A stretch of DNA of 64,000 nucleotides, taken from NCBI RefSeq assembly GCF_014651675.1, contig NZ_BMXI01000022.1, forward strand, positions 1-64,000. The letters run 5' to 3'. Positions within the stretch are counted from its first letter, which is position 1. The number at the start of each line of letters is the position of its first letter. The translations under genes and the position numbers were made by a program. Below the pieces are notes generated by a model that was not told where the DNA came from, made no database searches, and saw nothing but the letters and a program-made list of their open reading frames with translations. Below are positions 1 to 64,000 of this stretch, in pieces. The DNA comes from Roseibacillus persicicus. GTDB taxonomy: Bacteria > Verrucomicrobiota > Verrucomicrobiia > Verrucomicrobiales > Akkermansiaceae.

Positions 1-64
1 GATTTTATCTGGGTTTCGAGGCATTCAATAACTTGAGGCCCCTTGATGCGGTGTACCAGACTTT

Positions 65-2185
65 TTGCCTTCTATCTGCGGTAGGATCCCTAGCTTGATC
101 GCCCTGGGTCGCATCGCCATTGTGGCGGATGGCAATTCACCCGATCCGGATGATATTGGTGCGACGGCGGTGATGCTGGGGCTTTTCAAGGGGGCCGGTT
201 TGCGGGACAAGTTGGTTCACCTTTCACATTCCTGCGACTTGGACCCATTTCGGAATCCCGGTCGACAGGTGATTGATGCTACCAACGAGCTGCGCCGCCA
301 GAACAAGTTGCATGAGTTGTGCGGGGAGGGAATCGACTTCTTCGGGCCTTTTGAGAAGCTGGTAAATTACTACAATTGCAGAACCTCGATGGTGGGTGAA
401 TACAATGTGCAAGCAGTCAATGATCTTCGTAATGCGATCAATGCCTCCAGCGTAGAGGATCCGTTGTGGATCATCGAAGCAGGGGAGCCGGATGTGATCG
501 GATATGCTCTGCAGGCAGCAATTCCTTCAAGGCGCCAGCATGTGCACGTCATTTCGCATCATCCAGCAAACGACAATAGCGGTGATTTTTTTACCTGGCA
601 GCAGATTCTGGATTTCGGGGTAACCGAGCATCAGGTTGGTGACCAGAATGTTGGGCTGCAGGTGCTCATCAGTAGTGGGCTTTGGGATTGGGCTGAAAAT
701 CATTCCTCTCCTGGAATAGCGTGGATCTGGGACCAACTGGATTATGCTGAGAAAGATGGCGTGGTGAGCTTTCAGAACAACAAGTTCGATTGTTCCGATG
801 CTGGCATGCTGTATTGGTGGATGACGGGTGGACCCAATGGGGGCGACGGAAACTCCACTCCAGTGGAGATGCGCAACCTGCTGCTGAGAGAGCACGAGGA
901 TGCAGATCCTGCCCGCATCGAGCTACTGGCAGCTTGGGACCAATGGAGCAATGGAGAGGCTCCGAACCCGACCTTTTTGGCCGCGAACGTTACGGCCACA
1001 GCGGCCGCTACGAGCGAGGGCTTGTCTTGGGGAGTGAACGATGAACGGGGGGCGAGTAACGACGGGTCCTGGGGGAGCTTTGTGGGAGAACCCGCGGCGA
1101 GTGTCGGAGTTGCAGATCAGGAGAACCTCTCTCTTTTCAACGCGACCACTGGCGGGACTTTGACTTTCACGATTTCTAACAATGGTCCTCAGGCATTGGT
1201 TCTGGATGGCTTTCATTTTGATGCGTATGCCTTCCGGCCGAAGGCCGCACGAAGTTTCCGATTGGAAGTGTTGCCAGGAGGCGGTCTAACAGCAGGAACG
1301 GTTTTTACCTCGGCCGATCAAGCGATAACAAGCGTCGCTGGAGCCAATAACAACGGAGCTCATGATGACATCGACCTTTCTCTGACCGGGTTGGCGGACC
1401 ACACCCTGGCTGTGGGAGAATCAGTTTCGCTGCGCCTCACGTTCACGGGAGGGGAAGGGGACGGTTCGGGTGGCCACCATTTGTTTGTGGACAATGTTGC
1501 GGTTACTCATGCAGTTCTTGAGGGCGCAAAATTAGCTCCTGAGGTTGAGGCGGGTGCGGGGGCTTCCATTAGCTTGCCGGTTGATGAGGTGATTCTAACA
1601 GGGAGTGCTTCCGATGATGGGGCGGTGGCTTCGACAGTATGGACTCAGGAATCTGGGCCAGCGATTGCGATGCTCAGTGATAGTGGCTCTCTCAACCCCG
1701 TAGCCTCCGGATTAAAGGAGGGGACCTACCTTTTTCGGCTGACCGCGATTGATGATGAGGGAAATAGTGCCTTCGACGAGGTGGAGGTGGTTGTGCTTCC
1801 TTCCGACTTCACGGTTTGGGCGCGCGGACAGATTATTCCTACTGAGTTGGACACGAGCGAGAATGGAGATCCCGATGGAGACGGGCTCAACAATCGGGTT
1901 GAGTATCTTTTTGGCTTGAACCCAATGGACAGTCGATCGGCGAATCCCTTTGCGGAAGGTCTCAGCAAGAGCGCTGGCACTTTTCGCTACACTCGCCGGA
2001 ACCCATCCTTGAGTGGCACCTTTGATTACCAAATCTGGACCTCTGAGAATTTATCTCAATGGTTCCAAGACCTGACTGCTAGGCAAGAGGTCCGGATAGA
2101 TAACGATGTGCAAGAGGTGGAAGTCACTCTCACGGGAGAAGGCCGATCGGAGAAGACTCTTTTTGTCCGCATTGCCGTGGAGTAG
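65..2185 (+). CDS. Secreted-type multidomain protein with nucleoside-hydrolase-like domain
   Basis: The N-terminal ~300 residues look like the nucleoside-hydrolase fold: an Asp-rich loop (DGNSPDPDD, residues 22-30) follows a hydrophobic strand, as in the metal-binding loop of inosine-uridine hydrolases. Residues ~305-480 form a beta-rich module (AFRPKAAR and GDGSGGHHLF motifs) shared with the protein at 13513-16056. An Ig/PKD-like domain (~485-590), a DPDGDG calcium-type repeat (~605) and a C-terminal domain ending LFVRIAVE follow. The only in-frame start is TTG at 65, with no Shine-Dalgarno and no signal peptide, although every relative here has one. An overlapping frame (3-113) encodes a hydrophobic stretch, TFCLLSAVGSLA. 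The true start may therefore be upstream, outside the window, or disrupted by a frameshift. Substrate is unknown; the hydrolase call is by family resemblance. Confidence 0.7.
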   Translation: MPSICGRIPSLIALGRIAIVADGNSPDPDDIGATAVMLGLFKGAGLRDKLVHLSHSCDLDPFRNPGRQVIDATNELRRQNKLHELCGEGIDFFGPFEKLVNYYNCRTSMVGEYNVQAVNDLRNAINASSVEDPLWIIEAGEPDVIGYALQAAIPSRRQHVHVISHHPANDNSGDFFTWQQILDFGVTEHQVGDQNVGLQVLISSGLWDWAENHSSPGIAWIWDQLDYAEKDGVVSFQNNKFDCSDAGMLYWWMTGGPNGGDGNSTPVEMRNLLLREHEDADPARIELLAAWDQWSNGEAPNPTFLAANVTATAAATSEGLSWGVNDERGASNDGSWGSFVGEPAASVGVADQENLSLFNATTGGTLTFTISNNGPQALVLDGFHFDAYAFRPKAARSFRLEVLPGGGLTAGTVFTSADQAITSVAGANNNGAHDDIDLSLTGLADHTLAVGESVSLRLTFTGGEGDGSGGHHLFVDNVAVTHAVLEGAKLAPEVEAGAGASISLPVDEVILTGSASDDGAVASTVWTQESGPAIAMLSDSGSLNPVASGLKEGTYLFRLTAIDDEGNSAFDEVEVVVLPSDFTVWARGQIIPTELDTSENGDPDGDGLNNRVEYLFGLNPMDSRSANPFAEGLSKSAGTFRYTRRNPSLSGTFDYQIWTSENLSQWFQDLTARQEVRIDNDVQEVEVTLTGEGRSEKTLFVRIAVE

Positions 2186-2552
2186 GGATGGGAGGATTCA
2201 ATGAGGATGGTGGGTTTAAGCCAAAGTTCCTCGACCTTGCCGCAGAAAACGAATCCCGGTGAGGAAATTTGTAGTCAGACAGCAGGGCATTGATTCACCT
2301 GCGTTCCTGAAATTCTATGCACGTTCTTCACTGGAAAGTAGAATGAAAACCCTACTTTGCGTAAAGAATCCCCATGATCGCTTAGTCACTGATTTGTTAG
2401 ATTAGGCAATGGTTTTGGGCGTAATTGAACTTGTCAATGCGGGGGCAAACCGAGGAACTTTAAAAGAATCCTTTCTTTTCGTGAAGCGGAACAAGCTTTG
2501 TTTTGCAGAACTATCGAAAGTAAGAGCGACACCAAAGATCCCATCAAATAAA
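2186..2552. other. Intergenic region with candidate operator
   Basis: This 367-bp gap separates two plus-strand genes. No coding sequence is convincing here. It holds the inverted repeat at 2464-2477 about 75 bp before the next start. No T-tailed hairpin is visible after the upstream stop. Confidence 0.5.
2464..2477. promoter_or_regulatory. Inverted repeat AAGAA-N4-TTCTT (site 1 of 3)
   Basis: AAGAATCCTTTCTT has five-base arms around a four-base spacer, ~75 bp before the start at 2553. The same arm-spacer-arm design occurs before the sulfatase at 8148 and the paralogous surface protein at 16056. It is a candidate operator for a shared regulator; the regulator is not identified. Confidence 0.4.
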
Positions 2553-5066
2553 ATGAAATTCAGAAAAAAATCCGTTTATATATCGGTGCTTCTAACAGCC
2601 TGCATCGGACAATGTGCGAGTGCTCTCACAGTTGTGAGTGGAACGCCCTCCAGCTATGGAGTCCTTCAGGGTGAATTCCAAGCTGACCCGGAAAGTGCCC
2701 CTACCTGGGGACCCTCCAATAATAATGCCGACCGTTCGGGGGCGGGCGGCGGGAATACTGCGCAGCGGGTTAATGAACCGGTTTGGGGGTTTCAGGTTCC
2801 TTCAATTACCGCTGGAGAGTCTGTCTCCGAGGTGGTTTTCACATTTGATATGGCCAGCACAGCGGTTCAATCAGGGGCCAATCACACGGCGGTGGTGAGC
2901 CTGATGACTCACGATGATTTTACTGACTTTAGTGGCGGTGATTTTGTGTCGAGTCAGACTGCTCTCGGTGCAGGAGTTCTGGTGGGAACCTTTGACAATA
3001 CCGACCTTTCCAATGGAGCTACTATTTCCTTCAGTCTGGAAGGCGCGGCGCTTACCCAGTTTGCCGGGCTTTATGATGCTTCGGGAAATCCTACCCAAGC
3101 TGAAGTTTGGTTTCGGATTTCCTATGACAATTTCACTTGGGAGTGGCCGGTAAACGCCAATGACCGATATCAATTTGCTGATAACAATGATGGCAATGTG
3201 ACGCGAACCCTCACTGTCACCTCAATTGATGCCGCCACGATTGCGGACAGTTTGCGGGTGGAAACTGCCGATGATGGGAGTGGGGTCGTGGTTCCTTCTC
3301 AAACTTTAACTGCGGGAGATCCTGCTTTGACTGTTTTCTCTATTGGTCGAGACGCTTCCAACGGGTTCATTGGAAATGCTCCAGCCAGTTGGAGTCTCAA
3401 TGTCATCGAGGGCAATATCACTGCGGCGGACCTTGTTCCGGCTGCGGATAATCAGAGCGCTCTTTTCTTTCCGACTGGGCCTGGTAGTGCCGAAATTGTG
3501 GTAAGTGGAGCGGCAAACAATTTCGTTTCTTCGGGCGTGATAACCGTGGTCGCAGGTCCTGCCGCAACCCTTACGGTTGAGACCGCCATTGATGGTAGCG
3601 GAGAAGTAGTTGGAGATACCGTTCTTCAGCCGGGTGAAGATTTCAATGTCTATGCCATCTTGCGGGATGCCGCTGGTAACTATCTCGACAGTGAACTCAG
3701 CGCCGACGCCACCTTTACCCTGGCCAATGTGACAGGAGATATCGAAGCGATCGATTTGTTGGACTTCACCGATGGTAGCGCGAACTTCTTGGCAGTGGGA
3801 TTGGGAACAGCCAATATCCGGGCATCTCTAACAGGTTTCGCTGACGCTGATTCCGGGCTCATTACTGTCGAGCCTTTGCAAAATCGCTGGGTTTCGACGG
3901 GGGCTTCCAGTTGGCCGGTTGCCGCTCATTGGCTCAACGGCGTGTTGCCGGATTTCGACAATACCACGGACCTGTTTTTTCACGACGCTAGTGCGACCAA
4001 GAGAAACACCTATCTGCAAGGGAACCACACTGTCCGCTCGCTCAATTACAACGAGTTTGCGGATTCTCCATTCAATGTTAGATACACTACGAACGGATTG
4101 ACTGGAGCGGAGAATCTGACCTTTGACACTGACTCGGTCGATAATCCCGCTGAGATTAATATTGATGCAGGAGCGGAAGGTAGCTTCAAACTTGGAAATG
4201 TGGGGAGCACTGCCAACGAATATGGAGTAACCATTCTTGCCGATGATTTGTTGATCACGCACGAAGGAACGGGAACTCTCACGTTTGACGTGCCCATTAC
4301 AGAGGTGAATGGTTCGAAAAGCATTATCAAGACTGGCGCAGGCACAGTCTCCTTTGCCGCCGAAAATACTTTCACGGGCACAACGACCGTCAACGAGGGT
4401 CTCCTGTTGCTCAATGGCAAAGCGATCCACGACAGTGCGACTCTCTCCATCGATGGCTCCGGCCAAGTGCAGGTCACGGAAGGAAACATTGAAAATGTGG
4501 GCTCACTAGTGCTCGGCGGGATTGCGCAAGCCGATGGAACCTATGGACCCACGGGTTCAGGCGCAGAGACCATCAACGATCTCTACTTCGCCGCTACTTC
4601 GGGTCTCGTGAATGTGGGGGCGCCCGTGTTGAATGCATATGAGAGCTTTGTTTCAGTGATAGTGGACCCGGCTGATAGAGGTATCGAAGATGATCCTGAT
4701 GGGGACGGAATTCCTAACGGAATCGAGTTTGTAATCGGCGGTTCTCCTCTGGACTCGAGTGACCTGGCCTTTTTGCCGACAGGAGAGTTCGTGAATGTGG
4801 ACCTGGGCAATGGACCTTCGGATTATATTCAGTTCACCTATCGCTCTAGGTCGGATGTCGCTCCTTTGGCGCCTGGTGTTGAGTATGATACAGACCTTCA
4901 AGGGGATGATTGGGTCTTGTCGGCTGATGGAGTGAACGGGGTAGTGATTCAGACAACTGGCAATGGCTTCGAAGCGGGCATTGATCGAGTTGATGTTTAT
5001 CTCCCCAGTAGCCTCGCTATTGACGGAAAAATCTTTGCCCGTCTTTCTGTTCGTCTTACCCAGTAA
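2553..5066 (+). CDS. Secreted beta-strand-repeat surface protein (paralog of 13513-16056)
   Basis: I chose the ATG at 2553 because it opens a clean signal peptide (residues 1-24, ending CASA), although the frame is open further upstream. The 837-residue protein has an uncharacterised N-terminal beta-rich domain (~25-225), two Ig-like repeats each beginning with a V-E-T-A-x-D-G-S-G motif (~235-445), and autotransporter-associated beta-strand repeats (~550-690, with TGAGTVSFAAENTFTGTTTV). A DPDGDGIPNGIEF calcium-type repeat and a C-terminal domain ending IFARLSVRLTQ follow. The last ~480 residues align almost throughout with the minus-strand protein at 13513-16056. There is no catalytic signature; a surface adhesin or scaffold is the most likely role, by inference. 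A strong terminator follows. Confidence 0.8.
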   Translation: MKFRKKSVYISVLLTACIGQCASALTVVSGTPSSYGVLQGEFQADPESAPTWGPSNNNADRSGAGGGNTAQRVNEPVWGFQVPSITAGESVSEVVFTFDMASTAVQSGANHTAVVSLMTHDDFTDFSGGDFVSSQTALGAGVLVGTFDNTDLSNGATISFSLEGAALTQFAGLYDASGNPTQAEVWFRISYDNFTWEWPVNANDRYQFADNNDGNVTRTLTVTSIDAATIADSLRVETADDGSGVVVPSQTLTAGDPALTVFSIGRDASNGFIGNAPASWSLNVIEGNITAADLVPAADNQSALFFPTGPGSAEIVVSGAANNFVSSGVITVVAGPAATLTVETAIDGSGEVVGDTVLQPGEDFNVYAILRDAAGNYLDSELSADATFTLANVTGDIEAIDLLDFTDGSANFLAVGLGTANIRASLTGFADADSGLITVEPLQNRWVSTGASSWPVAAHWLNGVLPDFDNTTDLFFHDASATKRNTYLQGNHTVRSLNYNEFADSPFNVRYTTNGLTGAENLTFDTDSVDNPAEINIDAGAEGSFKLGNVGSTANEYGVTILADDLLITHEGTGTLTFDVPITEVNGSKSIIKTGAGTVSFAAENTFTGTTTVNEGLLLLNGKAIHDSATLSIDGSGQVQVTEGNIENVGSLVLGGIAQADGTYGPTGSGAETINDLYFAATSGLVNVGAPVLNAYESFVSVIVDPADRGIEDDPDGDGIPNGIEFVIGGSPLDSSDLAFLPTGEFVNVDLGNGPSDYIQFTYRSRSDVAPLAPGVEYDTDLQGDDWVLSADGVNGVVIQTTGNGFEAGIDRVDVYLPSSLAIDGKIFARLSVRLTQ

Positions 5067-5084
5067 TCTGCTAAGAGGACTTTG

Positions 5085-5118
5085 AAGTCTGCTTCGTGAA
5101 AGCGAGGCAGGCTTTTTT
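5085..5118 (+). terminator. Rho-independent terminator
   Basis: A 12-bp stem (5085-5096 with 5103-5114, two G-T wobbles) around a six-base loop is followed by a run of six T. It lies just after the stop at 5066. Confidence 0.8.
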
Positions 5119-5207
5119 GTGTCCCGAGAAGAGGGGACAGCAATTGCGAGTGTTTTGTTTGGTTGTTCAAGCAGTATTGGGGACACTCGGGACTTATCCA
5201 TATTAGA

Positions 5208-6692
5208 ATGAAACAAAATCTCTCGCTGTTCAGTTCAGTTTCGCGCGCATTGATAGCCACCTTTCTCTGTTGTCCGCTGCTATTGGCGGAATCTGATGGG
5301 AAGAAGAATGTCCTCATCTTCTTTATCGATGATCTCAGGCCCGAATTGGGATGCTATGGGGTGGACAAAATTCAGAGTCCGGCAATCGATGCCTTGGCTT
5401 CGGAGGGGGTTCTCTTTGAGCGGGCCTATTGTCAGCAGGCGCTCTGTGCACCTTCACGGATTAGCATGATGACGGGGCAGTATCCTGACCACAATGGGAT
5501 CGACGGCCTGTTCACTCCCTTGCGCCGTCACGACAAAGAGGCCATGACATTGCCGCGATATTTTCAGAAGCAAGGCTACTTCACTGCTTCGTATGGCAAG
5601 GTCTATCACCACCAGATTGACGACAAGGAGCATTGGTCTGATCTCCCGGATATTTCGCGGGAAAAGTTTGCCAATCCTGAGACCCTGGCGCGTATTGCAG
5701 AACGAGTCGTTGAAGCCAAAAAAAGTGGGAAAACTGTGGATGAAGTTCGTGCCGCAGGAAAGGGGCCGGCTATCGAGGTGGTCGAAGGACCAGACGAGCT
5801 CTATCGTGATGGTAAAGTCGCGAAGGCGGCCATCGAATCCCTTCGGAAAAACAAGGAGAAGCCATTCTTTATGTGCGTTGGATTCGCCAAGCCGCACCTT
5901 CCTTTCGCCGCACCCAAGCGCTACTGGGACCTGTATGAACGTGAGCAGTTTATGGTTCCTGAGCGTATCTTACCAGAGGGTGCTCCTTCACTGGGGGTCA
6001 CCAAGTGGAACGAATTGCGTGGCTATCGCGGAATCCCGGCAGAAGGGCCATTGAGTGACGAATTGACTCTGGAGCTTCGGCACGGATATGCGGCGAGCGT
6101 GAGCTTCGCCGATGCTCAGGTTGGCAAGGTGATGGCCGAGCTGGATAGGCTGGGTTTGCGAGAGGAGACCCTTGTGATTCTGTGGGGAGACCACGGATAC
6201 AAGCTGGGTGAGTATGGGCTCTGGTGCAAACACACCAACTTCGAAGTCGATACCCGGGTTCCTCTTATCGTTTCAGCCCCCGGGGGAAAACAGGGCAAGC
6301 GGTCCCACGCGCTCGTGGAGATCGTTGACCTCTTTCCAACCGTTGTAGAGATGACTGGAGGCACTGTTCCCGCCGGACGTGACGGAATGTCTCTTGCTCC
6401 TGTGTTAGAGGATCCGAAGCGCAAGTTTCGTCCCTTTGCTTTCATGCAATATCCCCGTGGTTCACAAATGGGATACGCGCTGCGCAATGAGCGCTGGCGT
6501 TACATCGAATGGATCAAATTCGATACTCAAGAAGTCGTGGCTAGGGCTCTCTACGACCACCAAGAGACACAGTTTCCAGATAAGAACCTCGCAGCCGATT
6601 CAGAGTATTCGGAGCTAGTTGCCGAGCTTTCCAAGCAGTTGGACGCGGCGCGGAGAGTGAAGGAAAGTCGGCTGAACCCTGCGAACAAATAG
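5208..6692 (+). CDS. Secreted sulfatase, iduronate-2-sulfatase-like
   Basis: Hydrolyses sulfate esters, most likely on an algal or glycosaminoglycan-like polysaccharide outside the cytoplasm. The start at 5208 gives a signal peptide ending near residue 27. The calcium-binding Asp pair is at D41-D42 (FFIDDLRP). The formylglycine site is C80 in CAPSR, followed by ISMMTGQYP, which resembles the iduronate-2-sulfatase branch of family S1. A WGDHGYKLGE motif later in the protein supplies the second metal and His ligands. At 494 residues it is full length. It faces the second sulfatase (6745-8148) across a 52-bp gap. The active-site Cys needs a formylglycine-generating or anaerobic maturase, which is not in this window. 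Exact substrate cannot be read from the sequence. Confidence 0.9.
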   Translation: MKQNLSLFSSVSRALIATFLCCPLLLAESDGKKNVLIFFIDDLRPELGCYGVDKIQSPAIDALASEGVLFERAYCQQALCAPSRISMMTGQYPDHNGIDGLFTPLRRHDKEAMTLPRYFQKQGYFTASYGKVYHHQIDDKEHWSDLPDISREKFANPETLARIAERVVEAKKSGKTVDEVRAAGKGPAIEVVEGPDELYRDGKVAKAAIESLRKNKEKPFFMCVGFAKPHLPFAAPKRYWDLYEREQFMVPERILPEGAPSLGVTKWNELRGYRGIPAEGPLSDELTLELRHGYAASVSFADAQVGKVMAELDRLGLREETLVILWGDHGYKLGEYGLWCKHTNFEVDTRVPLIVSAPGGKQGKRSHALVEIVDLFPTVVEMTGGTVPAGRDGMSLAPVLEDPKRKFRPFAFMQYPRGSQMGYALRNERWRYIEWIKFDTQEVVARALYDHQETQFPDKNLAADSEYSELVAELSKQLDAARRVKESRLNPANK

Positions 6693-6713
6693 CAACAAGC
6701 GAACTCCAAGACT

Positions 6714-6737
6714 TTGCCACTGTGTTGATGGTGGCAA
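6714..6737. terminator. Hairpin between convergent sulfatase genes
   Basis: A perfect 7-bp stem (TTGCCAC at 6714-6720 with GTGGCAA at 6731-6737) sits between two convergent stops. It has no T-tract on either strand, so termination is only a guess. Confidence 0.3.
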
Positions 6738-6744
6738 TGACCGG

Positions 6745-8148
6745 CTAGTCCTTATACTTCTCCAAGAGTTCGCTGAACTCGCGATGGATTTCTGGTTCGG
6801 AATTGGAAAGTTCAGTTTCTTCACCGGGATCGGAGTCGAGGTTGTAGAGCTCGACGGGGCCTTGCATGGTGTAGCGGACAGCCTTCCATGGGCCTCGGCG
6901 GGCTGCCTGAAAGACGTCGCCGATGATTCCTGAGTTCGGATCTCCGGCTTGTTTCCCAAACTCCCAGTAGAGGTAGCGTTCGGGGAGTTCTTCGGGAGAG
7001 TCGCCGAGACGAGGGACTATGGAAGTTCCGTTGGTCTTGACGCGTGGAACCAGGTCGAGGGAGACGCCTGCAAGTTGAGCAAAGGTCGGCAGGACATCTG
7101 CGAACGCCCACGGAGTGTCGTCGACGCGGGCTTCCTGAATCGCTGCAGGCCAGCTCACGATCATGGGAACATGGATTCCGCCTTCGTAAAGGTCCCGCTT
7201 CATGCCTTTGTAGGGGGCGGAGGCTTTAAAGAACTGAGGATCGGCTCCGCCCTCGTCGTGGGGACCGTTATCGGAAGTGAAGAAGATGAGGGTGTTCTCA
7301 TAGAGACCCTGAGCTTTGAGGGTTGTGATGATCTCCCCCACATAAGAGTCGAGCGCAGTCACCATCCCAGCAAGGGTGGCATGGGGATGTGGGACAGGTT
7401 CGGGATAATACCAGGCATACTTGTCGGACGGCTGTCCATCCACCACTCCTGAGTAGGGGGCCTTCGGAAATCGTCCTCGATAGGGCTTTTCAAATTCTTC
7501 GGGTGCAGCCAGTTCGGCGTGAGGCGAGGAGTAGGAGAGCATTACGAAAAAAGGACTCGTCCTCTCTTCCTTGAGATAGGATATGGTCTCATCAGTAAAG
7601 AGTCTCTGCGCGTAGGCTCCCTTCTTGCCTCCCTCGTTCTCCTGAATGCGAATCTGCCGACCATCGCGCCACAAAAAGTGCGGATATTGGCGATGGCCCT
7701 CGAGAATTGAATACATGCCATACCAAGTGTCGAAGCCCATTGCGAGGGGATCGGTGACACCCATCTGGGAACCAATGGAATACTTTCCGAAAAGGGCCGT
7801 ATCGTAACCGGCATGTTTCAGGACGTGGGCGAAGGTGACGTCAATATCGCGAAGCTGGACGGTGTTCGAATTATTCTCCATCAGCCTGCCGTCCCGTCCG
7901 GTAAAGAGTGAGACCCGCGAAGGAGAGCAGACCGTGTTTCCCGAATAGGCTTGGGTGAAGCGAATGCCGTTGGCTGCCAGCTGGTCCAGATTCGGGGTTT
8001 GAATGGGCGTGTCCCCATAGGCACCAATCTGGTTGAATCCCAGGTCGTCAGTCAGGATGAAGAGGATGTTCGGTTTTTCGCGTGAATGGGCCGAGGTGAT
8101 ATTGGCGAAAAAAGCGATTGCTGCGCAGAAAAGGTGAGACTTCTTCAT
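6745..8148 (-). CDS. Secreted arylsulfatase A-like sulfatase
   Basis: A 467-residue family S1 sulfatase with a signal peptide ending near residue 21 (TSAHS). Metal ligands are D34-D35 in LTDDLG, the formylglycine Cys is C74 in CSPSR followed by SLFTGR, and SDNGPHDEGG carries the later metal-binding Asp-Asn. It resembles arylsulfatase A more than the iduronate-2-sulfatase type next to it, so the pair probably removes sulfate from different positions. Its promoter region holds the AAGAA-N4-TTCTT repeat (8181-8194), 33 bp before the start, which also precedes two large surface-protein genes. That suggests co-regulation. Glycan specificity is not known. Confidence 0.9.
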   Translation of the reverse strand: MKKSHLFCAAIAFFANITSAHSREKPNILFILTDDLGFNQIGAYGDTPIQTPNLDQLAANGIRFTQAYSGNTVCSPSRVSLFTGRDGRLMENNSNTVQLRDIDVTFAHVLKHAGYDTALFGKYSIGSQMGVTDPLAMGFDTWYGMYSILEGHRQYPHFLWRDGRQIRIQENEGGKKGAYAQRLFTDETISYLKEERTSPFFVMLSYSSPHAELAAPEEFEKPYRGRFPKAPYSGVVDGQPSDKYAWYYPEPVPHPHATLAGMVTALDSYVGEIITTLKAQGLYENTLIFFTSDNGPHDEGGADPQFFKASAPYKGMKRDLYEGGIHVPMIVSWPAAIQEARVDDTPWAFADVLPTFAQLAGVSLDLVPRVKTNGTSIVPRLGDSPEELPERYLYWEFGKQAGDPNSGIIGDVFQAARRGPWKAVRYTMQGPVELYNLDSDPGEETELSNSEPEIHREFSELLEKYKD

Positions 8149-8180
8149 TTTGAGAATAGAGAGGCTGAATTCTGGAATTT

Positions 8181-8194
8181 AAGAACTGATTCTT
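8181..8194. promoter_or_regulatory. Inverted repeat AAGAA-N4-TTCTT (site 2 of 3)
   Basis: AAGAACTGATTCTT, 33 bp before the sulfatase start at 8148. With one flanking T it forms a 15-mer that recurs as its reverse complement at 16143-16157. Confidence 0.45.
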
Positions 8195-8386
8195 TCATGA
8201 TTCTACAGACCGTGTATTACTTGGCTAGCTCATCTTCGAGGGATGGTTTTTTTTGCGCCGAAGAGTGAACGCAGGCTGTTTTGATTCCTATTGCCAAGGC
8301 ACGGAGAATCTGGCTAAAAGTCAGATGTCCCTAGGGTTTTTCTGTGGAGACGGTTTGAAGGAGAGACAGGTTGTAGCCTGTTTTTG

Positions 8387-8429
8387 TGACAAGAGATGAC
8401 TTGTCAGAAACTCATTCGAATCTCATATT
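8387..8429 (+). promoter_or_regulatory. Predicted promoter with palindromic operator over -35
   Basis: A 20-bp inverted repeat, TGACAAGAGATGACTTGTCA (8387-8406), contains a near-consensus -35 (TTGTCA, 8401-8406). After a 17-bp spacer comes CATATT (8424-8429), a 4/6 match to the -10. The gene starts at 8463. A protein bound to the palindrome would block the -35, which suggests repression; this is inference. Confidence 0.45.
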
Positions 8430-8462
8430 TATCCCGTATATCATTTGTAAACCCGCGAACCC

Positions 8463-11400
8463 ATGAAGAACCCATTCTTGTTAAAAGCCGCCAGGACTCA
8501 CCAGACTGAAGCGGGATTTTCGCTTATCATCACCGTGACGATGCTAGTTCTGCTCTCTCTGATTGCAGTGGGGCTATTGTCTCTCTCGTCAGCCACACTG
8601 AGGAGCTCGGGGAATGAGCAGGCCTTTCGCGAAGCTCAGGGGAATGCCCGGTTGGGGCTTCAGCTGGCAATCTCGGAGCTGCAGAGGACGATGGGGAGTG
8701 ACCGCGCGGTTTCGGCCCCTGCTGCCGCTTTCGTTGCGGGTGCTGCACAGCCACACCTGGTGGGAGCTTGGGAATCGTGGTCATGGGATCCCTTGGCTTC
8801 ATCCGGCGCTCCCGACTACCTCCGGGAAAAAAAGGACCGCTTTCGTGGGTGGTTGACAAGTCGCCAGTCGAGCGAAAACAGCGGTCAGGAGGTAGACTAC
8901 GCTGCGACCCTGCCAAGCGGAAAGACGGTAGAGCTTCTCGGAGAAGGCTCATACGGCACAATGAGTGATGAAGAGCCAGTGGTGAGCGAACTAGTTTCTT
9001 TGTCTACCGAAGATGAAGGTGGAATTGAGAAGGGGCAATACGCTTGGACCGTTCTTTCCGAGGATACCAAAGCACGCATCGATTTGATTCGAGATGAAGC
9101 ACGGCCCAAGGATGGTGAGCATCTGGCATCGAGTTTGACATTTCCCGAGCGCTTCCATCGCGACGCGCTCGAGCTTCAAGGTTACAATCCAAGTGATGAG
9201 AAGGAATGGGCTCGATTGATCTCGAGTCGAACCTTGGATGCTGCCGCAGATGTGGGAGGGGATAATTCGATTTCCCAAAAGCATTTTTTCGATTTCACCA
9301 CCTATTCACGAGGGGTCCTTTCCGATGTTAGGAAAGGGGGCCTCAAGCGGGATTTAACAACGATTCTCGAGGAAAGGCTTCTCGACGGGGAAAGGGTCTA
9401 TTCCGAGACCACCGATCCGATTGGAGTTGCCGATCCTCATTGGTCGTACTTGTCTGACTACTACAACCAGTATCTATCCTTCCAGGGAGGAGGCTCGGTT
9501 CAACCTATCGACGTGACTCGGAATATTACCGAGCCACGATATGATGCGAATGATTCAAGCCCCGAGCAGCTGACCTTGAAGCCGGTCATTGCCAAGATGC
9601 AGATCGTGTTTTCAATGGTCACGCATCCCTTGAATCTGAAAGATCGGCACAATCTGGCACCAAAGTATGCCACCGCTGACCGCCGCTATGCAGGCCGGCA
9701 CTTGCGGCCTTGGCTGGTGTTTGAGCCCATCGTTACTCTTTGGAATCCCTATTCGGTTCCAATTGAATTCGAGTCTCTGTCAATCGGTTTGGATAAGATT
9801 CCAGTCGCCTTTCGTTTTGGCAAAGGGGAAGGGGGAGAAGAGTATGACTTCCGTGTGGTTGAACGGGGAGGAGGTCGCAGCAGCCGTTCGTATTGGCCTC
9901 TGTCTCACTTCGTCCATGGCGGGGGCAAGAACGATGCGATTAGTAATTTTTCATTCAACATCCGGGGCGGCAATATGGCAGAAGGGATGAACCGTGACCC
10001 GATTGTTCTCCAGCCCGGCGAGAACAAAATCTTCTCTTCATTCGTCAAGGAGGGGCAGAACTGGGGGAGCGTCATGGATGACTTTTCGATTGTTGGCTCG
10101 GACACCGTGGGTGCGGGTAACCAGCGTTCGCTGATCAAGGATGTGGACCTCGTCGAGGGATGGAACACGGTGGGTGGCTTCCGATTCGATCACCTGTCGC
10201 GGAACCATGAGAACCGAAATCCTCTCAGTCTTTATCCATTTGAGAAGAAGGACCCGGTTCGTTCCGGTTCCTATCACTCGGTCGCATTGAGGCCGCAGGA
10301 TTCGATTATCGTCAAGGCAAAGCTCTCTAACAACGATGCCAACTCAGATAGCGAAGATGATCAACGGCAGGACTTCACAATGTTGGTTGAGATGGATCGG
10401 ATCGGAGGAATCGAGAGCGACAAGATTCTAGGAAGTTCCTTCACCGTTCGGGAAAAGGAGCTGCTCTACGAGGAGGATGCGGACACCTTGATTGAAAGAA
10501 AGTTTCCAGCAGTGACTCTCCTGCAACAGGCCTCCGACACCACACGAGGCGGAAAGACTCCATTTGCCGTTTTCACCATGACAGCCAAGTCATCTCGCAA
10601 TCTTCTAAGCCCGACCAAAGGATGGTTGTTTGGTAACCCTGTTCTGACTGCCTATGAACAGGATGAGAACGAGGCACCGCAGCCGCTGCAAAGCTATGAG
10701 TTTAGTTTTCGCGAGGTCAATTCCATCAACTCCTTTCCCATGGTTGAAATTGATCCCAATACGAACCGGGGATACTTCGGTTCCGGACAGAGTGCGGAAT
10801 ATGGACTGACGGCCACTCCCATGTTCGTTCTTCCGACAAGCCCCATGGTTTCATTGGGACAGTTTCAGGCCGCTAATCTGATATCAGCAGTCAAGCCACC
10901 GTTCTTTAACTATCCGTTGGGTAACTCGTTTGCTCATCCTCTTCTGGATTCGAACTCGGTGGTCTCAGGGACTTTCGTTGACCATTCCTATCTTCTCAAC
11001 CAGCGACTGTGGGACAGCTTCTACTTCTCGGGGTTGAGTAAAAATGGAGGAAGCAGCAACAAGCGATCCCTTGAAGAGTTCTTTGACGGCAACAGCACTC
11101 TCACTCCTCGTCTCCAGCCGTATTTAGGGAAAGGTCGCTCCAAGGAAGACGTGGTCACCGAACTAGCGGCAGACCCTGACTTTGCTTCGCGTGAGATTGC
11201 GGCGAGTCAGATGTTGATGGGCCCGTTCAATATTCATTCGACTTCGGTGAAGGCGTGGAAGGCTCTTCTGCTGAGCGCCTTTGATGTCAGTGTGCCTACT
11301 CGCGATGCAAACGAGCATGAAGTGAAAGGGGCCGGTGCTTTCACTCGCTTGCTGCCAAGTTACAGCGAGAGGCTCGGGGACTTGGAGCGGGCCGCCGGAT

Positions 11401-12062
11401 CGGGAGACGTCGGAAATGATGGCCTGCGCCGAGCGGAACGTTGGTTGGGATTCCATCAATTGACTGAAGAAAAGGCTGAGCTTCTGGCCGAGCAGATCGT
11501 GGAACAAATCAAGTTGCGGTGTTCGGAAGACAAGGGCCCCTTCCTGTCCCTTTCAGAATTCGTGAATCGTCGGGTTGGTCGTTCGAATGAAAGCTTCACC
11601 AACCGGGGGGTCTTGCAAACCGCAATTGACTTGGCCAATGACCCGCAGGAGCAGTCCAGTCAGCCGGGAGAGGGGTTCGAAGGTGAGCTTTTCTCTTTGG
11701 AGGATGGGGTCGGGATTAATAATATCGACGCCCGGGTCACCAATCCTGAAGCTCTTCGCGGAAACACAGCTGAAGGTTCTCCCGCGACCTTGATTCAGGG
11801 AGATCTCTTGCAGCATTTGGGCTCGGTGATTTCGGTTCGGTCCGATACTTTCCGCATTCGTTCTTATGGCAATTCGATGGCTCGGAATGGCGAGATTCAA
11901 GCCGAAGCCTGGTGTGAAGCGATTGTTCAGCGGGTGCCAGAATTCGTCGACTCCAAGCAGACCGCTGGAACGCCCTTTGACGAACTCAATCCTGTGAACC
12001 AGACTTTCGGCCGCCGCTTCGAGGTCGTCTCCTTCCGCTGGATGACGGCAGATGAGGTTTGA
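8463..12062 (+). CDS. Verru_Chthon cassette protein A-like pilin-type protein
   Basis: A 1199-residue protein with a type IV pilin-like N-terminus: a basic leader, Gly18-Phe19 as probable prepilin cleavage site, and a ~22-residue hydrophobic helix. The usual Glu at mature position 5 is missing. Size, N-terminus and a predominantly soluble body match the Verru_Chthon cassette protein A family known from Verrucomicrobia. The rest has no enzymatic motif I recognise. In described cassettes this protein is encoded with smaller pilin-like proteins B, C and D. None is here, only the secreted protein 44 bp downstream, so this is an orphan or reduced cassette. It probably sits at the inner membrane with its body in the periplasm, in a type II secretion- or pilus-like assembly (inference). 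Confidence 0.75.
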   Translation: MKNPFLLKAARTHQTEAGFSLIITVTMLVLLSLIAVGLLSLSSATLRSSGNEQAFREAQGNARLGLQLAISELQRTMGSDRAVSAPAAAFVAGAAQPHLVGAWESWSWDPLASSGAPDYLREKKDRFRGWLTSRQSSENSGQEVDYAATLPSGKTVELLGEGSYGTMSDEEPVVSELVSLSTEDEGGIEKGQYAWTVLSEDTKARIDLIRDEARPKDGEHLASSLTFPERFHRDALELQGYNPSDEKEWARLISSRTLDAAADVGGDNSISQKHFFDFTTYSRGVLSDVRKGGLKRDLTTILEERLLDGERVYSETTDPIGVADPHWSYLSDYYNQYLSFQGGGSVQPIDVTRNITEPRYDANDSSPEQLTLKPVIAKMQIVFSMVTHPLNLKDRHNLAPKYATADRRYAGRHLRPWLVFEPIVTLWNPYSVPIEFESLSIGLDKIPVAFRFGKGEGGEEYDFRVVERGGGRSSRSYWPLSHFVHGGGKNDAISNFSFNIRGGNMAEGMNRDPIVLQPGENKIFSSFVKEGQNWGSVMDDFSIVGSDTVGAGNQRSLIKDVDLVEGWNTVGGFRFDHLSRNHENRNPLSLYPFEKKDPVRSGSYHSVALRPQDSIIVKAKLSNNDANSDSEDDQRQDFTMLVEMDRIGGIESDKILGSSFTVREKELLYEEDADTLIERKFPAVTLLQQASDTTRGGKTPFAVFTMTAKSSRNLLSPTKGWLFGNPVLTAYEQDENEAPQPLQSYEFSFREVNSINSFPMVEIDPNTNRGYFGSGQSAEYGLTATPMFVLPTSPMVSLGQFQAANLISAVKPPFFNYPLGNSFAHPLLDSNSVVSGTFVDHSYLLNQRLWDSFYFSGLSKNGGSSNKRSLEEFFDGNSTLTPRLQPYLGKGRSKEDVVTELAADPDFASREIAASQMLMGPFNIHSTSVKAWKALLLSAFDVSVPTRDANEHEVKGAGAFTRLLPSYSERLGDLERAAGSGDVGNDGLRRAERWLGFHQLTEEKAELLAEQIVEQIKLRCSEDKGPFLSLSEFVNRRVGRSNESFTNRGVLQTAIDLANDPQEQSSQPGEGFEGELFSLEDGVGINNIDARVTNPEALRGNTAEGSPATLIQGDLLQHLGSVISVRSDTFRIRSYGNSMARNGEIQAEAWCEAIVQRVPEFVDSKQTAGTPFDELNPVNQTFGRRFEVVSFRWMTADEV

Positions 12063-12106
12063 GTGAAACCTGTTGTTAAGCCCTTCAATTCAACCATTTT
12101 AGATTT

Positions 12107-12814
12107 ATGATTCGATATATTGTTCTCTTTGCCCTTGCCGGACTCTCTCCCTTGCAAGCCCAGTCTCCTCGCTCTCTGGAAGTCCGGACTCTTTGTTTCG
12201 GCTATTCGAACCGAGTCAAAGAAGTCACTTTGGCGGGGGATGCCGAGGGCCAATCATCGATTGACTGTAAGCTCGTGAAATATTTGGAGCCCCAGCAGAA
12301 AAAGATGACTGTGTCGGAGGACTTTATCCTGATCGGAGAACCTGGTGCCGACGGCTTCGATGAGTGGAGTAAGGTAAAGATTGAAAAGGGGATCACGGAA
12401 GCTCTGCTCGTCTTCTTCCCTCTGCCTAGCGCTGAGCAGCCCTACAAGGTCGTGGTGCTCGACGATTCCAGCAAAGAGTTTCCGCTCGCGTCTTTTCAAA
12501 TCGCCAACATGAGTCCCAAGGCTCTTCGGTTCATCGTTGGTGAGAATCCGATTCAGATCCAACCAGGGGAGACCAAGTTGATCTCGAAATTCAAGAATCA
12601 GAAAGCCAATGGTCAAGTTTCCTACTTCGCATACTATCAGGATGGAGATGAGTGGAAGCGATTGAGTACAGGTTTTTGGGATGTTATCCCTACCAAGCGT
12701 AACCTTCAAATTGCTTTCGGGAATCCCAAGTCCAAAACTGTCGAAATGCGTGGGTATGAGGATGGGCTCCCGGTTCTGAAGGCGCTGTTGCAAGAGCAGC
12801 AGGAAAAGAAGTAG
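12107..12814 (+). CDS. Small secreted protein partnered with the pilin-like protein
   Basis: A 235-residue protein with a signal peptide (residues 1-19, ending LQAQ) and no recognised enzymatic motif. The body is predicted to be mostly beta strand, with a central stretch (SFQIANMSPKALRFIVGENP) resembling proteins found beside Verru_Chthon-type genes. It starts 44 bp after the large pilin-like gene with no terminator between, so the two are probably one transcript. A periplasmic or surface partner of that protein is the simplest idea. I do not recognise a function. Confidence 0.7.
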   Translation: MIRYIVLFALAGLSPLQAQSPRSLEVRTLCFGYSNRVKEVTLAGDAEGQSSIDCKLVKYLEPQQKKMTVSEDFILIGEPGADGFDEWSKVKIEKGITEALLVFFPLPSAEQPYKVVVLDDSSKEFPLASFQIANMSPKALRFIVGENPIQIQPGETKLISKFKNQKANGQVSYFAYYQDGDEWKRLSTGFWDVIPTKRNLQIAFGNPKSKTVEMRGYEDGLPVLKALLQEQQEKK

Positions 12815-13512
12815 CTGCGGGCGATTCCGACTCCTGTCGGAGTCCTTCGAAAGACGGAGGGTCGTGTCCAGAGTTCCTTGTGCTCAAAATTGGAGCGTCA
12901 TTTGAATGAAGTTGTGAGGGAAGTACGCGAGGCCCTGACATCTGCGCATCGTCAATTCGCTCGTGCTGTGCCGGACTTCTGACTCAGTTCTTTCTGCTTC
13001 CTAAGTTTGATAGCTGCACTTCGGATGTAAGACGAAAGCCAGAAAGGTAATTTTTCCCCTCGGTTCTTTTTTTCAAAGTCTAGCCCTGAGGAATCCCTTG
13101 GATGTTTCGGCGGCGCTTCGAGGTCGGAAGTAGGGGCAAAGATTTGCGAAGGCGCGTGCGAAGTGAAAAATTCTCATCGGACATCGTTTGAACGTGGATG
13201 TGGGTTTGAGCTTTTCTCGGGCTAGCTCGTTAAGAAATTAGAATCGGTCTTTACCTTGGACCTTGGATGGACCGTGCCCGGACGAATGATGAAGAAAGGG
13301 TGAGTCACGAGCCCCAACCCTGTGCTCGATGAATCCCGGTCGAACGCGTGATTGGTCCCAGATGGAGTGTGGCTGAAGGATGCTTCTTGAGCCGTTTTGT
13401 TGAAACGTGGCGCCCTTTAGGAACAAAAGGGGAGTGATGGGTTCTATCCGCCTCAGCGTAAAAAAGCCCGCTCCGTTTTCACGAAGCGGGCCTTCAAGCG
13501 CAATGGAAAAGA
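12815..13512. other. Long intergenic region between convergent genes
   Basis: Nearly 700 bp with no convincing gene on either strand. A short hairpin (GACTCC 12829-12834 with GGAGTC 12839-12844) follows the plus-strand stop but lacks a T-tract. A strong minus-strand terminator lies at the far end. The centre holds nothing I can identify; a decayed gene or untested small RNA cannot be excluded. Confidence 0.5.
13460..13491 (-). terminator. Rho-independent terminator
   Basis: Read on the minus strand, a 7-bp GC-rich stem (13485-13491 with 13466-13472) is followed by six T. It lies 22 bp past the stop of the gene at 13513-16056. Confidence 0.85.
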
Positions 13513-16056
13513 CTAGTTTTGGGAAACAGCGCTCAAGCGCGCAAAGAGCTTTCCATCCACTGCAAGGCTAGCCGGAAGGTAAGTGTCAACTCTGTCGACT
13601 CCTTCGCCGTAACCATTTGGCATTACTTCGATTACAATTCCATCGAAACCATCGAGAGCAAAGGTCCAAGGGTCAGCTAGCAGATTGGTGTCATATTCGA
13701 CCCCTGGATCCACAAGAGCTGCGTCAGCTACCGAGCGGTAGCTGTAGAGTAAGTAGTCCGTTGGACCGTTACCGAGGTCGGTATTCACAACCTGGGCTGT
13801 GGGAAGGAGGGAAAGGTCGCTCCCATCAAGGGGAGTTCCTCCAATCACAAATTCAATTCCGTTGGGAATTCCGTCCCCGTCCGGATCGTCCTCGAGGTCT
13901 CTATCCGCAGCATTCGTGATGACTGAGGCGAAAATCTCGTAAGCATCAAGCACGGGAGCGCCCACGTTGATGAGGCCAGATCCTGCAGTGAAATTGACAT
14001 CATCGATGGTGTCTGCACCTGAGCCGGTCGGACCATAGGTTCCGTCTGCTTGAGCGACTCCGCCAATGATCAGCGAGGTGACACTCTCAGTCTCCCCGAA
14101 AGCGACTTCCACTTGTCCCGTGCCTTCGACGACCAGAGTTCCGCTGTCGTTGATGGCATTTCCATCCAGAAACAGAATACCGTCACTGACAGTTGTGGTG
14201 CCGGTGTAGGTGTTGTCTCCCAGCAGTTCCAGTGTTCCGGTGCCAGCTTTTGTGATGCCGTAGGAGCCACCCATTTCGCTAATCACGCTATTCAATCGAA
14301 GGTAGCCAGTGCCGTTGTGAGTGACGAGAAGGTCGTCGGCCAGGACTGTTTGACCTGCCTCCGGAAGAGCGCCGTTGGAGCCCCCGAAGGTGATGTTGGT
14401 CGCGCATATTGCGTCGACATTGAACTCTGCCGGCTCGGTTGTCGAATCGGTGTCGAAGATCAGATCGACCGAATTGCTCAATCCGTTCTGCACATAACTG
14501 ACGATGAGGTTCCCGGTGGTGGCTTCGTTGAAGTTGACTGAGCGAACGCTCTTCTCGATTCCGTCGAGTGGAATCCCGAGATAGTGGTTTCGCTTGGAGA
14601 TGCTATCTTCGAAGAGGAAGATATCGGTTTGGTTGTCAAAGACCGGAAGAGTGTCAGCTTCCCACACAATCGCAGAGCTCCAGTTTGGAGAAGAATTGGT
14701 TCCGCCATCATAGCGATTGACCAGGTCTGCTACCGTTATCAGTCCGGAGACAGCGTCGGTGAATCCTTCAACGGCGGCACTGATGTTGGCTGTGCCATTC
14801 AGGTTGGGAGTGAAAGTGGCGCTGCCATCGAAGTTGTCGAACAAGTCGTTGGCATCGATTTCGCCTGTGATGTTGATAAGTGAGAATTCAGCAGCAGTTT
14901 CCAGGTCGACGAAGTTTCCGGATGAGTCACGGGAAATTGCGAAGACCTCGAAAGGATTACCCAAGAATGCGGACATATCTCCCACGACTGAACCGGAGCC
15001 GTCGCTCTCGGTTTCGATGGTGAGTTCTGTTCCCAGCCCGGCCGAAACGGTGATTACCGTGCTCTCTTCGCTCAGCAGGAGTGGGTCGCCGCTGGTTTGG
15101 GCGGCAGCGAGGGTGATGTCCTCTGCCGCTGTATATTGCACCGTGTTGAGGGTCACTGAGCTCGTCCCACTGAGGATTGTAGCAGTGTTTCCAGTCAAAG
15201 TGCCGCTACCCGAAGGAGAGAGAGAAATCTCTGTATCCTGAGAGACATTGAGAGGATTGCCATTCACATCCTGGGCTTCCACCGTGACCGAAAAATCAGA
15301 CCCGGCGGTGGCGGTCGCGGGGACCGAGGTCACGGCGAGCTTGTTGGTGAGGTCGGAGACCAGAGTCACCGCGACGTTGTCGAGAAAGAGGTGATGGCCA
15401 CCGCTACCGTCGCCTGCGCCGCCGGTAAACCTCAGTTGAAAGATTGCAGTGCCCCCGATCTCGAGTGTCGAGTCGGCTAGTCCGGTGAGGTCGATGTCAA
15501 TTTCATCGTGCTGGCTGTGGCCCGAAAGACCTCCTCCAAGGCTGGTGATGGCACCTTCTTCCGATGTGAAAACGATCCCTTCGGTAATATCGCTACCCGA
15601 TAGCACTTCCAGCTCATATGTTCGCGCAGCCTTGGGGCGGAAGGCTACCGCATCGAAGTTGAATGCGCCTAGATCCAAATCGACGGCATCTACTCCGTCA
15701 TTGAAGATGGTGAAGGTGATTTCGCCATCGGTCTTGGCATTGGTTAGAGTGAAGTTGGCTGGCCCCACATCGGTGATCGTGCTTGCTGCGACGCCTGTGC
15801 TGTAGCTGCCCCAGGTGGTGTCGTCGCTGGAGCCCCGGCCGCTACCGTCATTGTTCGTCCAGTTTCCCTGGCCGCCGGATGCCGATGCGGTGGCGTCTAC
15901 TCCTGTCGCAAGCACAGAAACAAAGGGAGCCGTCGGGCTGTCCCATGTGTCCCAACCAGCGACCACTTGGGCATATCCGGTTGTGGTTGATAAAATACCG
16001 AGGGCGAGTGCGGACCAGCACAAGCTCGGGGTGATAGGTGGATTTTTGAATTTCAT
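13513..16056 (-). CDS. Secreted beta-strand-repeat surface protein, mosaic of two neighbours
   Basis: An 847-residue protein with a signal peptide ending near residue 30 (TGYAQ). Residues ~35-215 are the module also found in the protein at 65-2185 (shared AFRPKAAR and GDGSGGHHLF). Ig-like repeats follow. From ~residue 340 to the end it is paralogous to the protein at 2553-5066, including the autotransporter-type strand repeats (GTGTLELLGDNTYTGTTTV), a DPDGDGIPNGIEF repeat and a tail ending LFARLSAVSQN. It has no catalytic signature. A cell-surface binding or scaffold role is inferred. The upstream region carries AAGAA-N4-TTCTT and GACAAG elements. Confidence 0.8.
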   Translation of the reverse strand: MKFKNPPITPSLCWSALALGILSTTTGYAQVVAGWDTWDSPTAPFVSVLATGVDATASASGGQGNWTNNDGSGRGSSDDTTWGSYSTGVAASTITDVGPANFTLTNAKTDGEITFTIFNDGVDAVDLDLGAFNFDAVAFRPKAARTYELEVLSGSDITEGIVFTSEEGAITSLGGGLSGHSQHDEIDIDLTGLADSTLEIGGTAIFQLRFTGGAGDGSGGHHLFLDNVAVTLVSDLTNKLAVTSVPATATAGSDFSVTVEAQDVNGNPLNVSQDTEISLSPSGSGTLTGNTATILSGTSSVTLNTVQYTAAEDITLAAAQTSGDPLLLSEESTVITVSAGLGTELTIETESDGSGSVVGDMSAFLGNPFEVFAISRDSSGNFVDLETAAEFSLINITGEIDANDLFDNFDGSATFTPNLNGTANISAAVEGFTDAVSGLITVADLVNRYDGGTNSSPNWSSAIVWEADTLPVFDNQTDIFLFEDSISKRNHYLGIPLDGIEKSVRSVNFNEATTGNLIVSYVQNGLSNSVDLIFDTDSTTEPAEFNVDAICATNITFGGSNGALPEAGQTVLADDLLVTHNGTGYLRLNSVISEMGGSYGITKAGTGTLELLGDNTYTGTTTVSDGILFLDGNAINDSGTLVVEGTGQVEVAFGETESVTSLIIGGVAQADGTYGPTGSGADTIDDVNFTAGSGLINVGAPVLDAYEIFASVITNAADRDLEDDPDGDGIPNGIEFVIGGTPLDGSDLSLLPTAQVVNTDLGNGPTDYLLYSYRSVADAALVDPGVEYDTNLLADPWTFALDGFDGIVIEVMPNGYGEGVDRVDTYLPASLAVDGKLFARLSAVSQN

Positions 16057-16143
16057 TGCTTAGTTTTTTTTGGGGATTTTGGCACCTCTCGTGGTGAAAG
16101 AGCTGGCGCAAGAGATAGCCTTCATCTCATACACCCTAGTCAA

Positions 16144-16183
16144 AAGAATCAGTTCTTGTCCTGTCCCGTATTGATGTGACAAG
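16144..16183. promoter_or_regulatory. Composite operator region: AAGAA-N4-TTCTT (site 3) and CTTGTC...GACAAG
   Basis: AAGAATCAGTTCTT (16144-16157) is the third copy of the repeat seen at 2464 and 8181. It overlaps a wider inverted repeat, CTTGTC (16155-16160) with GACAAG (16178-16183), whose arms match those of the palindrome at 8387-8406. Both lie 88-127 bp before the start at 16056. Confidence 0.4.
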
Positions 16184-16336
16184 TGAGATGAGCCGGGTCT
16201 TCAGTTTCAGAAATCGAAATTGGGCTTTTGGAAGGTTGAAGGACGGAAATGAGGGCGATCACAAGGGAATTCCTGAGAGGAGCTAATAGGGAGGCTGCTC
16301 GATAGGTATCGGTTCTTGATTGTTTGGCTTGATTTG

Positions 16337-16366
16337 AAAAATGCTGCTGGCCTTTCGGACAGCAGC
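16337..16366 (-). terminator. Rho-independent terminator with GAAA loop
   Basis: On the minus strand, a 10-bp stem with one mismatch closes on a GAAA tetraloop and is followed by ATTTTTC. It lies ~90 bp past the stop of the BNR_4 gene at 16454. Confidence 0.8.
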
Positions 16367-16453
16367 AGCCCTAGAGATAACCAAAAACTCCGAGGACAGA
16401 TGACGTTAGCATGAAGTCCGATTTCGTCTTGTCCCATGAACTAGTGTCAGGTT

Positions 16454-19120
16454 TTACCGGGTGATCCGCAGCCGGACGAAACGGCGTCCATTACGTCCCG
16501 TAGGGAGGCTGATGTTCACTAGTTGGACGAATGGGTCATCGGCTTCAAAAGTCTCAGCAACGCCCTCGGTGGACCATGAGTCGGGAAGAAGGGTTTCGCT
16601 CCACTCGACGATAAATGGAAGTTTGTCCGCGAGAGCCGCGCTACTGCGCGGATACTCGAAAATCAGCGTGGTTTGCTCTGGGCTGAGGCGGAGAGGTGTG
16701 GAGGCGAGACTGGTCCCGTGAGGGTCCTGTCCAGTGGCGAACTCTAGGAAATTGGATTCGCCGTCCTCGTTGGGGTCGGCAAGGGGGTCGGCTGTTCCGG
16801 TAGGAATGATTGTTCCGAAGTGCTGGTATCGCCATTTCTCTTCTTCGGTCGCAGTATTAGTCGTTCCAAATTGAATTTGAGGTCTTGTATCACTGCCGGA
16901 AGAGTTGCTTCCCCCCTCGGACATGGTGATCTTTGCCCGGTTGATGCCGCCACTGTTGGCAGCGGTATTGAGGCGAAGAAAAATGTAGCTGCCTGCTCCG
17001 GCTCCACCATCATACTGGGCGTTGAGGTAATCCCCAAGCGCACTCTCTCCAGCCGTGGAGGTGGTGATGATGCCGAACGGAGTGCTATTGTCCAAAATGC
17101 CGCCTTGGAAAAAGGTCGCGTCGCTCGGATCCAGGGAACGAGTCTGCCCGTAGTAGTCTTGGGCGAGAACGGCTTCAGAATTTCTACGGCCAAGCCCGTA
17201 AAGGTCGCAGACCTCGAGGTTGCCATCCTTATCGGTGTATTCGAATTGAAGGGTTGCGTGAGTGAACGGGGACTCAACCACTCCCAGATTGGGCAGCTGA
17301 AAAACGAAGACCGTGCAGCGATCAACTCGTGCACCTGAGGGGCCTCCGGTGCCGAGCAAAGTGGTGTTGCTGTCCGTGTCGATGACATCTGGAATGTCGC
17401 GTATGCTGGCATCGCTGGAGAGGGAAAGGAGGACCCCGTCCTCAATTGACGGAGTCGCGGCAGTGGTGAAGGACCAAACCTTTCCCTCTCGGATATTGTT
17501 GCTGCTGTCGACTTCGTCGATTCGCCAAAAGTAAGTGGTCGCTCCGGCGAGGGGCGAGGGAAGAAGATAGCTGGATGAGGAGAATTCGCCCCTGAATTCC
17601 GTAGACGTTTGGGAAGCCGCTTGGACGGCATTGGGATCCGTTCCCAAGTAGACGTGATGCGCGATGGCATTGAACCCCGGGGTCCATTGCAGGGCGGAGG
17701 GGCTGACCCCGCAGGTCTCGGGGAAAGGGATGGGTTGAACCGCACGGGTGGAAACTTGATAGTCGCGGATGTGGAGAGAAGTGGCAGCCCCATCGGAATT
17801 TGCTTTCTCCTGTCCGTAGACCGAGAGGACGTTGTCCAACTCCCAGCGGGTCGTGTCGATATGGCCTTCGCCCCCTTCGGTCGAATCCGACTGGGTGTGA
17901 ATCAGGGACCAGTTCCAATGACTCTGGTTGGCGTGAGGCGTACCCTTCGCAATTCGGAGCCTATTTCCGGACGCATAGGCGAGGAAGAGATTGCCATTGT
18001 CTTCGCCTACCAATTTGGGACGGCTTCCGTTCAAAGGGAGGACCGAATAATGCCAAGTGCCGGAGGCGGACCGCCAATGGTGGTGGTATCGACGAGTGGA
18101 CGTTCCCGCTTCATGATATGAGAGCATGATATGGCAGCTTCCGTCCGGATAAGCGTAGTGGGTGAACTGGTTCGACAGGCCGGTATTCTGGGGAATAGCG
18201 GCGACGACGAGACCCGGTGAATCTATGGAAAGAGCGCCCGAACCAATGGTGCCAATCTGACTGCCGGCGGAGTTGAACCAAGTTCGGCCATGGTCGTCGC
18301 TATAGGCATAATTGAGGTCATGGTTGTTGCTGGAGCCATTGGAGCTCTCGCGCCATCCCCAGGAAACATGCAAGCGATTGCCGCCGTAGGAGATACCATT
18401 GAGATAAGGGTTTCGGCTCGAGCTATTGGTGGAAACCGCCCCAGTGTAGCTGCCGTTTTTGGAAATGATTTTTCCCATCCCGGCACTCCATTGGCTGGTG
18501 GTGCCGTCGTATTCTTGCAACATCCCGTCTCCATTGCCCGAGCCACCGTCGCGATAGTAGAGCATCAGGTCGCCATTGGGGGCATTGAAGAAGGTCGGGT
18601 ATGTGAAGCTGCTGCCTACCGAAACGGAGCCGAGTTGGTTAGAGACCGAGCCAAAGAGAGCGGAGTTCCATTCGACCGTTTCGGGTTCGCTGGCTGCGCC
18701 GGGGGTCGAAACGAGGTAGTTGAGTGGATCCGCGTGATGGTCGAAGGCGAGGTGAATGGTGCCATCCAGATGGCAGATTCCTATCGCTGTCGAATTGTGA
18801 GAGTCATTGTTAGTGATGTTGTAGTCAGGGTAACGAATCACCTCCCAAGTGCCCGAAGGCAATTTGCGACGTCCGACGCAGACTTGGCGATCCTGGTCGT
18901 AGTAGGTCGTATACTGATAACCTTTGAAGGTTGTCATCGGATGCCGCTGATAGGTGCGACCATTCACATTCTGGCTGAAGTTCGCGGCAGAGGATGAGAA
19001 ATTGAGAGCGTTGGGATCGACGATGTCGTCGCCCAAGACCACCAAATCCTGGCCAAACAAAGAATGGCTCAGAGCGAGAGCAAGCAAAGTTGTGGTCGAG
19101 AGGAAAGGTGGATGCCGCAT
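16454..19120 (-). CDS. Secreted BNR_4 beta-propeller protein, candidate polysaccharide lyase
   Basis: The start at 19120 gives a signal peptide ending SLFGQ (~24 residues) and an 888-residue product. Residues ~25-460 look like the BNR_4 propeller that includes ulvan lyases of families PL24/PL25: NDSHNSTAIG and FDHHADPLNY are spaced like the two His-containing motifs lining the lyase active site, and an Asp-box-like SDDHGRTWF follows. Next are an FN3-like domain (~465-560), a DNRLRE-like beta domain (~570-770), a DPNEDGESNFLEF repeat and a tail ending RFVRLRITR. The lyase assignment is by motif resemblance; a non-catalytic binding propeller is possible. It is the last gene of the minus-strand cluster reaching back to 26251, with two direct repeats upstream. 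Confidence 0.7.
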   Translation of the reverse strand: MRHPPFLSTTTLLALALSHSLFGQDLVVLGDDIVDPNALNFSSSAANFSQNVNGRTYQRHPMTTFKGYQYTTYYDQDRQVCVGRRKLPSGTWEVIRYPDYNITNNDSHNSTAIGICHLDGTIHLAFDHHADPLNYLVSTPGAASEPETVEWNSALFGSVSNQLGSVSVGSSFTYPTFFNAPNGDLMLYYRDGGSGNGDGMLQEYDGTTSQWSAGMGKIISKNGSYTGAVSTNSSSRNPYLNGISYGGNRLHVSWGWRESSNGSSNNHDLNYAYSDDHGRTWFNSAGSQIGTIGSGALSIDSPGLVVAAIPQNTGLSNQFTHYAYPDGSCHIMLSYHEAGTSTRRYHHHWRSASGTWHYSVLPLNGSRPKLVGEDNGNLFLAYASGNRLRIAKGTPHANQSHWNWSLIHTQSDSTEGGEGHIDTTRWELDNVLSVYGQEKANSDGAATSLHIRDYQVSTRAVQPIPFPETCGVSPSALQWTPGFNAIAHHVYLGTDPNAVQAASQTSTEFRGEFSSSSYLLPSPLAGATTYFWRIDEVDSSNNIREGKVWSFTTAATPSIEDGVLLSLSSDASIRDIPDVIDTDSNTTLLGTGGPSGARVDRCTVFVFQLPNLGVVESPFTHATLQFEYTDKDGNLEVCDLYGLGRRNSEAVLAQDYYGQTRSLDPSDATFFQGGILDNSTPFGIITTSTAGESALGDYLNAQYDGGAGAGSYIFLRLNTAANSGGINRAKITMSEGGSNSSGSDTRPQIQFGTTNTATEEEKWRYQHFGTIIPTGTADPLADPNEDGESNFLEFATGQDPHGTSLASTPLRLSPEQTTLIFEYPRSSAALADKLPFIVEWSETLLPDSWSTEGVAETFEADDPFVQLVNISLPTGRNGRRFVRLRITR

Positions 19121-19145
19121 GAGTTTGTTCAATTGCCTGAGTCTT

Positions 19146-19174
19146 GGAATACGACAAGTCCCCAAAAATTTGGG
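19146..19174. promoter_or_regulatory. Direct-repeat element (copy 1) and adjoining palindrome
   Basis: GGAATACGACAAGTC (19146-19160) is followed at once by CCCAAA-AA-TTTGGG (19161-19174), 25-55 bp before the start at 19120. A near-identical GGAATACGACTTGTC lies at 19275-19289. Confidence 0.4.
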
Positions 19175-19274
19175 AGCAAGCCGACTCTCCTTTCTACGAT
19201 GTAGACACGACTACTCTTAGCCCGAACATCGCTCAATTCATGGTCTTGGCAACATCTGATGTCTCGTTCTCACA

Positions 19275-19289
19275 GGAATACGACTTGTC
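19275..19289. promoter_or_regulatory. Direct-repeat element (copy 2)
   Basis: GGAATACGACTTGTC shares its first ten bases with the copy at 19146 and inverts the central AA to TT. The two lie 129 bp apart in the gap upstream of the BNR_4 gene. Confidence 0.35.
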
Positions 19290-19309
19290 TCCGCTTTTGC
19301 GAAAACTAC

Positions 19310-21262
19310 TTACAATACAGATATCGTGCAGGTCGCCCTCATCCCGGAATCCCGTGGGAGTTGGGCTATGATGGGGACTGCTTCGGCTCCGGGAACCATG
19401 TTGAAGACGCGGCCTCTCTTCGTCTCCTGAATGGTGAGGGGCACGGTGGACTCAATGACCACGATGCCATTTGGTTTGGAAATTTCGATGCGGGTCTCGG
19501 AGACTTGTTTGACCGCCTCTCCGGTTGGAGAAAGAACGGGCAGGATGAGAGAAGCTTGCTCTTTGGAGGCGTCGCCGTTTGTGCTCTGGGCGGTGATGAC
19601 GGTTCGATTTTCCTCAAAAAGATATTCTAGATCGAATCGAGAAACTTCGTCCGCAAGGGCTTGGTAGTTGAGATTCGTCAGGGTTGTTTGCACGTGAAAA
19701 CGGATTTGTTTTTCATTCTCCTCATGGGTGACCTTGGCGGTCAAATCGTAGAGATTGGTAAACCACTTTCCGTTTTTTCTGATCTCGATTCGTGGAGTGA
19801 GGGGGAAGTCTCCGCCGGGGTTTTCTTGCTGATTGAGAGGTTCGACTTGGAGATACTTGGGCATGCTTCCAGCGAGGAGGAGACCAACTTTGTCATGGTA
19901 AAGGACGGAGAGCGAACCACCGGTTGCATGCAAAATATGCTCGGGCTCTGATTTAGTGCGGTAAATGGAATCATAGGCCGAGACCGTGGCCCGCCAGGGC
20001 CCCTTCGCAGCGAGGGAAACTGCAATTTCTGGGAAGTGTTTGACGCCTTTGGCAACTTCACGGGGAAGGGGGGTGGCGTCGTCGACATGCTCGAGCGACT
20101 TTTTGTGATCTTGCACGAAAGCGAGAGTCTTGGCGTGGGCGAAGGTGTGATGGATGCAGGGTCTGACACCGTGCGAGACGTAATGCGGACCCCCATGAAG
20201 CAAGCCGTTTGCGGTGCAGCGGGCCAGAAGCTCGGTGCTTCTCACTGCTGCGGTGCCAAGGGCCGGATTGCGGTGAGCCATCATGGCAAAGGCCGGCTGG
20301 CAACCATCACAGGTGCGGCTACCCCAGTAGGTCCATTTGAACTGACGGGTGCCCCAGCTATTGTCCCATCCACCGTCGGGCAACATGAATTGAAGGTGGC
20401 CTTCGAGGGATTTCTGCAACAGTTGGAGCAGTTCCTCGTCCTTTTGGTGGAGGGCATAGAGGGTCACTCCGTTGAGGGATTCTTCGACGTTGTAGCCGAG
20501 GTCTACTGGCAGGAGGTTGCGAGCGCTGCGGACGTCGTATGGCTTCCCTTCGCCAAAGAGGAGCTTGTTGGGCTCTGTGAAGTATTCTTTGACTCCACTG
20601 GCTAGTTCGCTGCTTCGGTCGAGGTATTTTTGCTCGCCAAGAACTCGTCCCAAGAGGTCGAAACCATGAACGGCGGTGAAGCCATAGTTGACGTTGGTGA
20701 AATTGAGAGTCTTGAATTTTTTCCAAAGGTAATCGCTGGCGGCGTGTTTCAGCCGTGCTTTCCAAGTCGCGAGCTGCTCTTCGCTCAGTAAATCGCCGTG
20801 ATACTGAATCGCCTCCGCCAGCGCGATTGCTCCGAAAATGGAGGTGCCGTGCCAAGACTTTGGATTCAGATCGTTGGTCCAGCGTCCATCAGCACCCGAG
20901 ACGTTCTTGGACCAGTCGAAGAGTTTGATGGCTGCGGCGAGATACTTCTCGTCGCCGGTAGATTTAGCCATCCGAAGAATGGGGTAGACCGCCTCCCAAC
21001 AACGTCCGTGAATGTGTTCGCAGGATGGGCAAGCGAGTGCGCCATCATGAATGGGATTGTCGGGTTCGTCGATTTGGTGGGCAAGCATGCCATCGACCCA
21101 ATCCGCGAGGAGATTGCCGCTGAGAGAGTCAAAGTCAGAGAGCGATTTTCCGGCGCTGTCGTCGGCGAGGGCCAATGAAGAGGTGAGAATTCCCCCGGTG
21201 GAGAGAAAGATTCCGGCGGAGCCGAAGGAGAGTGATTCGATGAAGGTTCTGCGATTTTGCAT
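19310..21262 (-). CDS. Exported alpha/alpha-toroid enzyme, probable polysaccharide lyase or hydrolase
   Basis: A 650-residue protein with a Tat-like leader (NRRTF followed by a hydrophobic stretch). Residues ~45-420 look alpha-helical with repeated aromatic and His-containing turns (HGRCWEAVYP, FTNVNYGFTAVHGFDLLGRV, DGGWDNSWG, RPCIHHTFAHAKTL), typical of alpha/alpha-toroid carbohydrate enzymes. Residues ~430-650 look like an antiparallel beta-sandwich. That two-part layout fits polysaccharide lyases of the heparinase II/alginate-lyase type, but I cannot place it in a numbered family. Its position between the BNR_4 protein and the ThuA-dehydrogenase supports a role in the same glycan pathway. 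An inverted repeat GACAA-CT-TTGTC lies 59 bp upstream. Confidence 0.65.
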   Translation of the reverse strand: MQNRRTFIESLSFGSAGIFLSTGGILTSSLALADDSAGKSLSDFDSLSGNLLADWVDGMLAHQIDEPDNPIHDGALACPSCEHIHGRCWEAVYPILRMAKSTGDEKYLAAAIKLFDWSKNVSGADGRWTNDLNPKSWHGTSIFGAIALAEAIQYHGDLLSEEQLATWKARLKHAASDYLWKKFKTLNFTNVNYGFTAVHGFDLLGRVLGEQKYLDRSSELASGVKEYFTEPNKLLFGEGKPYDVRSARNLLPVDLGYNVEESLNGVTLYALHQKDEELLQLLQKSLEGHLQFMLPDGGWDNSWGTRQFKWTYWGSRTCDGCQPAFAMMAHRNPALGTAAVRSTELLARCTANGLLHGGPHYVSHGVRPCIHHTFAHAKTLAFVQDHKKSLEHVDDATPLPREVAKGVKHFPEIAVSLAAKGPWRATVSAYDSIYRTKSEPEHILHATGGSLSVLYHDKVGLLLAGSMPKYLQVEPLNQQENPGGDFPLTPRIEIRKNGKWFTNLYDLTAKVTHEENEKQIRFHVQTTLTNLNYQALADEVSRFDLEYLFEENRTVITAQSTNGDASKEQASLILPVLSPTGEAVKQVSETRIEISKPNGIVVIESTVPLTIQETKRGRVFNMVPGAEAVPIIAQLPRDSGMRATCTISVL

Positions 21263-21562
21263 GAAGGTGCGACAAGGTGGGGAGTTGGCGTTCTCGTTAG
21301 CTTTTCAGGCTAGAGACTGGGACAACTTTGTCGTGTCGCTGAAAGAGGGGACATTTCTCCCGCCCCATCGAACTTTCCTAGCAAGACGGTGTTCTTAAAG
21401 AATCGTCGGGGTAGAAGGGTGGGCATCGGAGAAGGAACAGTGGAGCTGAGCTCGCTGTACCTTTGAATTCTTGGATCGGCTGACGGCGGGGAGGGGGCTC
21501 TGGACACACTTTTCCATCAAGGTGCCGGAGCCATAGAGCCCCCAGCTGATTTGAGATAGTTC
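21263..21562. other. Intergenic region with inverted repeats
   Basis: 300 bp between two minus-strand genes. GACAACTTTGTC (21321-21332) is a GACAA/TTGTC inverted repeat near the toroid-enzyme start. A larger stem, GGGGGCTCT (21493-21501) with AGAGCCCCC (21535-21543), competes with an internal stem (21496-21507 with 21522-21532). It lies ~20 bp past the stop of the fusion gene and lacks a T-tract. Confidence 0.45.
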
Positions 21563-24500
21563 CTAGTTCTCCAGCTCTTTGACCTGATACATCATCTGCT
21601 GCTTGGAGGTGTCTTGGCGGACTTTTTTAACAAAGTCGGCCGAGACAGGAGAAGCGTCGTTGCTCCATGTCTGGCGCACATAGGTCATCACGTCGGCGAT
21701 TTGCTGGTCGTCAAGGGTGGAGCCGAGGGGCGGCATGGCACTATTGAACTGATCTCCATTCCGTTCCAGCGGACCCATGAGACCGTGGAGGACAATCTTC
21801 GCCACACGTTCGGGGTCTCCCGTAGCCCAGGAAGAACCATCGAGCGGTGGGAAGGAGTGTGGAACGCCCTTTCCGTCCACGCCGTGACAAGCGACACAGG
21901 TAAGGCTATAAACGGCGAGACCACGTTCGTGGATTTCGGAGTCGGGTTCGAATTTTCGCTGGGTGGGAACGCTCGGTTTGTCACCCTGATCGGCGAAGGT
22001 CTGCAGGCTCTCGAGGGCACCCGCGAGGCTGTTGCTATTACCGAGCGCAATCAGAGAGAGGTCGTCGAAATAGACGGTCCCGCGGCCTACGCCATACCCG
22101 CTTAAGAGACAGTGGATGAGAGCGTCGCGGTCGGAGCCGGCCTCGAATTCGACTGAGACTTGGGTCCATTCGTTTGTTCCTTTGAGGCTCCGCGTGCGTT
22201 GCCCGCCGTGCAAATTGATCAATGCTCCTGGTGCATTGTTGCGAGTTTCCAAGTTCTCAGTTTTGAGCCAACCGGAAAGACGGTAGCGGACGCCACGCTT
22301 GACGGGGACTGAAATGGCAACACCGCAGTCGGAGTAATCCTTGGCGGTTATCTTCAGGCAGTTGCCCGAACGTCCGTCGGGAGAGGTAGAGACCGTGATT
22401 TGATCGGCACCTGCGCCGGCGTAGACCCTGAGGTCGTTCCAGTTGCTGGGCTGACCATTGTCGGCTTCCTCAAAGTCTCCGTTGGGCAGGAGGTTTTCAG
22501 GCTCGGATTTTTCTTCCGTGGTCCTGTCCCCGGCGGCGGCGAGAACTGTGGTGGCGTGGCGTCGGGCGGCGATGTTCCATGCGTCGCGCAGAGTGGAGTC
22601 CTCAAAGATGACCCCAGGCTGGTTGGCCGCCAGATTGTGAAGAGCCTCCCCGATTGCTGGGTCTGAGCCGGCGAGGGAGAGTCCGACCAGAATGTCGGCT
22701 AGTTCGCGACCTTCCGCCTTGATGGTTCCGTCCGAGAGGAATGCTCTCTTCAACTGGTCGGGATTCGCCAGAGCGATGGCAGCCCGGCGGGCTGCAGGCT
22801 GCCCTTGCGTCAGGAAGTCAGTGAGTAGCGAGGGTGTGAGCTGTCCCAAACTGTCGAGGGCGTAGAGAGCATGCGAGCCTGCCTCCGCGTTGGTTTTTGC
22901 CAAGCTAATCAACTCCTTCGCAAGAGTGACATCACCTTGTTCTTCAAGAAGTCGCTGGGCGGTAAGGCGCCAGAAGAGATTCGGGTGTTGGAGTCCCTTC
23001 AAAAGGCTGGCCGGCCGGGACGGGTCGAGTCCGGGATTGGCGTCATCTTTACTCCCTGTTGGATAGAGTCGATAGATTCGACCATGTTCCTTATCACGAT
23101 GAGGGGTCTCGTAGGCATTGCCTTTTCCTGTTTGCGCATTGATTCCGGCGGAGTTGCGCGAAGGCGTCGGGTTGTGCTGGATGATGATATTATACCAGTC
23201 GCAAATCCAAAGGGCTCCGTCGGGTCCAACTTCCGCGCAGACGGGAGCGGACCAGGCGTCGGCCGAGTTGTAGGTATTGTTCGGGGACTGGGTGGCCTTC
23301 CAGCCCGCTCCTTGACGCTCGAGGTCGAAGTGACCGACTAGCTTCGCCGTTGGGCCACAGATGAACGCCACCTGATTGTGATAGGAACTCGGAAAGCGGT
23401 TGGCAGTGTAGATGGCGTGACCGGCAGCCGCAGTGTAACGGTCGAACTGATCCACCTGACGAATGTCGGCCGAAGACGGATTGAGCAGGGGATTATCATC
23501 CGCGCGCGGGGTTCGCCCTTGGTCTAACGAGACCGAATCGTAGGTCTTCCTCGGAAAGGTCATGTAGAAGCTGGGGTTGCCATTGGCAGTGGAACCGAGG
23601 ATGTCGAATTCTGCCGTGAAGCCGAGTCCCCAAGTATTATTAGTAGTGGGTTGTAGCCATTCCATCTGGGAACCGTCGGGAAGAAAGCGGAAGAGACCTT
23701 GCGCGAAGCGGTGGTTCTCGTCACCAACCTTTCCATTGAAACCAGAGTAGCCGATGGTGGCATAGATCCAACCGTCGGGTCCCCACTTGAGATTGGAGGG
23801 GCCGGCATGGGTATCGCCCATATTGAAGCCGTCAATAAGGACTTCGCGAACGTCCGCCTTGTCGTCTCCATTAGTGTCTTTGAGAAAGAGAAGCTCGCTA
23901 CCATTCGTGCAAATCACGCCACCATTGGCAAAGACGAGAGAAGTTGGGATGGAAAGCTTTTCCGCGAAGCGGGTGAATTTGTCGGCGCGGCCATCGTTGT
24001 TTGTATCTTCGCAAATTGTGATGCGGTCGTGACCGAGGTTGCCCCGCTGGAGGTTGTTGGGGTAATCAATGGTCTCGATGACGAAGGCGCGGCCGCGATG
24101 GTCCCAATTGACGTAGATTGGATTGACGATGTCGGGTTCGGACGCGAAGAGGGAGAGCTCGAAGCCGACGGGCACTTGTGCGAGCTTCATTGACTCTACG
24201 GGAGAAAGAGGCTTCTGGGCCATGGTGATTTCCTTCCGCTCGCGATAGCCGGGGAGTGAAACCTCCTCTTGTTCCAAGGTAGGGATAGCGAAGCCCTTCA
24301 GGAGACGGTATCGATCGGAGCCAACGGACCAGTACACGGCCCGCTTAATCAGTTCGTGAAACTCGGGAGTGTCCCACACGCGGTGGTCGTGTCCGGAGGC
24401 GGTGTAAAAGACCCGGCCTTGACCCACTTCGCGGACCCAGGTCCAGGGTTCGTCATCCCGTTTCTGAAGGATAACCCGGTCATCATTGTGGTCGGAGTGG

Positions 24501-25024
24501 ACATAGGTCTCATCCCAAGCGTTCACCGGTTCCAGATCTTTCGTGATCGGATGGGTGCGATTGACATTTTTCGGCGAGAATACTGCGTCGCGGTGGGAGC
24601 GGAACTTGGCACCCACCAGCTCGACGAACTTTTGGGATTGTCCGTAGCAAGCAGAGGCACAATGGATGGGGAGAAAGGCTCCTCCGTTCTCCACATAGGA
24701 GATCAGAGCCTCTTCCTGCTTGGGTGGCATGGTGCCATTTTGTTCCCAATTTCCATACATGAGGACCGCGTCGTATTGCTCGAGAACTTCGGGATTGAAA
24801 ACCACGGCGGGATTTTCCGCGTAGGTGAAGTCGATGCCGTCCGCCCCGAGGTGCTTCTTAATCGCCCGGTAGCGAGTGACGGGATCGTGGCCGGGGCCGT
24901 TCCCGGTTGGCGCTCCGAAGAAGAGAACGTTGAGACGGCGGGCATCCTCCTTGGGGATGACGAGCGCTTGACCAAGGGCCAAGGCCACTAGAGCCAGAGT
25001 GAAGAGAAGAGGCAGTTTTTTCAT
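21563..25024 (-). CDS. ThuA / sugar dehydrogenase-like / cytochrome c fusion protein
   Basis: A 1153-residue exported protein (signal peptide ~1-19). Residues ~30-245 are a ThuA-like domain (MYGNWEQNGTMPP, HCASACY, SGHDHRVWDTPEF). Residues ~285-640 are the PVC-type membrane-bound dehydrogenase propeller related to glucose/sorbosone dehydrogenases (GFELSLFASEPDIVNPIYV, DTNNDGRADKF, FANGG). A helical HEAT-like stretch (~660-830) and a carbohydrate-binding-like beta-sandwich (LLPNGDFEEADNG onward, ~860-1010) follow. Last is a class I cytochrome c with C1043-x-x-C1046-H1047 and a distal Met in SAMPPLG. This suggests sugar oxidation with internal electron transfer to heme in the periplasm. Sugar and cofactor are unknown. 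It starts 97 bp after the Gfo/Idh gene. Confidence 0.85.
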   Translation of the reverse strand: MKKLPLLFTLALVALALGQALVIPKEDARRLNVLFFGAPTGNGPGHDPVTRYRAIKKHLGADGIDFTYAENPAVVFNPEVLEQYDAVLMYGNWEQNGTMPPKQEEALISYVENGGAFLPIHCASACYGQSQKFVELVGAKFRSHRDAVFSPKNVNRTHPITKDLEPVNAWDETYVHSDHNDDRVILQKRDDEPWTWVREVGQGRVFYTASGHDHRVWDTPEFHELIKRAVYWSVGSDRYRLLKGFAIPTLEQEEVSLPGYRERKEITMAQKPLSPVESMKLAQVPVGFELSLFASEPDIVNPIYVNWDHRGRAFVIETIDYPNNLQRGNLGHDRITICEDTNNDGRADKFTRFAEKLSIPTSLVFANGGVICTNGSELLFLKDTNGDDKADVREVLIDGFNMGDTHAGPSNLKWGPDGWIYATIGYSGFNGKVGDENHRFAQGLFRFLPDGSQMEWLQPTTNNTWGLGFTAEFDILGSTANGNPSFYMTFPRKTYDSVSLDQGRTPRADDNPLLNPSSADIRQVDQFDRYTAAAGHAIYTANRFPSSYHNQVAFICGPTAKLVGHFDLERQGAGWKATQSPNNTYNSADAWSAPVCAEVGPDGALWICDWYNIIIQHNPTPSRNSAGINAQTGKGNAYETPHRDKEHGRIYRLYPTGSKDDANPGLDPSRPASLLKGLQHPNLFWRLTAQRLLEEQGDVTLAKELISLAKTNAEAGSHALYALDSLGQLTPSLLTDFLTQGQPAARRAAIALANPDQLKRAFLSDGTIKAEGRELADILVGLSLAGSDPAIGEALHNLAANQPGVIFEDSTLRDAWNIAARRHATTVLAAAGDRTTEEKSEPENLLPNGDFEEADNGQPSNWNDLRVYAGAGADQITVSTSPDGRSGNCLKITAKDYSDCGVAISVPVKRGVRYRLSGWLKTENLETRNNAPGALINLHGGQRTRSLKGTNEWTQVSVEFEAGSDRDALIHCLLSGYGVGRGTVYFDDLSLIALGNSNSLAGALESLQTFADQGDKPSVPTQRKFEPDSEIHERGLAVYSLTCVACHGVDGKGVPHSFPPLDGSSWATGDPERVAKIVLHGLMGPLERNGDQFNSAMPPLGSTLDDQQIADVMTYVRQTWSNDASPVSADFVKKVRQDTSKQQMMYQVKELEN

Positions 25025-25053
25025 GTAATGGAAATTTGCAGAACGGATAGAAG

Positions 25054-25090
25054 AGGCTTTCCGGCTTCGGTAAAAGAGGCCGAAAAGCCT
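25054..25090. other. Intercistronic hairpin
   Basis: A ~12-bp imperfect stem (AGGCTTT... at 25054 with ...AAAGCCT ending 25090) sits between the Gfo/Idh stop and the ThuA-fusion start. With no T-tract it is more likely an mRNA-processing or attenuating hairpin than a terminator. Confidence 0.35.
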
Positions 25091-25120
25091 ACGCTGAAGA
25101 TCAGCTGGTGAGTTGAAAGG

Positions 25121-26251
25121 CTAGCTCAAGGTGAACTCGGGAAGCCTGACCAACTCGCCGCCTTTTTGCGCGGATTCGTGGGCCAGAATACCCGTGCAGG
25201 TAATGTTCGCCGATTGGACGGCGTTGGGATAGCCCTCGCCCCGTCCCGCAATATACTCGAGGAACTGGTGGACGAGGTGTGGGTGGGACCCGCCGTGGCC
25301 TGCACCTTGGGTGAAGGAGAGATGTTCTTCGCCTTCTTCTCCGCCGTAGACTCCGCCGGTGGTGAAGGGGGCGATCTCTTCGGGAAGGAGGTGGGCGAAG
25401 TCCGGGCATTCCACTCGTTCGGGAATTTCCGGCTCAGGCTTTTTGGCGGTGTGAATGACGAGCGGCTCGTGCTCGATAAGAGGCCATTCGACGGACTTCT
25501 TGGAGCCGTAGACTTCGATGGATTCACGATACTGGCGAGCTACGTCGAATAGGGACCGATAGACGAGAGCGGAGAGGTCGCTGTCCTTGAACTTGATGTG
25601 ACAAGTTTCCACTGCATAGGGAGAGCCATAGCAATCGTGCATCTCCTCGGCGATGGTGCCCGAGGGAAAACAAGACACATACTCCGCCTGATTGCGTCCC
25701 AGGCCGAGAACGGGGCCGACGCAGTGGGTGGCATAGTGCATGGGGGGGAGACCGGGCCAATAGCCGGGCCAACCCTCCATGTCCTGCTGGTGCGACCCTT
25801 TCAGGAACTGGAGTTTGCCGAGCTCGCCCTTGTCGTAGAGGTCTTTCATATAGAGGAATTCCCGTGCGTAGACGACGGTCTCCATCATCATGTATTTCAG
25901 TCCAGTCTGCTGAACGAGATCCACGATGGTCTTGCAATCTTCCACGCTGGTCGCCATCGGTACGGTGCAAGCGACATGCTTCCCGGCCTTGAGCGCCGCA
26001 ATGGAGTGCTCGGCATGATCTGGGATGGGAGTGTTGATGTGGATAGCATCGATATCGGGATCCTTCAGAAGATCTTCGTAAGATTGGTAGCGCTTTTCGA
26101 TGCCGTATTTGTCGCCCACCTCTTTGAGCGTAGCTTCGGTGCGCTGGCAGATGGCAGCCATATTGGCACCCTTGTGACGCTGGTAAATTGGGATGAATTC
26201 GGCTCCAAAACCGAGGCCGACGATGGCGATGTTAAGTGGTTTTTCAGACAT
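25121..26251 (-). CDS. Gfo/Idh/MocA family oxidoreductase
   Basis: A 376-residue cytoplasmic NAD(P)-dependent sugar or inositol dehydrogenase-type protein. I chose the start at 26251 (MSEKPLNIAIVG) over one nine codons upstream because the Rossmann strand begins at once. The nucleotide-binding loop is GLGFGAEF. The usual catalytic EKP motif reads TVP (HVACTVPMAT), an atypical subfamily whose chemistry may differ. The C-terminal half carries a His-rich stretch (HGGSHPHLVHQF) that could contribute to the active site. It is the first gene of a minus-strand cluster with the ThuA-dehydrogenase fusion, the toroid enzyme and the BNR_4 protein, and is divergent from a PAS-AraC regulator, its likely controller. 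Confidence 0.85.
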   Translation of the reverse strand: MSEKPLNIAIVGLGFGAEFIPIYQRHKGANMAAICQRTEATLKEVGDKYGIEKRYQSYEDLLKDPDIDAIHINTPIPDHAEHSIAALKAGKHVACTVPMATSVEDCKTIVDLVQQTGLKYMMMETVVYAREFLYMKDLYDKGELGKLQFLKGSHQQDMEGWPGYWPGLPPMHYATHCVGPVLGLGRNQAEYVSCFPSGTIAEEMHDCYGSPYAVETCHIKFKDSDLSALVYRSLFDVARQYRESIEVYGSKKSVEWPLIEHEPLVIHTAKKPEPEIPERVECPDFAHLLPEEIAPFTTGGVYGGEEGEEHLSFTQGAGHGGSHPHLVHQFLEYIAGRGEGYPNAVQSANITCTGILAHESAQKGGELVRLPEFTLS

Positions 26252-26308
26252 GGTTGGTAAAGGGTTTATTAACTCCAAAGATGCGAGCTCAATGGCGTTG
26301 AGGAGATA

Positions 26309-26318
26309 ATCCTAGGAT
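26309..26318. promoter_or_regulatory. Palindrome between divergent genes
   Basis: ATCCTAGGAT, a perfect 10-bp palindrome in the 121-bp gap between the Gfo/Idh gene and the PAS-AraC gene. It is a plausible operator, though short palindromes also arise by chance. Confidence 0.3.
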
Positions 26319-26372
26319 CTAAAGCGAGAAAAGTCTTGCTGGATCAGTTCTTAATTTGTGTAAGATTACGAC

Positions 26373-27119
26373 ATGGAGACCCAAGAGACGGCAGCGCAAT
26401 GGTTGGACGGTTTGCGTCCGGGGACAGTGCGGGAGTTATTTGAATACTTGCCGAACATGTTGTATTTTGCAAAGGACGCCGATTTGCGGATTATGGCCGG
26501 CAACCGGGCTTTTGTTCAGCGGTGCGGATTCGAGAATGAGGCAGACTTGATTGGGAAAACCGACCAGGAGATCTTCCCGGTCGAGCTTGCCGAAAAGTAT
26601 TCTCAGGATGACCGTCTGGTTTTGGAGACCGCGATGCCTTTGAAGGAAATTGTCGAGATGTTTCCCAATGAGATGGGAGATCCAGAGTGGTTCGTCACGG
26701 ATAAGATCCCGCTTTTCACGCGCAAGGGGAAGGTTGCCGGGCTGTGTGGACTGGTGCGAAGCTACAAAGGTGCGCACGAAGATCTACAGCCCTACATCAC
26801 CCTGCAACCAGTGATGGAGTATCTCAAAGAAAACTACGCCGAGAAGGTTTCGGTTCACGAGATTGCTAAAATCGCGGGCATGTCAGTGAGGCAACTCGAG
26901 CGCTGTTTCCGGCAGACTTTCAAAACCACTCCGAGGAGCTACATCATGAAGTTGCGGATTCTCCGAGCATGCGAGTGGTTGTCTGGAGGGAACAAGCCCA
27001 TCACGGAGATCGCCCTGGATACGGGCTTTTATGACCACAGCTCTTTCTCCAAAAAGTTCAGCCAAGTCATGGGAATGAGCCCACGGGATTATCGGAAGCG
27101 CTTTCGGAATCCGGACTGA
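26373..27119 (+). CDS. PAS domain-containing AraC-family transcriptional regulator
   Basis: A 248-residue regulator. Residues ~15-125 form a PAS-type sensor (LPNMLYFAKDADLRIMAGN, then LIGKTDQEIFP), probably binding a small ligand. Residues ~145-245 carry the two AraC helix-turn-helix motifs (VHEIAKIAGMSVRQLERCFR; ITEIALDTGFYDHSSFSKKF, with FSQVMGMSPRDYR at the end). It is divergent from the Gfo/Idh-led cluster across 121 bp and therefore its probable activator. It converges on the halogenase-like gene with only 7 bp between stops. AraC proteins with a sensory N-terminus often control sugar use, which fits the neighbours; the inducer is unknown. Confidence 0.9.
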   Translation: METQETAAQWLDGLRPGTVRELFEYLPNMLYFAKDADLRIMAGNRAFVQRCGFENEADLIGKTDQEIFPVELAEKYSQDDRLVLETAMPLKEIVEMFPNEMGDPEWFVTDKIPLFTRKGKVAGLCGLVRSYKGAHEDLQPYITLQPVMEYLKENYAEKVSVHEIAKIAGMSVRQLERCFRQTFKTTPRSYIMKLRILRACEWLSGGNKPITEIALDTGFYDHSSFSKKFSQVMGMSPRDYRKRFRNPD

Positions 27120-27126
27120 GTCCTTT

Positions 27127-28623
27127 CTATCCCTGCGGATTGTCGTGCCATTGCCATCGCGGGTCTCGCACGTAGGCGAGTGCTTCCTCGACCGTGAGAC
27201 CGCCTTGAGCTTTTCGCTTGTTGGCCTCCAAGTGCGCCCTCCAGATTTTACATTCTTCATCCGTGGGTTGATATGGTTTTTGGTGGGGGACCCGGTGGCC
27301 CAGGAGCATTACGAGATAGCCTTCGAGGCCAAAGTCGTTCTGAGTTGACTGGAGGCTGTAGCGGCAGAATCCAGTAGGTCCGTTCTCCCGGTAGAATTCC
27401 AGCAGTTCTTCAATTCCGGAGAGATCCGTCTCCTCCCGGCATCGGTCCCAGAAAGGGGTTTTCATCGCCGTATCCGGCTTGTAGTGGAGCCCCAGAAAGT
27501 CACGGATGTCCAACCAGGTTTCGTGGGTGACGCGGTTGTAAAGGTCGCGCATGGAAGGGCTGGGAGCCAGCTGGGAATGTTGGATAAAGTTGATCAAAGT
27601 CTGCACGTGGGAGCAGACGATCATGAGAGCGGTGGCCTCCAGAGGCTCGACGAAACCTCCCGCATTTCCAATCGCAACCACGTTGTCAACCCACATTCGC
27701 TGGTAGCAACCACTGCGAAACTTGACGATGCGGGGATCGTCCGGAACCTTGGGGTTCTTGGCGCGAAATTCGTTCGCAGCCTCCTCGTCGGAAATCATGT
27801 CCGAACAGTAGACGTAGCCTCGATTGATGAGGCGCTCATGTTCGATTTGCCAGCACCATCCCGTGCTCATTTGCTCGGAGGTGGTGTAGGGGAGGATCGG
27901 CTCTTCGGTGCGTTCCCACCCGCCCACTACAGCCCGATCGCAGAAGAGGGTCTTCTTGAAATCGAGGAAGGGCTCTTGCAATGCCTTTCCCAACAGTTCG
28001 CTCCGGAATCCACTGCAATCGATGAAATAATCACCCTCTATCAATCGGCCGTCCTCGAGCAGAATCGCCTTCAGTCCATTGTCGTTTCTTCTGCAGTCGT
28101 CGACACGTCCGTCGATGAATTCGACTCCGGAAGCAACCGCGATTTTTTCGAGAACCGCAACAAACTTTTCGTTTTCGATGTGAAAGGCATGCCAAGGCTG
28201 AATATCCGGGCATCCGTTGGCTTGAGCAGGGAACACCTTCCCCTGGTTCATCAAGGCTGACGAGAGATCCAAGTTGTCGAAGACCTCGTCGCAATAGAAG
28301 CCGTTCGGGAGGGGGAGTTGCGCCAATCGTGCGTCAAGTTGGGGCGCGAACGTGTAGTTGAAATGTTCTCGAGCTCCCCAGTTGAAGCGGATTCCCAGCT
28401 TCCAAGTTGGTTCAGCAAGCTCGTAGAAAGTCTTTCGGGGAATCCCGAGATAGTCAAAGAGGTGGCGGGGGAAATTAGGGGTCGTTCCTTCTCCTACTCC
28501 GATCACTCCGATGCTGGGGTCCCTCACCACGCTTACCTGAATCTGAGGTAGTTTGCGTCGAAAGGAGAGGGCGGCGATAAGGCCGGCGCTACCGGAACCG
28601 AGGACGACAAGATTTTTGATCAT
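27127..28623 (-). CDS. Tryptophan halogenase-like flavoprotein
   Basis: A 498-residue FAD protein of the flavin-dependent halogenase family. The start at 28623 (MIKNLVVLGSGSAG) places the FAD-binding GxGxxG loop at the N-terminus. GEGTTPNFP follows, and the Lys in PTWKLGIRFNW matches the catalytic Lys that captures hypohalous acid in PrnA-type enzymes. The signature W-x-W-x-I-P is W-C-W-Q-I-E here, with Glu for Pro, so this belongs to a divergent branch that may halogenate another substrate or act as a monooxygenase. A second flavin motif (GNAGGFVEPLEATALM) is intact. Neither a flavin reductase nor biosynthetic genes lie nearby. The family is clear; halogenation is unproven. Confidence 0.8.
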   Translation of the reverse strand: MIKNLVVLGSGSAGLIAALSFRRKLPQIQVSVVRDPSIGVIGVGEGTTPNFPRHLFDYLGIPRKTFYELAEPTWKLGIRFNWGAREHFNYTFAPQLDARLAQLPLPNGFYCDEVFDNLDLSSALMNQGKVFPAQANGCPDIQPWHAFHIENEKFVAVLEKIAVASGVEFIDGRVDDCRRNDNGLKAILLEDGRLIEGDYFIDCSGFRSELLGKALQEPFLDFKKTLFCDRAVVGGWERTEEPILPYTTSEQMSTGWCWQIEHERLINRGYVYCSDMISDEEAANEFRAKNPKVPDDPRIVKFRSGCYQRMWVDNVVAIGNAGGFVEPLEATALMIVCSHVQTLINFIQHSQLAPSPSMRDLYNRVTHETWLDIRDFLGLHYKPDTAMKTPFWDRCREETDLSGIEELLEFYRENGPTGFCRYSLQSTQNDFGLEGYLVMLLGHRVPHQKPYQPTDEECKIWRAHLEANKRKAQGGLTVEEALAYVRDPRWQWHDNPQG

Positions 28624-28673
28624 GCGTTTGTTAGTTTGAAGCGAGATGCCTGTGACGACAAGCATAGAAGAGA

Positions 28674-28710
28674 ACAAAGCCCACCGGAATGGTCGGCGGT
28701 GGGGCTTTGT
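28674..28710 (-). terminator. Rho-independent terminator
   Basis: A long stem (ACAAAGCCCACCG at 28674-28686 with 28697-28710, one bulge) around a ten-base loop, ending CTTTGTTCTC on the minus strand. It lies 60-95 bp past the PEP-CTERM stop at 28769 and before the halogenase start. Confidence 0.75.
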
Positions 28711-28768
28711 CTCTGGAGGAAGATCCTGAAATGATTGTCAGGAGTTCCCGAATCGTCGTGCGCCCCGT

Positions 28769-29656
28769 TTAGCGGCGACGACGGAGGAGTGCGAGGAGGC
28801 CGAAGCTTCCGAGGAGCGACGAGGTTGGCTCGGGGATCGCGAGTGGGATCAGGTCACCGGCCTCGAGGGCACTGTCACTGAAGCGGACATTGTCGATCAC
28901 GCCCGTGGTATTGTTGCTCTGTCCGCCATTATAGTAGTCGCGGAAAAAGGCGTAGTTGTCAGTTCCCGGGGTTACACCCAAATCGCCGGAAAGCCCGGTC
29001 AGCTGGCTGTCTAGCGCGTAGCCAGAGCCATCGTCGATAAACATCGAGATGGTTCCGGTGGTGGAATCGGCCGATACCGCGATGCCATACCACGTGCTTT
29101 GGGTCAGACTGATAGTGCTATTCAAGACCAGACGGTCGGCATTGGTGGCGGAGCCACTCATGTTAGGAACATAGTTCAAGCGAAACTGCCCGTTGGCTCC
29201 TTGGTCTCCCCGTCTTTGAAAGTAGAGGTCAGATTCGGCGGCACCATAGCTACTCCCCATCCGCGCAAAGAGAGTTTCCCAACCATTGAGGTCGTCAATG
29301 CGAGCGTGCATCTCGAGGGTCCAGTTGGGACTGGTCCATCCCAGCAGGGTTTCTCCGGTGTCCCCTGAGAAGATGTAGCCGTCTTGGTTTGCCGAGGACA
29401 GGCCGAGAGCTCCTCCGTTGGGGGAGGTGTCGGTGGTGTAGCCCGCTCCGCCGGCGCTGTCCCAGCCATGGATGCGATTGCCATTGAGGCCTTCCGCGTA
29501 GCCACTGCCACTGGGTTCACCGGCAGGAGTGAGCGGGCCTGCGGTGCCGTTTTCAAAGTCCCAATATTCCACCACGGCCGAATGGGCCAAGGGGGAAGAT
29601 GCCAGGAGCAAGAGGTTGGAAAGAATGACTCCGGAGAGTGTGTGATTAGGTTTCAT
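28769..29656 (-). CDS. PEP-CTERM LamG-like secreted protein
   Basis: A 295-residue protein with a signal peptide ending near residue 26 (PLAHS). A concanavalin A/LamG-like beta-sandwich spans ~30-260 (VVEYWDFENGTAG, WTLEMHARIDDLNGWETLF, GVIDNVRFSDSALEAGDL). The C-terminus is a PEP-CTERM signal: PEPTSS, a hydrophobic helix, then LLRRRR. The tail directs export through an exosortase, which is not in this window. LamG domains commonly bind polysaccharide. It lies between the halogenase-like gene and the 1458-aa surface protein, with terminators on both sides, so it is probably its own transcript. Confidence 0.85.
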   Translation of the reverse strand: MKPNHTLSGVILSNLLLLASSPLAHSAVVEYWDFENGTAGPLTPAGEPSGSGYAEGLNGNRIHGWDSAGGAGYTTDTSPNGGALGLSSANQDGYIFSGDTGETLLGWTSPNWTLEMHARIDDLNGWETLFARMGSSYGAAESDLYFQRRGDQGANGQFRLNYVPNMSGSATNADRLVLNSTISLTQSTWYGIAVSADSTTGTISMFIDDGSGYALDSQLTGLSGDLGVTPGTDNYAFFRDYYNGGQSNNTTGVIDNVRFSDSALEAGDLIPLAIPEPTSSLLGSFGLLALLRRRR

Positions 29657-29695
29657 TGGTTTGTTAGGTATTTCTTATAGGTTGTTGGTGTTTTG

Positions 29696-29809
29696 AAAAA
29701 AGGCCCTTCATTCATCGCGAGTGGATGACTCGCGAAATCGACGAAGGTTTGAGTTTTTAAAGAATAGAATTCTTGTGGAAAAAGGAGCCGCCCGGATAGG
29801 GGCGACTCC
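29696..29809 (-). terminator. Two tandem rho-independent terminators
   Basis: Downstream of the 1458-aa gene, on the minus strand: first a U-G-containing 10-bp stem (29800-29809 with 29784-29793) followed by TTTTTCC; then a longer hairpin with core TCGCGAGT/ACTCGCGA (29715-29735) and outer CCTTC/GAAGG arms, followed by six T (29696-29701). Together they isolate the PEP-CTERM gene from read-through. Confidence 0.8.
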
Positions 29810-29841
29810 CTCTATGGATTGCCTGCGAAGGTTTTTAATCC

Positions 29842-32800
29842 CTATTGTGTGACGCGGAAGAACGAGTCACCGTTGCCGTCGGGGTCGAGGTTGGCTGAGG
29901 CAATGGTGATTGTGCTGCCACTGATGGTGGCCGCAACCGCAGCCCAGTTGGTCAGATTGGTTGATTGCTCAACCGTCGCACCGGTGGCATCGCCCGCCAA
30001 TTGAATCTCGAAGTCTCCGAAGTTGTTGAACCCGGAGGATACGATCTCCAGAGTTGCGGGGCTTGCGCTGCCGAAGATGACCACCGTGAAGTCGTCCAGT
30101 TCCACAGTGCCAGGACCGGAACCCGCTCCGTCGTGTAGGCTGAAGACCCCCGCGTTGAGGTCGGCAGTGCCGTCCAAAAACACGGGCTGTGCGATGGGAG
30201 TGGCTGCATTCCCGTTGGTCGTGGCCGACCACACTCCACCAATTCGTTCGATAATGACGGTGAGATTCCCGTCGAACACGCCAGCCTCTCCTGCAGTTCC
30301 AAAGAAGGCATCGGCGTCATTGGTGCCGTTGGTGTTCACTCCCAGTGACTGGAAGGAACCCTGAATCGAAGACGAGCGCGTGAGTGCGGTGGTACTAGTT
30401 CCCACGTAGGCGCCAATTTGATCGAAGCTCGCGGTCGCGGGCAAACAGGCATAATGGGCGCGGATGCGGAAGTCCTCTGCTCCGGTAAAGCCGAGGCTGG
30501 ATAACTCGAGGCCGAAGGCTTCCAACACATCCATCCCAAGTTGCCCATTGATATCCGCTGGACTGCTGGTGATGGCGAGAGTGCTGTTCGCAATGTCCAG
30601 GTCAAGATTCGCATCCTGAGCCGCCAGAGCAGTGCCGGAGCCATCAAGTCGTGTGAAGGGCGTAGCCTCTCCTTCGAAGTCCAGAATCCCGCTCCCGGTT
30701 GCATCCATGCCCAGGAAGGTGACCGAGTCGGTCGTTCCATCACCGTTCACATCGCTCGCCGTGGAATTGATGTCGCGAGGGTCGGAGGTGGCTTGATACT
30801 CGGCCAAGTTGCTGTCGAAGTCTCCATCGGGGTCATCGTTGGCTCCGAATTCACTGAGCAAGGATGCTCCAAGAATGTTGATTTCCCAGGTGTCGGGAAG
30901 TCCATCGCCATCGCGGTCATCAAATTTCACCACGGGTTCCAAGGGGTTGGCTGGATTCGTCAGGCCAAAGAACTCGTCGACATCGCTGGAATTATCCTCG
31001 TCGAAGTCGCCCAAGCCGTCCCGGGAAAGGTCGCCGAAGAAATTGATTTCCCAAGCGTCACCCATTTCATCGGTATCACTGTCAGTGGCATCGGTTGGAT
31101 CCGTTGGGTCAGTGAAGGTGCCGCCCAGTTCGTCTGCGTCGGATTCAAAGTCCCCGTCGAAGTCGCCGGTCCCGTCACTGGTGGTGAGGTCGCCGAAGTA
31201 GAAGAGTTCGTCGTCATCCAGCAGGCCGTCGGCATCGCTGTCGTTCGGTGTGCTGGCACCATCGTTTGGATCTGTGCCGACAAGAAGTTCGTCGCGATTG
31301 CTCACGGAGTCATCATCGGAGTCGTCCAAGAGGTTCTCCGCGAGATTGCCGAAGTAGAACTGCTCGAACTGGTCGGGGAGACCATCCGAATCGGAGTCCG
31401 TCATGGAGATGCTGGCAGCGTCGGGTCCGAGATCATGCAAACTCTCCAATGCCCAAGGAAGAAGGCAGCCGTCGTAGATGCGGAACTCGTTGTAGCTAGC
31501 GCTTGCCGTGTTGTCCGCCCAGCGGGAGCGACCAAGAGCGGCCACCAGATCGTTCAACGAGGAAATCCGGGCGTTGATGGTAAAGCCGCCTTTCGCCGCT
31601 CCCAGATCCAGGGAGGAGGCTTCCGCACTATAGAAGGTCACCACAGAAAAATCCGGGTCTTCCGGATCGGGGCAGATGGTGACCGCGACGTGGTATTCTG
31701 TTCCCAGGGTGAAGGTTCCATGGATGTCGGGAGCGCTGGCATCAGCACCATTGGAGTCGGGGTCGTTGACGTCGTTGTACCACGAGCTTTGATTGGTGGC
31801 GTTGTCGGTGCCTCGGGTCCAAGCCATGAAGAGGCTTTCTGCATCGGTCGTTCCGGAATCATCGTGGAAAGAAAAGATTCTCGCCCAGTTCTGGATAGCG
31901 TTGTTAGTCGCCCACGTTTGGAGCGTTACAGCCGTGTTTTTCTCTGGGAGAAGATTACTACCCAACTGAATCCACTCGGAGTCAGCCTTGGCTCCGCCGA
32001 CCATCACTACTTGATTGGCACCCACGGCAGCTGTGTTGGTGGAGGTGGTGTCTCCCGCTTGGATGGTGGCGGTCACTCCTCCCACGGAGTCAGTGAGGTC
32101 CCCATTGAAGCTCCAGCGGTGCGCAGGAAGGGGGAAAGCAGGGGACCAGAGGCCCGTGCTCGGGTCTGAACCATGCTGATACTCTTCTAGGTTCGAAAAG
32201 TTGTCGGTATCGAAATCGCCGGAGTCATCTTGCGAGAGGTCGCCGAAATGCGCGATCTCGTAAGCATCTGGCAGTCCGTCGAAATCTGTATCGGTGAAGA
32301 CTGAGGCACTGGTTGGATCCTGAAATTCGTTAACCTCATCGACGTCGAGTTCGCAGTCGCCGTCGGTGTCTCCGGTTCCATCCGAATAGTCGAGAGACCC
32401 GAAATAGAGATTCTCATCCGCATCGAGCATTCCGTCGTCATCGACATCGAAGGGGTCGTCGCTGGAATCGGTCGGGTTGGTTCCCGCGATGAACTCTTCT
32501 CCGTTGGAGGCAAAGTCATTGTCGAAATTGTCGTCGTATCCCTGGCTCAAGTCGCCAAAGTTCGCGATTTCATAGTCATCGGGCAATCCGTCGTTATCGG
32601 AGTCATTGAGGATGACTTCGACTGTGATAGCAGAGCCAGTGTCCGCGAAATTGTAGACGAAGCCAACCTCAGAGTTTCCAATCGAAAAGTTGCTGAGGTC
32701 CCCGGAGAACGAGCCTGTGTATTCAAAGATTGTATAGGTGCCCTCTATCGTTGCTTTTGAGCCATAGAAGGCGGTGTCGTCGGGGACAAGATTCACCGTG

Positions 32801-34218
32801 ACAGAACTTCCTGCGGTCAGAGCGGTGGCTGTAATTTTATCGGCCATGTCGGTCTCCGCGATGTCGAGAACGACTGAAGTATTGTCGCCAAAGGTCAGGC
32901 TGGCCAAGGAAAGGGTGCCGAGTGCGTCGAAGGTCGGGTCTTCATCGGTGACTCCGATACTGCCGTTGGCGGGGATGATGATGCTTTCATTTGAAAAATC
33001 TCCTCCAAGTCCGATCCCACCCTCGCTGACGATGATATCTCCGGTGAAGGTGACGCCACCATCTCCGTCGCCAACGATATACAGTTGACCGGCTCCGGAT
33101 TTTGTCAGGTTGCCGACTCCGCTGAGTGGGACGTTCATTGTGACGTCGAATCCCTCGCTGTCGATGAAGGCACCGCCTGCCTGAATGTCGACGTTGACCC
33201 CGGTTCCGATGAAAGTTTCGTCATTCTGGGTAGCGTGGAGAGTGCCGCCATTGAGGTTGAGTTGAGCGGTTCCGCCGCCGACCCGGATGCGTGAGGTATG
33301 GAAATCGCCTCCGTTGAGATTATAGGTTCCGATGCTGTCGGCATTCTCGCCCAGAAAGGTTCCATAGTTGCCCGTTCCAGCCGTGCCATCAGTAATAGTG
33401 CCGCCGTTCTGGTTGACCGTTCCGTCGGCGCCACCGTTGGCACCGATGGTGAAAAAGGAGCCTGCGCCGACCTTGTTGATGACTGTTTCGTCTCCCGAGA
33501 CGTTCATGACCGCGTTGCCACTCACGTGTCCCACTACGAACCAGGAATTGGAGCTAATCGTTCCTCCCGTGACATCCAGTGTGTGGGTTCCACCTTCGCC
33601 CGCGACCCCAATGAGCAGCTGTCCTCCGGTTGAAATCGAGCCGCTATCGATGGATGAGTTGCCGCTACCATTCATGCGAATATTTCCAGAGACATCGATG
33701 ATACCGTCGTTGGTCACCTTGACAATTCCAGTGCCGCCTCCTTCATCGAGTCCGCTTCCTCCCACCGAACCTCCATTGACATTGAGGGTTCCGGTTCCAC
33801 CTCCTCTACCCAATCGGATATTGTTGTCTCCTACGAAAGAACCGCCGGAATTGACGTTGAGAGTACCAGCGCTTCCAGCTCCGTTCCCGACGAGGGTCCA
33901 GTTGCCCGAACCATCCAGCGACCCTCCGTCATTGATGTCCAGAACTCCTTCGCCACCCCCATTTCCAATGAACATATCTCCGCCTCCACCGTCTGGATCG
34001 AGGGTGTAGGCAGTGGTCAGGACGGGCGCGTGAAGGGTTCCGTCACTGACGTTGTTGATGGTCACATTTTCGGTGCCGTTGGGGACTCCGTTGTCCCAGT
34101 TGGCGGCGGTTGACCAGTCTGAACTGGTGCCGCCGGTCCATGTCGTTGCCATCGAGATGCTGGTGGAGCAAATGAGGCATCCTGCTCCATGCAGGAATGG
34201 TTTGATTGTTAGTTTCAT
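29842..34218 (-). CDS. Giant secreted beta-helix / calcium-repeat surface protein
   Basis: The start at 34218 gives a signal peptide (MKLTIKPFLHGAGCLIC...) and 1458 residues. The N-terminal ~500 residues are Gly-, Asn- and Thr-rich strand repeats of the autotransporter or pectin-lyase-like type (GGGTGTLNVNGGSV, LTKSGAGQLYIVGDGDGG). A run of DxDxDG thrombospondin type 3-like repeats follows (~590-740, each near YFGDLSxxDGxGDxD). A LamG-like lectin domain (~745-970), a second, longer run of DxDxDG repeats (~985-1250), another beta domain, and a tail ending SFFRVTQ complete it. No hydrolase motif is visible. The number of Asp-rich loops implies heavy calcium binding and a stiff, extended surface stalk (inference). 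Confidence 0.8.
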   Translation of the reverse strand: MKLTIKPFLHGAGCLICSTSISMATTWTGGTSSDWSTAANWDNGVPNGTENVTINNVSDGTLHAPVLTTAYTLDPDGGGGDMFIGNGGGEGVLDINDGGSLDGSGNWTLVGNGAGSAGTLNVNSGGSFVGDNNIRLGRGGGTGTLNVNGGSVGGSGLDEGGGTGIVKVTNDGIIDVSGNIRMNGSGNSSIDSGSISTGGQLLIGVAGEGGTHTLDVTGGTISSNSWFVVGHVSGNAVMNVSGDETVINKVGAGSFFTIGANGGADGTVNQNGGTITDGTAGTGNYGTFLGENADSIGTYNLNGGDFHTSRIRVGGGTAQLNLNGGTLHATQNDETFIGTGVNVDIQAGGAFIDSEGFDVTMNVPLSGVGNLTKSGAGQLYIVGDGDGGVTFTGDIIVSEGGIGLGGDFSNESIIIPANGSIGVTDEDPTFDALGTLSLASLTFGDNTSVVLDIAETDMADKITATALTAGSSVTVNLVPDDTAFYGSKATIEGTYTIFEYTGSFSGDLSNFSIGNSEVGFVYNFADTGSAITVEVILNDSDNDGLPDDYEIANFGDLSQGYDDNFDNDFASNGEEFIAGTNPTDSSDDPFDVDDDGMLDADENLYFGSLDYSDGTGDTDGDCELDVDEVNEFQDPTSASVFTDTDFDGLPDAYEIAHFGDLSQDDSGDFDTDNFSNLEEYQHGSDPSTGLWSPAFPLPAHRWSFNGDLTDSVGGVTATIQAGDTTSTNTAAVGANQVVMVGGAKADSEWIQLGSNLLPEKNTAVTLQTWATNNAIQNWARIFSFHDDSGTTDAESLFMAWTRGTDNATNQSSWYNDVNDPDSNGADASAPDIHGTFTLGTEYHVAVTICPDPEDPDFSVVTFYSAEASSLDLGAAKGGFTINARISSLNDLVAALGRSRWADNTASASYNEFRIYDGCLLPWALESLHDLGPDAASISMTDSDSDGLPDQFEQFYFGNLAENLLDDSDDDSVSNRDELLVGTDPNDGASTPNDSDADGLLDDDELFYFGDLTTSDGTGDFDGDFESDADELGGTFTDPTDPTDATDSDTDEMGDAWEINFFGDLSRDGLGDFDEDNSSDVDEFFGLTNPANPLEPVVKFDDRDGDGLPDTWEINILGASLLSEFGANDDPDGDFDSNLAEYQATSDPRDINSTASDVNGDGTTDSVTFLGMDATGSGILDFEGEATPFTRLDGSGTALAAQDANLDLDIANSTLAITSSPADINGQLGMDVLEAFGLELSSLGFTGAEDFRIRAHYACLPATASFDQIGAYVGTSTTALTRSSSIQGSFQSLGVNTNGTNDADAFFGTAGEAGVFDGNLTVIIERIGGVWSATTNGNAATPIAQPVFLDGTADLNAGVFSLHDGAGSGPGTVELDDFTVVIFGSASPATLEIVSSGFNNFGDFEIQLAGDATGATVEQSTNLTNWAAVAATISGSTITIASANLDPDGNGDSFFRVTQ

Positions 34219-34565
34219 AGGTTTTGTTTTTTTTGAAATCCGCGCTCTGTGTTGTGCCGGAGAGCGAGGCTTGCTTGATCCTGAAGTAGCAGTTTTCAGC
34301 GTTACCACTATGAGTAAGGTCTCCTTCATAAAATAGGTTTCACTCGACGTTATTGTGTAAAGATGCGCCATCCGGGTTTCGGTGGGTCTGACTGAGTATT
34401 TATTTTTTTCTAAGATAATCCCTACCTTTAGGCGTTCTTGGAGGGTCTATGGCTGTTTTAGGGATTTGTGTTTTGGTATTTTTGTGTTCTTGTTTTATCT
34501 CTAAAGGGCGGTTTGGTGCTCGCGGTTGTTCGGTGAGATGCCGTCGAGCGGTGAAGAGAAACGAG
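34219..34565. other. Divergent intergenic region between two giant surface-protein genes
   Basis: 347 bp, AT-rich in the middle. It holds a predicted plus-strand promoter (34390-34416) whose spacer and -10 recur at 57223-57243. A frame stays open upstream of 34566 but encodes no signal peptide in that position, so it is treated as 5' leader. Confidence 0.5.
34390..34416 (+). promoter_or_regulatory. Predicted promoter
   Basis: CTGACT, a 17-bp spacer, then TAAGAT (34411-34416): 4/6 matches to each sigma-70 hexamer. The stretch ATTTATTTTTTTCTAAGATA recurs with one extra T before the cytochrome gene at 57342. Confidence 0.4.
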
Positions 34566-37500
34566 ATGAAAAGCGCAAACAAAGTTCGAGATTTGCTGGT
34601 TCTTGCCGTAGCGGCAGGTTCCTCTTTGGCGCACGGCGACTTGGTTCACCGTTGGACTTTTGACGAGCCGGTCGGGTCAGCTCCGAGCGGCACGATCGTG
34701 GCCGATTTGATTGCCGGTGCAGAAGCGGTTGTGATCGGCGAGTGGCAGGCACAAGCGACCTTCACCGGAGAGGGAATTCGTTTGCCGGGGACTTCCAATG
34801 GAAATCATTCCCTCGGTTTCATGTCACCCTATCTCGACCTGCCCGATGGTCTCATTTCGTCAAAGGTGAACCTGACTATTGAAATTTGGGCAGCTCCTCA
34901 TTCAGTGACAAACTATGATCGCCTTTTCGATTTTGGTCGGTCGAATTTGACCCATGGACCCAATGCGGAACCGGGGGAAATCAACGACATCAATGGCCAA
35001 GGTGCGATTCCCGGAGCATCCAATGCAGACGACAATCTTTATTATTCCTTTGCAGTAGGAGATGACCCCAATGTCCAGCGGTTGGATGCGGTCGTTAATG
35101 ATGAACGGGGAAATCCCGCCTATCACCACGATGTCGCTCGGGCAACCAGTCTGGGGCAGACCTACCATTACGTGTGCACCTTCGAGGATGGAGTGGGCAC
35201 CTACGGGCAGCAGGGGGGCAGGTTGACTTGGTTCCGGGATGCCGAGCTAGTCTATTCTGCGGACGTGGACTTTCGCCTGAATGAGATGGAGGACGTGAAC
35301 AATTGGTTGGGACGATCGCAATACACGAACGATTGGAATGCGGATGCTGAGTATGTTGAAGTTCGGATCTGGGACCATGCGCTGAGCTCACAGGAGATTG
35401 CAAACAATTTCGTCAACGGTCCCGACTTTCTCCAAGATAGCGATAGTGATGATGACGGGCTTCTCGATGTGGCGTTCGAGGACGTGTATTTCGGGAATCA
35501 TGATGGCGTGGCGACTCCCTCTGAGCTGGCCCTCCACGATGGAAACGGCGACGCGGATGGGGATGGCTTTTCCAACTTGGAAGAGCAAATGATCGGCACT
35601 GATCCCACCGATCCGCAATCGCCCCCACCACTCCCGAATCCAGACCATCTTTGGACATTTACTTCCCAAGCTGATTCTGCGGTAGAGTCAGGATTAATAT
35701 TTCCTGATGAAGGGGGAGGAGACCGCAAAGTGACCTTGGTGGGGCAAGGGGGTGCGCTCGATGGGCGGCAGGTGATTTTACCAGGGAGCACGACAGGCAA
35801 TCAGCCTCTTGCCGGAATCGCAGCTTACCTGAACTTGGATAATGGAATTGTTTCGTCGTCGCCGAGTGTGACGTTCGAGGCATGGGCGACCCCTTTGTCG
35901 AACAAGACTTGGGCCAGGCTCTTTGACTTTGGTCGGACGGTGGAAACCAGTGGCCCGGGGGCGGAACCGGGTGAGGTCGTCGATGGCGTGGGGAATCCCG
36001 GCAACTACAGCGCGCATGATAATCTGAGCCTCACCTTCAATGTGGCGAATGACCTCAACCAGCAACAACTGGAGGGAGAGATTGATGACAACGGGCCAGT
36101 CTTCACATTCTCCACTGCTCCCACCATTCCTGGAACCGAGTATCATTACGTCTTCGTGGTCGAGGATGGGGTGGGAGAATTCGGGAGTGCTGGGATTCGC
36201 GTGAGTTGGTATCGCGATGGGGTCTTGCAGAATTTCGACGATTTCAATTTTCGTCTCGAGGACCTGGAGGACGTGAATAATTGGGTTGGACGCTCCATGT
36301 ATGGGGGAGATTCGAATGCTCATCTTGCTCTCAATGAACTCCGGATTTATCGCTCGGCTCTCGGTGAACAACAGGTTCAGGCGAGTGCTTTTTTGGGGCC
36401 GGATCCTACCAGTGGTCCGCCTGAACCCCCAGCCCCCGCGGTGATTCCGACCTTGCGCTGGGACTTCGATGTTTCCGCTGGTAATGCGGAGGAGGGGATG
36501 ACTTTTCTCGATGCCAGTTCGCGTGAAGAGTTGGTGGTGAAGGGGAATGGGGCTCTACTGAACGGTAGTGAGATTATTCTCCCCGGTGGCACGAACGGCG
36601 AGGAAAGCGCGGCAACAATCTCCGCATATCTCGAGCTGCCAAATGGCCTCATCTCTTCCTTTCGGGAGTTTACTATCGAAGGATGGATGACGCCTCTTTC
36701 TTCGCGCTTTTGGCAAAGAATTTGGGACTTCGGAAACTGCACGGAAACCCATGGTGCCGGAGCTTTGCCGGGAGAGATCGTGGATGATGCCGAGGCTCCA
36801 AATTTCTTTCAGGCCAACGATAATCTCTTTCTCTCCTGGAACATGCAGGGGACTTTGGGCGCTCATCGTCTTGGGGGCAAAATCAATGCCGGAGGGGAGA
36901 CGCAAGTGGATACGGATTTGTCGGGCACGACTTCCGTTGGGAGCGAATACCACTTTGTGATGACTGTCGAAGAAGGCGCCGGAAGCGCGGGTGCGGGCGG
37001 GTGTCGGGTGAGGTGGTATCGCGACAGTGTTTTTTCGGGGAGTATCGATTTGCCGTTTCGTTTGCAAGATATGGAAGATGTAAACAATTGGATTGGCCGT
37101 TCCAATTGGTCGCCTGACGAAAATTCCCATCTTTCGCTAAATGAGCTTCGGATCTATGATTCCGTGTTGAGTGCGCAAGAGGTGAAGACAAGCTTCCAAG
37201 ACGGTCCCAATACAGTGTTCGCACCGCCGGTAGCAGAGGATGATGCCGCCACACTACACGAAGGGCAGAAGGTGTTGCTTGATGTTTTGCGCAATGACTC
37301 AGGCAATCCTGACCCCACGACGGTCGCGGTGGTCTCGCCTCCTGTGCGGGGAAGTACTGAAGTTCAACCTGATGGGAAAATTCTTTATTCACATACCCAC
37401 GGGAGTGGCGCATTTGATTCCTTTACATATACGGTAGAAAACTTTGCAGGCGCTTCAGTGCCAGCTTCGGTGGAGCTCACAGTAACTCCTGACTTGCGCA

Positions 37501-40118
37501 TCACCAATGAGGCCTGGACCATGCCGGAGGAACTCCCTCCGCCGACTTGGACTTTGGAAGACGCGTTGCCGGGCTTGACCTTCGAGCGTCCGGTCTGCCT
37601 GACTAACGTTCCGGGGGATATCAATCAGATTTATGTCTGCGAACAGGAGGGCGTTATCAAACGAGTGGCAGATGTCACGGCGCAGGCACCAGTGGCGAAC
37701 AATTTTCTCGATCTGACGGCCTTAGGAACCGGCTTCGATGAAGGCCCCTTGCTTGCCGGTCAGCCCGAAAATGGATTGCTTGGTTTGGCCTTTCATCCGG
37801 ACTACGAGAACAACGGTTTTTTCTTTGTGGCCTATACGGTGAACGAAGGGGGAGACTACTTTCAAAGGGTATCAAGATTCTCTCGGGATGCCTCTGATTC
37901 CACGGTTGCGGATCCAAACAGCGAAGTCGTTCTCCTCCACATCGATGACTTTGGACTCAATCACAATGGGGGAGATCTTCACTTCAGCCCCCTTGATGGC
38001 TACCTCTACTATGCGACTGGAGACGGGCAAAATTCCTCGAGCGGACAGGCGCGTAGTCAGCAGATTGACGACGATTTTTACTCGGGGATTTTCCGTCTGG
38101 ATGTCGATAAGAGGCCTGGAAACCTAGCGCCCAACGCCCATCCTTCCATCCCGACCAATGGCAGTGGAGAAGCCGGTTTTTGGGTGCCGGTGGACAATCC
38201 TTTCGTTCACGCCAGTCTTGGTGGCGACTGGGATGGGATGTTCAATGGAATCGATTATTCGAGCTCATTGGGCACAATTCGCACTGAGTTCTGGGCAACT
38301 GGAATCCGTCACGCTTGGCGGATGTCGTTCGACGTGGAGACAGGCGAACTCTGGGTGGGCGATGTGGGACAGGTTCTCTATGAAGAGATCAATCGCATCG
38401 AGCGGGGCGGAAATTATGGGTGGGCCTATCGCGAGGGCGCTCATGATTTCAACGGGGCTCTCGGGGACGCTCCGGTCGGATTCAGTTCCATCGATCCAGT
38501 CTACGAGTATGTGCACACCGCCCAACCAGGGGATCCCAATTTCAAAGGGAATTCTGTAGTAGGAGGTTCGGTATATCGGGGGGCGAGCTATCCCTCGCTC
38601 GTGGGGAACTACGTTTTTTGCGATTCTATTTCGGGCCATGTTTGGAAAATGGATCTCGAGAGCGGGGCTGTTGAAAGGCTTACCGGCTTGCCGGGGGCTT
38701 ACGGGGTTTTCTCTTCCATGGGGACCGATCCAGCGACTCAAGACATCTTGTTTTGTGCTTATCTCGAGGGCAAAATTATGCGGTTGACCCTTGGCAGCGC
38801 AGACTCCCATGATTTCCCCCAGACTTTGAGTGATACAGGGTTGTTCGCTGACCTCGGCGAGCTCTCTCCTTCTCCAGGGCTTCTGCCTTATCAACCGAAT
38901 CTTCGTTTCTGGAGCGACCATGCGACCAAGAACCGGTGGTTTGGGATCCCTCATTCGGACAAACGGATGACTTGGACTCGCGAAGGTGCGTGGACTTATC
39001 CGTCGGGTATGGTCTGGGTGAAGCATTTTGAATTGGCGACTGAGCGCGGGAATGCGGCAACCAACAAACGCTTGGAGACTCGAGTTCTAGTGAAGAACGA
39101 AGAGGGTGCCTACGGGGTCACTTATCGCTGGAATGAGGAACAGACGGAGGCCTATCTGGTTCCCTCTTCGGGAGCGCAATTCGAGTTGGCAATCGATGAG
39201 AGCGGAGATGAAAGCGAACCTCATATCCAGACTTGGGAACTGCCAAGCCGAAGTGCCTGTATGACCTGCCATCAAGGGGACCCGCTCTCTTTCACCACAC
39301 GGCAGTTGAATCTTTCCCAAGAGGTCAACGGATTCTCTGGTAATCTCCTGACGCTGCTTGAGGCTGGTGGATACTTGTCCAATTCTCCTGATCCGTTAGA
39401 GACCTTGCCCTTTCATGTTCGTCCCGATGAGTTGCAATACTCTCTGGAGCAAAGGGTGCGATCCTATCTCTCGGTCAATTGCGCCTACTGTCATCAGGAT
39501 GGTGGGAGTGTGGGAGGATTGTGGGATGGAAGGGAGGCGCTCATGCTGGAGGAGACAGGGCTAATCAATAGGGCCCCGATAGTTGATGGGGGGGATGCGC
39601 GAAACAAATATGTCGTTCCTGGTGAGGTGGCTCACAGTGTTCTTCTCCACCGCATTGCGGCCACCCCTCCCTTCACCCGTATGCCTCCTTTATCGACCTC
39701 AGAGCTCGACGAAGAGGCGATCGCCCTGGTAACGGAATGGATTCAGTCCGGTCTGCCCCAGAACCGCCTTTACCCCGACTGGGCTGGCCCGAACGGTTAT
39801 CAACTCACTGGCACGCGAACGGACGATGACGATGGTGACGGACGGAGTAACTATGATGAATTTCTATTCGGAAGCAACCCGCTCACACCGGATTCTGAAG
39901 CTTTGCTAAGTCTGACAGGCCATGGCGAGCTGACTTTTAGACGACAGCCCTTCCGTCGCTACACAGTTGAGACCAGCTCGGACCTGTCTGGTTGGGAGAG
40001 CTGGAATGCGTTGCCAAATACAGATTCATTTTTCGATACCAGCTTTCTGGAAGTCACACCATTTGACACCAGTAACGAAGCAAGGCGCTTCTGGCGTTTG
40101 CAGGTTCGAGAGCCATAA
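34566..40118 (+). CDS. Giant surface dehydrogenase with two heme c motifs and LamG domains
   Basis: The start at 34566 opens a signal peptide (MKSANKVRDLLVLAVAAG..., cleaved near SLAHG), giving 1850 residues. Three LamG-like domains (~25-290, ~365-620, ~650-875) each contain a near-identical motif (DVNNWLGRS, DVNNWVGRS, DVNNWIGRS). Then come a cadherin-like Ig domain (~885-975) and, from ~995, a glucose/sorbosone dehydrogenase-type propeller (GLLGLAFHPDYENNGFFFVAYT, FGLNHNGGDLHFSPLDGYLYYATGDG, EEINRIERGGNYGWAYREG). C1565-x-x-C-H and C1639-x-x-C-H follow, the second beside typical c-type landmarks. A DDDGDGRSNYDEF repeat and a tail ending RFWRLQVREP finish it. It probably oxidises a sugar bound through the LamG domains and passes electrons to its own hemes, perhaps at the cell surface (inference). 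Confidence 0.85.
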   Translation: MKSANKVRDLLVLAVAAGSSLAHGDLVHRWTFDEPVGSAPSGTIVADLIAGAEAVVIGEWQAQATFTGEGIRLPGTSNGNHSLGFMSPYLDLPDGLISSKVNLTIEIWAAPHSVTNYDRLFDFGRSNLTHGPNAEPGEINDINGQGAIPGASNADDNLYYSFAVGDDPNVQRLDAVVNDERGNPAYHHDVARATSLGQTYHYVCTFEDGVGTYGQQGGRLTWFRDAELVYSADVDFRLNEMEDVNNWLGRSQYTNDWNADAEYVEVRIWDHALSSQEIANNFVNGPDFLQDSDSDDDGLLDVAFEDVYFGNHDGVATPSELALHDGNGDADGDGFSNLEEQMIGTDPTDPQSPPPLPNPDHLWTFTSQADSAVESGLIFPDEGGGDRKVTLVGQGGALDGRQVILPGSTTGNQPLAGIAAYLNLDNGIVSSSPSVTFEAWATPLSNKTWARLFDFGRTVETSGPGAEPGEVVDGVGNPGNYSAHDNLSLTFNVANDLNQQQLEGEIDDNGPVFTFSTAPTIPGTEYHYVFVVEDGVGEFGSAGIRVSWYRDGVLQNFDDFNFRLEDLEDVNNWVGRSMYGGDSNAHLALNELRIYRSALGEQQVQASAFLGPDPTSGPPEPPAPAVIPTLRWDFDVSAGNAEEGMTFLDASSREELVVKGNGALLNGSEIILPGGTNGEESAATISAYLELPNGLISSFREFTIEGWMTPLSSRFWQRIWDFGNCTETHGAGALPGEIVDDAEAPNFFQANDNLFLSWNMQGTLGAHRLGGKINAGGETQVDTDLSGTTSVGSEYHFVMTVEEGAGSAGAGGCRVRWYRDSVFSGSIDLPFRLQDMEDVNNWIGRSNWSPDENSHLSLNELRIYDSVLSAQEVKTSFQDGPNTVFAPPVAEDDAATLHEGQKVLLDVLRNDSGNPDPTTVAVVSPPVRGSTEVQPDGKILYSHTHGSGAFDSFTYTVENFAGASVPASVELTVTPDLRITNEAWTMPEELPPPTWTLEDALPGLTFERPVCLTNVPGDINQIYVCEQEGVIKRVADVTAQAPVANNFLDLTALGTGFDEGPLLAGQPENGLLGLAFHPDYENNGFFFVAYTVNEGGDYFQRVSRFSRDASDSTVADPNSEVVLLHIDDFGLNHNGGDLHFSPLDGYLYYATGDGQNSSSGQARSQQIDDDFYSGIFRLDVDKRPGNLAPNAHPSIPTNGSGEAGFWVPVDNPFVHASLGGDWDGMFNGIDYSSSLGTIRTEFWATGIRHAWRMSFDVETGELWVGDVGQVLYEEINRIERGGNYGWAYREGAHDFNGALGDAPVGFSSIDPVYEYVHTAQPGDPNFKGNSVVGGSVYRGASYPSLVGNYVFCDSISGHVWKMDLESGAVERLTGLPGAYGVFSSMGTDPATQDILFCAYLEGKIMRLTLGSADSHDFPQTLSDTGLFADLGELSPSPGLLPYQPNLRFWSDHATKNRWFGIPHSDKRMTWTREGAWTYPSGMVWVKHFELATERGNAATNKRLETRVLVKNEEGAYGVTYRWNEEQTEAYLVPSSGAQFELAIDESGDESEPHIQTWELPSRSACMTCHQGDPLSFTTRQLNLSQEVNGFSGNLLTLLEAGGYLSNSPDPLETLPFHVRPDELQYSLEQRVRSYLSVNCAYCHQDGGSVGGLWDGREALMLEETGLINRAPIVDGGDARNKYVVPGEVAHSVLLHRIAATPPFTRMPPLSTSELDEEAIALVTEWIQSGLPQNRLYPDWAGPNGYQLTGTRTDDDDGDGRSNYDEFLFGSNPLTPDSEALLSLTGHGELTFRRQPFRRYTVETSSDLSGWESWNALPNTDSFFDTSFLEVTPFDTSNEARRFWRLQVREP

Positions 40119-40139
40119 ATACGATAAAGAGAGTCTGTT

Positions 40140-41444
40140 ATGAAAATAACACATTGGGTCCATCTTGTATGGTTGTTGGTAGCTGGGGGAGCTTTTCTCG
40201 CAGGGCGAAGTTTGTCGGGCCCCGCTTCAGGAGAACAGTCCGCCCAGACCGCTCCCACTCGCTCAACGGCTGCACGACAGCAGTCGACATCTTCATTGAG
40301 TCGAAGCGATAGTTCGGTTGGGGGTGGTGAGTCGAATGCATCTTCGGGTGAGTGGATCCCCGGATCGGGCAAAGAGTTGAATCCCGAGGCGATGGCGGAA
40401 GCTTTGACCACCATACTCGGTGAGCCTGATCCTCTGAAGCGTCAGCGGGAGTTTGCGACCTTGCTGGAATCGTTGACGAAGGAAAATGCGGCAGCAGCAG
40501 TGGAAGCTTTCGAAAAAATGCCGCGGTCGGGTTGGAGTTATGGGCATGAGTTTACCTTGCTGACCAATGCCTGGGGCAGGCTCGATGGTCCTGCCGCTAC
40601 CGAGTTTGCCATGGCGCGTGAAGGCCGTGGACGTGAGTGGGCTCTGGGTTCGGTGATGTCCGGTTGGGCCTCCGAAGATCCTGAGGCGGCCAGGCAGTTT
40701 GTTGCTGGAATCGAAGGGGAAGGGGAGCGGCACACCCTGATGCGGGGATTGGTTACCGGAACGTCCCAACGCGATGTGAATGCTGCCACGGCTCTCGTTT
40801 TGGAGTTGGAAGATGAAGGACGCGCGCAGGATTTGATGGGTCATGTGGCCCGACAGCAATTGATGCAGGGTTTCGAGCTAGCGTCTTCTTGGGCCGATTC
40901 GCTCCCGGAGGGGCAGGTGAAGGGGAGTGCCTTGCATTCATTGGCGAATGGTTTTGTCAGAAGCGATCCTGAGCAAGCAGCGCTTTGGATTGGACAGTAT
41001 GCGAATGATGAGCACGCCACTGGCGCGGTCGGTGAAGTTGCAGAAGAATGGGCAGAGCGGGAGCCCGAATCCGCAGTGAGCTGGGCTGCCAGTTTACCCG
41101 AAGGGGAAGGCCGCAATCGCGCCATGTCGGAGACGATGTGGGAGTGGGCGGGGCGTGACATCGTCGCGGCTGGCGAGTTCTTGGCAAGCTCGCCGCAGGG
41201 AGAAGATTTGGACCATGCCGCAGGTTCTTATGCTCGTCGGGTTGTTCGGGAGGAGCCGGAATCCGCTATGGAGTGGGCCTTGGCCATCGGCAACGACGAG
41301 GTGCGCCGGGATGCAATCATCAACACTGCCCGGGGATGGATTGAGCATCACCCTGACTCTGGTCAGGAGTGGCTCTCCGGTTCGAATCTTCCTGAAGATG
41401 TCGTGGCCGAGATTAACCGCCCCCGCGACCGACGTCGCCGCTAG
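40140..41444 (+). CDS. Exported alpha-helical repeat protein
   Basis: A 434-residue protein with an N-terminal signal or anchor helix (MKITHWVHLVWLLVAGGAFLAG) and a low-complexity Ser/Gln/Thr linker to ~residue 75. From there ~30-40-residue helical repeats run to the end, most with an E-x-A-x-x-W-A core and a LPEGxxR turn (SWADSLPEGQVKGSALHSL, SWAASLPEGEGRNRAMSET). Such repeat proteins are common in Verrucomicrobia and probably mediate protein-protein contacts; there is no enzymatic motif. It starts 21 bp after the giant dehydrogenase gene and 12-27 bp before the metzincin-type gene, so the three look like one operon. Confidence 0.7.
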   Translation: MKITHWVHLVWLLVAGGAFLAGRSLSGPASGEQSAQTAPTRSTAARQQSTSSLSRSDSSVGGGESNASSGEWIPGSGKELNPEAMAEALTTILGEPDPLKRQREFATLLESLTKENAAAAVEAFEKMPRSGWSYGHEFTLLTNAWGRLDGPAATEFAMAREGRGREWALGSVMSGWASEDPEAARQFVAGIEGEGERHTLMRGLVTGTSQRDVNAATALVLELEDEGRAQDLMGHVARQQLMQGFELASSWADSLPEGQVKGSALHSLANGFVRSDPEQAALWIGQYANDEHATGAVGEVAEEWAEREPESAVSWAASLPEGEGRNRAMSETMWEWAGRDIVAAGEFLASSPQGEDLDHAAGSYARRVVREEPESAMEWALAIGNDEVRRDAIINTARGWIEHHPDSGQEWLSGSNLPEDVVAEINRPRDRRRR

Positions 41445-41471
41445 AGAAGTGAGAGGATGAGAAATGAGTCT

Positions 41472-42245
41472 ATGAAGAGTTCTATACAAAGATGCGGGGC
41501 GATGGCGTGTTTCGCTTTCTTGATTGGCCAAGACGGAAGGGCACAAGTTGTTCGGGAGTGGACTTCTGCCGACGGGCGCACCCTGCAAGGGGCCTATCTC
41601 GAGGGTGACGAGGAGAAAGTGAAGTTGAGAAAACGAGGCGGGACTGTGGTGGAGATTCCCTTGAAGCAGCTTTCGAAAGAAGACCGGGAGCTGGTTTTGG
41701 AGAAAGTGGAAGCGGAGCAAGAAAGAGCAAGGGAAGCCAATGGCGAGCTGGAAAAGGAAAAGCTCTTAGCCGGCCCCTTTACCTATCAACTATCGGATGG
41801 ACATGAAAATTGGCCCGAGGACCGAAAGAAGCGAATCGTGGACGCCATGGAAGCAGCGGTGATTTACATGAACAAACACGGTAAGTTTAAGAAGCATGTC
41901 TATGCCAACAACAGCCCGGGAACACCCACCGCTGATGCGAACTTTGACGGTTGGATCAACTGGGGGGGAAGCATTAGCCGACGAGTCGCGCTACACGAGT
42001 TTTCCCACACTTTGGGAGTTGGCACTCATCCCAATTGGAGGAAGAACATTAAGGATGGCAAGTGGACCGGCGAACATGCACTCACCCAGCTTCGGGAGTT
42101 CGATGGTCCCGACGCTGTTCTGTATGCGGATCGCCAGCATTTTTGGCCCTATGGTTTGAATTTTGACAACGAGTCTTCCGAAGTCAACGACCTGCGCTTT
42201 GTCAAAATGCTTGAGGCTCTCCGCAAAGATATGGGGCTGGAGTGA
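41472..42245 (+). CDS. Secreted metzincin-type zinc peptidase with SHD1 domain
   Basis: A 257-residue protein from the ATG at 41472, which gives a signal peptide ending DGRAQ; an in-frame ATG at 41457 directly after GAGAGG is an alternative. Residues ~25-75 form an SHD1-like domain (REWTSADGRTLQGAYL, IPLKQLSKEDREL), a small module common in the PVC group. The catalytic half carries H175-E-x-x-H179-x-x-G-x-x-H185 (HEFSHTLGVGTH), the complete metzincin zinc site, with a downstream Met in the C-terminal region as possible Met-turn. Its operon position after the giant surface dehydrogenase suggests it may trim or mature exported proteins. It could equally be a general secreted protease. Confidence 0.75.
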   Translation: MKSSIQRCGAMACFAFLIGQDGRAQVVREWTSADGRTLQGAYLEGDEEKVKLRKRGGTVVEIPLKQLSKEDRELVLEKVEAEQERAREANGELEKEKLLAGPFTYQLSDGHENWPEDRKKRIVDAMEAAVIYMNKHGKFKKHVYANNSPGTPTADANFDGWINWGGSISRRVALHEFSHTLGVGTHPNWRKNIKDGKWTGEHALTQLREFDGPDAVLYADRQHFWPYGLNFDNESSEVNDLRFVKMLEALRKDMGLE

Positions 42246-42286
42246 AGCCTTCTTCGGCCTGCATGCTTTCGACAGGCGGATGCCCG

Positions 42287-43948
42287 TTACTCAAAAACCA
42301 ACAGCGAAACACCTTGTCGGGGAAGTGTAAGGGAGAGCCGGGTGTGGTCGTCGCTCACTTGAAGGGTGGAAGTGGTCTTTATCTGAGCCAGTTGGCCCGC
42401 TGATTTGAGTTCAACGAGTTGTTCGTTCGTCGGTTCCTGCGGCGAACCGAGAGCCAGCCAGAGATTGTAAGAGTTGCTGTGTTGTTCATCGATCCGGAAG
42501 TGGCTGAGCTTCTTGTTCCTCGCGGAATAGCCATCGAGTTGGAGGGTGATGCGAGCGTCTGCGCCCGGGACGTCGAAGTCGTGATAGTGCCAGAGCATAA
42601 TGGCGAGGCGCTCTCCGGATCGAGTGGCTACCGCTGAGACATCAGGGCGGCCACGCACACCCTGTTTGAGCATTTCGTCGAGAGATACCTCGCAATCGCT
42701 ACGCACGAGTAGACGGTCACCCTTTAGCTGGGACATCATGCGAAAGGTATTGAGTACGGGCTTGTCGATGCCCCGGGTGGCAAGTGCCCGGAAGCCGGCG
42801 AAATAGGGTTGGTCCTCGAATTCGAAGGCCCACGTGAGCGCGCCCTCCAGATTGACGCCACGGCGGGTAGCGAGATCGAGCTTGCGGGGGAAGCTGGCAG
42901 CGGTGTAGCTGGAATACATCGTGCCATTGCGGTAGGCCAGATTCGGACCTTGGCACGCGGCACAGCCTTCGGGATCTGACTCGCCAATGACAATTGGGGT
43001 GTTTTTAAGTTCCGGAAACTGGGCGATGACGGCAAAGGCACGGTCGATATCGCGTAGTTGATTGGCGATTCCCATTTGCACGTGGCCGTCTCTGTGTTGG
43101 GGCGCTCCTTTGGCATGGAAGGACAGAAAATCGAGCGGGGTGCCCTTTTCTCCGGTCGCGTGGTTCTTTCCTTCAAGACAGTGTTTGATATATCTTTCCA
43201 AGAAGTCTCCTCCCGGTCCACCTGCGACATCAGGGCCTCCGACCTTGGCGTTAGGAATGGCTCGGCGCACTCCGGCCAAAGCATGATCATTCAGCTTCAT
43301 GAATTCCTCGGTGGTTCCTCTCCAATAGCCGATGTTAGGTTCATTCCACGTCTGCCAATACCAGTTCGCAACTTCGTCTTTCCCGTAGCGTTCCAGGCAG
43401 TGCTTGGCCCATTGGTAGCAGAGCTCTTCCCACTTTTGATAATCTTTCGGAGGGTAGGTCCATCCGGTATAGATCTCGTCGTAGCTGGCCCTTGGTGTCC
43501 AGTGGTGACGGTAAGGGGTTGGCTTGGAGGAAAGAGCTTCAGGCATAAAGCCGAGCTGCATGTAGGGTCGCACATCATTCTCGAGGTAGGCATCGATGAT
43601 GTCGTCGATAATGGTGTAGTCGTAGATGGGATTGCCCTCCTCGTCTTCGGTGTAAATGTTGGTCGAGCCCCATTTCAGAGCTGCGGTGCCATCTCCGGTC
43701 GTGAATAGATTGTGAGCGCGAAAGTAGACGTTCTTTGGACTCATCTCGCCAAGCTCTCCCAAAAGTGAGCGCCCGTCCTTCATCGTGGCGTAGTTGGGTT
43801 CGTCGGCCCCAAAGAAACGCCAGATGGGTTTCCACGAAGTGAGCGGTTTGTTCGTTTCCACAGTGATTTGGACTTCAAATGGTTCGGCGGCGAAGACTGG
43901 GGTAGCCAGCGAAAGACCGGTGATGAGGGGCAAAAGGTGTTTAAACAT
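42287..43948 (-). CDS. Secreted GH39-family glycoside hydrolase
   Basis: A 553-residue protein with a signal peptide (residues 1-20, ending VFA). It has the (beta/alpha)8 layout of clan GH-A: acid/base Glu203 in WNEPN and candidate nucleophile Glu323 in IVIGES. Similarity around these motifs and the C-terminal beta-sandwich (~480-553) fit family GH39, best known for beta-xylosidases and alpha-iduronidases. In a uronate/ulvan-type context it would release xylose or uronic acid from oligosaccharides. It converges on the metzincin gene and is separated from the TRAP operon by a 421-bp gap, so it has its own promoter. Specificity is not readable from the sequence. Confidence 0.85.
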   Translation of the reverse strand: MFKHLLPLITGLSLATPVFAAEPFEVQITVETNKPLTSWKPIWRFFGADEPNYATMKDGRSLLGELGEMSPKNVYFRAHNLFTTGDGTAALKWGSTNIYTEDEEGNPIYDYTIIDDIIDAYLENDVRPYMQLGFMPEALSSKPTPYRHHWTPRASYDEIYTGWTYPPKDYQKWEELCYQWAKHCLERYGKDEVANWYWQTWNEPNIGYWRGTTEEFMKLNDHALAGVRRAIPNAKVGGPDVAGGPGGDFLERYIKHCLEGKNHATGEKGTPLDFLSFHAKGAPQHRDGHVQMGIANQLRDIDRAFAVIAQFPELKNTPIVIGESDPEGCAACQGPNLAYRNGTMYSSYTAASFPRKLDLATRRGVNLEGALTWAFEFEDQPYFAGFRALATRGIDKPVLNTFRMMSQLKGDRLLVRSDCEVSLDEMLKQGVRGRPDVSAVATRSGERLAIMLWHYHDFDVPGADARITLQLDGYSARNKKLSHFRIDEQHSNSYNLWLALGSPQEPTNEQLVELKSAGQLAQIKTTSTLQVSDDHTRLSLTLPRQGVSLLVFE

Positions 43949-44369
43949 GGTTTCGGAGATGGTGGTGGTTGGAGTGTTTTTTTGGTTCTCTCGGTATTGT
44001 TCGAGTCGCTGATGATGGAGCCGCTTGATGCAACCTTGCTCCCAAGTGGTCTCGCAGTGAGAACGACAATGACTCGAGCCTTACCCTCGGTTCCCGTGGG
44101 AAGGATGAAGAGTGTTTTCTTCCAAGTTTATGTCGCTAATATACAAAAGGACCTTATTTGTTTCCTTTTATACTGGGGTTGAAGGGGGTATTTTTCATTT
44201 TTCGATGCGGTTAGATACAATTATGGTTCCCCCGAAGGTGTATTGGAAGATCAGCTCAACCGGCTTCCACTTTGTTCGATGGAACTATCAACGCAACGGA
44301 GTATTCGAGTGCTAGGACGGCTGAAACCCAAGAGCTGTTAGAAGTGAATCTTCCTATCGCTAAAGTCTG
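43949..44369. other. Intergenic region upstream of GH39
   Basis: 421 bp between the GH39 start and the dctM stop, both on the minus strand. An AT-rich part (about 44130-44230) with TATATT and TATAAA on the minus strand and an AAAAGGA/TCCTTTT inverted repeat (~44150-44174) is the likeliest promoter region for GH39. A 67-codon plus-strand frame here (44112-44315) has no protein-like features. Confidence 0.4.
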
Positions 44370-45668
44370 CTACAGGTCAAACAAGCTGGGAAGCCAGAGG
44401 CTAAGCTGAGGGAAGAAGGTGACGAGGAGCAGAACAAGAATCATCATGGCCAACAATGGGAGGAGGGGGCGCACCACTTCCGTAACGTTGACCTCTGCGA
44501 TCGACGAGCCGATGAAAAGCAGCGAGCCGACTGGAGGGGTGCAGAGACCGATACAGAGATTCAGAACCATGATCATACCGAACTGAATCGGATCAATTCC
44601 GAGAGGGATGACGACCGGTAGGAATATCGGGGTGAAGATAAGAAGTGCCGGCGTCATGTCCATGAAGGTGCCCACTACCAACAGAATGAGGTTGATGATG
44701 AGTAGGATGACAATGGGATTATCCGATAACGAAAGTAGGGCTGCGCTGATTGCCTGAGGCAGGTGAATATAGGCCATCAGCCAAGACATTGCGACCGAAG
44801 CAGCGATGAGAACCAAGACCATGGAAGTGGTGCGCGCGGCTTGTAACAGGACCATGGGGATATCCCGCCAGGCGATGTCACGATAGATCGCAACCGCTAG
44901 GATTGCACTATAGAGCACGGCAACACCGGCAGCCTCCGTGGGCGTGAACCAACCCGCGATGATGCCACCCATAACAAGGAAAAGCAGAAGTAGACTGGGC
45001 GCCGCAGCAAAGAAGCTCTTGGCGATTTCCCTAAAGCCAACGCGAGCCTCCGTGGGATAGCCCCGGCGCTTGGCATAGAAGAAGGCGGCCGCCATGAGGG
45101 ATAGTCCGACGAGTATGCCTGGTATATATCCGGCAAGGAAAAGGCTTCCGATGGAAAGGCCTCCGGCTGCAAGCGAGTAGACGATGAGCCCGTTGCTGGG
45201 GGGGATGAGAAGCCCGGTGGTGGAAGCTGTTAGATTGGTGGCGGCGCAGAAGGCGCGCTCGTAGCCAGCCTTGGTCATGCGGCCGGTCATGGCTCCTCCT
45301 ACGGCAGAAGCCGCAGCTCCAGCGCTGCCGGAAATGGCTCCGAAAATCATGGAGGCGGTAATGTTGACGAAGGACAGTCCACCCGGGAGCCAGCCGATGC
45401 AGTTCTGAGCAAAACGGATCAGCCGGCCCGCGATGCCCGGCGAGTTCATGAATTGTCCGGCCAGGATGAAGAGGGGAATTGCCAGGAGGACAAAGCTATC
45501 GAGGCCGCTCGCCACCCGTTGTGCGATGGTGGTCAGGGCTGGATCGAGAGGAAGAAAGACACACAGGGTCAGGGTCGTTGAGCCGATAATGGAAAAGGCC
45601 ACTGGAACGCCCAGGATCAGCATGATGGCGAAGCTGAGGGACAGGACAAGGACGGGAAAGATTTCCAT
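44370..45668 (-). CDS. dctM: TRAP transporter large permease (DctM)
   Basis: A 432-residue membrane protein with about twelve hydrophobic segments, the size and layout of the DctM subunit. It opens with the typical VLSLSFAIMLILGVPVAFSI helix and contains conserved DctM stretches such as MFIFGAISGSAGAAASAVG-like and GWFTPTEAAGVAVLYS. It forms the sodium-coupled channel of a tripartite transporter and works with the DctQ and DctP proteins encoded directly upstream (3-bp gap to dctQ). It is the last gene of the minus-strand uronate operon. The transported compound is probably a uronate or aldonate, judged from UxuA in the same operon. Confidence 0.93.
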   Translation of the reverse strand: MEIFPVLVLSLSFAIMLILGVPVAFSIIGSTTLTLCVFLPLDPALTTIAQRVASGLDSFVLLAIPLFILAGQFMNSPGIAGRLIRFAQNCIGWLPGGLSFVNITASMIFGAISGSAGAAASAVGGAMTGRMTKAGYERAFCAATNLTASTTGLLIPPSNGLIVYSLAAGGLSIGSLFLAGYIPGILVGLSLMAAAFFYAKRRGYPTEARVGFREIAKSFFAAAPSLLLLFLVMGGIIAGWFTPTEAAGVAVLYSAILAVAIYRDIAWRDIPMVLLQAARTTSMVLVLIAASVAMSWLMAYIHLPQAISAALLSLSDNPIVILLIINLILLVVGTFMDMTPALLIFTPIFLPVVIPLGIDPIQFGMIMVLNLCIGLCTPPVGSLLFIGSSIAEVNVTEVVRPLLPLLAMMILVLLLVTFFPQLSLWLPSLFDL

Positions 45669-45671
45669 GAT

Positions 45672-46166
45672 TCAGTCGGTGACGGTTTCGGGGTGGGAGT
45701 GTGGGGAGGTCATTTGCTGAAGACAGGAGATGACCATGATGAGACCGCTGGCAGGAATGACGGCGTAGACCCAGATCATCCCGATGCCGAGCGCGGGGCT
45801 AGTCTGCTTCAGCTCGTGGGCGAGATAGGCCAAACGGGCCCCGCCAAAGACGAAGACGCTGAGAGCAATGAGGAGTACGAAGGCGGGAATGAGACGTTCC
45901 AGTTGAGCGCGGTGTGCGGGCCGGGTCTTCTGAAGAAAGTAGTCCATGCGAAGGTGGAAACCTTCTCCGACTCCAAAAGCCGCGCCGAGGCATCCCAACC
46001 AGATGAGAATGAATCGAGCGAGTTCCTCGGTCCAAACGCTGGGGTCACCTACAAAGAAGCGAGTGAAGATCTGCCAGAGAACGTCCAGAGCCATAGCTGC
46101 CATGAGGGCAACGAGCAAATGCCGGAGGCCCTTTTGTAAGGAATTGTCGAGGGTCTGCAGATTCAT
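45672..46166 (-). CDS. dctQ: TRAP transporter small permease (DctQ)
   Basis: A 164-residue protein with four hydrophobic helices and the family signature around residues 30-75 (ALDVLWQIFTRFFVGDPSVWTEELARFILIW begins this stretch; key features are the W-T-E-E motif and F-G-V-G-E). It joins DctM in the inner membrane to form the TRAP permease. Its start overlaps the dctP stop by four bases (ATGA), indicating translational coupling. Weakly conserved except for these motifs, but size, topology and position make the call firm. Confidence 0.9.
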   Translation of the reverse strand: MNLQTLDNSLQKGLRHLLVALMAAMALDVLWQIFTRFFVGDPSVWTEELARFILIWLGCLGAAFGVGEGFHLRMDYFLQKTRPAHRAQLERLIPAFVLLIALSVFVFGGARLAYLAHELKQTSPALGIGMIWVYAVIPASGLIMVISCLQQMTSPHSHPETVTD

Positions 46167-47188
46167 GGTTGGCGAAGGGGTTCAATCCGGCGGTAGAGCT
46201 TTGGTTCAGTGGCTTGAAAGTCCTGATAGAGAGGTTGCACGGCCTCGATGAATGCGGCTTTGTCCGGACGATGAATGGTAACGCCTTGTTTTTGCAGTTC
46301 GATCAACGCGTCTTTCTCGGCTTTGGCCCAGAGTTCGTGTTGGTAGGCGACTGCGGCTTTCAATGATTCACTGACCCAAGCCCGTTCTTGCTCGCTGAGC
46401 CGGTTCCATGAGGCGGCGCTATAGGTCACCACATCGGGAATCGCGCTATGTTCGTCGAGGGAGAAGTAAGGTGCGATTTCATAGTGCCGCGCAGTAACCA
46501 GAGAAGGAGGATTGTTTTCGGCGGCATCGACAACCCCTTGCTGCAGTGCGGTATAAAGCTCTCCCCAAGAGATGGGTGTAGGCGAGGCTCCGAGGGCGCG
46601 AACGGTGCGAATGGCCATGGGACTCCCCAAGACCCGGACCTTAAGACCCGCGAGATCCTCTGGTGTACGGACGGGAGCGTCCTTGGTGTAAAAGCTACGG
46701 CTTCCGGAATCGAAGTAGGCCATTCCCCGCAGTCGGTAAGGCAAGCCTTCCTCCAGAAGGCCTTGACCAAATTGACCCGAAAGAGCGGCCAAGCGTTGCT
46801 CCCGATCCTTGAAGAGATAGGGGAGTCCGAAGATTTTAAATTCCGGAATGAAACCCTCCAAGACCGCCGCGGAGGTAACGGTCATGTCGAGACTGCCGAT
46901 TTGAAGAAGCTCCAGGCACTCGCGATCGCTACCCAGTTGCCCGCCTGGATAAAGAAGGGCTTCCATCTTTCCCCCCGACTGTTTCGCCAACTCTTTCGCA
47001 AAGAACTCGAGGGCCTGATTGTTGGGGTGGCTGGCATTGAGTGGGTGAGCGATCCGGAGGGTAGTCGCCAACGATCTGGAGCCGTCCTTGCATCCGACGA
47101 GTTGGAGAGCGGTGATGAAAAGCAATAGAACCCAAGACCGCCGACGGAAGCGGGAGGTAGAACGGCAGGCGAGTAAGTATTGAGGCAT
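46163..47188 (-). CDS. dctP: TRAP transporter substrate-binding lipoprotein (DctP)
   Basis: A 341-residue solute receptor. The N-terminus is basic, then hydrophobic, ending in a lipobox-like LVGC (Cys33), so this is probably a membrane-anchored lipoprotein. The mature part follows the DctP pattern: LRIAHPLNASHPNNQAL, YPGGQLGSDRECLELLQIGS, and FPYLF-like GLPYLFKDREQ. The carboxylate-binding Arg region is LAGLKVRVLGSPM, followed by WGELYTALQQGVVDAAENNP. It delivers an acidic sugar to DctQM. It sits 9 bp after uxuA, which suggests uronate or a related sugar acid as ligand. The exact substrate needs binding data. Confidence 0.93.
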   Translation of the reverse strand: MPQYLLACRSTSRFRRRSWVLLLFITALQLVGCKDGSRSLATTLRIAHPLNASHPNNQALEFFAKELAKQSGGKMEALLYPGGQLGSDRECLELLQIGSLDMTVTSAAVLEGFIPEFKIFGLPYLFKDREQRLAALSGQFGQGLLEEGLPYRLRGMAYFDSGSRSFYTKDAPVRTPEDLAGLKVRVLGSPMAIRTVRALGASPTPISWGELYTALQQGVVDAAENNPPSLVTARHYEIAPYFSLDEHSAIPDVVTYSAASWNRLSEQERAWVSESLKAAVAYQHELWAKAEKDALIELQKQGVTIHRPDKAAFIEAVQPLYQDFQATEPKLYRRIEPLRQP

Positions 47189-47197
47189 AGCGAGTAG

Positions 47198-48412
47198 TTA
47201 GGATTTTTCCGCATGGCGGAGTCCGTGCATAAGCCCGCGAATCTCAGCCAGACCACGGGTGCGGCCAATTGCTGGGTATCCGGGGGTGATGCCAACGGGC
47301 TTCTCCAGGTCGTCCATCATGACCTGTCCATGGTCAGGACGAAATAGAATTCTCCAGTCGTCACGTCCCTCGCTCTGACGTCGGTCCTGTTCTCGCAGCA
47401 ATGCATGCACGATGCCGGCCATGTCAGCGGTTCCTTCAAGCTGACCACTCTCGTGGAATCCACCCTCTTCTTCGCGTTGGGTGTTGCGGAGGTGGGCGGC
47501 ATGAATGCGAGAAGCGGAGAGCTCAATGATTTTCAAAAGATCGTTGTCGGAGCGTGCGCTGAAGGAACCGCTGCAGAAGCACAAGCCATTGGCCGGACTA
47601 TCAACCATGGCAAGAATCTGCGCGACATCATCGAGTGTGCTCACGATGCGGGGAAGGCCCAATACTGAGAAGGGAGGGTCATCGGGATGGATGGCCATGC
47701 GGATGCCACATTCCTCGGCGACAGGAATGACGGCTGTTAGAAAGTGCGCCAGGTGGCCTCGGAGTTTCGCCGAGTCAATTTCACTGTAGCGGTTGAGCAT
47801 ATTTCGAATGTCGTCGAGAGATAGGCCCCACTTTACCCCCGGAAAAACATCGATGATGCTTTGGATAAACTCTTGTCGAGAAGTTTCGTCCCGCGATTGC
47901 CACCATACCGCAGCCGCCTCCTGTTCGGACTCGGAGTAGCTGTCTTTTGCGTCGGGTCGGGCCAACGCGTAGAGCTCAAAGGCCGCAAAATGGATGGGGT
48001 CGAAGCGGAGGCAGCGTGCGCCACTCGGTAGGGTCCAGTTCATATCCGTGCGCACCCAATCGAGCACCGGCATGAAGTTGTAGATGACGGTTTCGATACC
48101 CGCCTCCGCGAGATTTCGGAGGGTCTGGGAATAGTTTGCCAAGAGGGTGGTGACTTCACCTTGCCCGGTCTTCAAATCCTCATGAACAGGCACCGATTCG
48201 ACCGCGCGCCAGACGAGCCCAGAGCTTTCAATGAGGGACTGGCGTGCGCGAATGGTCTCTAGAGGCCAGACTTCGCCATAAGGAATTTCATGCAGGGAGT
48301 GAAAGAGCGAAGTGGCTCCCGCTTGTCGAATATGACTGAGCGGAACAGGGTCGTTTGGGCCAAACCAGCGGAAGCCTTCCCCTAAAAATTCGCGATCGTG
48401 AGAGAGCTTCAT
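47198..48412 (-). CDS. uxuA: Mannonate dehydratase
   Basis: A 404-residue cytoplasmic enzyme that dehydrates D-mannonate to 2-keto-3-deoxy-D-gluconate. The UxuA pattern runs throughout: FRWFGPNDPVPLSHIRQAGA at the N-terminus (family-typical W-x-G-P-x-D), NFMPVLDWVRTD, AIHPDDPP, LCFCSGSFSARSDND, and H-x-RN-(x)n-FHES near the C-terminal third, with Fe/Mn ligands expected in the Cys/His/Asp positions of these motifs. Length is normal. It is 3 bp from the SDR gene upstream and 9 bp from dctP downstream. Together they make the isomerase-independent half of the hexuronate pathway; uronate isomerase is not in this window. Confidence 0.95.
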   Translation of the reverse strand: MKLSHDREFLGEGFRWFGPNDPVPLSHIRQAGATSLFHSLHEIPYGEVWPLETIRARQSLIESSGLVWRAVESVPVHEDLKTGQGEVTTLLANYSQTLRNLAEAGIETVIYNFMPVLDWVRTDMNWTLPSGARCLRFDPIHFAAFELYALARPDAKDSYSESEQEAAAVWWQSRDETSRQEFIQSIIDVFPGVKWGLSLDDIRNMLNRYSEIDSAKLRGHLAHFLTAVIPVAEECGIRMAIHPDDPPFSVLGLPRIVSTLDDVAQILAMVDSPANGLCFCSGSFSARSDNDLLKIIELSASRIHAAHLRNTQREEEGGFHESGQLEGTADMAGIVHALLREQDRRQSEGRDDWRILFRPDHGQVMMDDLEKPVGITPGYPAIGRTRGLAEIRGLMHGLRHAEKS

Positions 48413-48415
48413 GAG

Positions 48416-49234
48416 TTAGACACCTGAGAACGCGATGAAGCCGCCATCGACGGGCAGAACGGTCCCAGTGACGAATTTTGAGGCGTCGCTCAAGAGATAG
48501 TGAAGGGCTCCATGCAGCTCATCCGCCTGACCGAAACGATTGAAGGGGGTGTTCCGTATCACCTGCTGCCCTCTTTCCGTATAGCTTCCGTCCTCATTCA
48601 TCAGCAAACTGTGGTTCTGCTCACTGAGGTAAAAGCCCGGCAAAACTGCGTTGACCCGGACCTTCCCTCCAGTCTTTCGCGCCAAGTCTACGGCGAGCCA
48701 GCGGGAGAAATTTTCGACCGCTGATTTGGCGGCTGAATATCCGACTACCCGGGTGACCATAAGGGGAGCTGAGACCGAGGAGAAGTTGACGATAGAGCCA
48801 CCGGACTCGAGCAATGCGGGGGAAAAGACGAGGGACGGTAGGACCGTGCCATTTAGGTTTAGGTCCACCACCTTGCGAAAGGCTTCAAAGTCGAGATCGG
48901 TGAAGTCCTGCTCTGGAGTGATGGTGGCCTTGGGCATGTTGCCTCCTGCGCCATTGAGGAGACCGTCGATTCGGCCCCATTTCGCGAGCACCTCGTCGCG
49001 GGCTCTTTCCAAGGAGGTTCGATCGAGAACATCAGCGATCACTCCCATGCACTGCGCCTCGGGCGATTGACTGCGACACTGCGCCAAGGCCTTGTCGTTC
49101 TTCTCCGCATTGCGTGCAAGGAAGACGACGCGTGCACCTTCGGCGGCCAGGTAGCGGGCCGCCGACCCGGTGAGAGTTCCGGTCGCGCCAGTGATGACGA
49201 CAACTCTATTTTTGAGATCAAAAAGCTGATTCAT
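48416..49234 (-). CDS. SDR-family oxidoreductase, probable fructuronate/mannonate reductase
   Basis: A 272-residue short-chain dehydrogenase: cofactor loop TGATGTLTG near the N-terminus, NGAGGN at ~95, and the catalytic Ser with YSAAK (Tyr-x-x-x-Lys). The C-terminus, TGTVLPVDGGF, is typical of SDRs. Position directly before uxuA, which consumes mannonate, points to D-fructuronate reduction to D-mannonate, the step done by the unrelated UxuB in Escherichia coli. SDR-type mannonate oxidoreductases are known in other bacteria. NADH or NADPH preference cannot be told. The start is 8 bp after the stop of the surface-protein gene heading the operon. Confidence 0.88.
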   Translation of the reverse strand: MNQLFDLKNRVVVITGATGTLTGSAARYLAAEGARVVFLARNAEKNDKALAQCRSQSPEAQCMGVIADVLDRTSLERARDEVLAKWGRIDGLLNGAGGNMPKATITPEQDFTDLDFEAFRKVVDLNLNGTVLPSLVFSPALLESGGSIVNFSSVSAPLMVTRVVGYSAAKSAVENFSRWLAVDLARKTGGKVRVNAVLPGFYLSEQNHSLLMNEDGSYTERGQQVIRNTPFNRFGQADELHGALHYLLSDASKFVTGTVLPVDGGFIAFSGV

Positions 49235-49242
49235 GAGTGGCT

Positions 49243-51342
49243 TTATTCCGGCTGGATTTCCTCGACAAGGTAGAAGGCTTGCCCAACGGGAGGGGTGGTA
49301 TCCGTGAAGATTTCGTTCTCGGATGAAGGTTGCTTGCTTTGGACTTCGAGGGTGAAGTCGAGGAGGTCGCTGCTACGAAGGAGGCGATAGCTTTTGGCGA
49401 CATCGAGCCCGCTAGCCCTAATCTCGAACTCACCTGATGCGTTCAGCCCAATTGCCTCGGCAAGAAGAGGGGCGTCAATGGGGAAGGAGTTTGCATCCAA
49501 GGGATCGGAGCCTTCGGAGAGTTCGACATCGTCATCGAAGCCGTCCCCATCGGTGTCCGCGAGAAGGGGATTCGTCCCAGCTTGAAATTCGGCAAGGTTG
49601 TCGAGAGTGTCGGCGTCGCTTTGGTCTGCCGCATCTTCCGGGACCTGAGGATCGAGACCGTAGCTCAGTTCCCAATCGTCAGCCATCCCGTCGGCGTCCG
49701 CATCGAGCGATAGAATGCGCAACGAGACTTGATCAAAGGCGATATTGCGAACGGTGCCCACTCCTGCTCCCAGATTGTCGTTGAGGTTTCGGGCACTGAG
49801 AACGATGTGCACTGAACGGGTGCTGGCTGGCGGGTAAGCTGGGAAAGTGAGTCGCTGCCAATTGCCGACATTTCCCCGACTCGCGAAGGACGCTTGGCGA
49901 CCGAGGTCTGTTCCTGAGGCATCAAGAAAGCGCATTTCAACGATGCCCAAGTCAGACGGATCGGAGTCGAAAACATCGAGACTTATCAAGATGGAATTGG
50001 GCTCATTGTCGATGTCCGTCGCGAGGGCTCTGATATCGACTGTCTGTTGGACGGACATGGTTGCGGCATTTCCGCCCTCCAGTGTCGCAGCTTCGATATC
50101 AGGATTTGGCGACTGCCGGTTCATGGTGAGAAATTGTAGTCCTTCGTTGGAAAAGCCCGGGTCTGCCGTGCTTCCGACTTCGAAGCCGTCGGCGACCCAC
50201 GCATCGTTGGTGAGTGTTGTCCAGCCTGGGAAGTTACCCGAAGAAACCGGATCTCCGATGAGAGAGGTGGTTACTAGACCTTCTTCGAACCCACCGTTGA
50301 CGATTGTGACCGGGGAGCCGGGGAGACTGAGCTCTTCGTTAGGGTCCGAGCCGTAGACGACCTCCTGTCCGTCGTTGAATCCATCGAGGTCGGAGTCTTC
50401 AGCGAGTGGGTCTGTGCCTGTGTCCGAGGGGCTTTGATAGTTGCCGGTAAAGGTTTCCACTCCGTCAAGTAGTCCATCGTCATCGGTATCGGGATCGAGA
50501 GGGTCGGTGAACTCATTGTATTCGTCGGAGTCGCTGAGACCGTCGTTGTCGAAGTCGGTGGTGAAAGAGTCATTCGGGCCTGCGACATGGCTCAGGTCCG
50601 TTACCGCATCATTGGGGTCCGCGTTGATCAGGGTTAACTCATAGTCATCAGGCAGTCCGTCGCCATCTGAGTCTTCATTCGTGATTTCCGCACTGAAGAG
50701 GTCGAAGTGAAGATTGGTCGCGGAGCCTCCGGTTCGGTTGGTCGAGATATTGATGCGAAGGGAAACCGCATCGGTAGGCACCGGATCGATCAGAGAGGAG
50801 AGAGTCCAAGGGGCGTTGACGGGATCGTAGGGGGTGCCGTTCGGAGCCACGTTGGGCAGCTCTCCCGTAGTGGCGGTGGCAATGAGTTCACCGGTGTTGT
50901 CCAGATAGTCAACCGTCACGGTAGCGGAATCGTTATTGTCCGTGTCGCTATAGAGAAAGCTCAGATTGAGAAAGGCGTCGCCGGATTGCACCAGGGCGAG
51001 ATCAGATGAATCGATGGCGGCTTCCTGGCTCAAGGTCGAAGTTGCGGGTTGGGCACCCGCTGCGCCGGCGAGTCGGTTTGCACTCAAGTAGAGCAAGCCA
51101 GCCCCAGGCTCGGAAGGGTCTTGGGGGAAGGAGCCTCCTCCGGTGCCATCTTGAAGAAAGAAGCCCGCCTCCGTCGCACTGCTGTCGGTCCACCCCGCAA
51201 TTGGGGTTAGACTGGAATCGCCGTCGAGCCCGGACTCAAAGCTGGGATTGATGATAGGCAAAGGAGCCGCTTGAGCGACGAGGGAAAGAGCCGGGCTGAG
51301 GCCGAGAAGGTGACGGAATGTCAGTTTTGGAAGAGAGTTCAT
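49243..51342 (-). CDS. Secreted surface protein heading the uronate operon
   Basis: I chose the start at 51342 for its signal peptide (MNSLPKLTFRHLLGLSPALSLVAQAAP), giving 699 residues; the frame is open further upstream. Two beta-sandwich modules begin with NPSFESG (~28-200) and NGGFEEG (~345-520). The first carries the LSANRLAG and TNRTGGSATNLHFD motifs shared with the proteins at 51509 and 53653. DxDxDG repeats follow each module (DEDSDGDGLPDDYE-like), and the tail ends AFYLVEEIQPE. It is only 8 bp from the SDR gene, so it is probably co-transcribed with the uronate catabolic and TRAP genes. Catching uronate-containing polymers at the surface is the inferred role. Confidence 0.78.
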   Translation of the reverse strand: MNSLPKLTFRHLLGLSPALSLVAQAAPLPIINPSFESGLDGDSSLTPIAGWTDSSATEAGFFLQDGTGGGSFPQDPSEPGAGLLYLSANRLAGAAGAQPATSTLSQEAAIDSSDLALVQSGDAFLNLSFLYSDTDNNDSATVTVDYLDNTGELIATATTGELPNVAPNGTPYDPVNAPWTLSSLIDPVPTDAVSLRINISTNRTGGSATNLHFDLFSAEITNEDSDGDGLPDDYELTLINADPNDAVTDLSHVAGPNDSFTTDFDNDGLSDSDEYNEFTDPLDPDTDDDGLLDGVETFTGNYQSPSDTGTDPLAEDSDLDGFNDGQEVVYGSDPNEELSLPGSPVTIVNGGFEEGLVTTSLIGDPVSSGNFPGWTTLTNDAWVADGFEVGSTADPGFSNEGLQFLTMNRQSPNPDIEAATLEGGNAATMSVQQTVDIRALATDIDNEPNSILISLDVFDSDPSDLGIVEMRFLDASGTDLGRQASFASRGNVGNWQRLTFPAYPPASTRSVHIVLSARNLNDNLGAGVGTVRNIAFDQVSLRILSLDADADGMADDWELSYGLDPQVPEDAADQSDADTLDNLAEFQAGTNPLLADTDGDGFDDDVELSEGSDPLDANSFPIDAPLLAEAIGLNASGEFEIRASGLDVAKSYRLLRSSDLLDFTLEVQSKQPSSENEIFTDTTPPVGQAFYLVEEIQPE

Positions 51343-51390
51343 GGTTGCGTCATTGGGGGGGGAAGAGTTGATGGAATGGGGGAGCGAAAC

Positions 51391-51416
51391 AGCGCCCCCG
51401 CTGAGGGGGCGCTTTT
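51391..51416 (+). terminator. Perfect GC-rich hairpin with T-tract on plus strand
   Basis: AGCGCCCCC (51391-51399) pairs exactly with GGGGGCGCT (51405-51413) and is followed by TTTT. It looks like a plus-strand terminator, but no plus-strand gene ends here. On the minus strand it is a stable hairpin 49-71 bp before the start at 51342. Confidence 0.5.
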
Positions 51417-51424
51417 CTGGGGAA

Positions 51425-51475
51425 AAGAAAAGACCGACCGAAAAAGGAAACCTATACCCAAAAACGGTCGGTCTT
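51425..51475 (-). terminator. Rho-independent terminator
   Basis: An 11-bp perfect stem (51465-51475 with 51430-51440) and 24-base A/T-rich loop, followed on the minus strand by TTCTTTTC. It lies 34 bp past the PEP-CTERM stop at 51509. Confidence 0.7.
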
Positions 51476-51508
51476 ATTCTGCTTGGAATCGATAGAAACG
51501 AACTCGCG

Positions 51509-52267
51509 CTAGCGTTTTCGGCGGAGGAGCGAGAACAGCCCCAAGCCGCCCAAGAGAGCAACACTCGGTTCCGGGATGATGGAACCGGTAAAGGCATCGA
51601 AGTGGGTGTTGCCTGCTGAACCACTGGTGCGGTCGTTGACGATTTCAATTTGCAGAGAGCGTGCGGAGGCTGGGACTGCGCCAGAGAGTGAGCGGGCGGC
51701 CCACGGCGCATTGCCAGTGCCATCGGCGGCAGTTGGGGTGATCACACCCGTGGTGAGCGATGTTCCGAGGAGTTCGGAAGTTCCCGCGATATCGGAATAG
51801 AAAGTAATATTCACCAGACCAAGGTCGGCAGGGTCGGAGTCTGAAAACATGAAGTCCAGATTGACCGTGGCAGTGCCCAGGTCGACTAAAGAGGAGTCGG
51901 CAGAGATATCAACAAGCTGCACGATGGTCGCAGGGTCTGAAGTGGAACCGAATCCGCCTGCGAGCCGGTTTCCCGAGAGCCAGTTGCTGCCTTCCGCGGC
52001 CGCATCTGGATCGATTGAAGAGTGAGTGAGGCCCGCGGTGGTGGTGAACCAGTCACCGTTCCCCGAGGTTCCGGCGGAAGTGATGGTCCAACCGCTTGCA
52101 CCCAAGACTGCCGATGCTCCCGAAGAACCGGGCGTATCTGCTTCGAAGCTTGGGTTGACGATGAGGAGGGAGGCTGCGGATGCATTTGAAGCCAGGACTA
52201 CTGCCAAAAGGCAAGGCGTCGCAACAGCCGTGGACTGAAGGAAGCTTTTGGGAAGGTGTTTTTTCAT
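51509..52267 (-). CDS. PEP-CTERM secreted protein with shared carbohydrate-module fold
   Basis: A 252-residue protein with a signal peptide ending ASNASA (~31). The whole mature region is one beta-sandwich module beginning IVNPSFEAD and containing LSGNRLAGG and NDRTSGSAGNTHFDAF. This is the same module found in the proteins at 49243-51342 and 53653-57060. The C-terminus is a PEP-CTERM signal: PEPSVA, a hydrophobic helix, then LLRRKR. It therefore uses the exosortase route, whereas its relatives end in the F-x-R tail. It is divergent from the XylR-type regulator and likely under its control. Probable polysaccharide binding is inferred from the module's company. Confidence 0.85.
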   Translation of the reverse strand: MKKHLPKSFLQSTAVATPCLLAVVLASNASAASLLIVNPSFEADTPGSSGASAVLGASGWTITSAGTSGNGDWFTTTAGLTHSSIDPDAAAEGSNWLSGNRLAGGFGSTSDPATIVQLVDISADSSLVDLGTATVNLDFMFSDSDPADLGLVNITFYSDIAGTSELLGTSLTTGVITPTAADGTGNAPWAARSLSGAVPASARSLQIEIVNDRTSGSAGNTHFDAFTGSIIPEPSVALLGGLGLFSLLRRKR

Positions 52268-52420
52268 GGAGTTTTCGCGGGTTGGTTTTTCTGGTTTTTT
52301 GGGAACATGACAACAAACGGTATTCTGAAGCCGAGTAGGAACTCAGCTAGCGGAACTCATCCGTTGATCATCTTTGAAGCAGCAGTGTCTGGAATGGATG
52401 GCTTGCGCTCAACGGAAATT

Positions 52421-52451
52421 ATGCGCATTGTTTCTAGCGATTTGCGCAAAT
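52421..52451. promoter_or_regulatory. Paired TGCGCA palindromes overlapping a regulator start
   Basis: ATGCGCAT (52421-52428) and ATTTGCGCAAAT (52440-52451) have centres exactly 21 bp apart, two helical turns. The second covers the start codon at 52450. They could be an autoregulatory operator of the XylR-type protein, also acting on the divergent PEP-CTERM gene. Confidence 0.4.
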
Positions 52452-53649
52452 GAGTTCTGTTCCCAAAATCGCTGTAGTCTACCCGGCCTCCATTCCTTGG
52501 ATGGGTCAATTTTTGGATGGAATCCGGCGCTTTTCAGGCCCCTTGGGAGGGTGGCGCCTCTACACCACTCCTCCAGCCCTGGCTTCGACCGGAGAGCGAA
52601 CCTTGGCAATTTCATCATTGGTGGGTTGGCAGGGTGATGGGGTGATTGCGGTGGTTAGCAACGAGGAGGAGGCGCGCGAAGCAAGATTGCTCAAGGTGCC
52701 TATCGTGAATATTTCCAGTTGGGAAAAAGAGAGTTTCGGGTTCCCGCGGGTCGGCGTTGACAACTTTCAAGCCGGGCGGCTCGCTGCGGATCACTTGCTT
52801 TCGCGGGGGCTGAAGAATCTAGCCTTTATCGGATGGGACGGTGTCTACTACTCGGATCTTCGTCGCATGGGATTTATTGGACGAGCCCATGAACTCGGGA
52901 GCGAGGTCAGTGAATTGTTGAAGCATCCCAACGAGTTCGATGAGGAGAACTGGGGGCAGCGTCTGAGGGTCTTGTCCCACTGGATTCATCAGCTCCCCAA
53001 GCCGTGCGGAGTCTTCGCCGTGCATGACTATCGAGCCCAATTGGTGATCGATGCCTGCGATGTGGCTGGGGTTCGCGTTCCGCAAGATGTGGCAGTTATC
53101 GGAATGGATAATGATGTCATTATCTGTCGTCACTCTATGCCAACGATCACCAGCATATCTCGAAATTCTGAAGAAGTCGGCTGGCAGGCCGCCGCCTTGC
53201 TTCATAGGCTGATGGAAGGCAATGCGGACCTAGCAAAAGATGAGGAAATCAGAGTGCCTCCGGAATGTGTTGTGGCCCGGGAAAGCACCGACACTCACTA
53301 TCACGGAGATGAAGTCGTTCGCGTTTCGATACGATATATTGAGAACCGACTGCGCTATCCTTTCAACGTGGAAGAGGTCGCCAATCATGTCGGAGTTTCC
53401 AAACGCAAACTCGAGATGCGGTTTCGCGACTGTGTGGGCAAGTCTCCCCATCAGTTCATCACCGAGGCACGGGTTGCTCGTGCCCGCGAGCTCCTGAATC
53501 GTCCCGGGGGGCAGTCACTCCAAGTGATATCCGAGAACTGCGGCTTCGTCAGCTATTCGGCATTTGTCTCGTCCTTTAAGAGAGTGACCGGGGTGTCGCC
53601 CAAGGAGGCTAGGAACCAGAAAACGACGGGAGAAATTAGTGAACTCTGA
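52450..53649 (+). CDS. XylR-type transcriptional regulator (LacI-like sensor, AraC DNA-binding domain)
   Basis: A 399-residue protein. Residues ~5-275 are a periplasmic-binding-protein fold as in LacI/XylR sensors (VGVDNFQAGRLAADHLLSRG, LAFIGWDG, VPQDVAVIGMDND), with no N-terminal LacI helix-turn-helix. Residues ~290-395 are the AraC-type DNA-binding domain (VEEVANHVGVSKRKLEMRF; VISENCGFVSYSAFVSSFK; TGVSPKEAR). That is the layout of Escherichia coli XylR. The ligand is probably a sugar or sugar acid. It lies between the uronate operon with its PEP-CTERM gene (divergent) and the PL1 pectate lyase gene (convergent, 3-bp gap), so it probably controls one or both. Confidence 0.92.
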   Translation: MSSVPKIAVVYPASIPWMGQFLDGIRRFSGPLGGWRLYTTPPALASTGERTLAISSLVGWQGDGVIAVVSNEEEAREARLLKVPIVNISSWEKESFGFPRVGVDNFQAGRLAADHLLSRGLKNLAFIGWDGVYYSDLRRMGFIGRAHELGSEVSELLKHPNEFDEENWGQRLRVLSHWIHQLPKPCGVFAVHDYRAQLVIDACDVAGVRVPQDVAVIGMDNDVIICRHSMPTITSISRNSEEVGWQAAALLHRLMEGNADLAKDEEIRVPPECVVARESTDTHYHGDEVVRVSIRYIENRLRYPFNVEEVANHVGVSKRKLEMRFRDCVGKSPHQFITEARVARARELLNRPGGQSLQVISENCGFVSYSAFVSSFKRVTGVSPKEARNQKTTGEISEL

Positions 53650-53652
53650 GCG

Positions 53653-56600
53653 CTACTCAAGACGCACGCGAAAGAAGCCGAGGTCTTCGGAAAGGGTGAT
53701 TGGGCGAGTGACTTCGAGAAGATTTCCCGTCCCGATTTGAGCCTCTCCCAGCTCTAGCCAAGAGTCGGCCGAAAGCGACGGTGAGAATTCAATCTGGTAG
53801 GTGCGACCCGTCACCGAATCAGTGACGCTAAGATGAAGGGCGGCTTGGTTGCCCTCGATATGGGACAAGGTGAGTCGAGTTGCTTCGAGCTCCTCATCTG
53901 TGACAGGTGGCAGCTCAGCTCTTGGAAAAATGAGGACTCGGTCGATGAAGACGGTGTTATCACCCCCGTGGTTATTAGTTCCCAGGAAAGCGATGGTGTG
54001 ACTCGCGGCGCTGGCGGTGAAATTGCTTTTCTCTAACTCATACCCGCTGTTGGCCTGCGAAGGGGAAAAGCTATCGAGGAGGACTCCGTCGAGGGTGAGG
54101 TCGAAAGTTTGGCCTGTCTGTCCGCCGGTCTTATTTTGCCGTTGTGAGCAGAAGAAGCGGACCTCGTAGCTGATGCCTGGCGTGAGTCCGCTCAGTGTCT
54201 GAGAGCAGCTTGCCTCGGATTGGAGAAAGGCGACTTGAGTGCCCTCGGGAGCTTCGCTGTTTCCGTTAGTGAAGCCACTGTTGTTTGTCGTGACGCCAGC
54301 GCTGGTAAAGGCCCATCCGGCATCTGCAGGGGTATAGAGATAAGAGGTGGTGGAAGGGGATTCGAACCCACCGTTTACGGGAGCGAAGGGAGGGAGTGAA
54401 ATCTGGTCCAAAGGCGAACTCCCGGACTCGACCTCGATTCCGTCCAGATAGCCATCTTCGTCCGTGTCTGGCATTCGAGGGTCTGTCGTGGCTACGAATT
54501 CGTCGTTGTCGTTTAGTCCGTCGTTGTCGAAGTCCGTCACAAAGGTGTCGTTCGGACCCGCGATGTCGGTCAGACTTTCAACTGAGTCGTTTGGATCGTC
54601 GTCAATGAGGAGCTGTTCGTAGGAGTCGGGGAGTCCATCTCGATCGAGGTCGGCTTCGAATTGAGCAGAGAAGGAGTCGAAATTAACATTGGTGGCCGAG
54701 CCCCCGATGCGATTGGTGGTAATGTCGATCCGAATGGCGGTTGTGCCGCTGGGGACGGAGGATGCGAGTTCGATTTTTTCCCAATCGCCATTGCCGGGTA
54801 GGACGCCGCTGGAGATCGAGTCGATAGGGCTGCCGGAAGAATTGAGAAAGTGGGTGACGACCTCACCAGTGTCATTGGAATCACCGTCCTGATAGTAAAA
54901 GCTGAGTGTCCAGAGAGCGCTTCCATTTTGGCCCAGGTTGAGGTTTTCGCCATCCAAAGTAATGGTTTGGAAAAGGGTTGACGATGCGGGCTGGGAGCTA
55001 GCTCCTCCGGCGAGTCGGTTGGAGCTGAGGTAGGTGCTACCGCCTTGTGGTTGGGAGGGGTCGCTAACCGAGCCGCCGGCACCGTCTTGGAGCCAGAATC
55101 CCGGGTTGGCCGGATTGGAGTCGCTCCAGCCATTGATACTGGACGAGCCATCGGTTCCCTCGAAGTCCCCGTTGTTGAGAAGACGCGGATTTTCAATGGT
55201 AACGAGAATGGCGAATTGTTGGGTCCAAGCGCTGCCTTGGGAATCATGAACAGTGAAGTCGAAGCCCGCACGACCCACAGAGTTGTTGGTGGGGGTGAAT
55301 TTGACAATGGGTCCGTCTGGATCGGGAGTGATTCCGTCGGAGGCGAATTGCTCGGTGGTTCCTCCTTTGAGATGGTGAAGAGTAAAGGTGGGTGAGGCCG
55401 TAAAGCCATCGGTGTATCTGTGGAGGTCTATGAGCTGAGTCGAGGGTCGGGAGCTGGTGCCGCGCGGCATCATGGCGTGTGGAACGGCCTTGAAATGCAG
55501 ATATTCCTCGAGGTGGGTGTAGCCGACAGGGGTGCCAGCGGGGAAAAAGGTGCTCGCGAGTTGGGTGGAGGTGAAGACGGTATTGTTGTTAGATGAGGTC
55601 ACGGGATAGGAAAGGCCGTTTCGACCATCAAGTGAGAACTCCCAAATGTTAGGAAGCCCGTCGCGGTCCTCATCGATAGGGGGAGCGGTGCTGTTGAGTG
55701 TTCCGATCCCACCGTTGGAGACACCGTAGGCGTCGGCGAGGTGTTGCTCGCCATTGTTGGGACGGTTGGGGTCTTCGCCGCTTACTTTTCCGTCCTTTTG
55801 CACGAGAACGCTGTATTGATTGACGACGCTGTCGATGAGCAGGGTATCGGGCTCGTCACGAAGAGGAGCCGGGTGATTGGCATCGTAGCGCAAGGGGCCA
55901 ACCGAGGAGATCACTTTCTTGTAGGCCGTGGGAGCATCGTCGATGGTGACGGTCGCGAGTCCAGCCGCACCAGGAAAGCGGCTGTTGGATTTGGCATAGC
56001 GGTTTTCTCCCTCTGCATCGCCGGGAGAGAATTCAGTTCCGGAGACGATGGCGTAGCCGAGGTCGGTCCCATCAACGAGCCCGTTGTCGTTATTGTCGAA
56101 ATAGGTGTCCTCGAGATAGAGGCTAAAGTTGGGTTGACCATTGGAGGCAACACGTGCCTTGGAAAAGGCTTTGCTGCGAATACCGTAGCCATCGTCGGGG
56201 TCGTCGATGGAGAGGTAATAGTTGCCAATGGCGTTGGTCTTCCAATTGGCGGGGGTGGTGGAATCTCCCATGATGAAAGGTTCGCTGCGCCAGTGGAAGG
56301 TGACGTTGTTGATCCACTCGAGGACGCCGTTGGGGCGGGCTTTGGGATTGCGGGTCTTATGATGGGCCCAAAGGGAGCGGAGGCAGGAACCGTTGTTGAG
56401 GTCCCAGAGACCACCCGCATTGTGACGCTCCATGCCCCAGGCCGAAGAGGAGTTTTGCATCGTGAAATTGTTCACGTTGCCGCCAAAGAAGGAGAAGTTC
56501 TCGTCGGTGCTGAACATCATGGAGATGTGGTCGAGCATTACGGTGTGGGCAGAGGAGGCAATGTTCAGGCAATCACCGCCGGTGCCGTTGCGGCGGTGAC

Positions 56601-57060
56601 GGATTCGGAAATGACGCACGACGACATTATCACCGCTGATGAGCATTCGGCCACCGGTGAGGCTAATGCCGTCTCCCGGGGCGGTCTGGCCCGCGATGGT
56701 GACATGGGAAGGAACGTTGAAATTGGTGTCTGAATTGACCGGAATGTGACCACTGACAGCGAAGATAATAGTGCGTCCGGTGGAGGGTGCCGTGTTTAAT
56801 CCTTCGCGGAAACTCCCGGTTCCGTTGTTGTTGAGATTAGTGACGTAGTAGACGTCGCCACCACGACCTCCCGCTGCAAAGGCGCCGAAGCCTTCTGCCC
56901 CTGGGAAAGAGGGGATTTGTGCGGTGAGGGGCAGCGAGAACAGAAGGGAAAGGAAGGGGAATCTCAAGGTTCGAAATCTATGGCGACTCAATTTTGATGA
57001 ATAGGATGTTTCGGTATGATTATGTGGAAAGTTGAGTTTTTTTACCTTTAAGAGTTTCAT
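53653..57060 (-). CDS. Secreted multidomain PL1-like pectate lyase
   Basis: A 1135-residue protein. A long basic N-terminus is followed by a signal segment (FPFLSLLFSLPLTAQ). Residues ~50-440 are a right-handed beta-helix of the PL1 pectate lyase type (PGAEGFGAFAAGGRGGDVYYVTNL, TIAGQTAPGDGISL, VVVRHFRIRHR, MLDHISMMFSTDEN), with ordered Asn/Asp ladders suiting calcium binding. An Ig/cadherin-like part (~520-620), a module shared with 49243 and 51509 (NGDFEG, LSSNRLAGG, TNRIGGSATNVNFDSF), DxDxDG repeats, a second module (NGGFESP, ~880-1035) and a tail ending GFFRVRLE follow. It cleaves polygalacturonate by beta-elimination; the products suit the nearby uronate operon. It is divergent from the cytochrome gene at 57342. 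Confidence 0.9.
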   Translation of the reverse strand: MKLLKVKKLNFPHNHTETSYSSKLSRHRFRTLRFPFLSLLFSLPLTAQIPSFPGAEGFGAFAAGGRGGDVYYVTNLNNNGTGSFREGLNTAPSTGRTIIFAVSGHIPVNSDTNFNVPSHVTIAGQTAPGDGISLTGGRMLISGDNVVVRHFRIRHRRNGTGGDCLNIASSAHTVMLDHISMMFSTDENFSFFGGNVNNFTMQNSSSAWGMERHNAGGLWDLNNGSCLRSLWAHHKTRNPKARPNGVLEWINNVTFHWRSEPFIMGDSTTPANWKTNAIGNYYLSIDDPDDGYGIRSKAFSKARVASNGQPNFSLYLEDTYFDNNDNGLVDGTDLGYAIVSGTEFSPGDAEGENRYAKSNSRFPGAAGLATVTIDDAPTAYKKVISSVGPLRYDANHPAPLRDEPDTLLIDSVVNQYSVLVQKDGKVSGEDPNRPNNGEQHLADAYGVSNGGIGTLNSTAPPIDEDRDGLPNIWEFSLDGRNGLSYPVTSSNNNTVFTSTQLASTFFPAGTPVGYTHLEEYLHFKAVPHAMMPRGTSSRPSTQLIDLHRYTDGFTASPTFTLHHLKGGTTEQFASDGITPDPDGPIVKFTPTNNSVGRAGFDFTVHDSQGSAWTQQFAILVTIENPRLLNNGDFEGTDGSSSINGWSDSNPANPGFWLQDGAGGSVSDPSQPQGGSTYLSSNRLAGGASSQPASSTLFQTITLDGENLNLGQNGSALWTLSFYYQDGDSNDTGEVVTHFLNSSGSPIDSISSGVLPGNGDWEKIELASSVPSGTTAIRIDITTNRIGGSATNVNFDSFSAQFEADLDRDGLPDSYEQLLIDDDPNDSVESLTDIAGPNDTFVTDFDNDGLNDNDEFVATTDPRMPDTDEDGYLDGIEVESGSSPLDQISLPPFAPVNGGFESPSTTSYLYTPADAGWAFTSAGVTTNNSGFTNGNSEAPEGTQVAFLQSEASCSQTLSGLTPGISYEVRFFCSQRQNKTGGQTGQTFDLTLDGVLLDSFSPSQANSGYELEKSNFTASAASHTIAFLGTNNHGGDNTVFIDRVLIFPRAELPPVTDEELEATRLTLSHIEGNQAALHLSVTDSVTGRTYQIEFSPSLSADSWLELGEAQIGTGNLLEVTRPITLSEDLGFFRVRLE

Positions 57061-57222
57061 TCGGCAAAGCGTGAATCCTGTTTCTGTAAATGGTAATAAT
57101 GCGACATGGATTAGGGGTCTTTGCGCGTGAAAGACATGAATTTTCTCTGGCGTGAAGTTTCTGGTTGTGAGTGCTAGTCCTGCTTGCTAGTTCCCAATTT
57201 GGACTCGGATGAAAGCGATCTG

Positions 57223-57243
57223 ATTTATTTTTTTCTTAAGATA
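57223..57243 (+). promoter_or_regulatory. AT-rich promoter-like element shared with 34398
   Basis: ATTTATTTTTTTCT, one extra T, then AAGATA, 99 bp before the cytochrome start. Apart from that T it equals the stretch at 34398-34417 before the giant dehydrogenase gene. Confidence 0.4.
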
Positions 57244-57341
57244 GAATGATATATTGGTCTTTCGAGGAACGTTTGATTCGACGGGAGAGCGAGGTTCTTC
57301 AGGAATTGAGCTCCTCTTTCATCCTTCTCTTTTGATGCGTA

Positions 57342-58397
57342 ATGAGAAATTTCTTTGCCTTTGTTAATTGTGTTTTTTGGACGTTTTCAGCTTACTTGTC
57401 TGCTGGACCTCCCAAGCATTTGAGCTATGAGAACTTGCCGATGGGGGAGGTCGTTCGCCCTCTTGTTTTAAGAACCTATATTCCGAATCTTCATTTGGGT
57501 TCGGAGGTGTTGAAGAATCATGGAGAAGGACGAAAGACCCCTCGCTACTCTCCTGCTACCGGTTTGCTTTCGCCGATTTATGACAAGCCGGCTTTGGGCC
57601 TCCCTGCCGCAATTGCCGTCAATTCCGGTCCTTCTTTTTCCTATGTTTGGGATACCACCGAATGTCGCCTGCTCTATGTCTGGCGCGGAGGTTTTCTGGA
57701 TATGGAGCCTTATTGGGGAACGCCGGAAGAAGGGCTTCGCAAGAAGAATGACTACGTGCCGCGTCTAGTGGGGGAGTTGTTCTACAAGGCGAATGGAGAG
57801 CACCCCTTGCGGGTTGCGGGGAGAGCTCTAGAGTCGGTTCAATACGCAGGGTTTCGCCGCACTCCTGCAAATCGAGTCGTATTTGATTTCGTTGCCAACG
57901 GGGAAAGGGTAGAGGAGGAGATTCTTCCGGGTGCCGAACCCATGTCATTCGAGGTGCGGTATCGGAGTTCGGCTCAACTGGACTATGAGATTGCACCCGA
58001 ACTGGGAAAGATTGTCTCGTATGAGGAGGGAATAATGAAAGTTTCCTTCACGGCAAATACCCGCCAGATGTTTGAAGGGTATACCCCGGAGAAAGTGGAG
58101 ATTGTGGCAGCCAATGCGGAAGATGGTGAGCGGCTTTATCAGAATATGGGGTGCTTTGCCTGCCATAGCCGTGATGGGAGTAAGGCACACGGACCCTCAT
58201 TTCTTGGTCTCGCGGATAGCGAGCGAGTTTTCGCCGACCATTCGAAGAGTTTGGCTGATACCGCCTATCTCAAGCAGTCGATTCAAGACCCGAATGCCAA
58301 GGTAGTGGAGGGGTTCGCGCAGGGCCTGATGCCAGCCTATTCCCTCAAGGACAAGGAAGTCGAATCTCTGGTGCTTTTCATCCAATCTCTCAAGTAG
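57342..58397 (+). CDS. Exported c-type cytochrome with PVC-type N-terminal domain
   Basis: A 351-residue protein with a signal peptide (~1-22, ending LSAG). Residues ~25-250 form a beta-rich domain I do not recognise (YVWDTTECRLLYVWRGGFLD is its most striking stretch). Residues ~255-351 are a small class I cytochrome c: C271-x-x-C274-H275 (CFACH), with a probable distal Met in GLMPAYS and a terminal helix ESLVLFIQSLK. The gene is 9 bp from the dehydrogenase fusion at 58407, so the two are co-transcribed and the cytochrome is its likely electron acceptor. An AT-rich element upstream recurs before the giant dehydrogenase at 34566. Confidence 0.85.
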   Translation: MRNFFAFVNCVFWTFSAYLSAGPPKHLSYENLPMGEVVRPLVLRTYIPNLHLGSEVLKNHGEGRKTPRYSPATGLLSPIYDKPALGLPAAIAVNSGPSFSYVWDTTECRLLYVWRGGFLDMEPYWGTPEEGLRKKNDYVPRLVGELFYKANGEHPLRVAGRALESVQYAGFRRTPANRVVFDFVANGERVEEEILPGAEPMSFEVRYRSSAQLDYEIAPELGKIVSYEEGIMKVSFTANTRQMFEGYTPEKVEIVAANAEDGERLYQNMGCFACHSRDGSKAHGPSFLGLADSERVFADHSKSLADTAYLKQSIQDPNAKVVEGFAQGLMPAYSLKDKEVESLVLFIQSLK

Positions 58398-58406
58398 TTC
58401 TCAAAT

Positions 58407-61289
58407 ATGAAATCCATTTTCTATAATGCTATTGCCTTGTTAGGCGGCTGGTCTGGTCTTGCTCGAGGTTATCAAATTGAGACCGTATCCTTTCCCGAAG
58501 GGGTGCCGGTCGAGGTGGGCGCCATTGAGTTCGCCGCAACGGGCGAGCTCTATGTGGCTTTGCGTCGCGGCGATATCTTTGTCGCAACTCCCAAGGAGGA
58601 CCCCACCGAGTTCGAGTGGAGACTTTTTGCCTCCGGCTTTCACAATCCTTGTGGCATTCATGTGGTCTCTCCCGGGCATCTCTACATTGCCCAGATGGCG
58701 GAACTCACTGAGGTGATCGATGACGACCAAGACGGGGTCGCCGATCGCTATGTCGCACTGTCGACTGAAATTGGGTTAAGTGGAAATTATCACGAGACGA
58801 TGGATCTCTGCCCGGATGGTGAAGGGGGCCTCTACCTCGCTCCCGGGACAGCTTCTCACAACGGACCGACCTTTACCACCACCCGGGGAGAGTTTGCGGA
58901 TAGTGGCCGGTTGGGACGCAACTACTCTTCGGTCAAATGGAGAGGATGGATTCTGCATTGGCAACGGGGGAAAGAGCTGGAACCCGTTTCCTCGGGTTAC
59001 CGGATGCCCAATGGCATCGAGCGTTCACCGAAGGGGGAGATCTGGTGCGGCGACAATGAAGGCGACTGGCGGGCTTCATCGCCAGTCTATCATGTGACTC
59101 CGGATACCTTTGCCGGGCATCCTTCCAGCCTGGTGTGGGACTCTCGCTTCGAGGGGATCGAGAACCCGTTGAGGCTCCCTCGACTGTTGTTAGATGATTT
59201 GTGGAACAAGCCAGCCTTTCAGCTCCCGCGAAATATGATCAACTCCTGTGCCGAACCGACCTTCATCCCTGAGGATGGCGCATTACGGGACTTTGCCGGT
59301 CAAATGTTGATGCCCGATCAAAGCGGCGAGCGCATCCTACGATTGATGCCTGAGTGGGTGGATGGCAACTATCAGGGAGCGGCGACTTTTTTCATTGCCG
59401 GTGCCGGGTTGAATCGGGGCAACAACCGGCTCGCGTTTTCACCCGAGGGGGATGCCCTTTATGTCGGGCAAACTGGCCGGGGATGGGGGAAATTGTCCGA
59501 GGGCTTACAGCGTGTTTCCTTTGGCAAACAAGAGTCCTTCGAGGTCCGTCGTTGCGGTCTGCAGGAGGATGGTTTCGAAGTGCTCTTCACCCAAGCTCTG
59601 GAAGAGGTTTCCGCAATTACCATCGAGCGCTATCGTTATTCCTATGGATATCGCTATGGAGGAGAGGAGATCGACAAAGTGGAGTTGAGCCCTAAAGTCA
59701 TTCGAAAAGAAGAGAACGTGCTGCATCTGGGACTTTCCAAGGACGAGCTACTTCCAAACCACGTCTACCGGATCAATCTGAAAGCAGTCACCAGCGAAGA
59801 GGGCCAGAGGTTTGACAATGAGCTGGTATATAACCTCAATCGTCTCCAGCGACCGAGAGGAGAAGTTGAGGCGACAGTTGCTGTCGAGAAGGGCGAGAAG
59901 GCAAAATTCCGCGTGGAGGTGGGGGGAGAGCTCTTTACCGAGTATCTCACCGAAGGTTTTTCCAACCCGATTCTCTATCCCATTTTCAATGAGAGGGGAC
60001 AAGGAATGACCCGCGACTGGCCGGTGACCTTGGAAGGTCGAGCTGGGGAAAGTCATGATCATCCACACCATAAGTCGCTCTTCATCGGACATGAGGATAT
60101 CAATGGTGTCGATTTTTGGCACGATACCCGCGAGGGAGATGGTCGCATTGAGCACGCTCGCACGATTGAGACTCGTGGCGGCGAAGGGAGAGCTCTCATT
60201 CGAACCTTTAATCTTTGGAAGGATGCTGAAGGAGAGGTGATCTGTAGCGATACTCGTGAAATGAAGTTCGGGGAATTGGATGGAGTCCGCTATCTCGATT
60301 TGGAACTGAATGTTCACGCCAGCCATGGCGAGCTCGTCTTTGCCGAGAAGAAGGATGGGGTGGTGGGACTACGCACTCATCCCGACCTCAGGCTCACGGC
60401 TGCTCCGGAAGTGGGGGTGGACGAGGTCTTTGGCCAAGCTGAGAATAGTGAGGGAGTGACCGGGAAAGAGGTCTGGGGAAAGAAAGCGAATTGGGTTCAT
60501 TATTGGGGCGAGATCGACGGTCAAGCGGGTGGGGTTGCGATCTTGGCTCATCCTGAGAGTGCGCGGGAACCGACCTGGTGGCATGCAAGAGATTACGGGC
60601 TGGTGTCCGCCAATCCCTTTGGTCCTGTCAAAGAGGGCGGAGACGGTGAACTGACTTTGCCGGAGGGAGAAAGTCTCACCCTTCGCTACCGCTTCCTCTT
60701 TCATGGGCGGGAGAAAGAACAAATCGATATATCAAAATTTTACGCAGCCTATTGCGCTGAGCCCATTCCGCCACGAACGGTCTGTCTCGCTATCCCGGAA
60801 CAAGCACCGTTGATTTCCACTGAGGAAGAGACTGATGTGATTCCACGCGGCGGGGTTATTGCCCGGGTAAACCGTCAGGTCCGGGGTCAAGCTCCCTCAG
60901 ACGTCGTGGTCAAAAGCCATGGTCTTGTCACCGGTGAGAAGATTTACGCCGACCGGGACTATCGCTACCGCAAGATCCCGGAGTTCATCGTGGGGGGAGA
61001 TGTGATGGTTAGTCACAACGATGACAAGCGTGGTGACAAGGAGGCGAATTATACCGTCACTCTCGGCCAACCGGGTATGCTCTACCTCCTGGTCGACGAG
61101 CGATTGGAAGGAAAGCTGGATTGGATGGACAGGGAAGCTCTGAAGTTTGAGAAAACGAACCATCGGGTTGAAACCGATGGCGATTTTAATTTTCTCGTCT
61201 ACGAAGCTGAAGCGGACCCCGGCGAGTATCTCCTTGGAAAGCAGACGGGAGCGAGCTTTTACACTCTGGTCGCAGTGAACCGGGACTGA
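58407..61289 (+). CDS. Sorbosone-dehydrogenase-like / PmoA-like (DUF6807) fusion protein
   Basis: A 960-residue exported protein (signal peptide ~1-20, LARG). Residues ~20-390 look like the PVC glucose/sorbosone dehydrogenase propeller (VEVGAIEFAATGELYVALRRGDI, YRMPNGIERSPKGEIWCGDNEGDW), followed by an Ig-like linker with CopC-like features (~400-490). Residues ~500-780 match the PmoA-like/DUF6807 beta domain: SHDHPHHKSLFIGH around residue 549 with FWHDTREGDG and GLRTHPDLRL. The rest (~790-960) resembles a further beta domain seen in such proteins. Expressed with the cytochrome 9 bp upstream, it probably oxidises a sugar or uronate and feeds electrons to that heme. The PmoA-like part has no established activity. 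Confidence 0.82.
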   Translation: MKSIFYNAIALLGGWSGLARGYQIETVSFPEGVPVEVGAIEFAATGELYVALRRGDIFVATPKEDPTEFEWRLFASGFHNPCGIHVVSPGHLYIAQMAELTEVIDDDQDGVADRYVALSTEIGLSGNYHETMDLCPDGEGGLYLAPGTASHNGPTFTTTRGEFADSGRLGRNYSSVKWRGWILHWQRGKELEPVSSGYRMPNGIERSPKGEIWCGDNEGDWRASSPVYHVTPDTFAGHPSSLVWDSRFEGIENPLRLPRLLLDDLWNKPAFQLPRNMINSCAEPTFIPEDGALRDFAGQMLMPDQSGERILRLMPEWVDGNYQGAATFFIAGAGLNRGNNRLAFSPEGDALYVGQTGRGWGKLSEGLQRVSFGKQESFEVRRCGLQEDGFEVLFTQALEEVSAITIERYRYSYGYRYGGEEIDKVELSPKVIRKEENVLHLGLSKDELLPNHVYRINLKAVTSEEGQRFDNELVYNLNRLQRPRGEVEATVAVEKGEKAKFRVEVGGELFTEYLTEGFSNPILYPIFNERGQGMTRDWPVTLEGRAGESHDHPHHKSLFIGHEDINGVDFWHDTREGDGRIEHARTIETRGGEGRALIRTFNLWKDAEGEVICSDTREMKFGELDGVRYLDLELNVHASHGELVFAEKKDGVVGLRTHPDLRLTAAPEVGVDEVFGQAENSEGVTGKEVWGKKANWVHYWGEIDGQAGGVAILAHPESAREPTWWHARDYGLVSANPFGPVKEGGDGELTLPEGESLTLRYRFLFHGREKEQIDISKFYAAYCAEPIPPRTVCLAIPEQAPLISTEEETDVIPRGGVIARVNRQVRGQAPSDVVVKSHGLVTGEKIYADRDYRYRKIPEFIVGGDVMVSHNDDKRGDKEANYTVTLGQPGMLYLLVDERLEGKLDWMDREALKFEKTNHRVETDGDFNFLVYEAEADPGEYLLGKQTGASFYTLVAVNRD

Positions 61290-61372
61290 GGCTGGCTACC
61301 TGGTGTTAGGCAGGGCCTTGTAGATAGAGTCTCGAGGTTAGCTTTGGGTCTTGAACATTTTCATCTGCGAGA

Positions 61373-61408
61373 CCCTCGAGTCCCCCTCCACAGGGGAGAG
61401 GTTTTTTT
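61373..61408 (+). terminator. Rho-independent terminator
   Basis: TCCCC (61381-61385) pairs with GGGGA (61393-61397), extended by CCTC/GAGG across a bulge, and is followed by seven T. It lies ~85 bp past the stop at 61289, before the convergent isomerase gene. Confidence 0.7.
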
Positions 61409-61436
61409 GGGTCGAGCAGATTGTTTGGCGACGGTG

Positions 61437-62345
61437 TTAGAGCGCGGCATCGATCTCGCGATAGGACTTCACCAAGTCAGCTGCCGTGCCTGAGATGCCG
61501 TGTTCAAGACCGAAAACGCCGCGGTAGCCCTTGTCGCGAATATGCTTGGTCACATTCGCGTAATTGATTTCGCCTGTTCCGGGCTGTTTACGTCCGGGAA
61601 CATCCCCGTATTGAATGTAGGCAATCTCCTCCCAGCAATCGTTCGTGTTTTTGATGAGGTCTCCACCGGTCTGCTGCTGATGATAGTAGTCCGCAAGCAG
61701 TTTGCACGAGGGACGATTGACGAGCTTGCAGAGGTCGAAACCGTCCTTGAATGTTCGCAGCAGAACAGGCTTTCCGCTCGAGGGATGAGAGAGGGGTTCC
61801 AATACATAGATGAGGTTGGCTTTCTCGAAGATGTCGCTGCATCGGTTCAGTAGGTCCACGCATCCTTTCATCTGAGCTGGAAGTGGTTTGCTCTCGTCAC
61901 GGGAGCCGGGGATTAATGTGAACCACTTGTGACCGACTCTCTTCGACAATTCCACTGCGGTGTGGCAATCTTTTATGATTTGGTCGACCTGTTCTTTCGT
62001 GGGGTCAAACCAGCGGGCACCGCTGCCGGTCGTGACCACGCTGACACCCATGGTCATTTGGTTGTCGCGCAAAAAGCTCCCGATCTTTTCTTGGTCCGAG
62101 ACAGGGCGACGGGTCAGCCAGTTGTCCTCCCACGCTCGGAATCCGTTCTCGTATGCTTTCTTCATCGCATCGAGGTAGCTGTCGATTGTTTCACCGCCTC
62201 CAAAGTGGCTTGCGTTAGGTGCAAAAAGCGCTTTGAAAGGCGCTGTGGTTTCGGAGGTCTCGCTTGCTTCCTGAGCGAGTCCTTTGCTTGCGCCGGCCAA
62301 TGCAAGGGCAGTACCAGTAGTGGTGATGAAGTTTCGTCGTTTCAT
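61437..62345 (-). CDS. Exported sugar isomerase/epimerase (hydroxypyruvate isomerase-like)
   Basis: A 302-residue protein from the start at 62345, where a Tat-like leader begins (MKRRNFITTTGTALALAGASKGLAQ). Residues ~40-300 are a xylose-isomerase-like TIM barrel: FRAWEDNWL near the start, VLEPLSHP with a probable metal-binding Glu, LLADYYHQQ, and GVFGLEHG at the end. The family isomerises or epimerises small sugars or hydroxypyruvate using a divalent metal. Export of such an enzyme is typical of PVC bacteria and its reaction there is unknown. It is 67 bp downstream of the rhamnogalacturonan acetylesterase gene, same strand, so probably in its operon. Confidence 0.82.
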   Translation of the reverse strand: MKRRNFITTTGTALALAGASKGLAQEASETSETTAPFKALFAPNASHFGGGETIDSYLDAMKKAYENGFRAWEDNWLTRRPVSDQEKIGSFLRDNQMTMGVSVVTTGSGARWFDPTKEQVDQIIKDCHTAVELSKRVGHKWFTLIPGSRDESKPLPAQMKGCVDLLNRCSDIFEKANLIYVLEPLSHPSSGKPVLLRTFKDGFDLCKLVNRPSCKLLADYYHQQQTGGDLIKNTNDCWEEIAYIQYGDVPGRKQPGTGEINYANVTKHIRDKGYRGVFGLEHGISGTAADLVKSYREIDAAL

Positions 62346-62412
62346 GGTTTTTAGTAAGAATATGAAGGGCTTGTGATGCTTTGAAGAGAGAAAGGAGAAC
62401 TGCTGAGCGAAC

Positions 62413-63183
62413 CTACTTACCGGCATGCGCAGGTGACTTGAGACTGCGTGCGAGGGAGGAGTTCGGGAGTTGCCGGATGGCGTCTGCGACGACGCGGGCG
62501 TTGAATGTCGCGCCACGGGAACTGGTGTGGGTGTGGTCGGTTTCGCAGAAAATCTTGTCCACCTCGTCTTTCTCCATTTGGTTGAATGCTTGGCAGAGGA
62601 GGGCGTTGAGTGGGATGAATGATGCTCCCGTTGCTTGCGCGGCTTCTTTAGCCCACTTCGCATAGGCAGTCTCGTCGGGGTGAAACTTTCCATCTGCTCC
62701 TCGGATGTTGCGGGGAATGGGAGAGCAGACAATAGGGGTGGCTCCTCTGTTGATACTCTCCTGGCAGTATTTTCGGAGATACCAGCCGTAGGAGTGCACC
62801 GCTTCCTCTTTCCCAGTCTCCTCGACCACCCCGGAGGTGCTTTCGTCTCCATTGCCTTTGATGCTGGCGCGAGGGCGATTGCCGCTAAACATCTTTCCGC
62901 CATCGTTGTGGCCAAACTGAATGAGGACGAAGTCTCCTTTCTTGAGCTTGGTGAGCACTTCTTCCCAACGACCTTCCGTAAGAAAAGTCCGGCTGCTTCT
63001 GCCCCCAAGGGCTCTGTTGGTGACGGTCATCTGATCGCTATCGAATTGTTCGGCGAGAGGGTCGCCCCAGCCTTGTTGGCCCCGCGTGTTGTTGCGAACG
63101 GTAGAATCTCCAATGATCCAGAGAGTGGGTTGACCTGATAAACTGAAAGTGAGAGCGAGAAAGAGAAGGAGTCGGATATACAT
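62413..63183 (-). CDS. Rhamnogalacturonan acetylesterase-like SGNH hydrolase
   Basis: A 256-residue protein with a signal peptide (1-17, LSGQ). The SGNH/GDSL blocks are complete: catalytic Ser in GDSTVRN, Gly in NRALGGRSSRTF, Asn in FGHND, and Asp-His in ETDHTHTSSRGATF. This is the pattern of rhamnogalacturonan acetylesterases of family CE12, which remove acetyl groups from galacturonate in rhamnogalacturonan I so that lyases can act. It is divergent from a PL11 lyase, an arrangement that supports this substrate. The isomerase-like gene follows it on the same strand. Length is normal for the family. Confidence 0.9.
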   Translation of the reverse strand: MYIRLLLFLALTFSLSGQPTLWIIGDSTVRNNTRGQQGWGDPLAEQFDSDQMTVTNRALGGRSSRTFLTEGRWEEVLTKLKKGDFVLIQFGHNDGGKMFSGNRPRASIKGNGDESTSGVVEETGKEEAVHSYGWYLRKYCQESINRGATPIVCSPIPRNIRGADGKFHPDETAYAKWAKEAAQATGASFIPLNALLCQAFNQMEKDEVDKIFCETDHTHTSSRGATFNARVVADAIRQLPNSSLARSLKSPAHAGK

Positions 63184-63472
63184 GAGTCGAAAAGAACAGC
63201 CTCGGCAATCCTAGGCGAATCGCCTGAGCCGTCTAGGCGTGGAGTCCGGCCTTTTGTGTGCGAAGGCGACAGAGAGAGCGCGATCAAGGAGGTGGTTGTC
63301 GCTATTTTACTCAAAAGGCTAGGCAGGCCTCCTAGTTTCTCAGGCTGCGATGCGTTATGATTTTAGACCGCGCTTCTTGAAGCCTCCCTCGTCATTAGGT
63401 CGTCCGGCTGAATTTCAAACAGTCTAGGAATGGATTTCTGCCGGGGCCTTTCCCTTCAAGATTGCACTTGTG

Positions 63473-64000
63473 ATGATGAAACGAACCAGTTCTTTCCTGC
63501 TGCCTCTGTTGCTTTTAGGTAGCCAGATCTCACCTGCCCAAAGATTGGTGGAAAGGCTCGACCGGGGAGTGATAGCCGTGCCCTCGGACAAAGGAGTTTA
63601 CGTGGGTTGGCGCATGCTGGGAACTGAGCCGAATTCGATTACCTACAATGTCTATCGCAATGATTCGAGGGTGAACGAGAGGCCAATCAGCGACTCAACT
63701 AACTTTTTTGACGACGATGGCACCTCCCGTGATTCCTACAGCGTGTCGGCAGTGCTCGATGGCAAAGAGTTGCCAGCTTCTAGTCCAGTTGATGTCTGGA
63801 ATAGCTACTTCAGCGAGGTTCCTTTACAAAGGCCTGGCGGAGGAATCCTGCCTGGGGAGCGAACCTACGATTACGCGCCGGGTGATATTAGCGTTGCGGA
63901 CCTCGATGGTGACGGGCAACTCGAGATCGTCCTAAAGTGGAATCCTTCCGAATCCAGAGACCCCTCACAGGCTGGCTATACTGGAAAGGTTATTCTCGAT
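63473..64000 (+). CDS. Rhamnogalacturonan lyase, PL11 family (5' part, cut by window end)
   Basis: The reading frame opens at 63473 (a second ATG follows at 63476) and stays open to the end of the window, so 176 codons of a longer gene are visible. A signal peptide (MMKRTSSFLLPLLLLGSQISPAQ) leads to the PL11 pattern: QRLVERLDRGVIAV, GVYVGWRMLGTEPNSITYNVYR, then DYAPGDISVADLDGDGQLEIVLKW, a calcium-binding DLDGDG, and the start of SGYTGKV-like sequence (AGYTGKVILD). PL11 enzymes cleave the rhamnose-galacturonate backbone of rhamnogalacturonan I. It is divergent from the acetylesterase across 289 bp. Product length cannot be judged here. Confidence 0.92.
   Translation, partial: MMKRTSSFLLPLLLLGSQISPAQRLVERLDRGVIAVPSDKGVYVGWRMLGTEPNSITYNVYRNDSRVNERPISDSTNFFDDDGTSRDSYSVSAVLDGKELPASSPVDVWNSYFSEVPLQRPGGGILPGERTYDYAPGDISVADLDGDGQLEIVLKWNPSESRDPSQAGYTGKVILD

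What the first reader, a model, noticed from the sequence alone, without database searches (positions are those of the whole stretch)
34566..40118. Giant dehydrogenase carrying its own lectin domains and two heme c sites
One 1850-residue protein has three LamG domains, a cadherin-like Ig domain, a sorbosone-dehydrogenase propeller, two CxxCH motifs (residues 1565 and 1639) and the common C-terminal tail. If the tail means surface display, this would be a polysaccharide-bound, self-wired extracellular oxidoreductase.
Basis: partly seen in the sequence, partly recalled or inferred. Interest (0 to 1): 0.65.

Follow-up and report, generated by a model that had tools for sequence, protein, structure and literature searches.

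The report
Lectin-headed propeller–diheme protein of Verrucomicrobia
A large protein of a Verrucomicrobium, probably exported, joins three lectin-like domains, a sugar-dehydrogenase-like propeller and a two-heme cytochrome; it belongs to a family with many uncharacterised relatives, and its sugar oxidation and surface location remain unproven.

Summary
Window 34566-40118 (+) encodes 1850 residues: signal-like N-terminus, three LamG domains, an Ig domain, a GSDH-type propeller, CxxCH at 1565 and 1639, and a C-terminal tail. The two motifs lie in a recognised diheme domain (TIGR03806, below its cut-off) and are identical in 67 of 67 aligned relatives. The propeller–diheme core recurs: 71 of the 78 kept loci hold it whole, 72 of 78 with titles of Verrucomicrobia. 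The three-LamG form occurs in 14 other contigs; other relatives carry fewer LamG or other heads. So it is one member of a modular family.

Covalent heme is likely. Sugar oxidation is uncertain: the catalytic Arg and probable catalytic His of PQQ glucose dehydrogenase are kept, but the last-blade PQQ-binding Arg seem absent, human HHIP is nearest by sequence, and PqqC was found in 0 of 38 related genomes. Surface display rests on a tail common in this genome without a known sorting match. Closest known kinds are fungal CcPDH and the bacterial Cbp2D/Teredinibacter redox proteins. A GH39 gene and uronate genes lie nearby.

The parts
34566..40118 (+). Whole gene: 1850-residue modular protein (alternative start at 34449)
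34566..34631 (+). Signal-peptide-like N-terminus (first 22 residues), read by eye, no predictor run
34626..35417 (+). LamG 1 (about residues 21-284)
35634..36407 (+). LamG 2 (about residues 357-614)
36444..37217 (+). LamG 3 (about residues 627-884)
37224..37481 (+). Ig domain, Big_9 / cadherin-like (887-972)
37563..38804 (+). GSDH/HHIP-type propeller (about 1000-1413); Arg1248 aligns with the catalytic Arg of sGDH, His1133 probably with the catalytic His
38817..39749 (+). Diheme c domain, TIGR03806-like (1418-1728)
39258..39272 (+). Heme c motif 1, CMTCH (1565-1569)
39480..39494 (+). Heme c motif 2, CAYCH (1639-1643)
39681..39683 (+). Met1706, 67 of 67, likely distal ligand of heme 2 (role inferred)
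39750..40115 (+). TSP3-like stretch plus common C-terminal tail (1729-1850)
40140..41444 (+). Next gene, 434 aa, 21 bases downstream, possibly same transcript; relatives near propeller-diheme genes in L150 and L067/L151 (L067 and L151 are one contig)
41457..42245 (+). 262-aa SHD1 protein with HExxH; relative directly downstream of the three-LamG gene in L145
42287..43948 (-). GH39 glycosidase; also near relatives in L120/L050 (one contig), L097 and L049

Best explanation
It is an exported modular redox protein. The three LamG domains hold it on a glycan (inferred). The GSDH-type propeller oxidises a sugar or uronic acid, free or at a chain end (inferred; cofactor perhaps scavenged PQQ or another quinone). 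Electrons pass to the two c-type hemes of the fused diheme domain (heme attachment strongly predicted, transfer inferred) and on to an acceptor that is not known. The tail may retain it at the outer membrane (inferred, weak). The neighbouring GH39 and uronate genes would use the products (inferred from position only).
For: Domains. Both CxxCH motifs and Met1706 identical in 67 of 67; 67 of 67 match TIGR03806 and 65 of 67 match TIGR03606 at E 1e-5. Propeller model (mean pLDDT 88.9) aligns with sugar dehydrogenases 3a9g Z 37.1, 2ism 36.6, 2g8s 35.7, sGDH 1qbi 33.6 and AA12 6h7t 29.5. Catalytic Arg 67 of 67, probable catalytic His 65 of 67, calcium-loop Gly 67 of 67. Cytochrome c assembly family at two places over cut-off. 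Lectin-like heads recur: LamG of this type in 27 of 63 uncut rows, PA14/GLEYA and GH115_C once each among ten other heads; a second protein of the genome with the diheme part carries CBM6 and CBM35. GH39 near relatives in three distinct contigs; TRAP transporter, UxuA and an SDR in the window.
Against: No conserved Arg at the last-blade place that binds PQQ in sGDH (the place is partly recalled, Arg408 and Lys377 named in passages of PMC6881789). HHIP, recalled as not an enzyme, is nearest by sequence (5.6e-42, next 3a9g 3.1e-21, sGDH 8.2e-20), though fold scores tie (HHIP 36.7, 3a9g 37.1). PqqC in 0 of 38 genomes, with a control that rang; PqqE over cut-off in 0 of 38. The probable catalytic His is lost in 2 of 67 rows, one of them (L096) near the three-LamG clade. 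In Teredinibacter a domain pair whose nearest matches were annotated as such dehydrogenases bound no PQQ and oxidised no glucose (passages of PMC10916295). Many heads are not LamG of this type (36 of 63), and eight of ten other heads showed no clear glycan domain. GH39 was found in 4 of 120 loci, three distinct contigs; DctM and DctP in 0 of 120; five neighbours each of L120 and L136 held no uronate gene.
Confidence: 0.42

Rival explanations
1. The propeller is a binding scaffold, not an enzyme. The protein is a glycan-attached diheme electron carrier or relay.
For: HHIP nearest by sequence; last-blade Arg not conserved; PqqC in 0 of 38 genomes; Teredinibacter precedent.
Against: His1133 in 65 of 67, Arg1248 in 67 of 67 and the GDVG loop are kept, whereas HHIP has His in place of the Arg in the printed alignment.
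Confidence: 0.33
2. A periplasmic sugar dehydrogenase acting on imported oligosaccharides; the tail has no surface role.
For: The tail matched no solved structure with E under 0.001; SprA gave no match, but no control rang either; TRAP transporter genes are close by.
Against: Lectin-like head, large size and a tail shared with many other proteins of the genome fit an outside location better; this is inference.
Confidence: 0.17
3. An electron donor to lytic polysaccharide monooxygenases, as fungal CcPDH can be.
For: Architecture resembles CcPDH, which drives LPMOs (PMC5960967, title and start of abstract in a listing).
Against: LPMO_10 was not found in the own genome and in only 1 of 38 genomes, while 23 of 58 genomes show a row spanning the core (my count; other LPMO families were not searched).
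Confidence: 0.04

Closest known systems
SO2930 family diheme c-type cytochrome (TIGR03806)
   Same: Residues 1418-1728 match the model nearly end to end, both CxxCH kept
   Different: 203.7 bits, below the 313.3 cut-off; here fused to a propeller and a lectin-like head
Glucose/sorbosone dehydrogenases (Pfam GSDH; sGDH, Asd)
   Same: Propeller fold, catalytic Arg, probable catalytic His, calcium-loop Gly
   Different: Last-blade Arg seem absent; fused to hemes; 50 of 434.55 bits for TIGR03606
Hedgehog-interacting protein (HHIP)
   Same: Nearest solved propeller by sequence
   Different: Animal protein; the catalytic Arg is His in the alignment; no heme domain (recalled)
Coprinopsis cinerea pyranose dehydrogenase CcPDH (AA8-AA12-CBM1)
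   Same: Carbohydrate-binding module, PQQ propeller and heme domain in one chain (listing and passages)
   Different: Fungal, b-type heme, CBM1, drives LPMOs
Cbp2D (Cellvibrio) and TERTU_3803/2913 (Teredinibacter)
   Same: Large bacterial proteins with signal peptides that join c-type heme domains to CBMs or a propeller-like domain pair (passages)
   Different: Other heme domains (X183, X132) and other CBMs (CBM2, CBM10)
PVC-type heme-binding CxxCH protein (TIGR02604)
   Same: Heme-binding family named for Planctomycetes/Verrucomicrobia
   Different: Only 2 of 67 relatives touch this model

Membership tests
SO2930 family diheme cytochrome (TIGR03806) | Near full-length match to the domain model | tested here: met
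   1418-1728 over model 2-313 of 314, E 3.7e-60
SO2930 family diheme cytochrome (TIGR03806) | Score over the curated cut-off | tested here: not met
   203.7 against 313.3 bits; treated as a relative, not filed as a member
SO2930 family diheme cytochrome (TIGR03806) | Two CxxCH motifs | tested here: met
   1565 and 1639; 67 of 67 aligned rows
SO2930 family diheme cytochrome (TIGR03806) | Covalent heme c in the protein | not testable with these tools
   needs heme stain or spectrum
GSDH / PQQ sugar dehydrogenase | Pfam GSDH over gathering score | tested here: met
   86.2 bits against 25
GSDH / PQQ sugar dehydrogenase | Catalytic Arg | tested here: met
   Arg1248 aligned with sGDH Arg228, 67 of 67
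GSDH / PQQ sugar dehydrogenase | Catalytic His | tested here: inconclusive
   His1133 in 65 of 67; its match to sGDH His144 is by offset of the ranges, that alignment was not printed
GSDH / PQQ sugar dehydrogenase | Basic residues that hold the PQQ carboxylates | tested here: inconclusive
   Arg1338 basic in 67 of 67, perhaps at the Lys377 place; no conserved Arg at the 406/408 place; mapping partly recalled
GSDH / PQQ sugar dehydrogenase | PQQ bound and sugar oxidised | not testable with these tools
   needs an assay
glucose/sorbosone PQQ dehydrogenase TIGR03606 | Score over cut-off | tested here: not met
   50 against 434.55 bits
AA12 pyranose dehydrogenase | AA12 fold relation | tested here: inconclusive
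   6h7t Z 29.5 over 306 residues, below the bacterial GSDH and HHIP rows
T9SS surface proteins | SprA in the genome | tested here: inconclusive
   no match, and no control genome rang

The most novel reading that the evidence does not exclude
A widespread system of saccharide-tethered electron conduits in Verrucomicrobia: one constant propeller–diheme engine with interchangeable heads, many of them glycan-binding, which oxidises polysaccharide ends outside the cell with a scavenged or non-PQQ cofactor and sends the electrons to the cell or to an external acceptor.
Probability: 0.12. Interest if true: 0.72.

Novelty: new variant of a known kind. Interest (0 to 1): 0.4.

Why it matters
A 2024 paper states that no bacterial enzyme playing the part of fungal cellobiose dehydrogenase has been identified (passage of PMC10916295). 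A family found whole in 71 of 78 kept loci, which joins a sugar-dehydrogenase fold and two hemes in one chain and often a lectin-like head, is a clear candidate that can be tested. If the propeller proves inactive, many proteins that match PQQ sugar dehydrogenase models (65 of 67 here) would be misnamed.

Tried and rejected
LPMO electron donor: LPMO_10 not found in the own genome, found in 1 of 38 genomes; other LPMO families were not searched.

T9SS sorting: SprA gave nothing, but no control rang, so this says nothing. The tail model (mean pLDDT 90.1) had no PDB match with E under 0.001.

Solved relative of the diheme domain: the window's domain alone gave only a match at E 1.3. The family profile touched FoxE at 4.8e-6 for the whole chain, but no single stretch passed; that FoxE is a two-heme iron oxidase is recalled, and a paper search on it was seen as a listing only (18 found, 5 listed). 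The fold search covers only the propeller, so the diheme fold is untested.

Conserved neighbourhood: beside 14 three-LamG relatives and the window, no gene family other than the protein itself recurs in more than 3 of 15 records at E 1e-15. DctM and DctP were found in 0 of 120 loci; UxuA was not searched in them. Five neighbours each of L120 and L136 held no uronate gene.

Chance and artefact: about 0.0015 CxxCH expected; an assembly artefact is unlikely because 14 other contigs show the same domain order.

Literature searches (open-licence library): SO2930 (1 paper, listing); sorbosone dehydrogenase, LamG, cytochrome, Verrucomicrobi, at least three of four (none); glucose sorbosone dehydrogenase with Verrucomicrobia (none); Verrucomicrobi, PQQ-dependent, LamG, polysaccharide (none); Verrucomicrobi with C-terminal sorting, secretion, surface (6, listing); Planctomycet, giant, cytochrome, sorbosone, domain (none). 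AA12 (34 found, 10 listed) and Cbp2D (9) gave the precedents. Papers opened, passages only: PMC6881789, PMC6881810, PMC10916295, PMC12542752.

Full report
OBSERVATION. The frame 34566-40118 (+) is open for 1850 residues; the opposite frame is not. Pfam finds three Laminin_G_3 stretches, Big_9/Cadherin_4 at 887-972, GSDH with its best stretch at 1008-1165, and weak TSP3 and cytochrome c matches below cut-off. NCBIfam places the SO2930 diheme cytochrome domain at 1418-1728, E 3.7e-60, but under its cut-off. An ATG at 34449 behind GGAGG would lengthen the protein by 39 residues. The start at 34566 gives a signal-like N-terminus by eye; no predictor was run.

HOW COMMON. A search with residues 1000-1740 found matches at E 1e-10 or less in 52 of 58 genomes, the own one included; many rows match the propeller alone. 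By my count of the printed, cut list, 23 of 58 show a row from query residue 94 or earlier to 728 or later. Of these 71 hold a full core, 76 rows in all. By title 72 of 78 are Verrucomicrobia; the others are single records called Gammaproteobacteria, Myxococcota, KSB1 and Planctomycetota, and two without a group. Because only the best were kept, near kin are over-represented. The Roseibacillus ishigakijimensis record L120 and contig C105 of G001, given as the same genus as the window, have the same length of 71174 bases, so the window is most likely from Roseibacillus or a close genus.

ARCHITECTURE. Relatives were scanned with a LamG profile built from the window's own three domains, so LamG of other types may be missed. 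The three-LamG order was found in 14 other contigs (L136, L081, L085, L082, L083, L102, L084, L145, L147, L086, L043, L044, L089, L120; L045 and L050 are copies of two of these). Alignment A3 has 67 rows: the 76 full-core rows less 10 near copies that I left out, plus the window. Of these, 63 were not cut at the start: 13 have three LamG, 2 two, 12 one, 36 none. In the tree 11 of the 13 three-LamG rows form one clade with 100% SH-aLRT support, and the label needs 2 changes against 12.0 in shuffles (quick method, no bootstrap, 12 open forks). In 13 proteins LamG 1, 2 and 3 are each most like their counterpart in other species (51, 61 and 57% on average, against 43-50% across positions), so the triplet is older than the split of these species. 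Ten other N-terminal regions, picked by hand for variety, show DMFA2_C with further domains, PA14/GLEYA, GH115_C, TSP3, or nothing but Big_9; two show nothing. Big_9 is present in 8 of the 10. A second protein of the own genome with the diheme part carries CBM6, CBM35 and FG-GAP domains. The picture is one constant redox core with changing heads, some of them lectin-like.

HEME. Both CxxCH motifs and Met1706 are identical in 67 of 67 rows; His1487 is kept in 65 of 67 and could be the sixth ligand of heme 1. Ligand roles are inferred. The cytochrome c assembly family PF01578 is present at two places, both over cut-off.

PROPELLER. The predicted core (mean pLDDT 88.9, pTM 0.67) aligns over residues 1-413 with sugar dehydrogenases and HHIP at tied Z (37.1 and 36.7). 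By sequence HHIP is clearly nearest. Arg1248 aligns with sGDH Arg228 and Gly1268 with Gly247; both are invariant in the 67 rows. These sGDH residues are named in passages of PMC6881810. The partner of Asn229 is His in this protein; Asn stands there in 51 of 67 rows. His1133, kept in 65 of 67, is the likely match of His144, by offset only. Passages of PMC6881789 name Arg408 and Lys377 as PQQ ligands in sGDH. Arg1338, basic in 67 of 67, may stand for Lys377; I see no conserved Arg at the 406/408 place. I mapped these from recalled sGDH sequence, so this point is soft. The free-standing GSDH of this genome, 33% identical, also seems to end without them.

COFACTOR SUPPLY. PqqC was found in 0 of 38 genomes; no control rang there, but the same model rang on pSymB at 428.2 bits and again not in the own genome. 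PqqE: 37 of 38 genomes have weak matches, none over cut-off, and all 14 controls ring in the same weak way. PQQ would have to come from outside, as it must for fungi and E. coli, which do not make it (passages of PMC6881810), or another cofactor is used. In Teredinibacter a domain pair whose nearest matches were annotated as PQQ dehydrogenases bound no PQQ (passages of PMC10916295).

LOCATION. The tail has a confident small beta fold without a strong PDB match. Its model matches 87 places in the genome, 41 of them to the end of the model; many others cover mainly the TSP3-like part. In the window the genes 65-2185 and 16454-19165 end with it. This supports a common C-terminal tail but says nothing about its function.

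NEIGHBOURS. Two genes follow closely on the same strand (434 and 262 aa). GH39 lies next, in the opposite direction, and also near relatives in three distinct contigs: R. ishigakijimensis 73%, L097 65%, L049 64% identity (4 of 120 loci, two of them one contig). Beyond it are TRAP transporter genes, UxuA and an SDR. This would fit uronic-acid sugars as substrate, but DctM and DctP were found near none of the 120 loci.

VERDICT. As a mechanism, a diheme redox protein with a lectin-like head is likely; active sugar oxidation is somewhat under even odds; surface display is a guess. The kind is known in outline from fungi and from gammaproteobacteria; this version, with LamG heads and an SO2930-type diheme, was not found by the paper searches listed under Tried and rejected.

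Noticed in passing
window 44370-49234 (-): Uronate-use genes: TRAP DctM and DctP, UxuA mannonate dehydratase and an SDR, next to GH39.
   Followed up: partly
window 21563-25024 (-): ThuA, DUF7133, a weak CBM_4_9 match and cytochrome c in one 1153-residue protein.
   Followed up: no
L039:1286-7033 (-), own genome contig C10: 1916-residue open frame with the diheme part, Big_9, FG-GAP/UnbV, CBM6 and CBM35 domains.
   Followed up: partly
window 41457-42245 (+): SHD1 protein with HEFSH, protease-like by motif only; a relative follows the three-LamG gene in L145.
   Followed up: no
window 40140-41444 (+): 434-residue protein without Pfam match at 0.01; relatives lie near propeller–diheme genes in L150 and L067/L151.
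   Followed up: no
window 29842-34371 (-): 1509-residue divergent neighbour without Pfam match at 0.01, but with stretches similar to LamG and TSP3 parts of relatives.
   Followed up: no
L102:1-8951: A one-LamG (cut at the contig start) and a three-LamG version lie in tandem on one contig.
   Followed up: no
window 5163-8148: Two sulfatases in opposite directions, which would fit use of sulfated polysaccharides.
   Followed up: no
window 57342-58397 (+): Protein with a C-terminal cytochrome c domain just before a DUF6807 gene.
   Followed up: no
window 27127-28677 (-): Tryptophan-halogenase family protein, E 5.7e-99.
   Followed up: no
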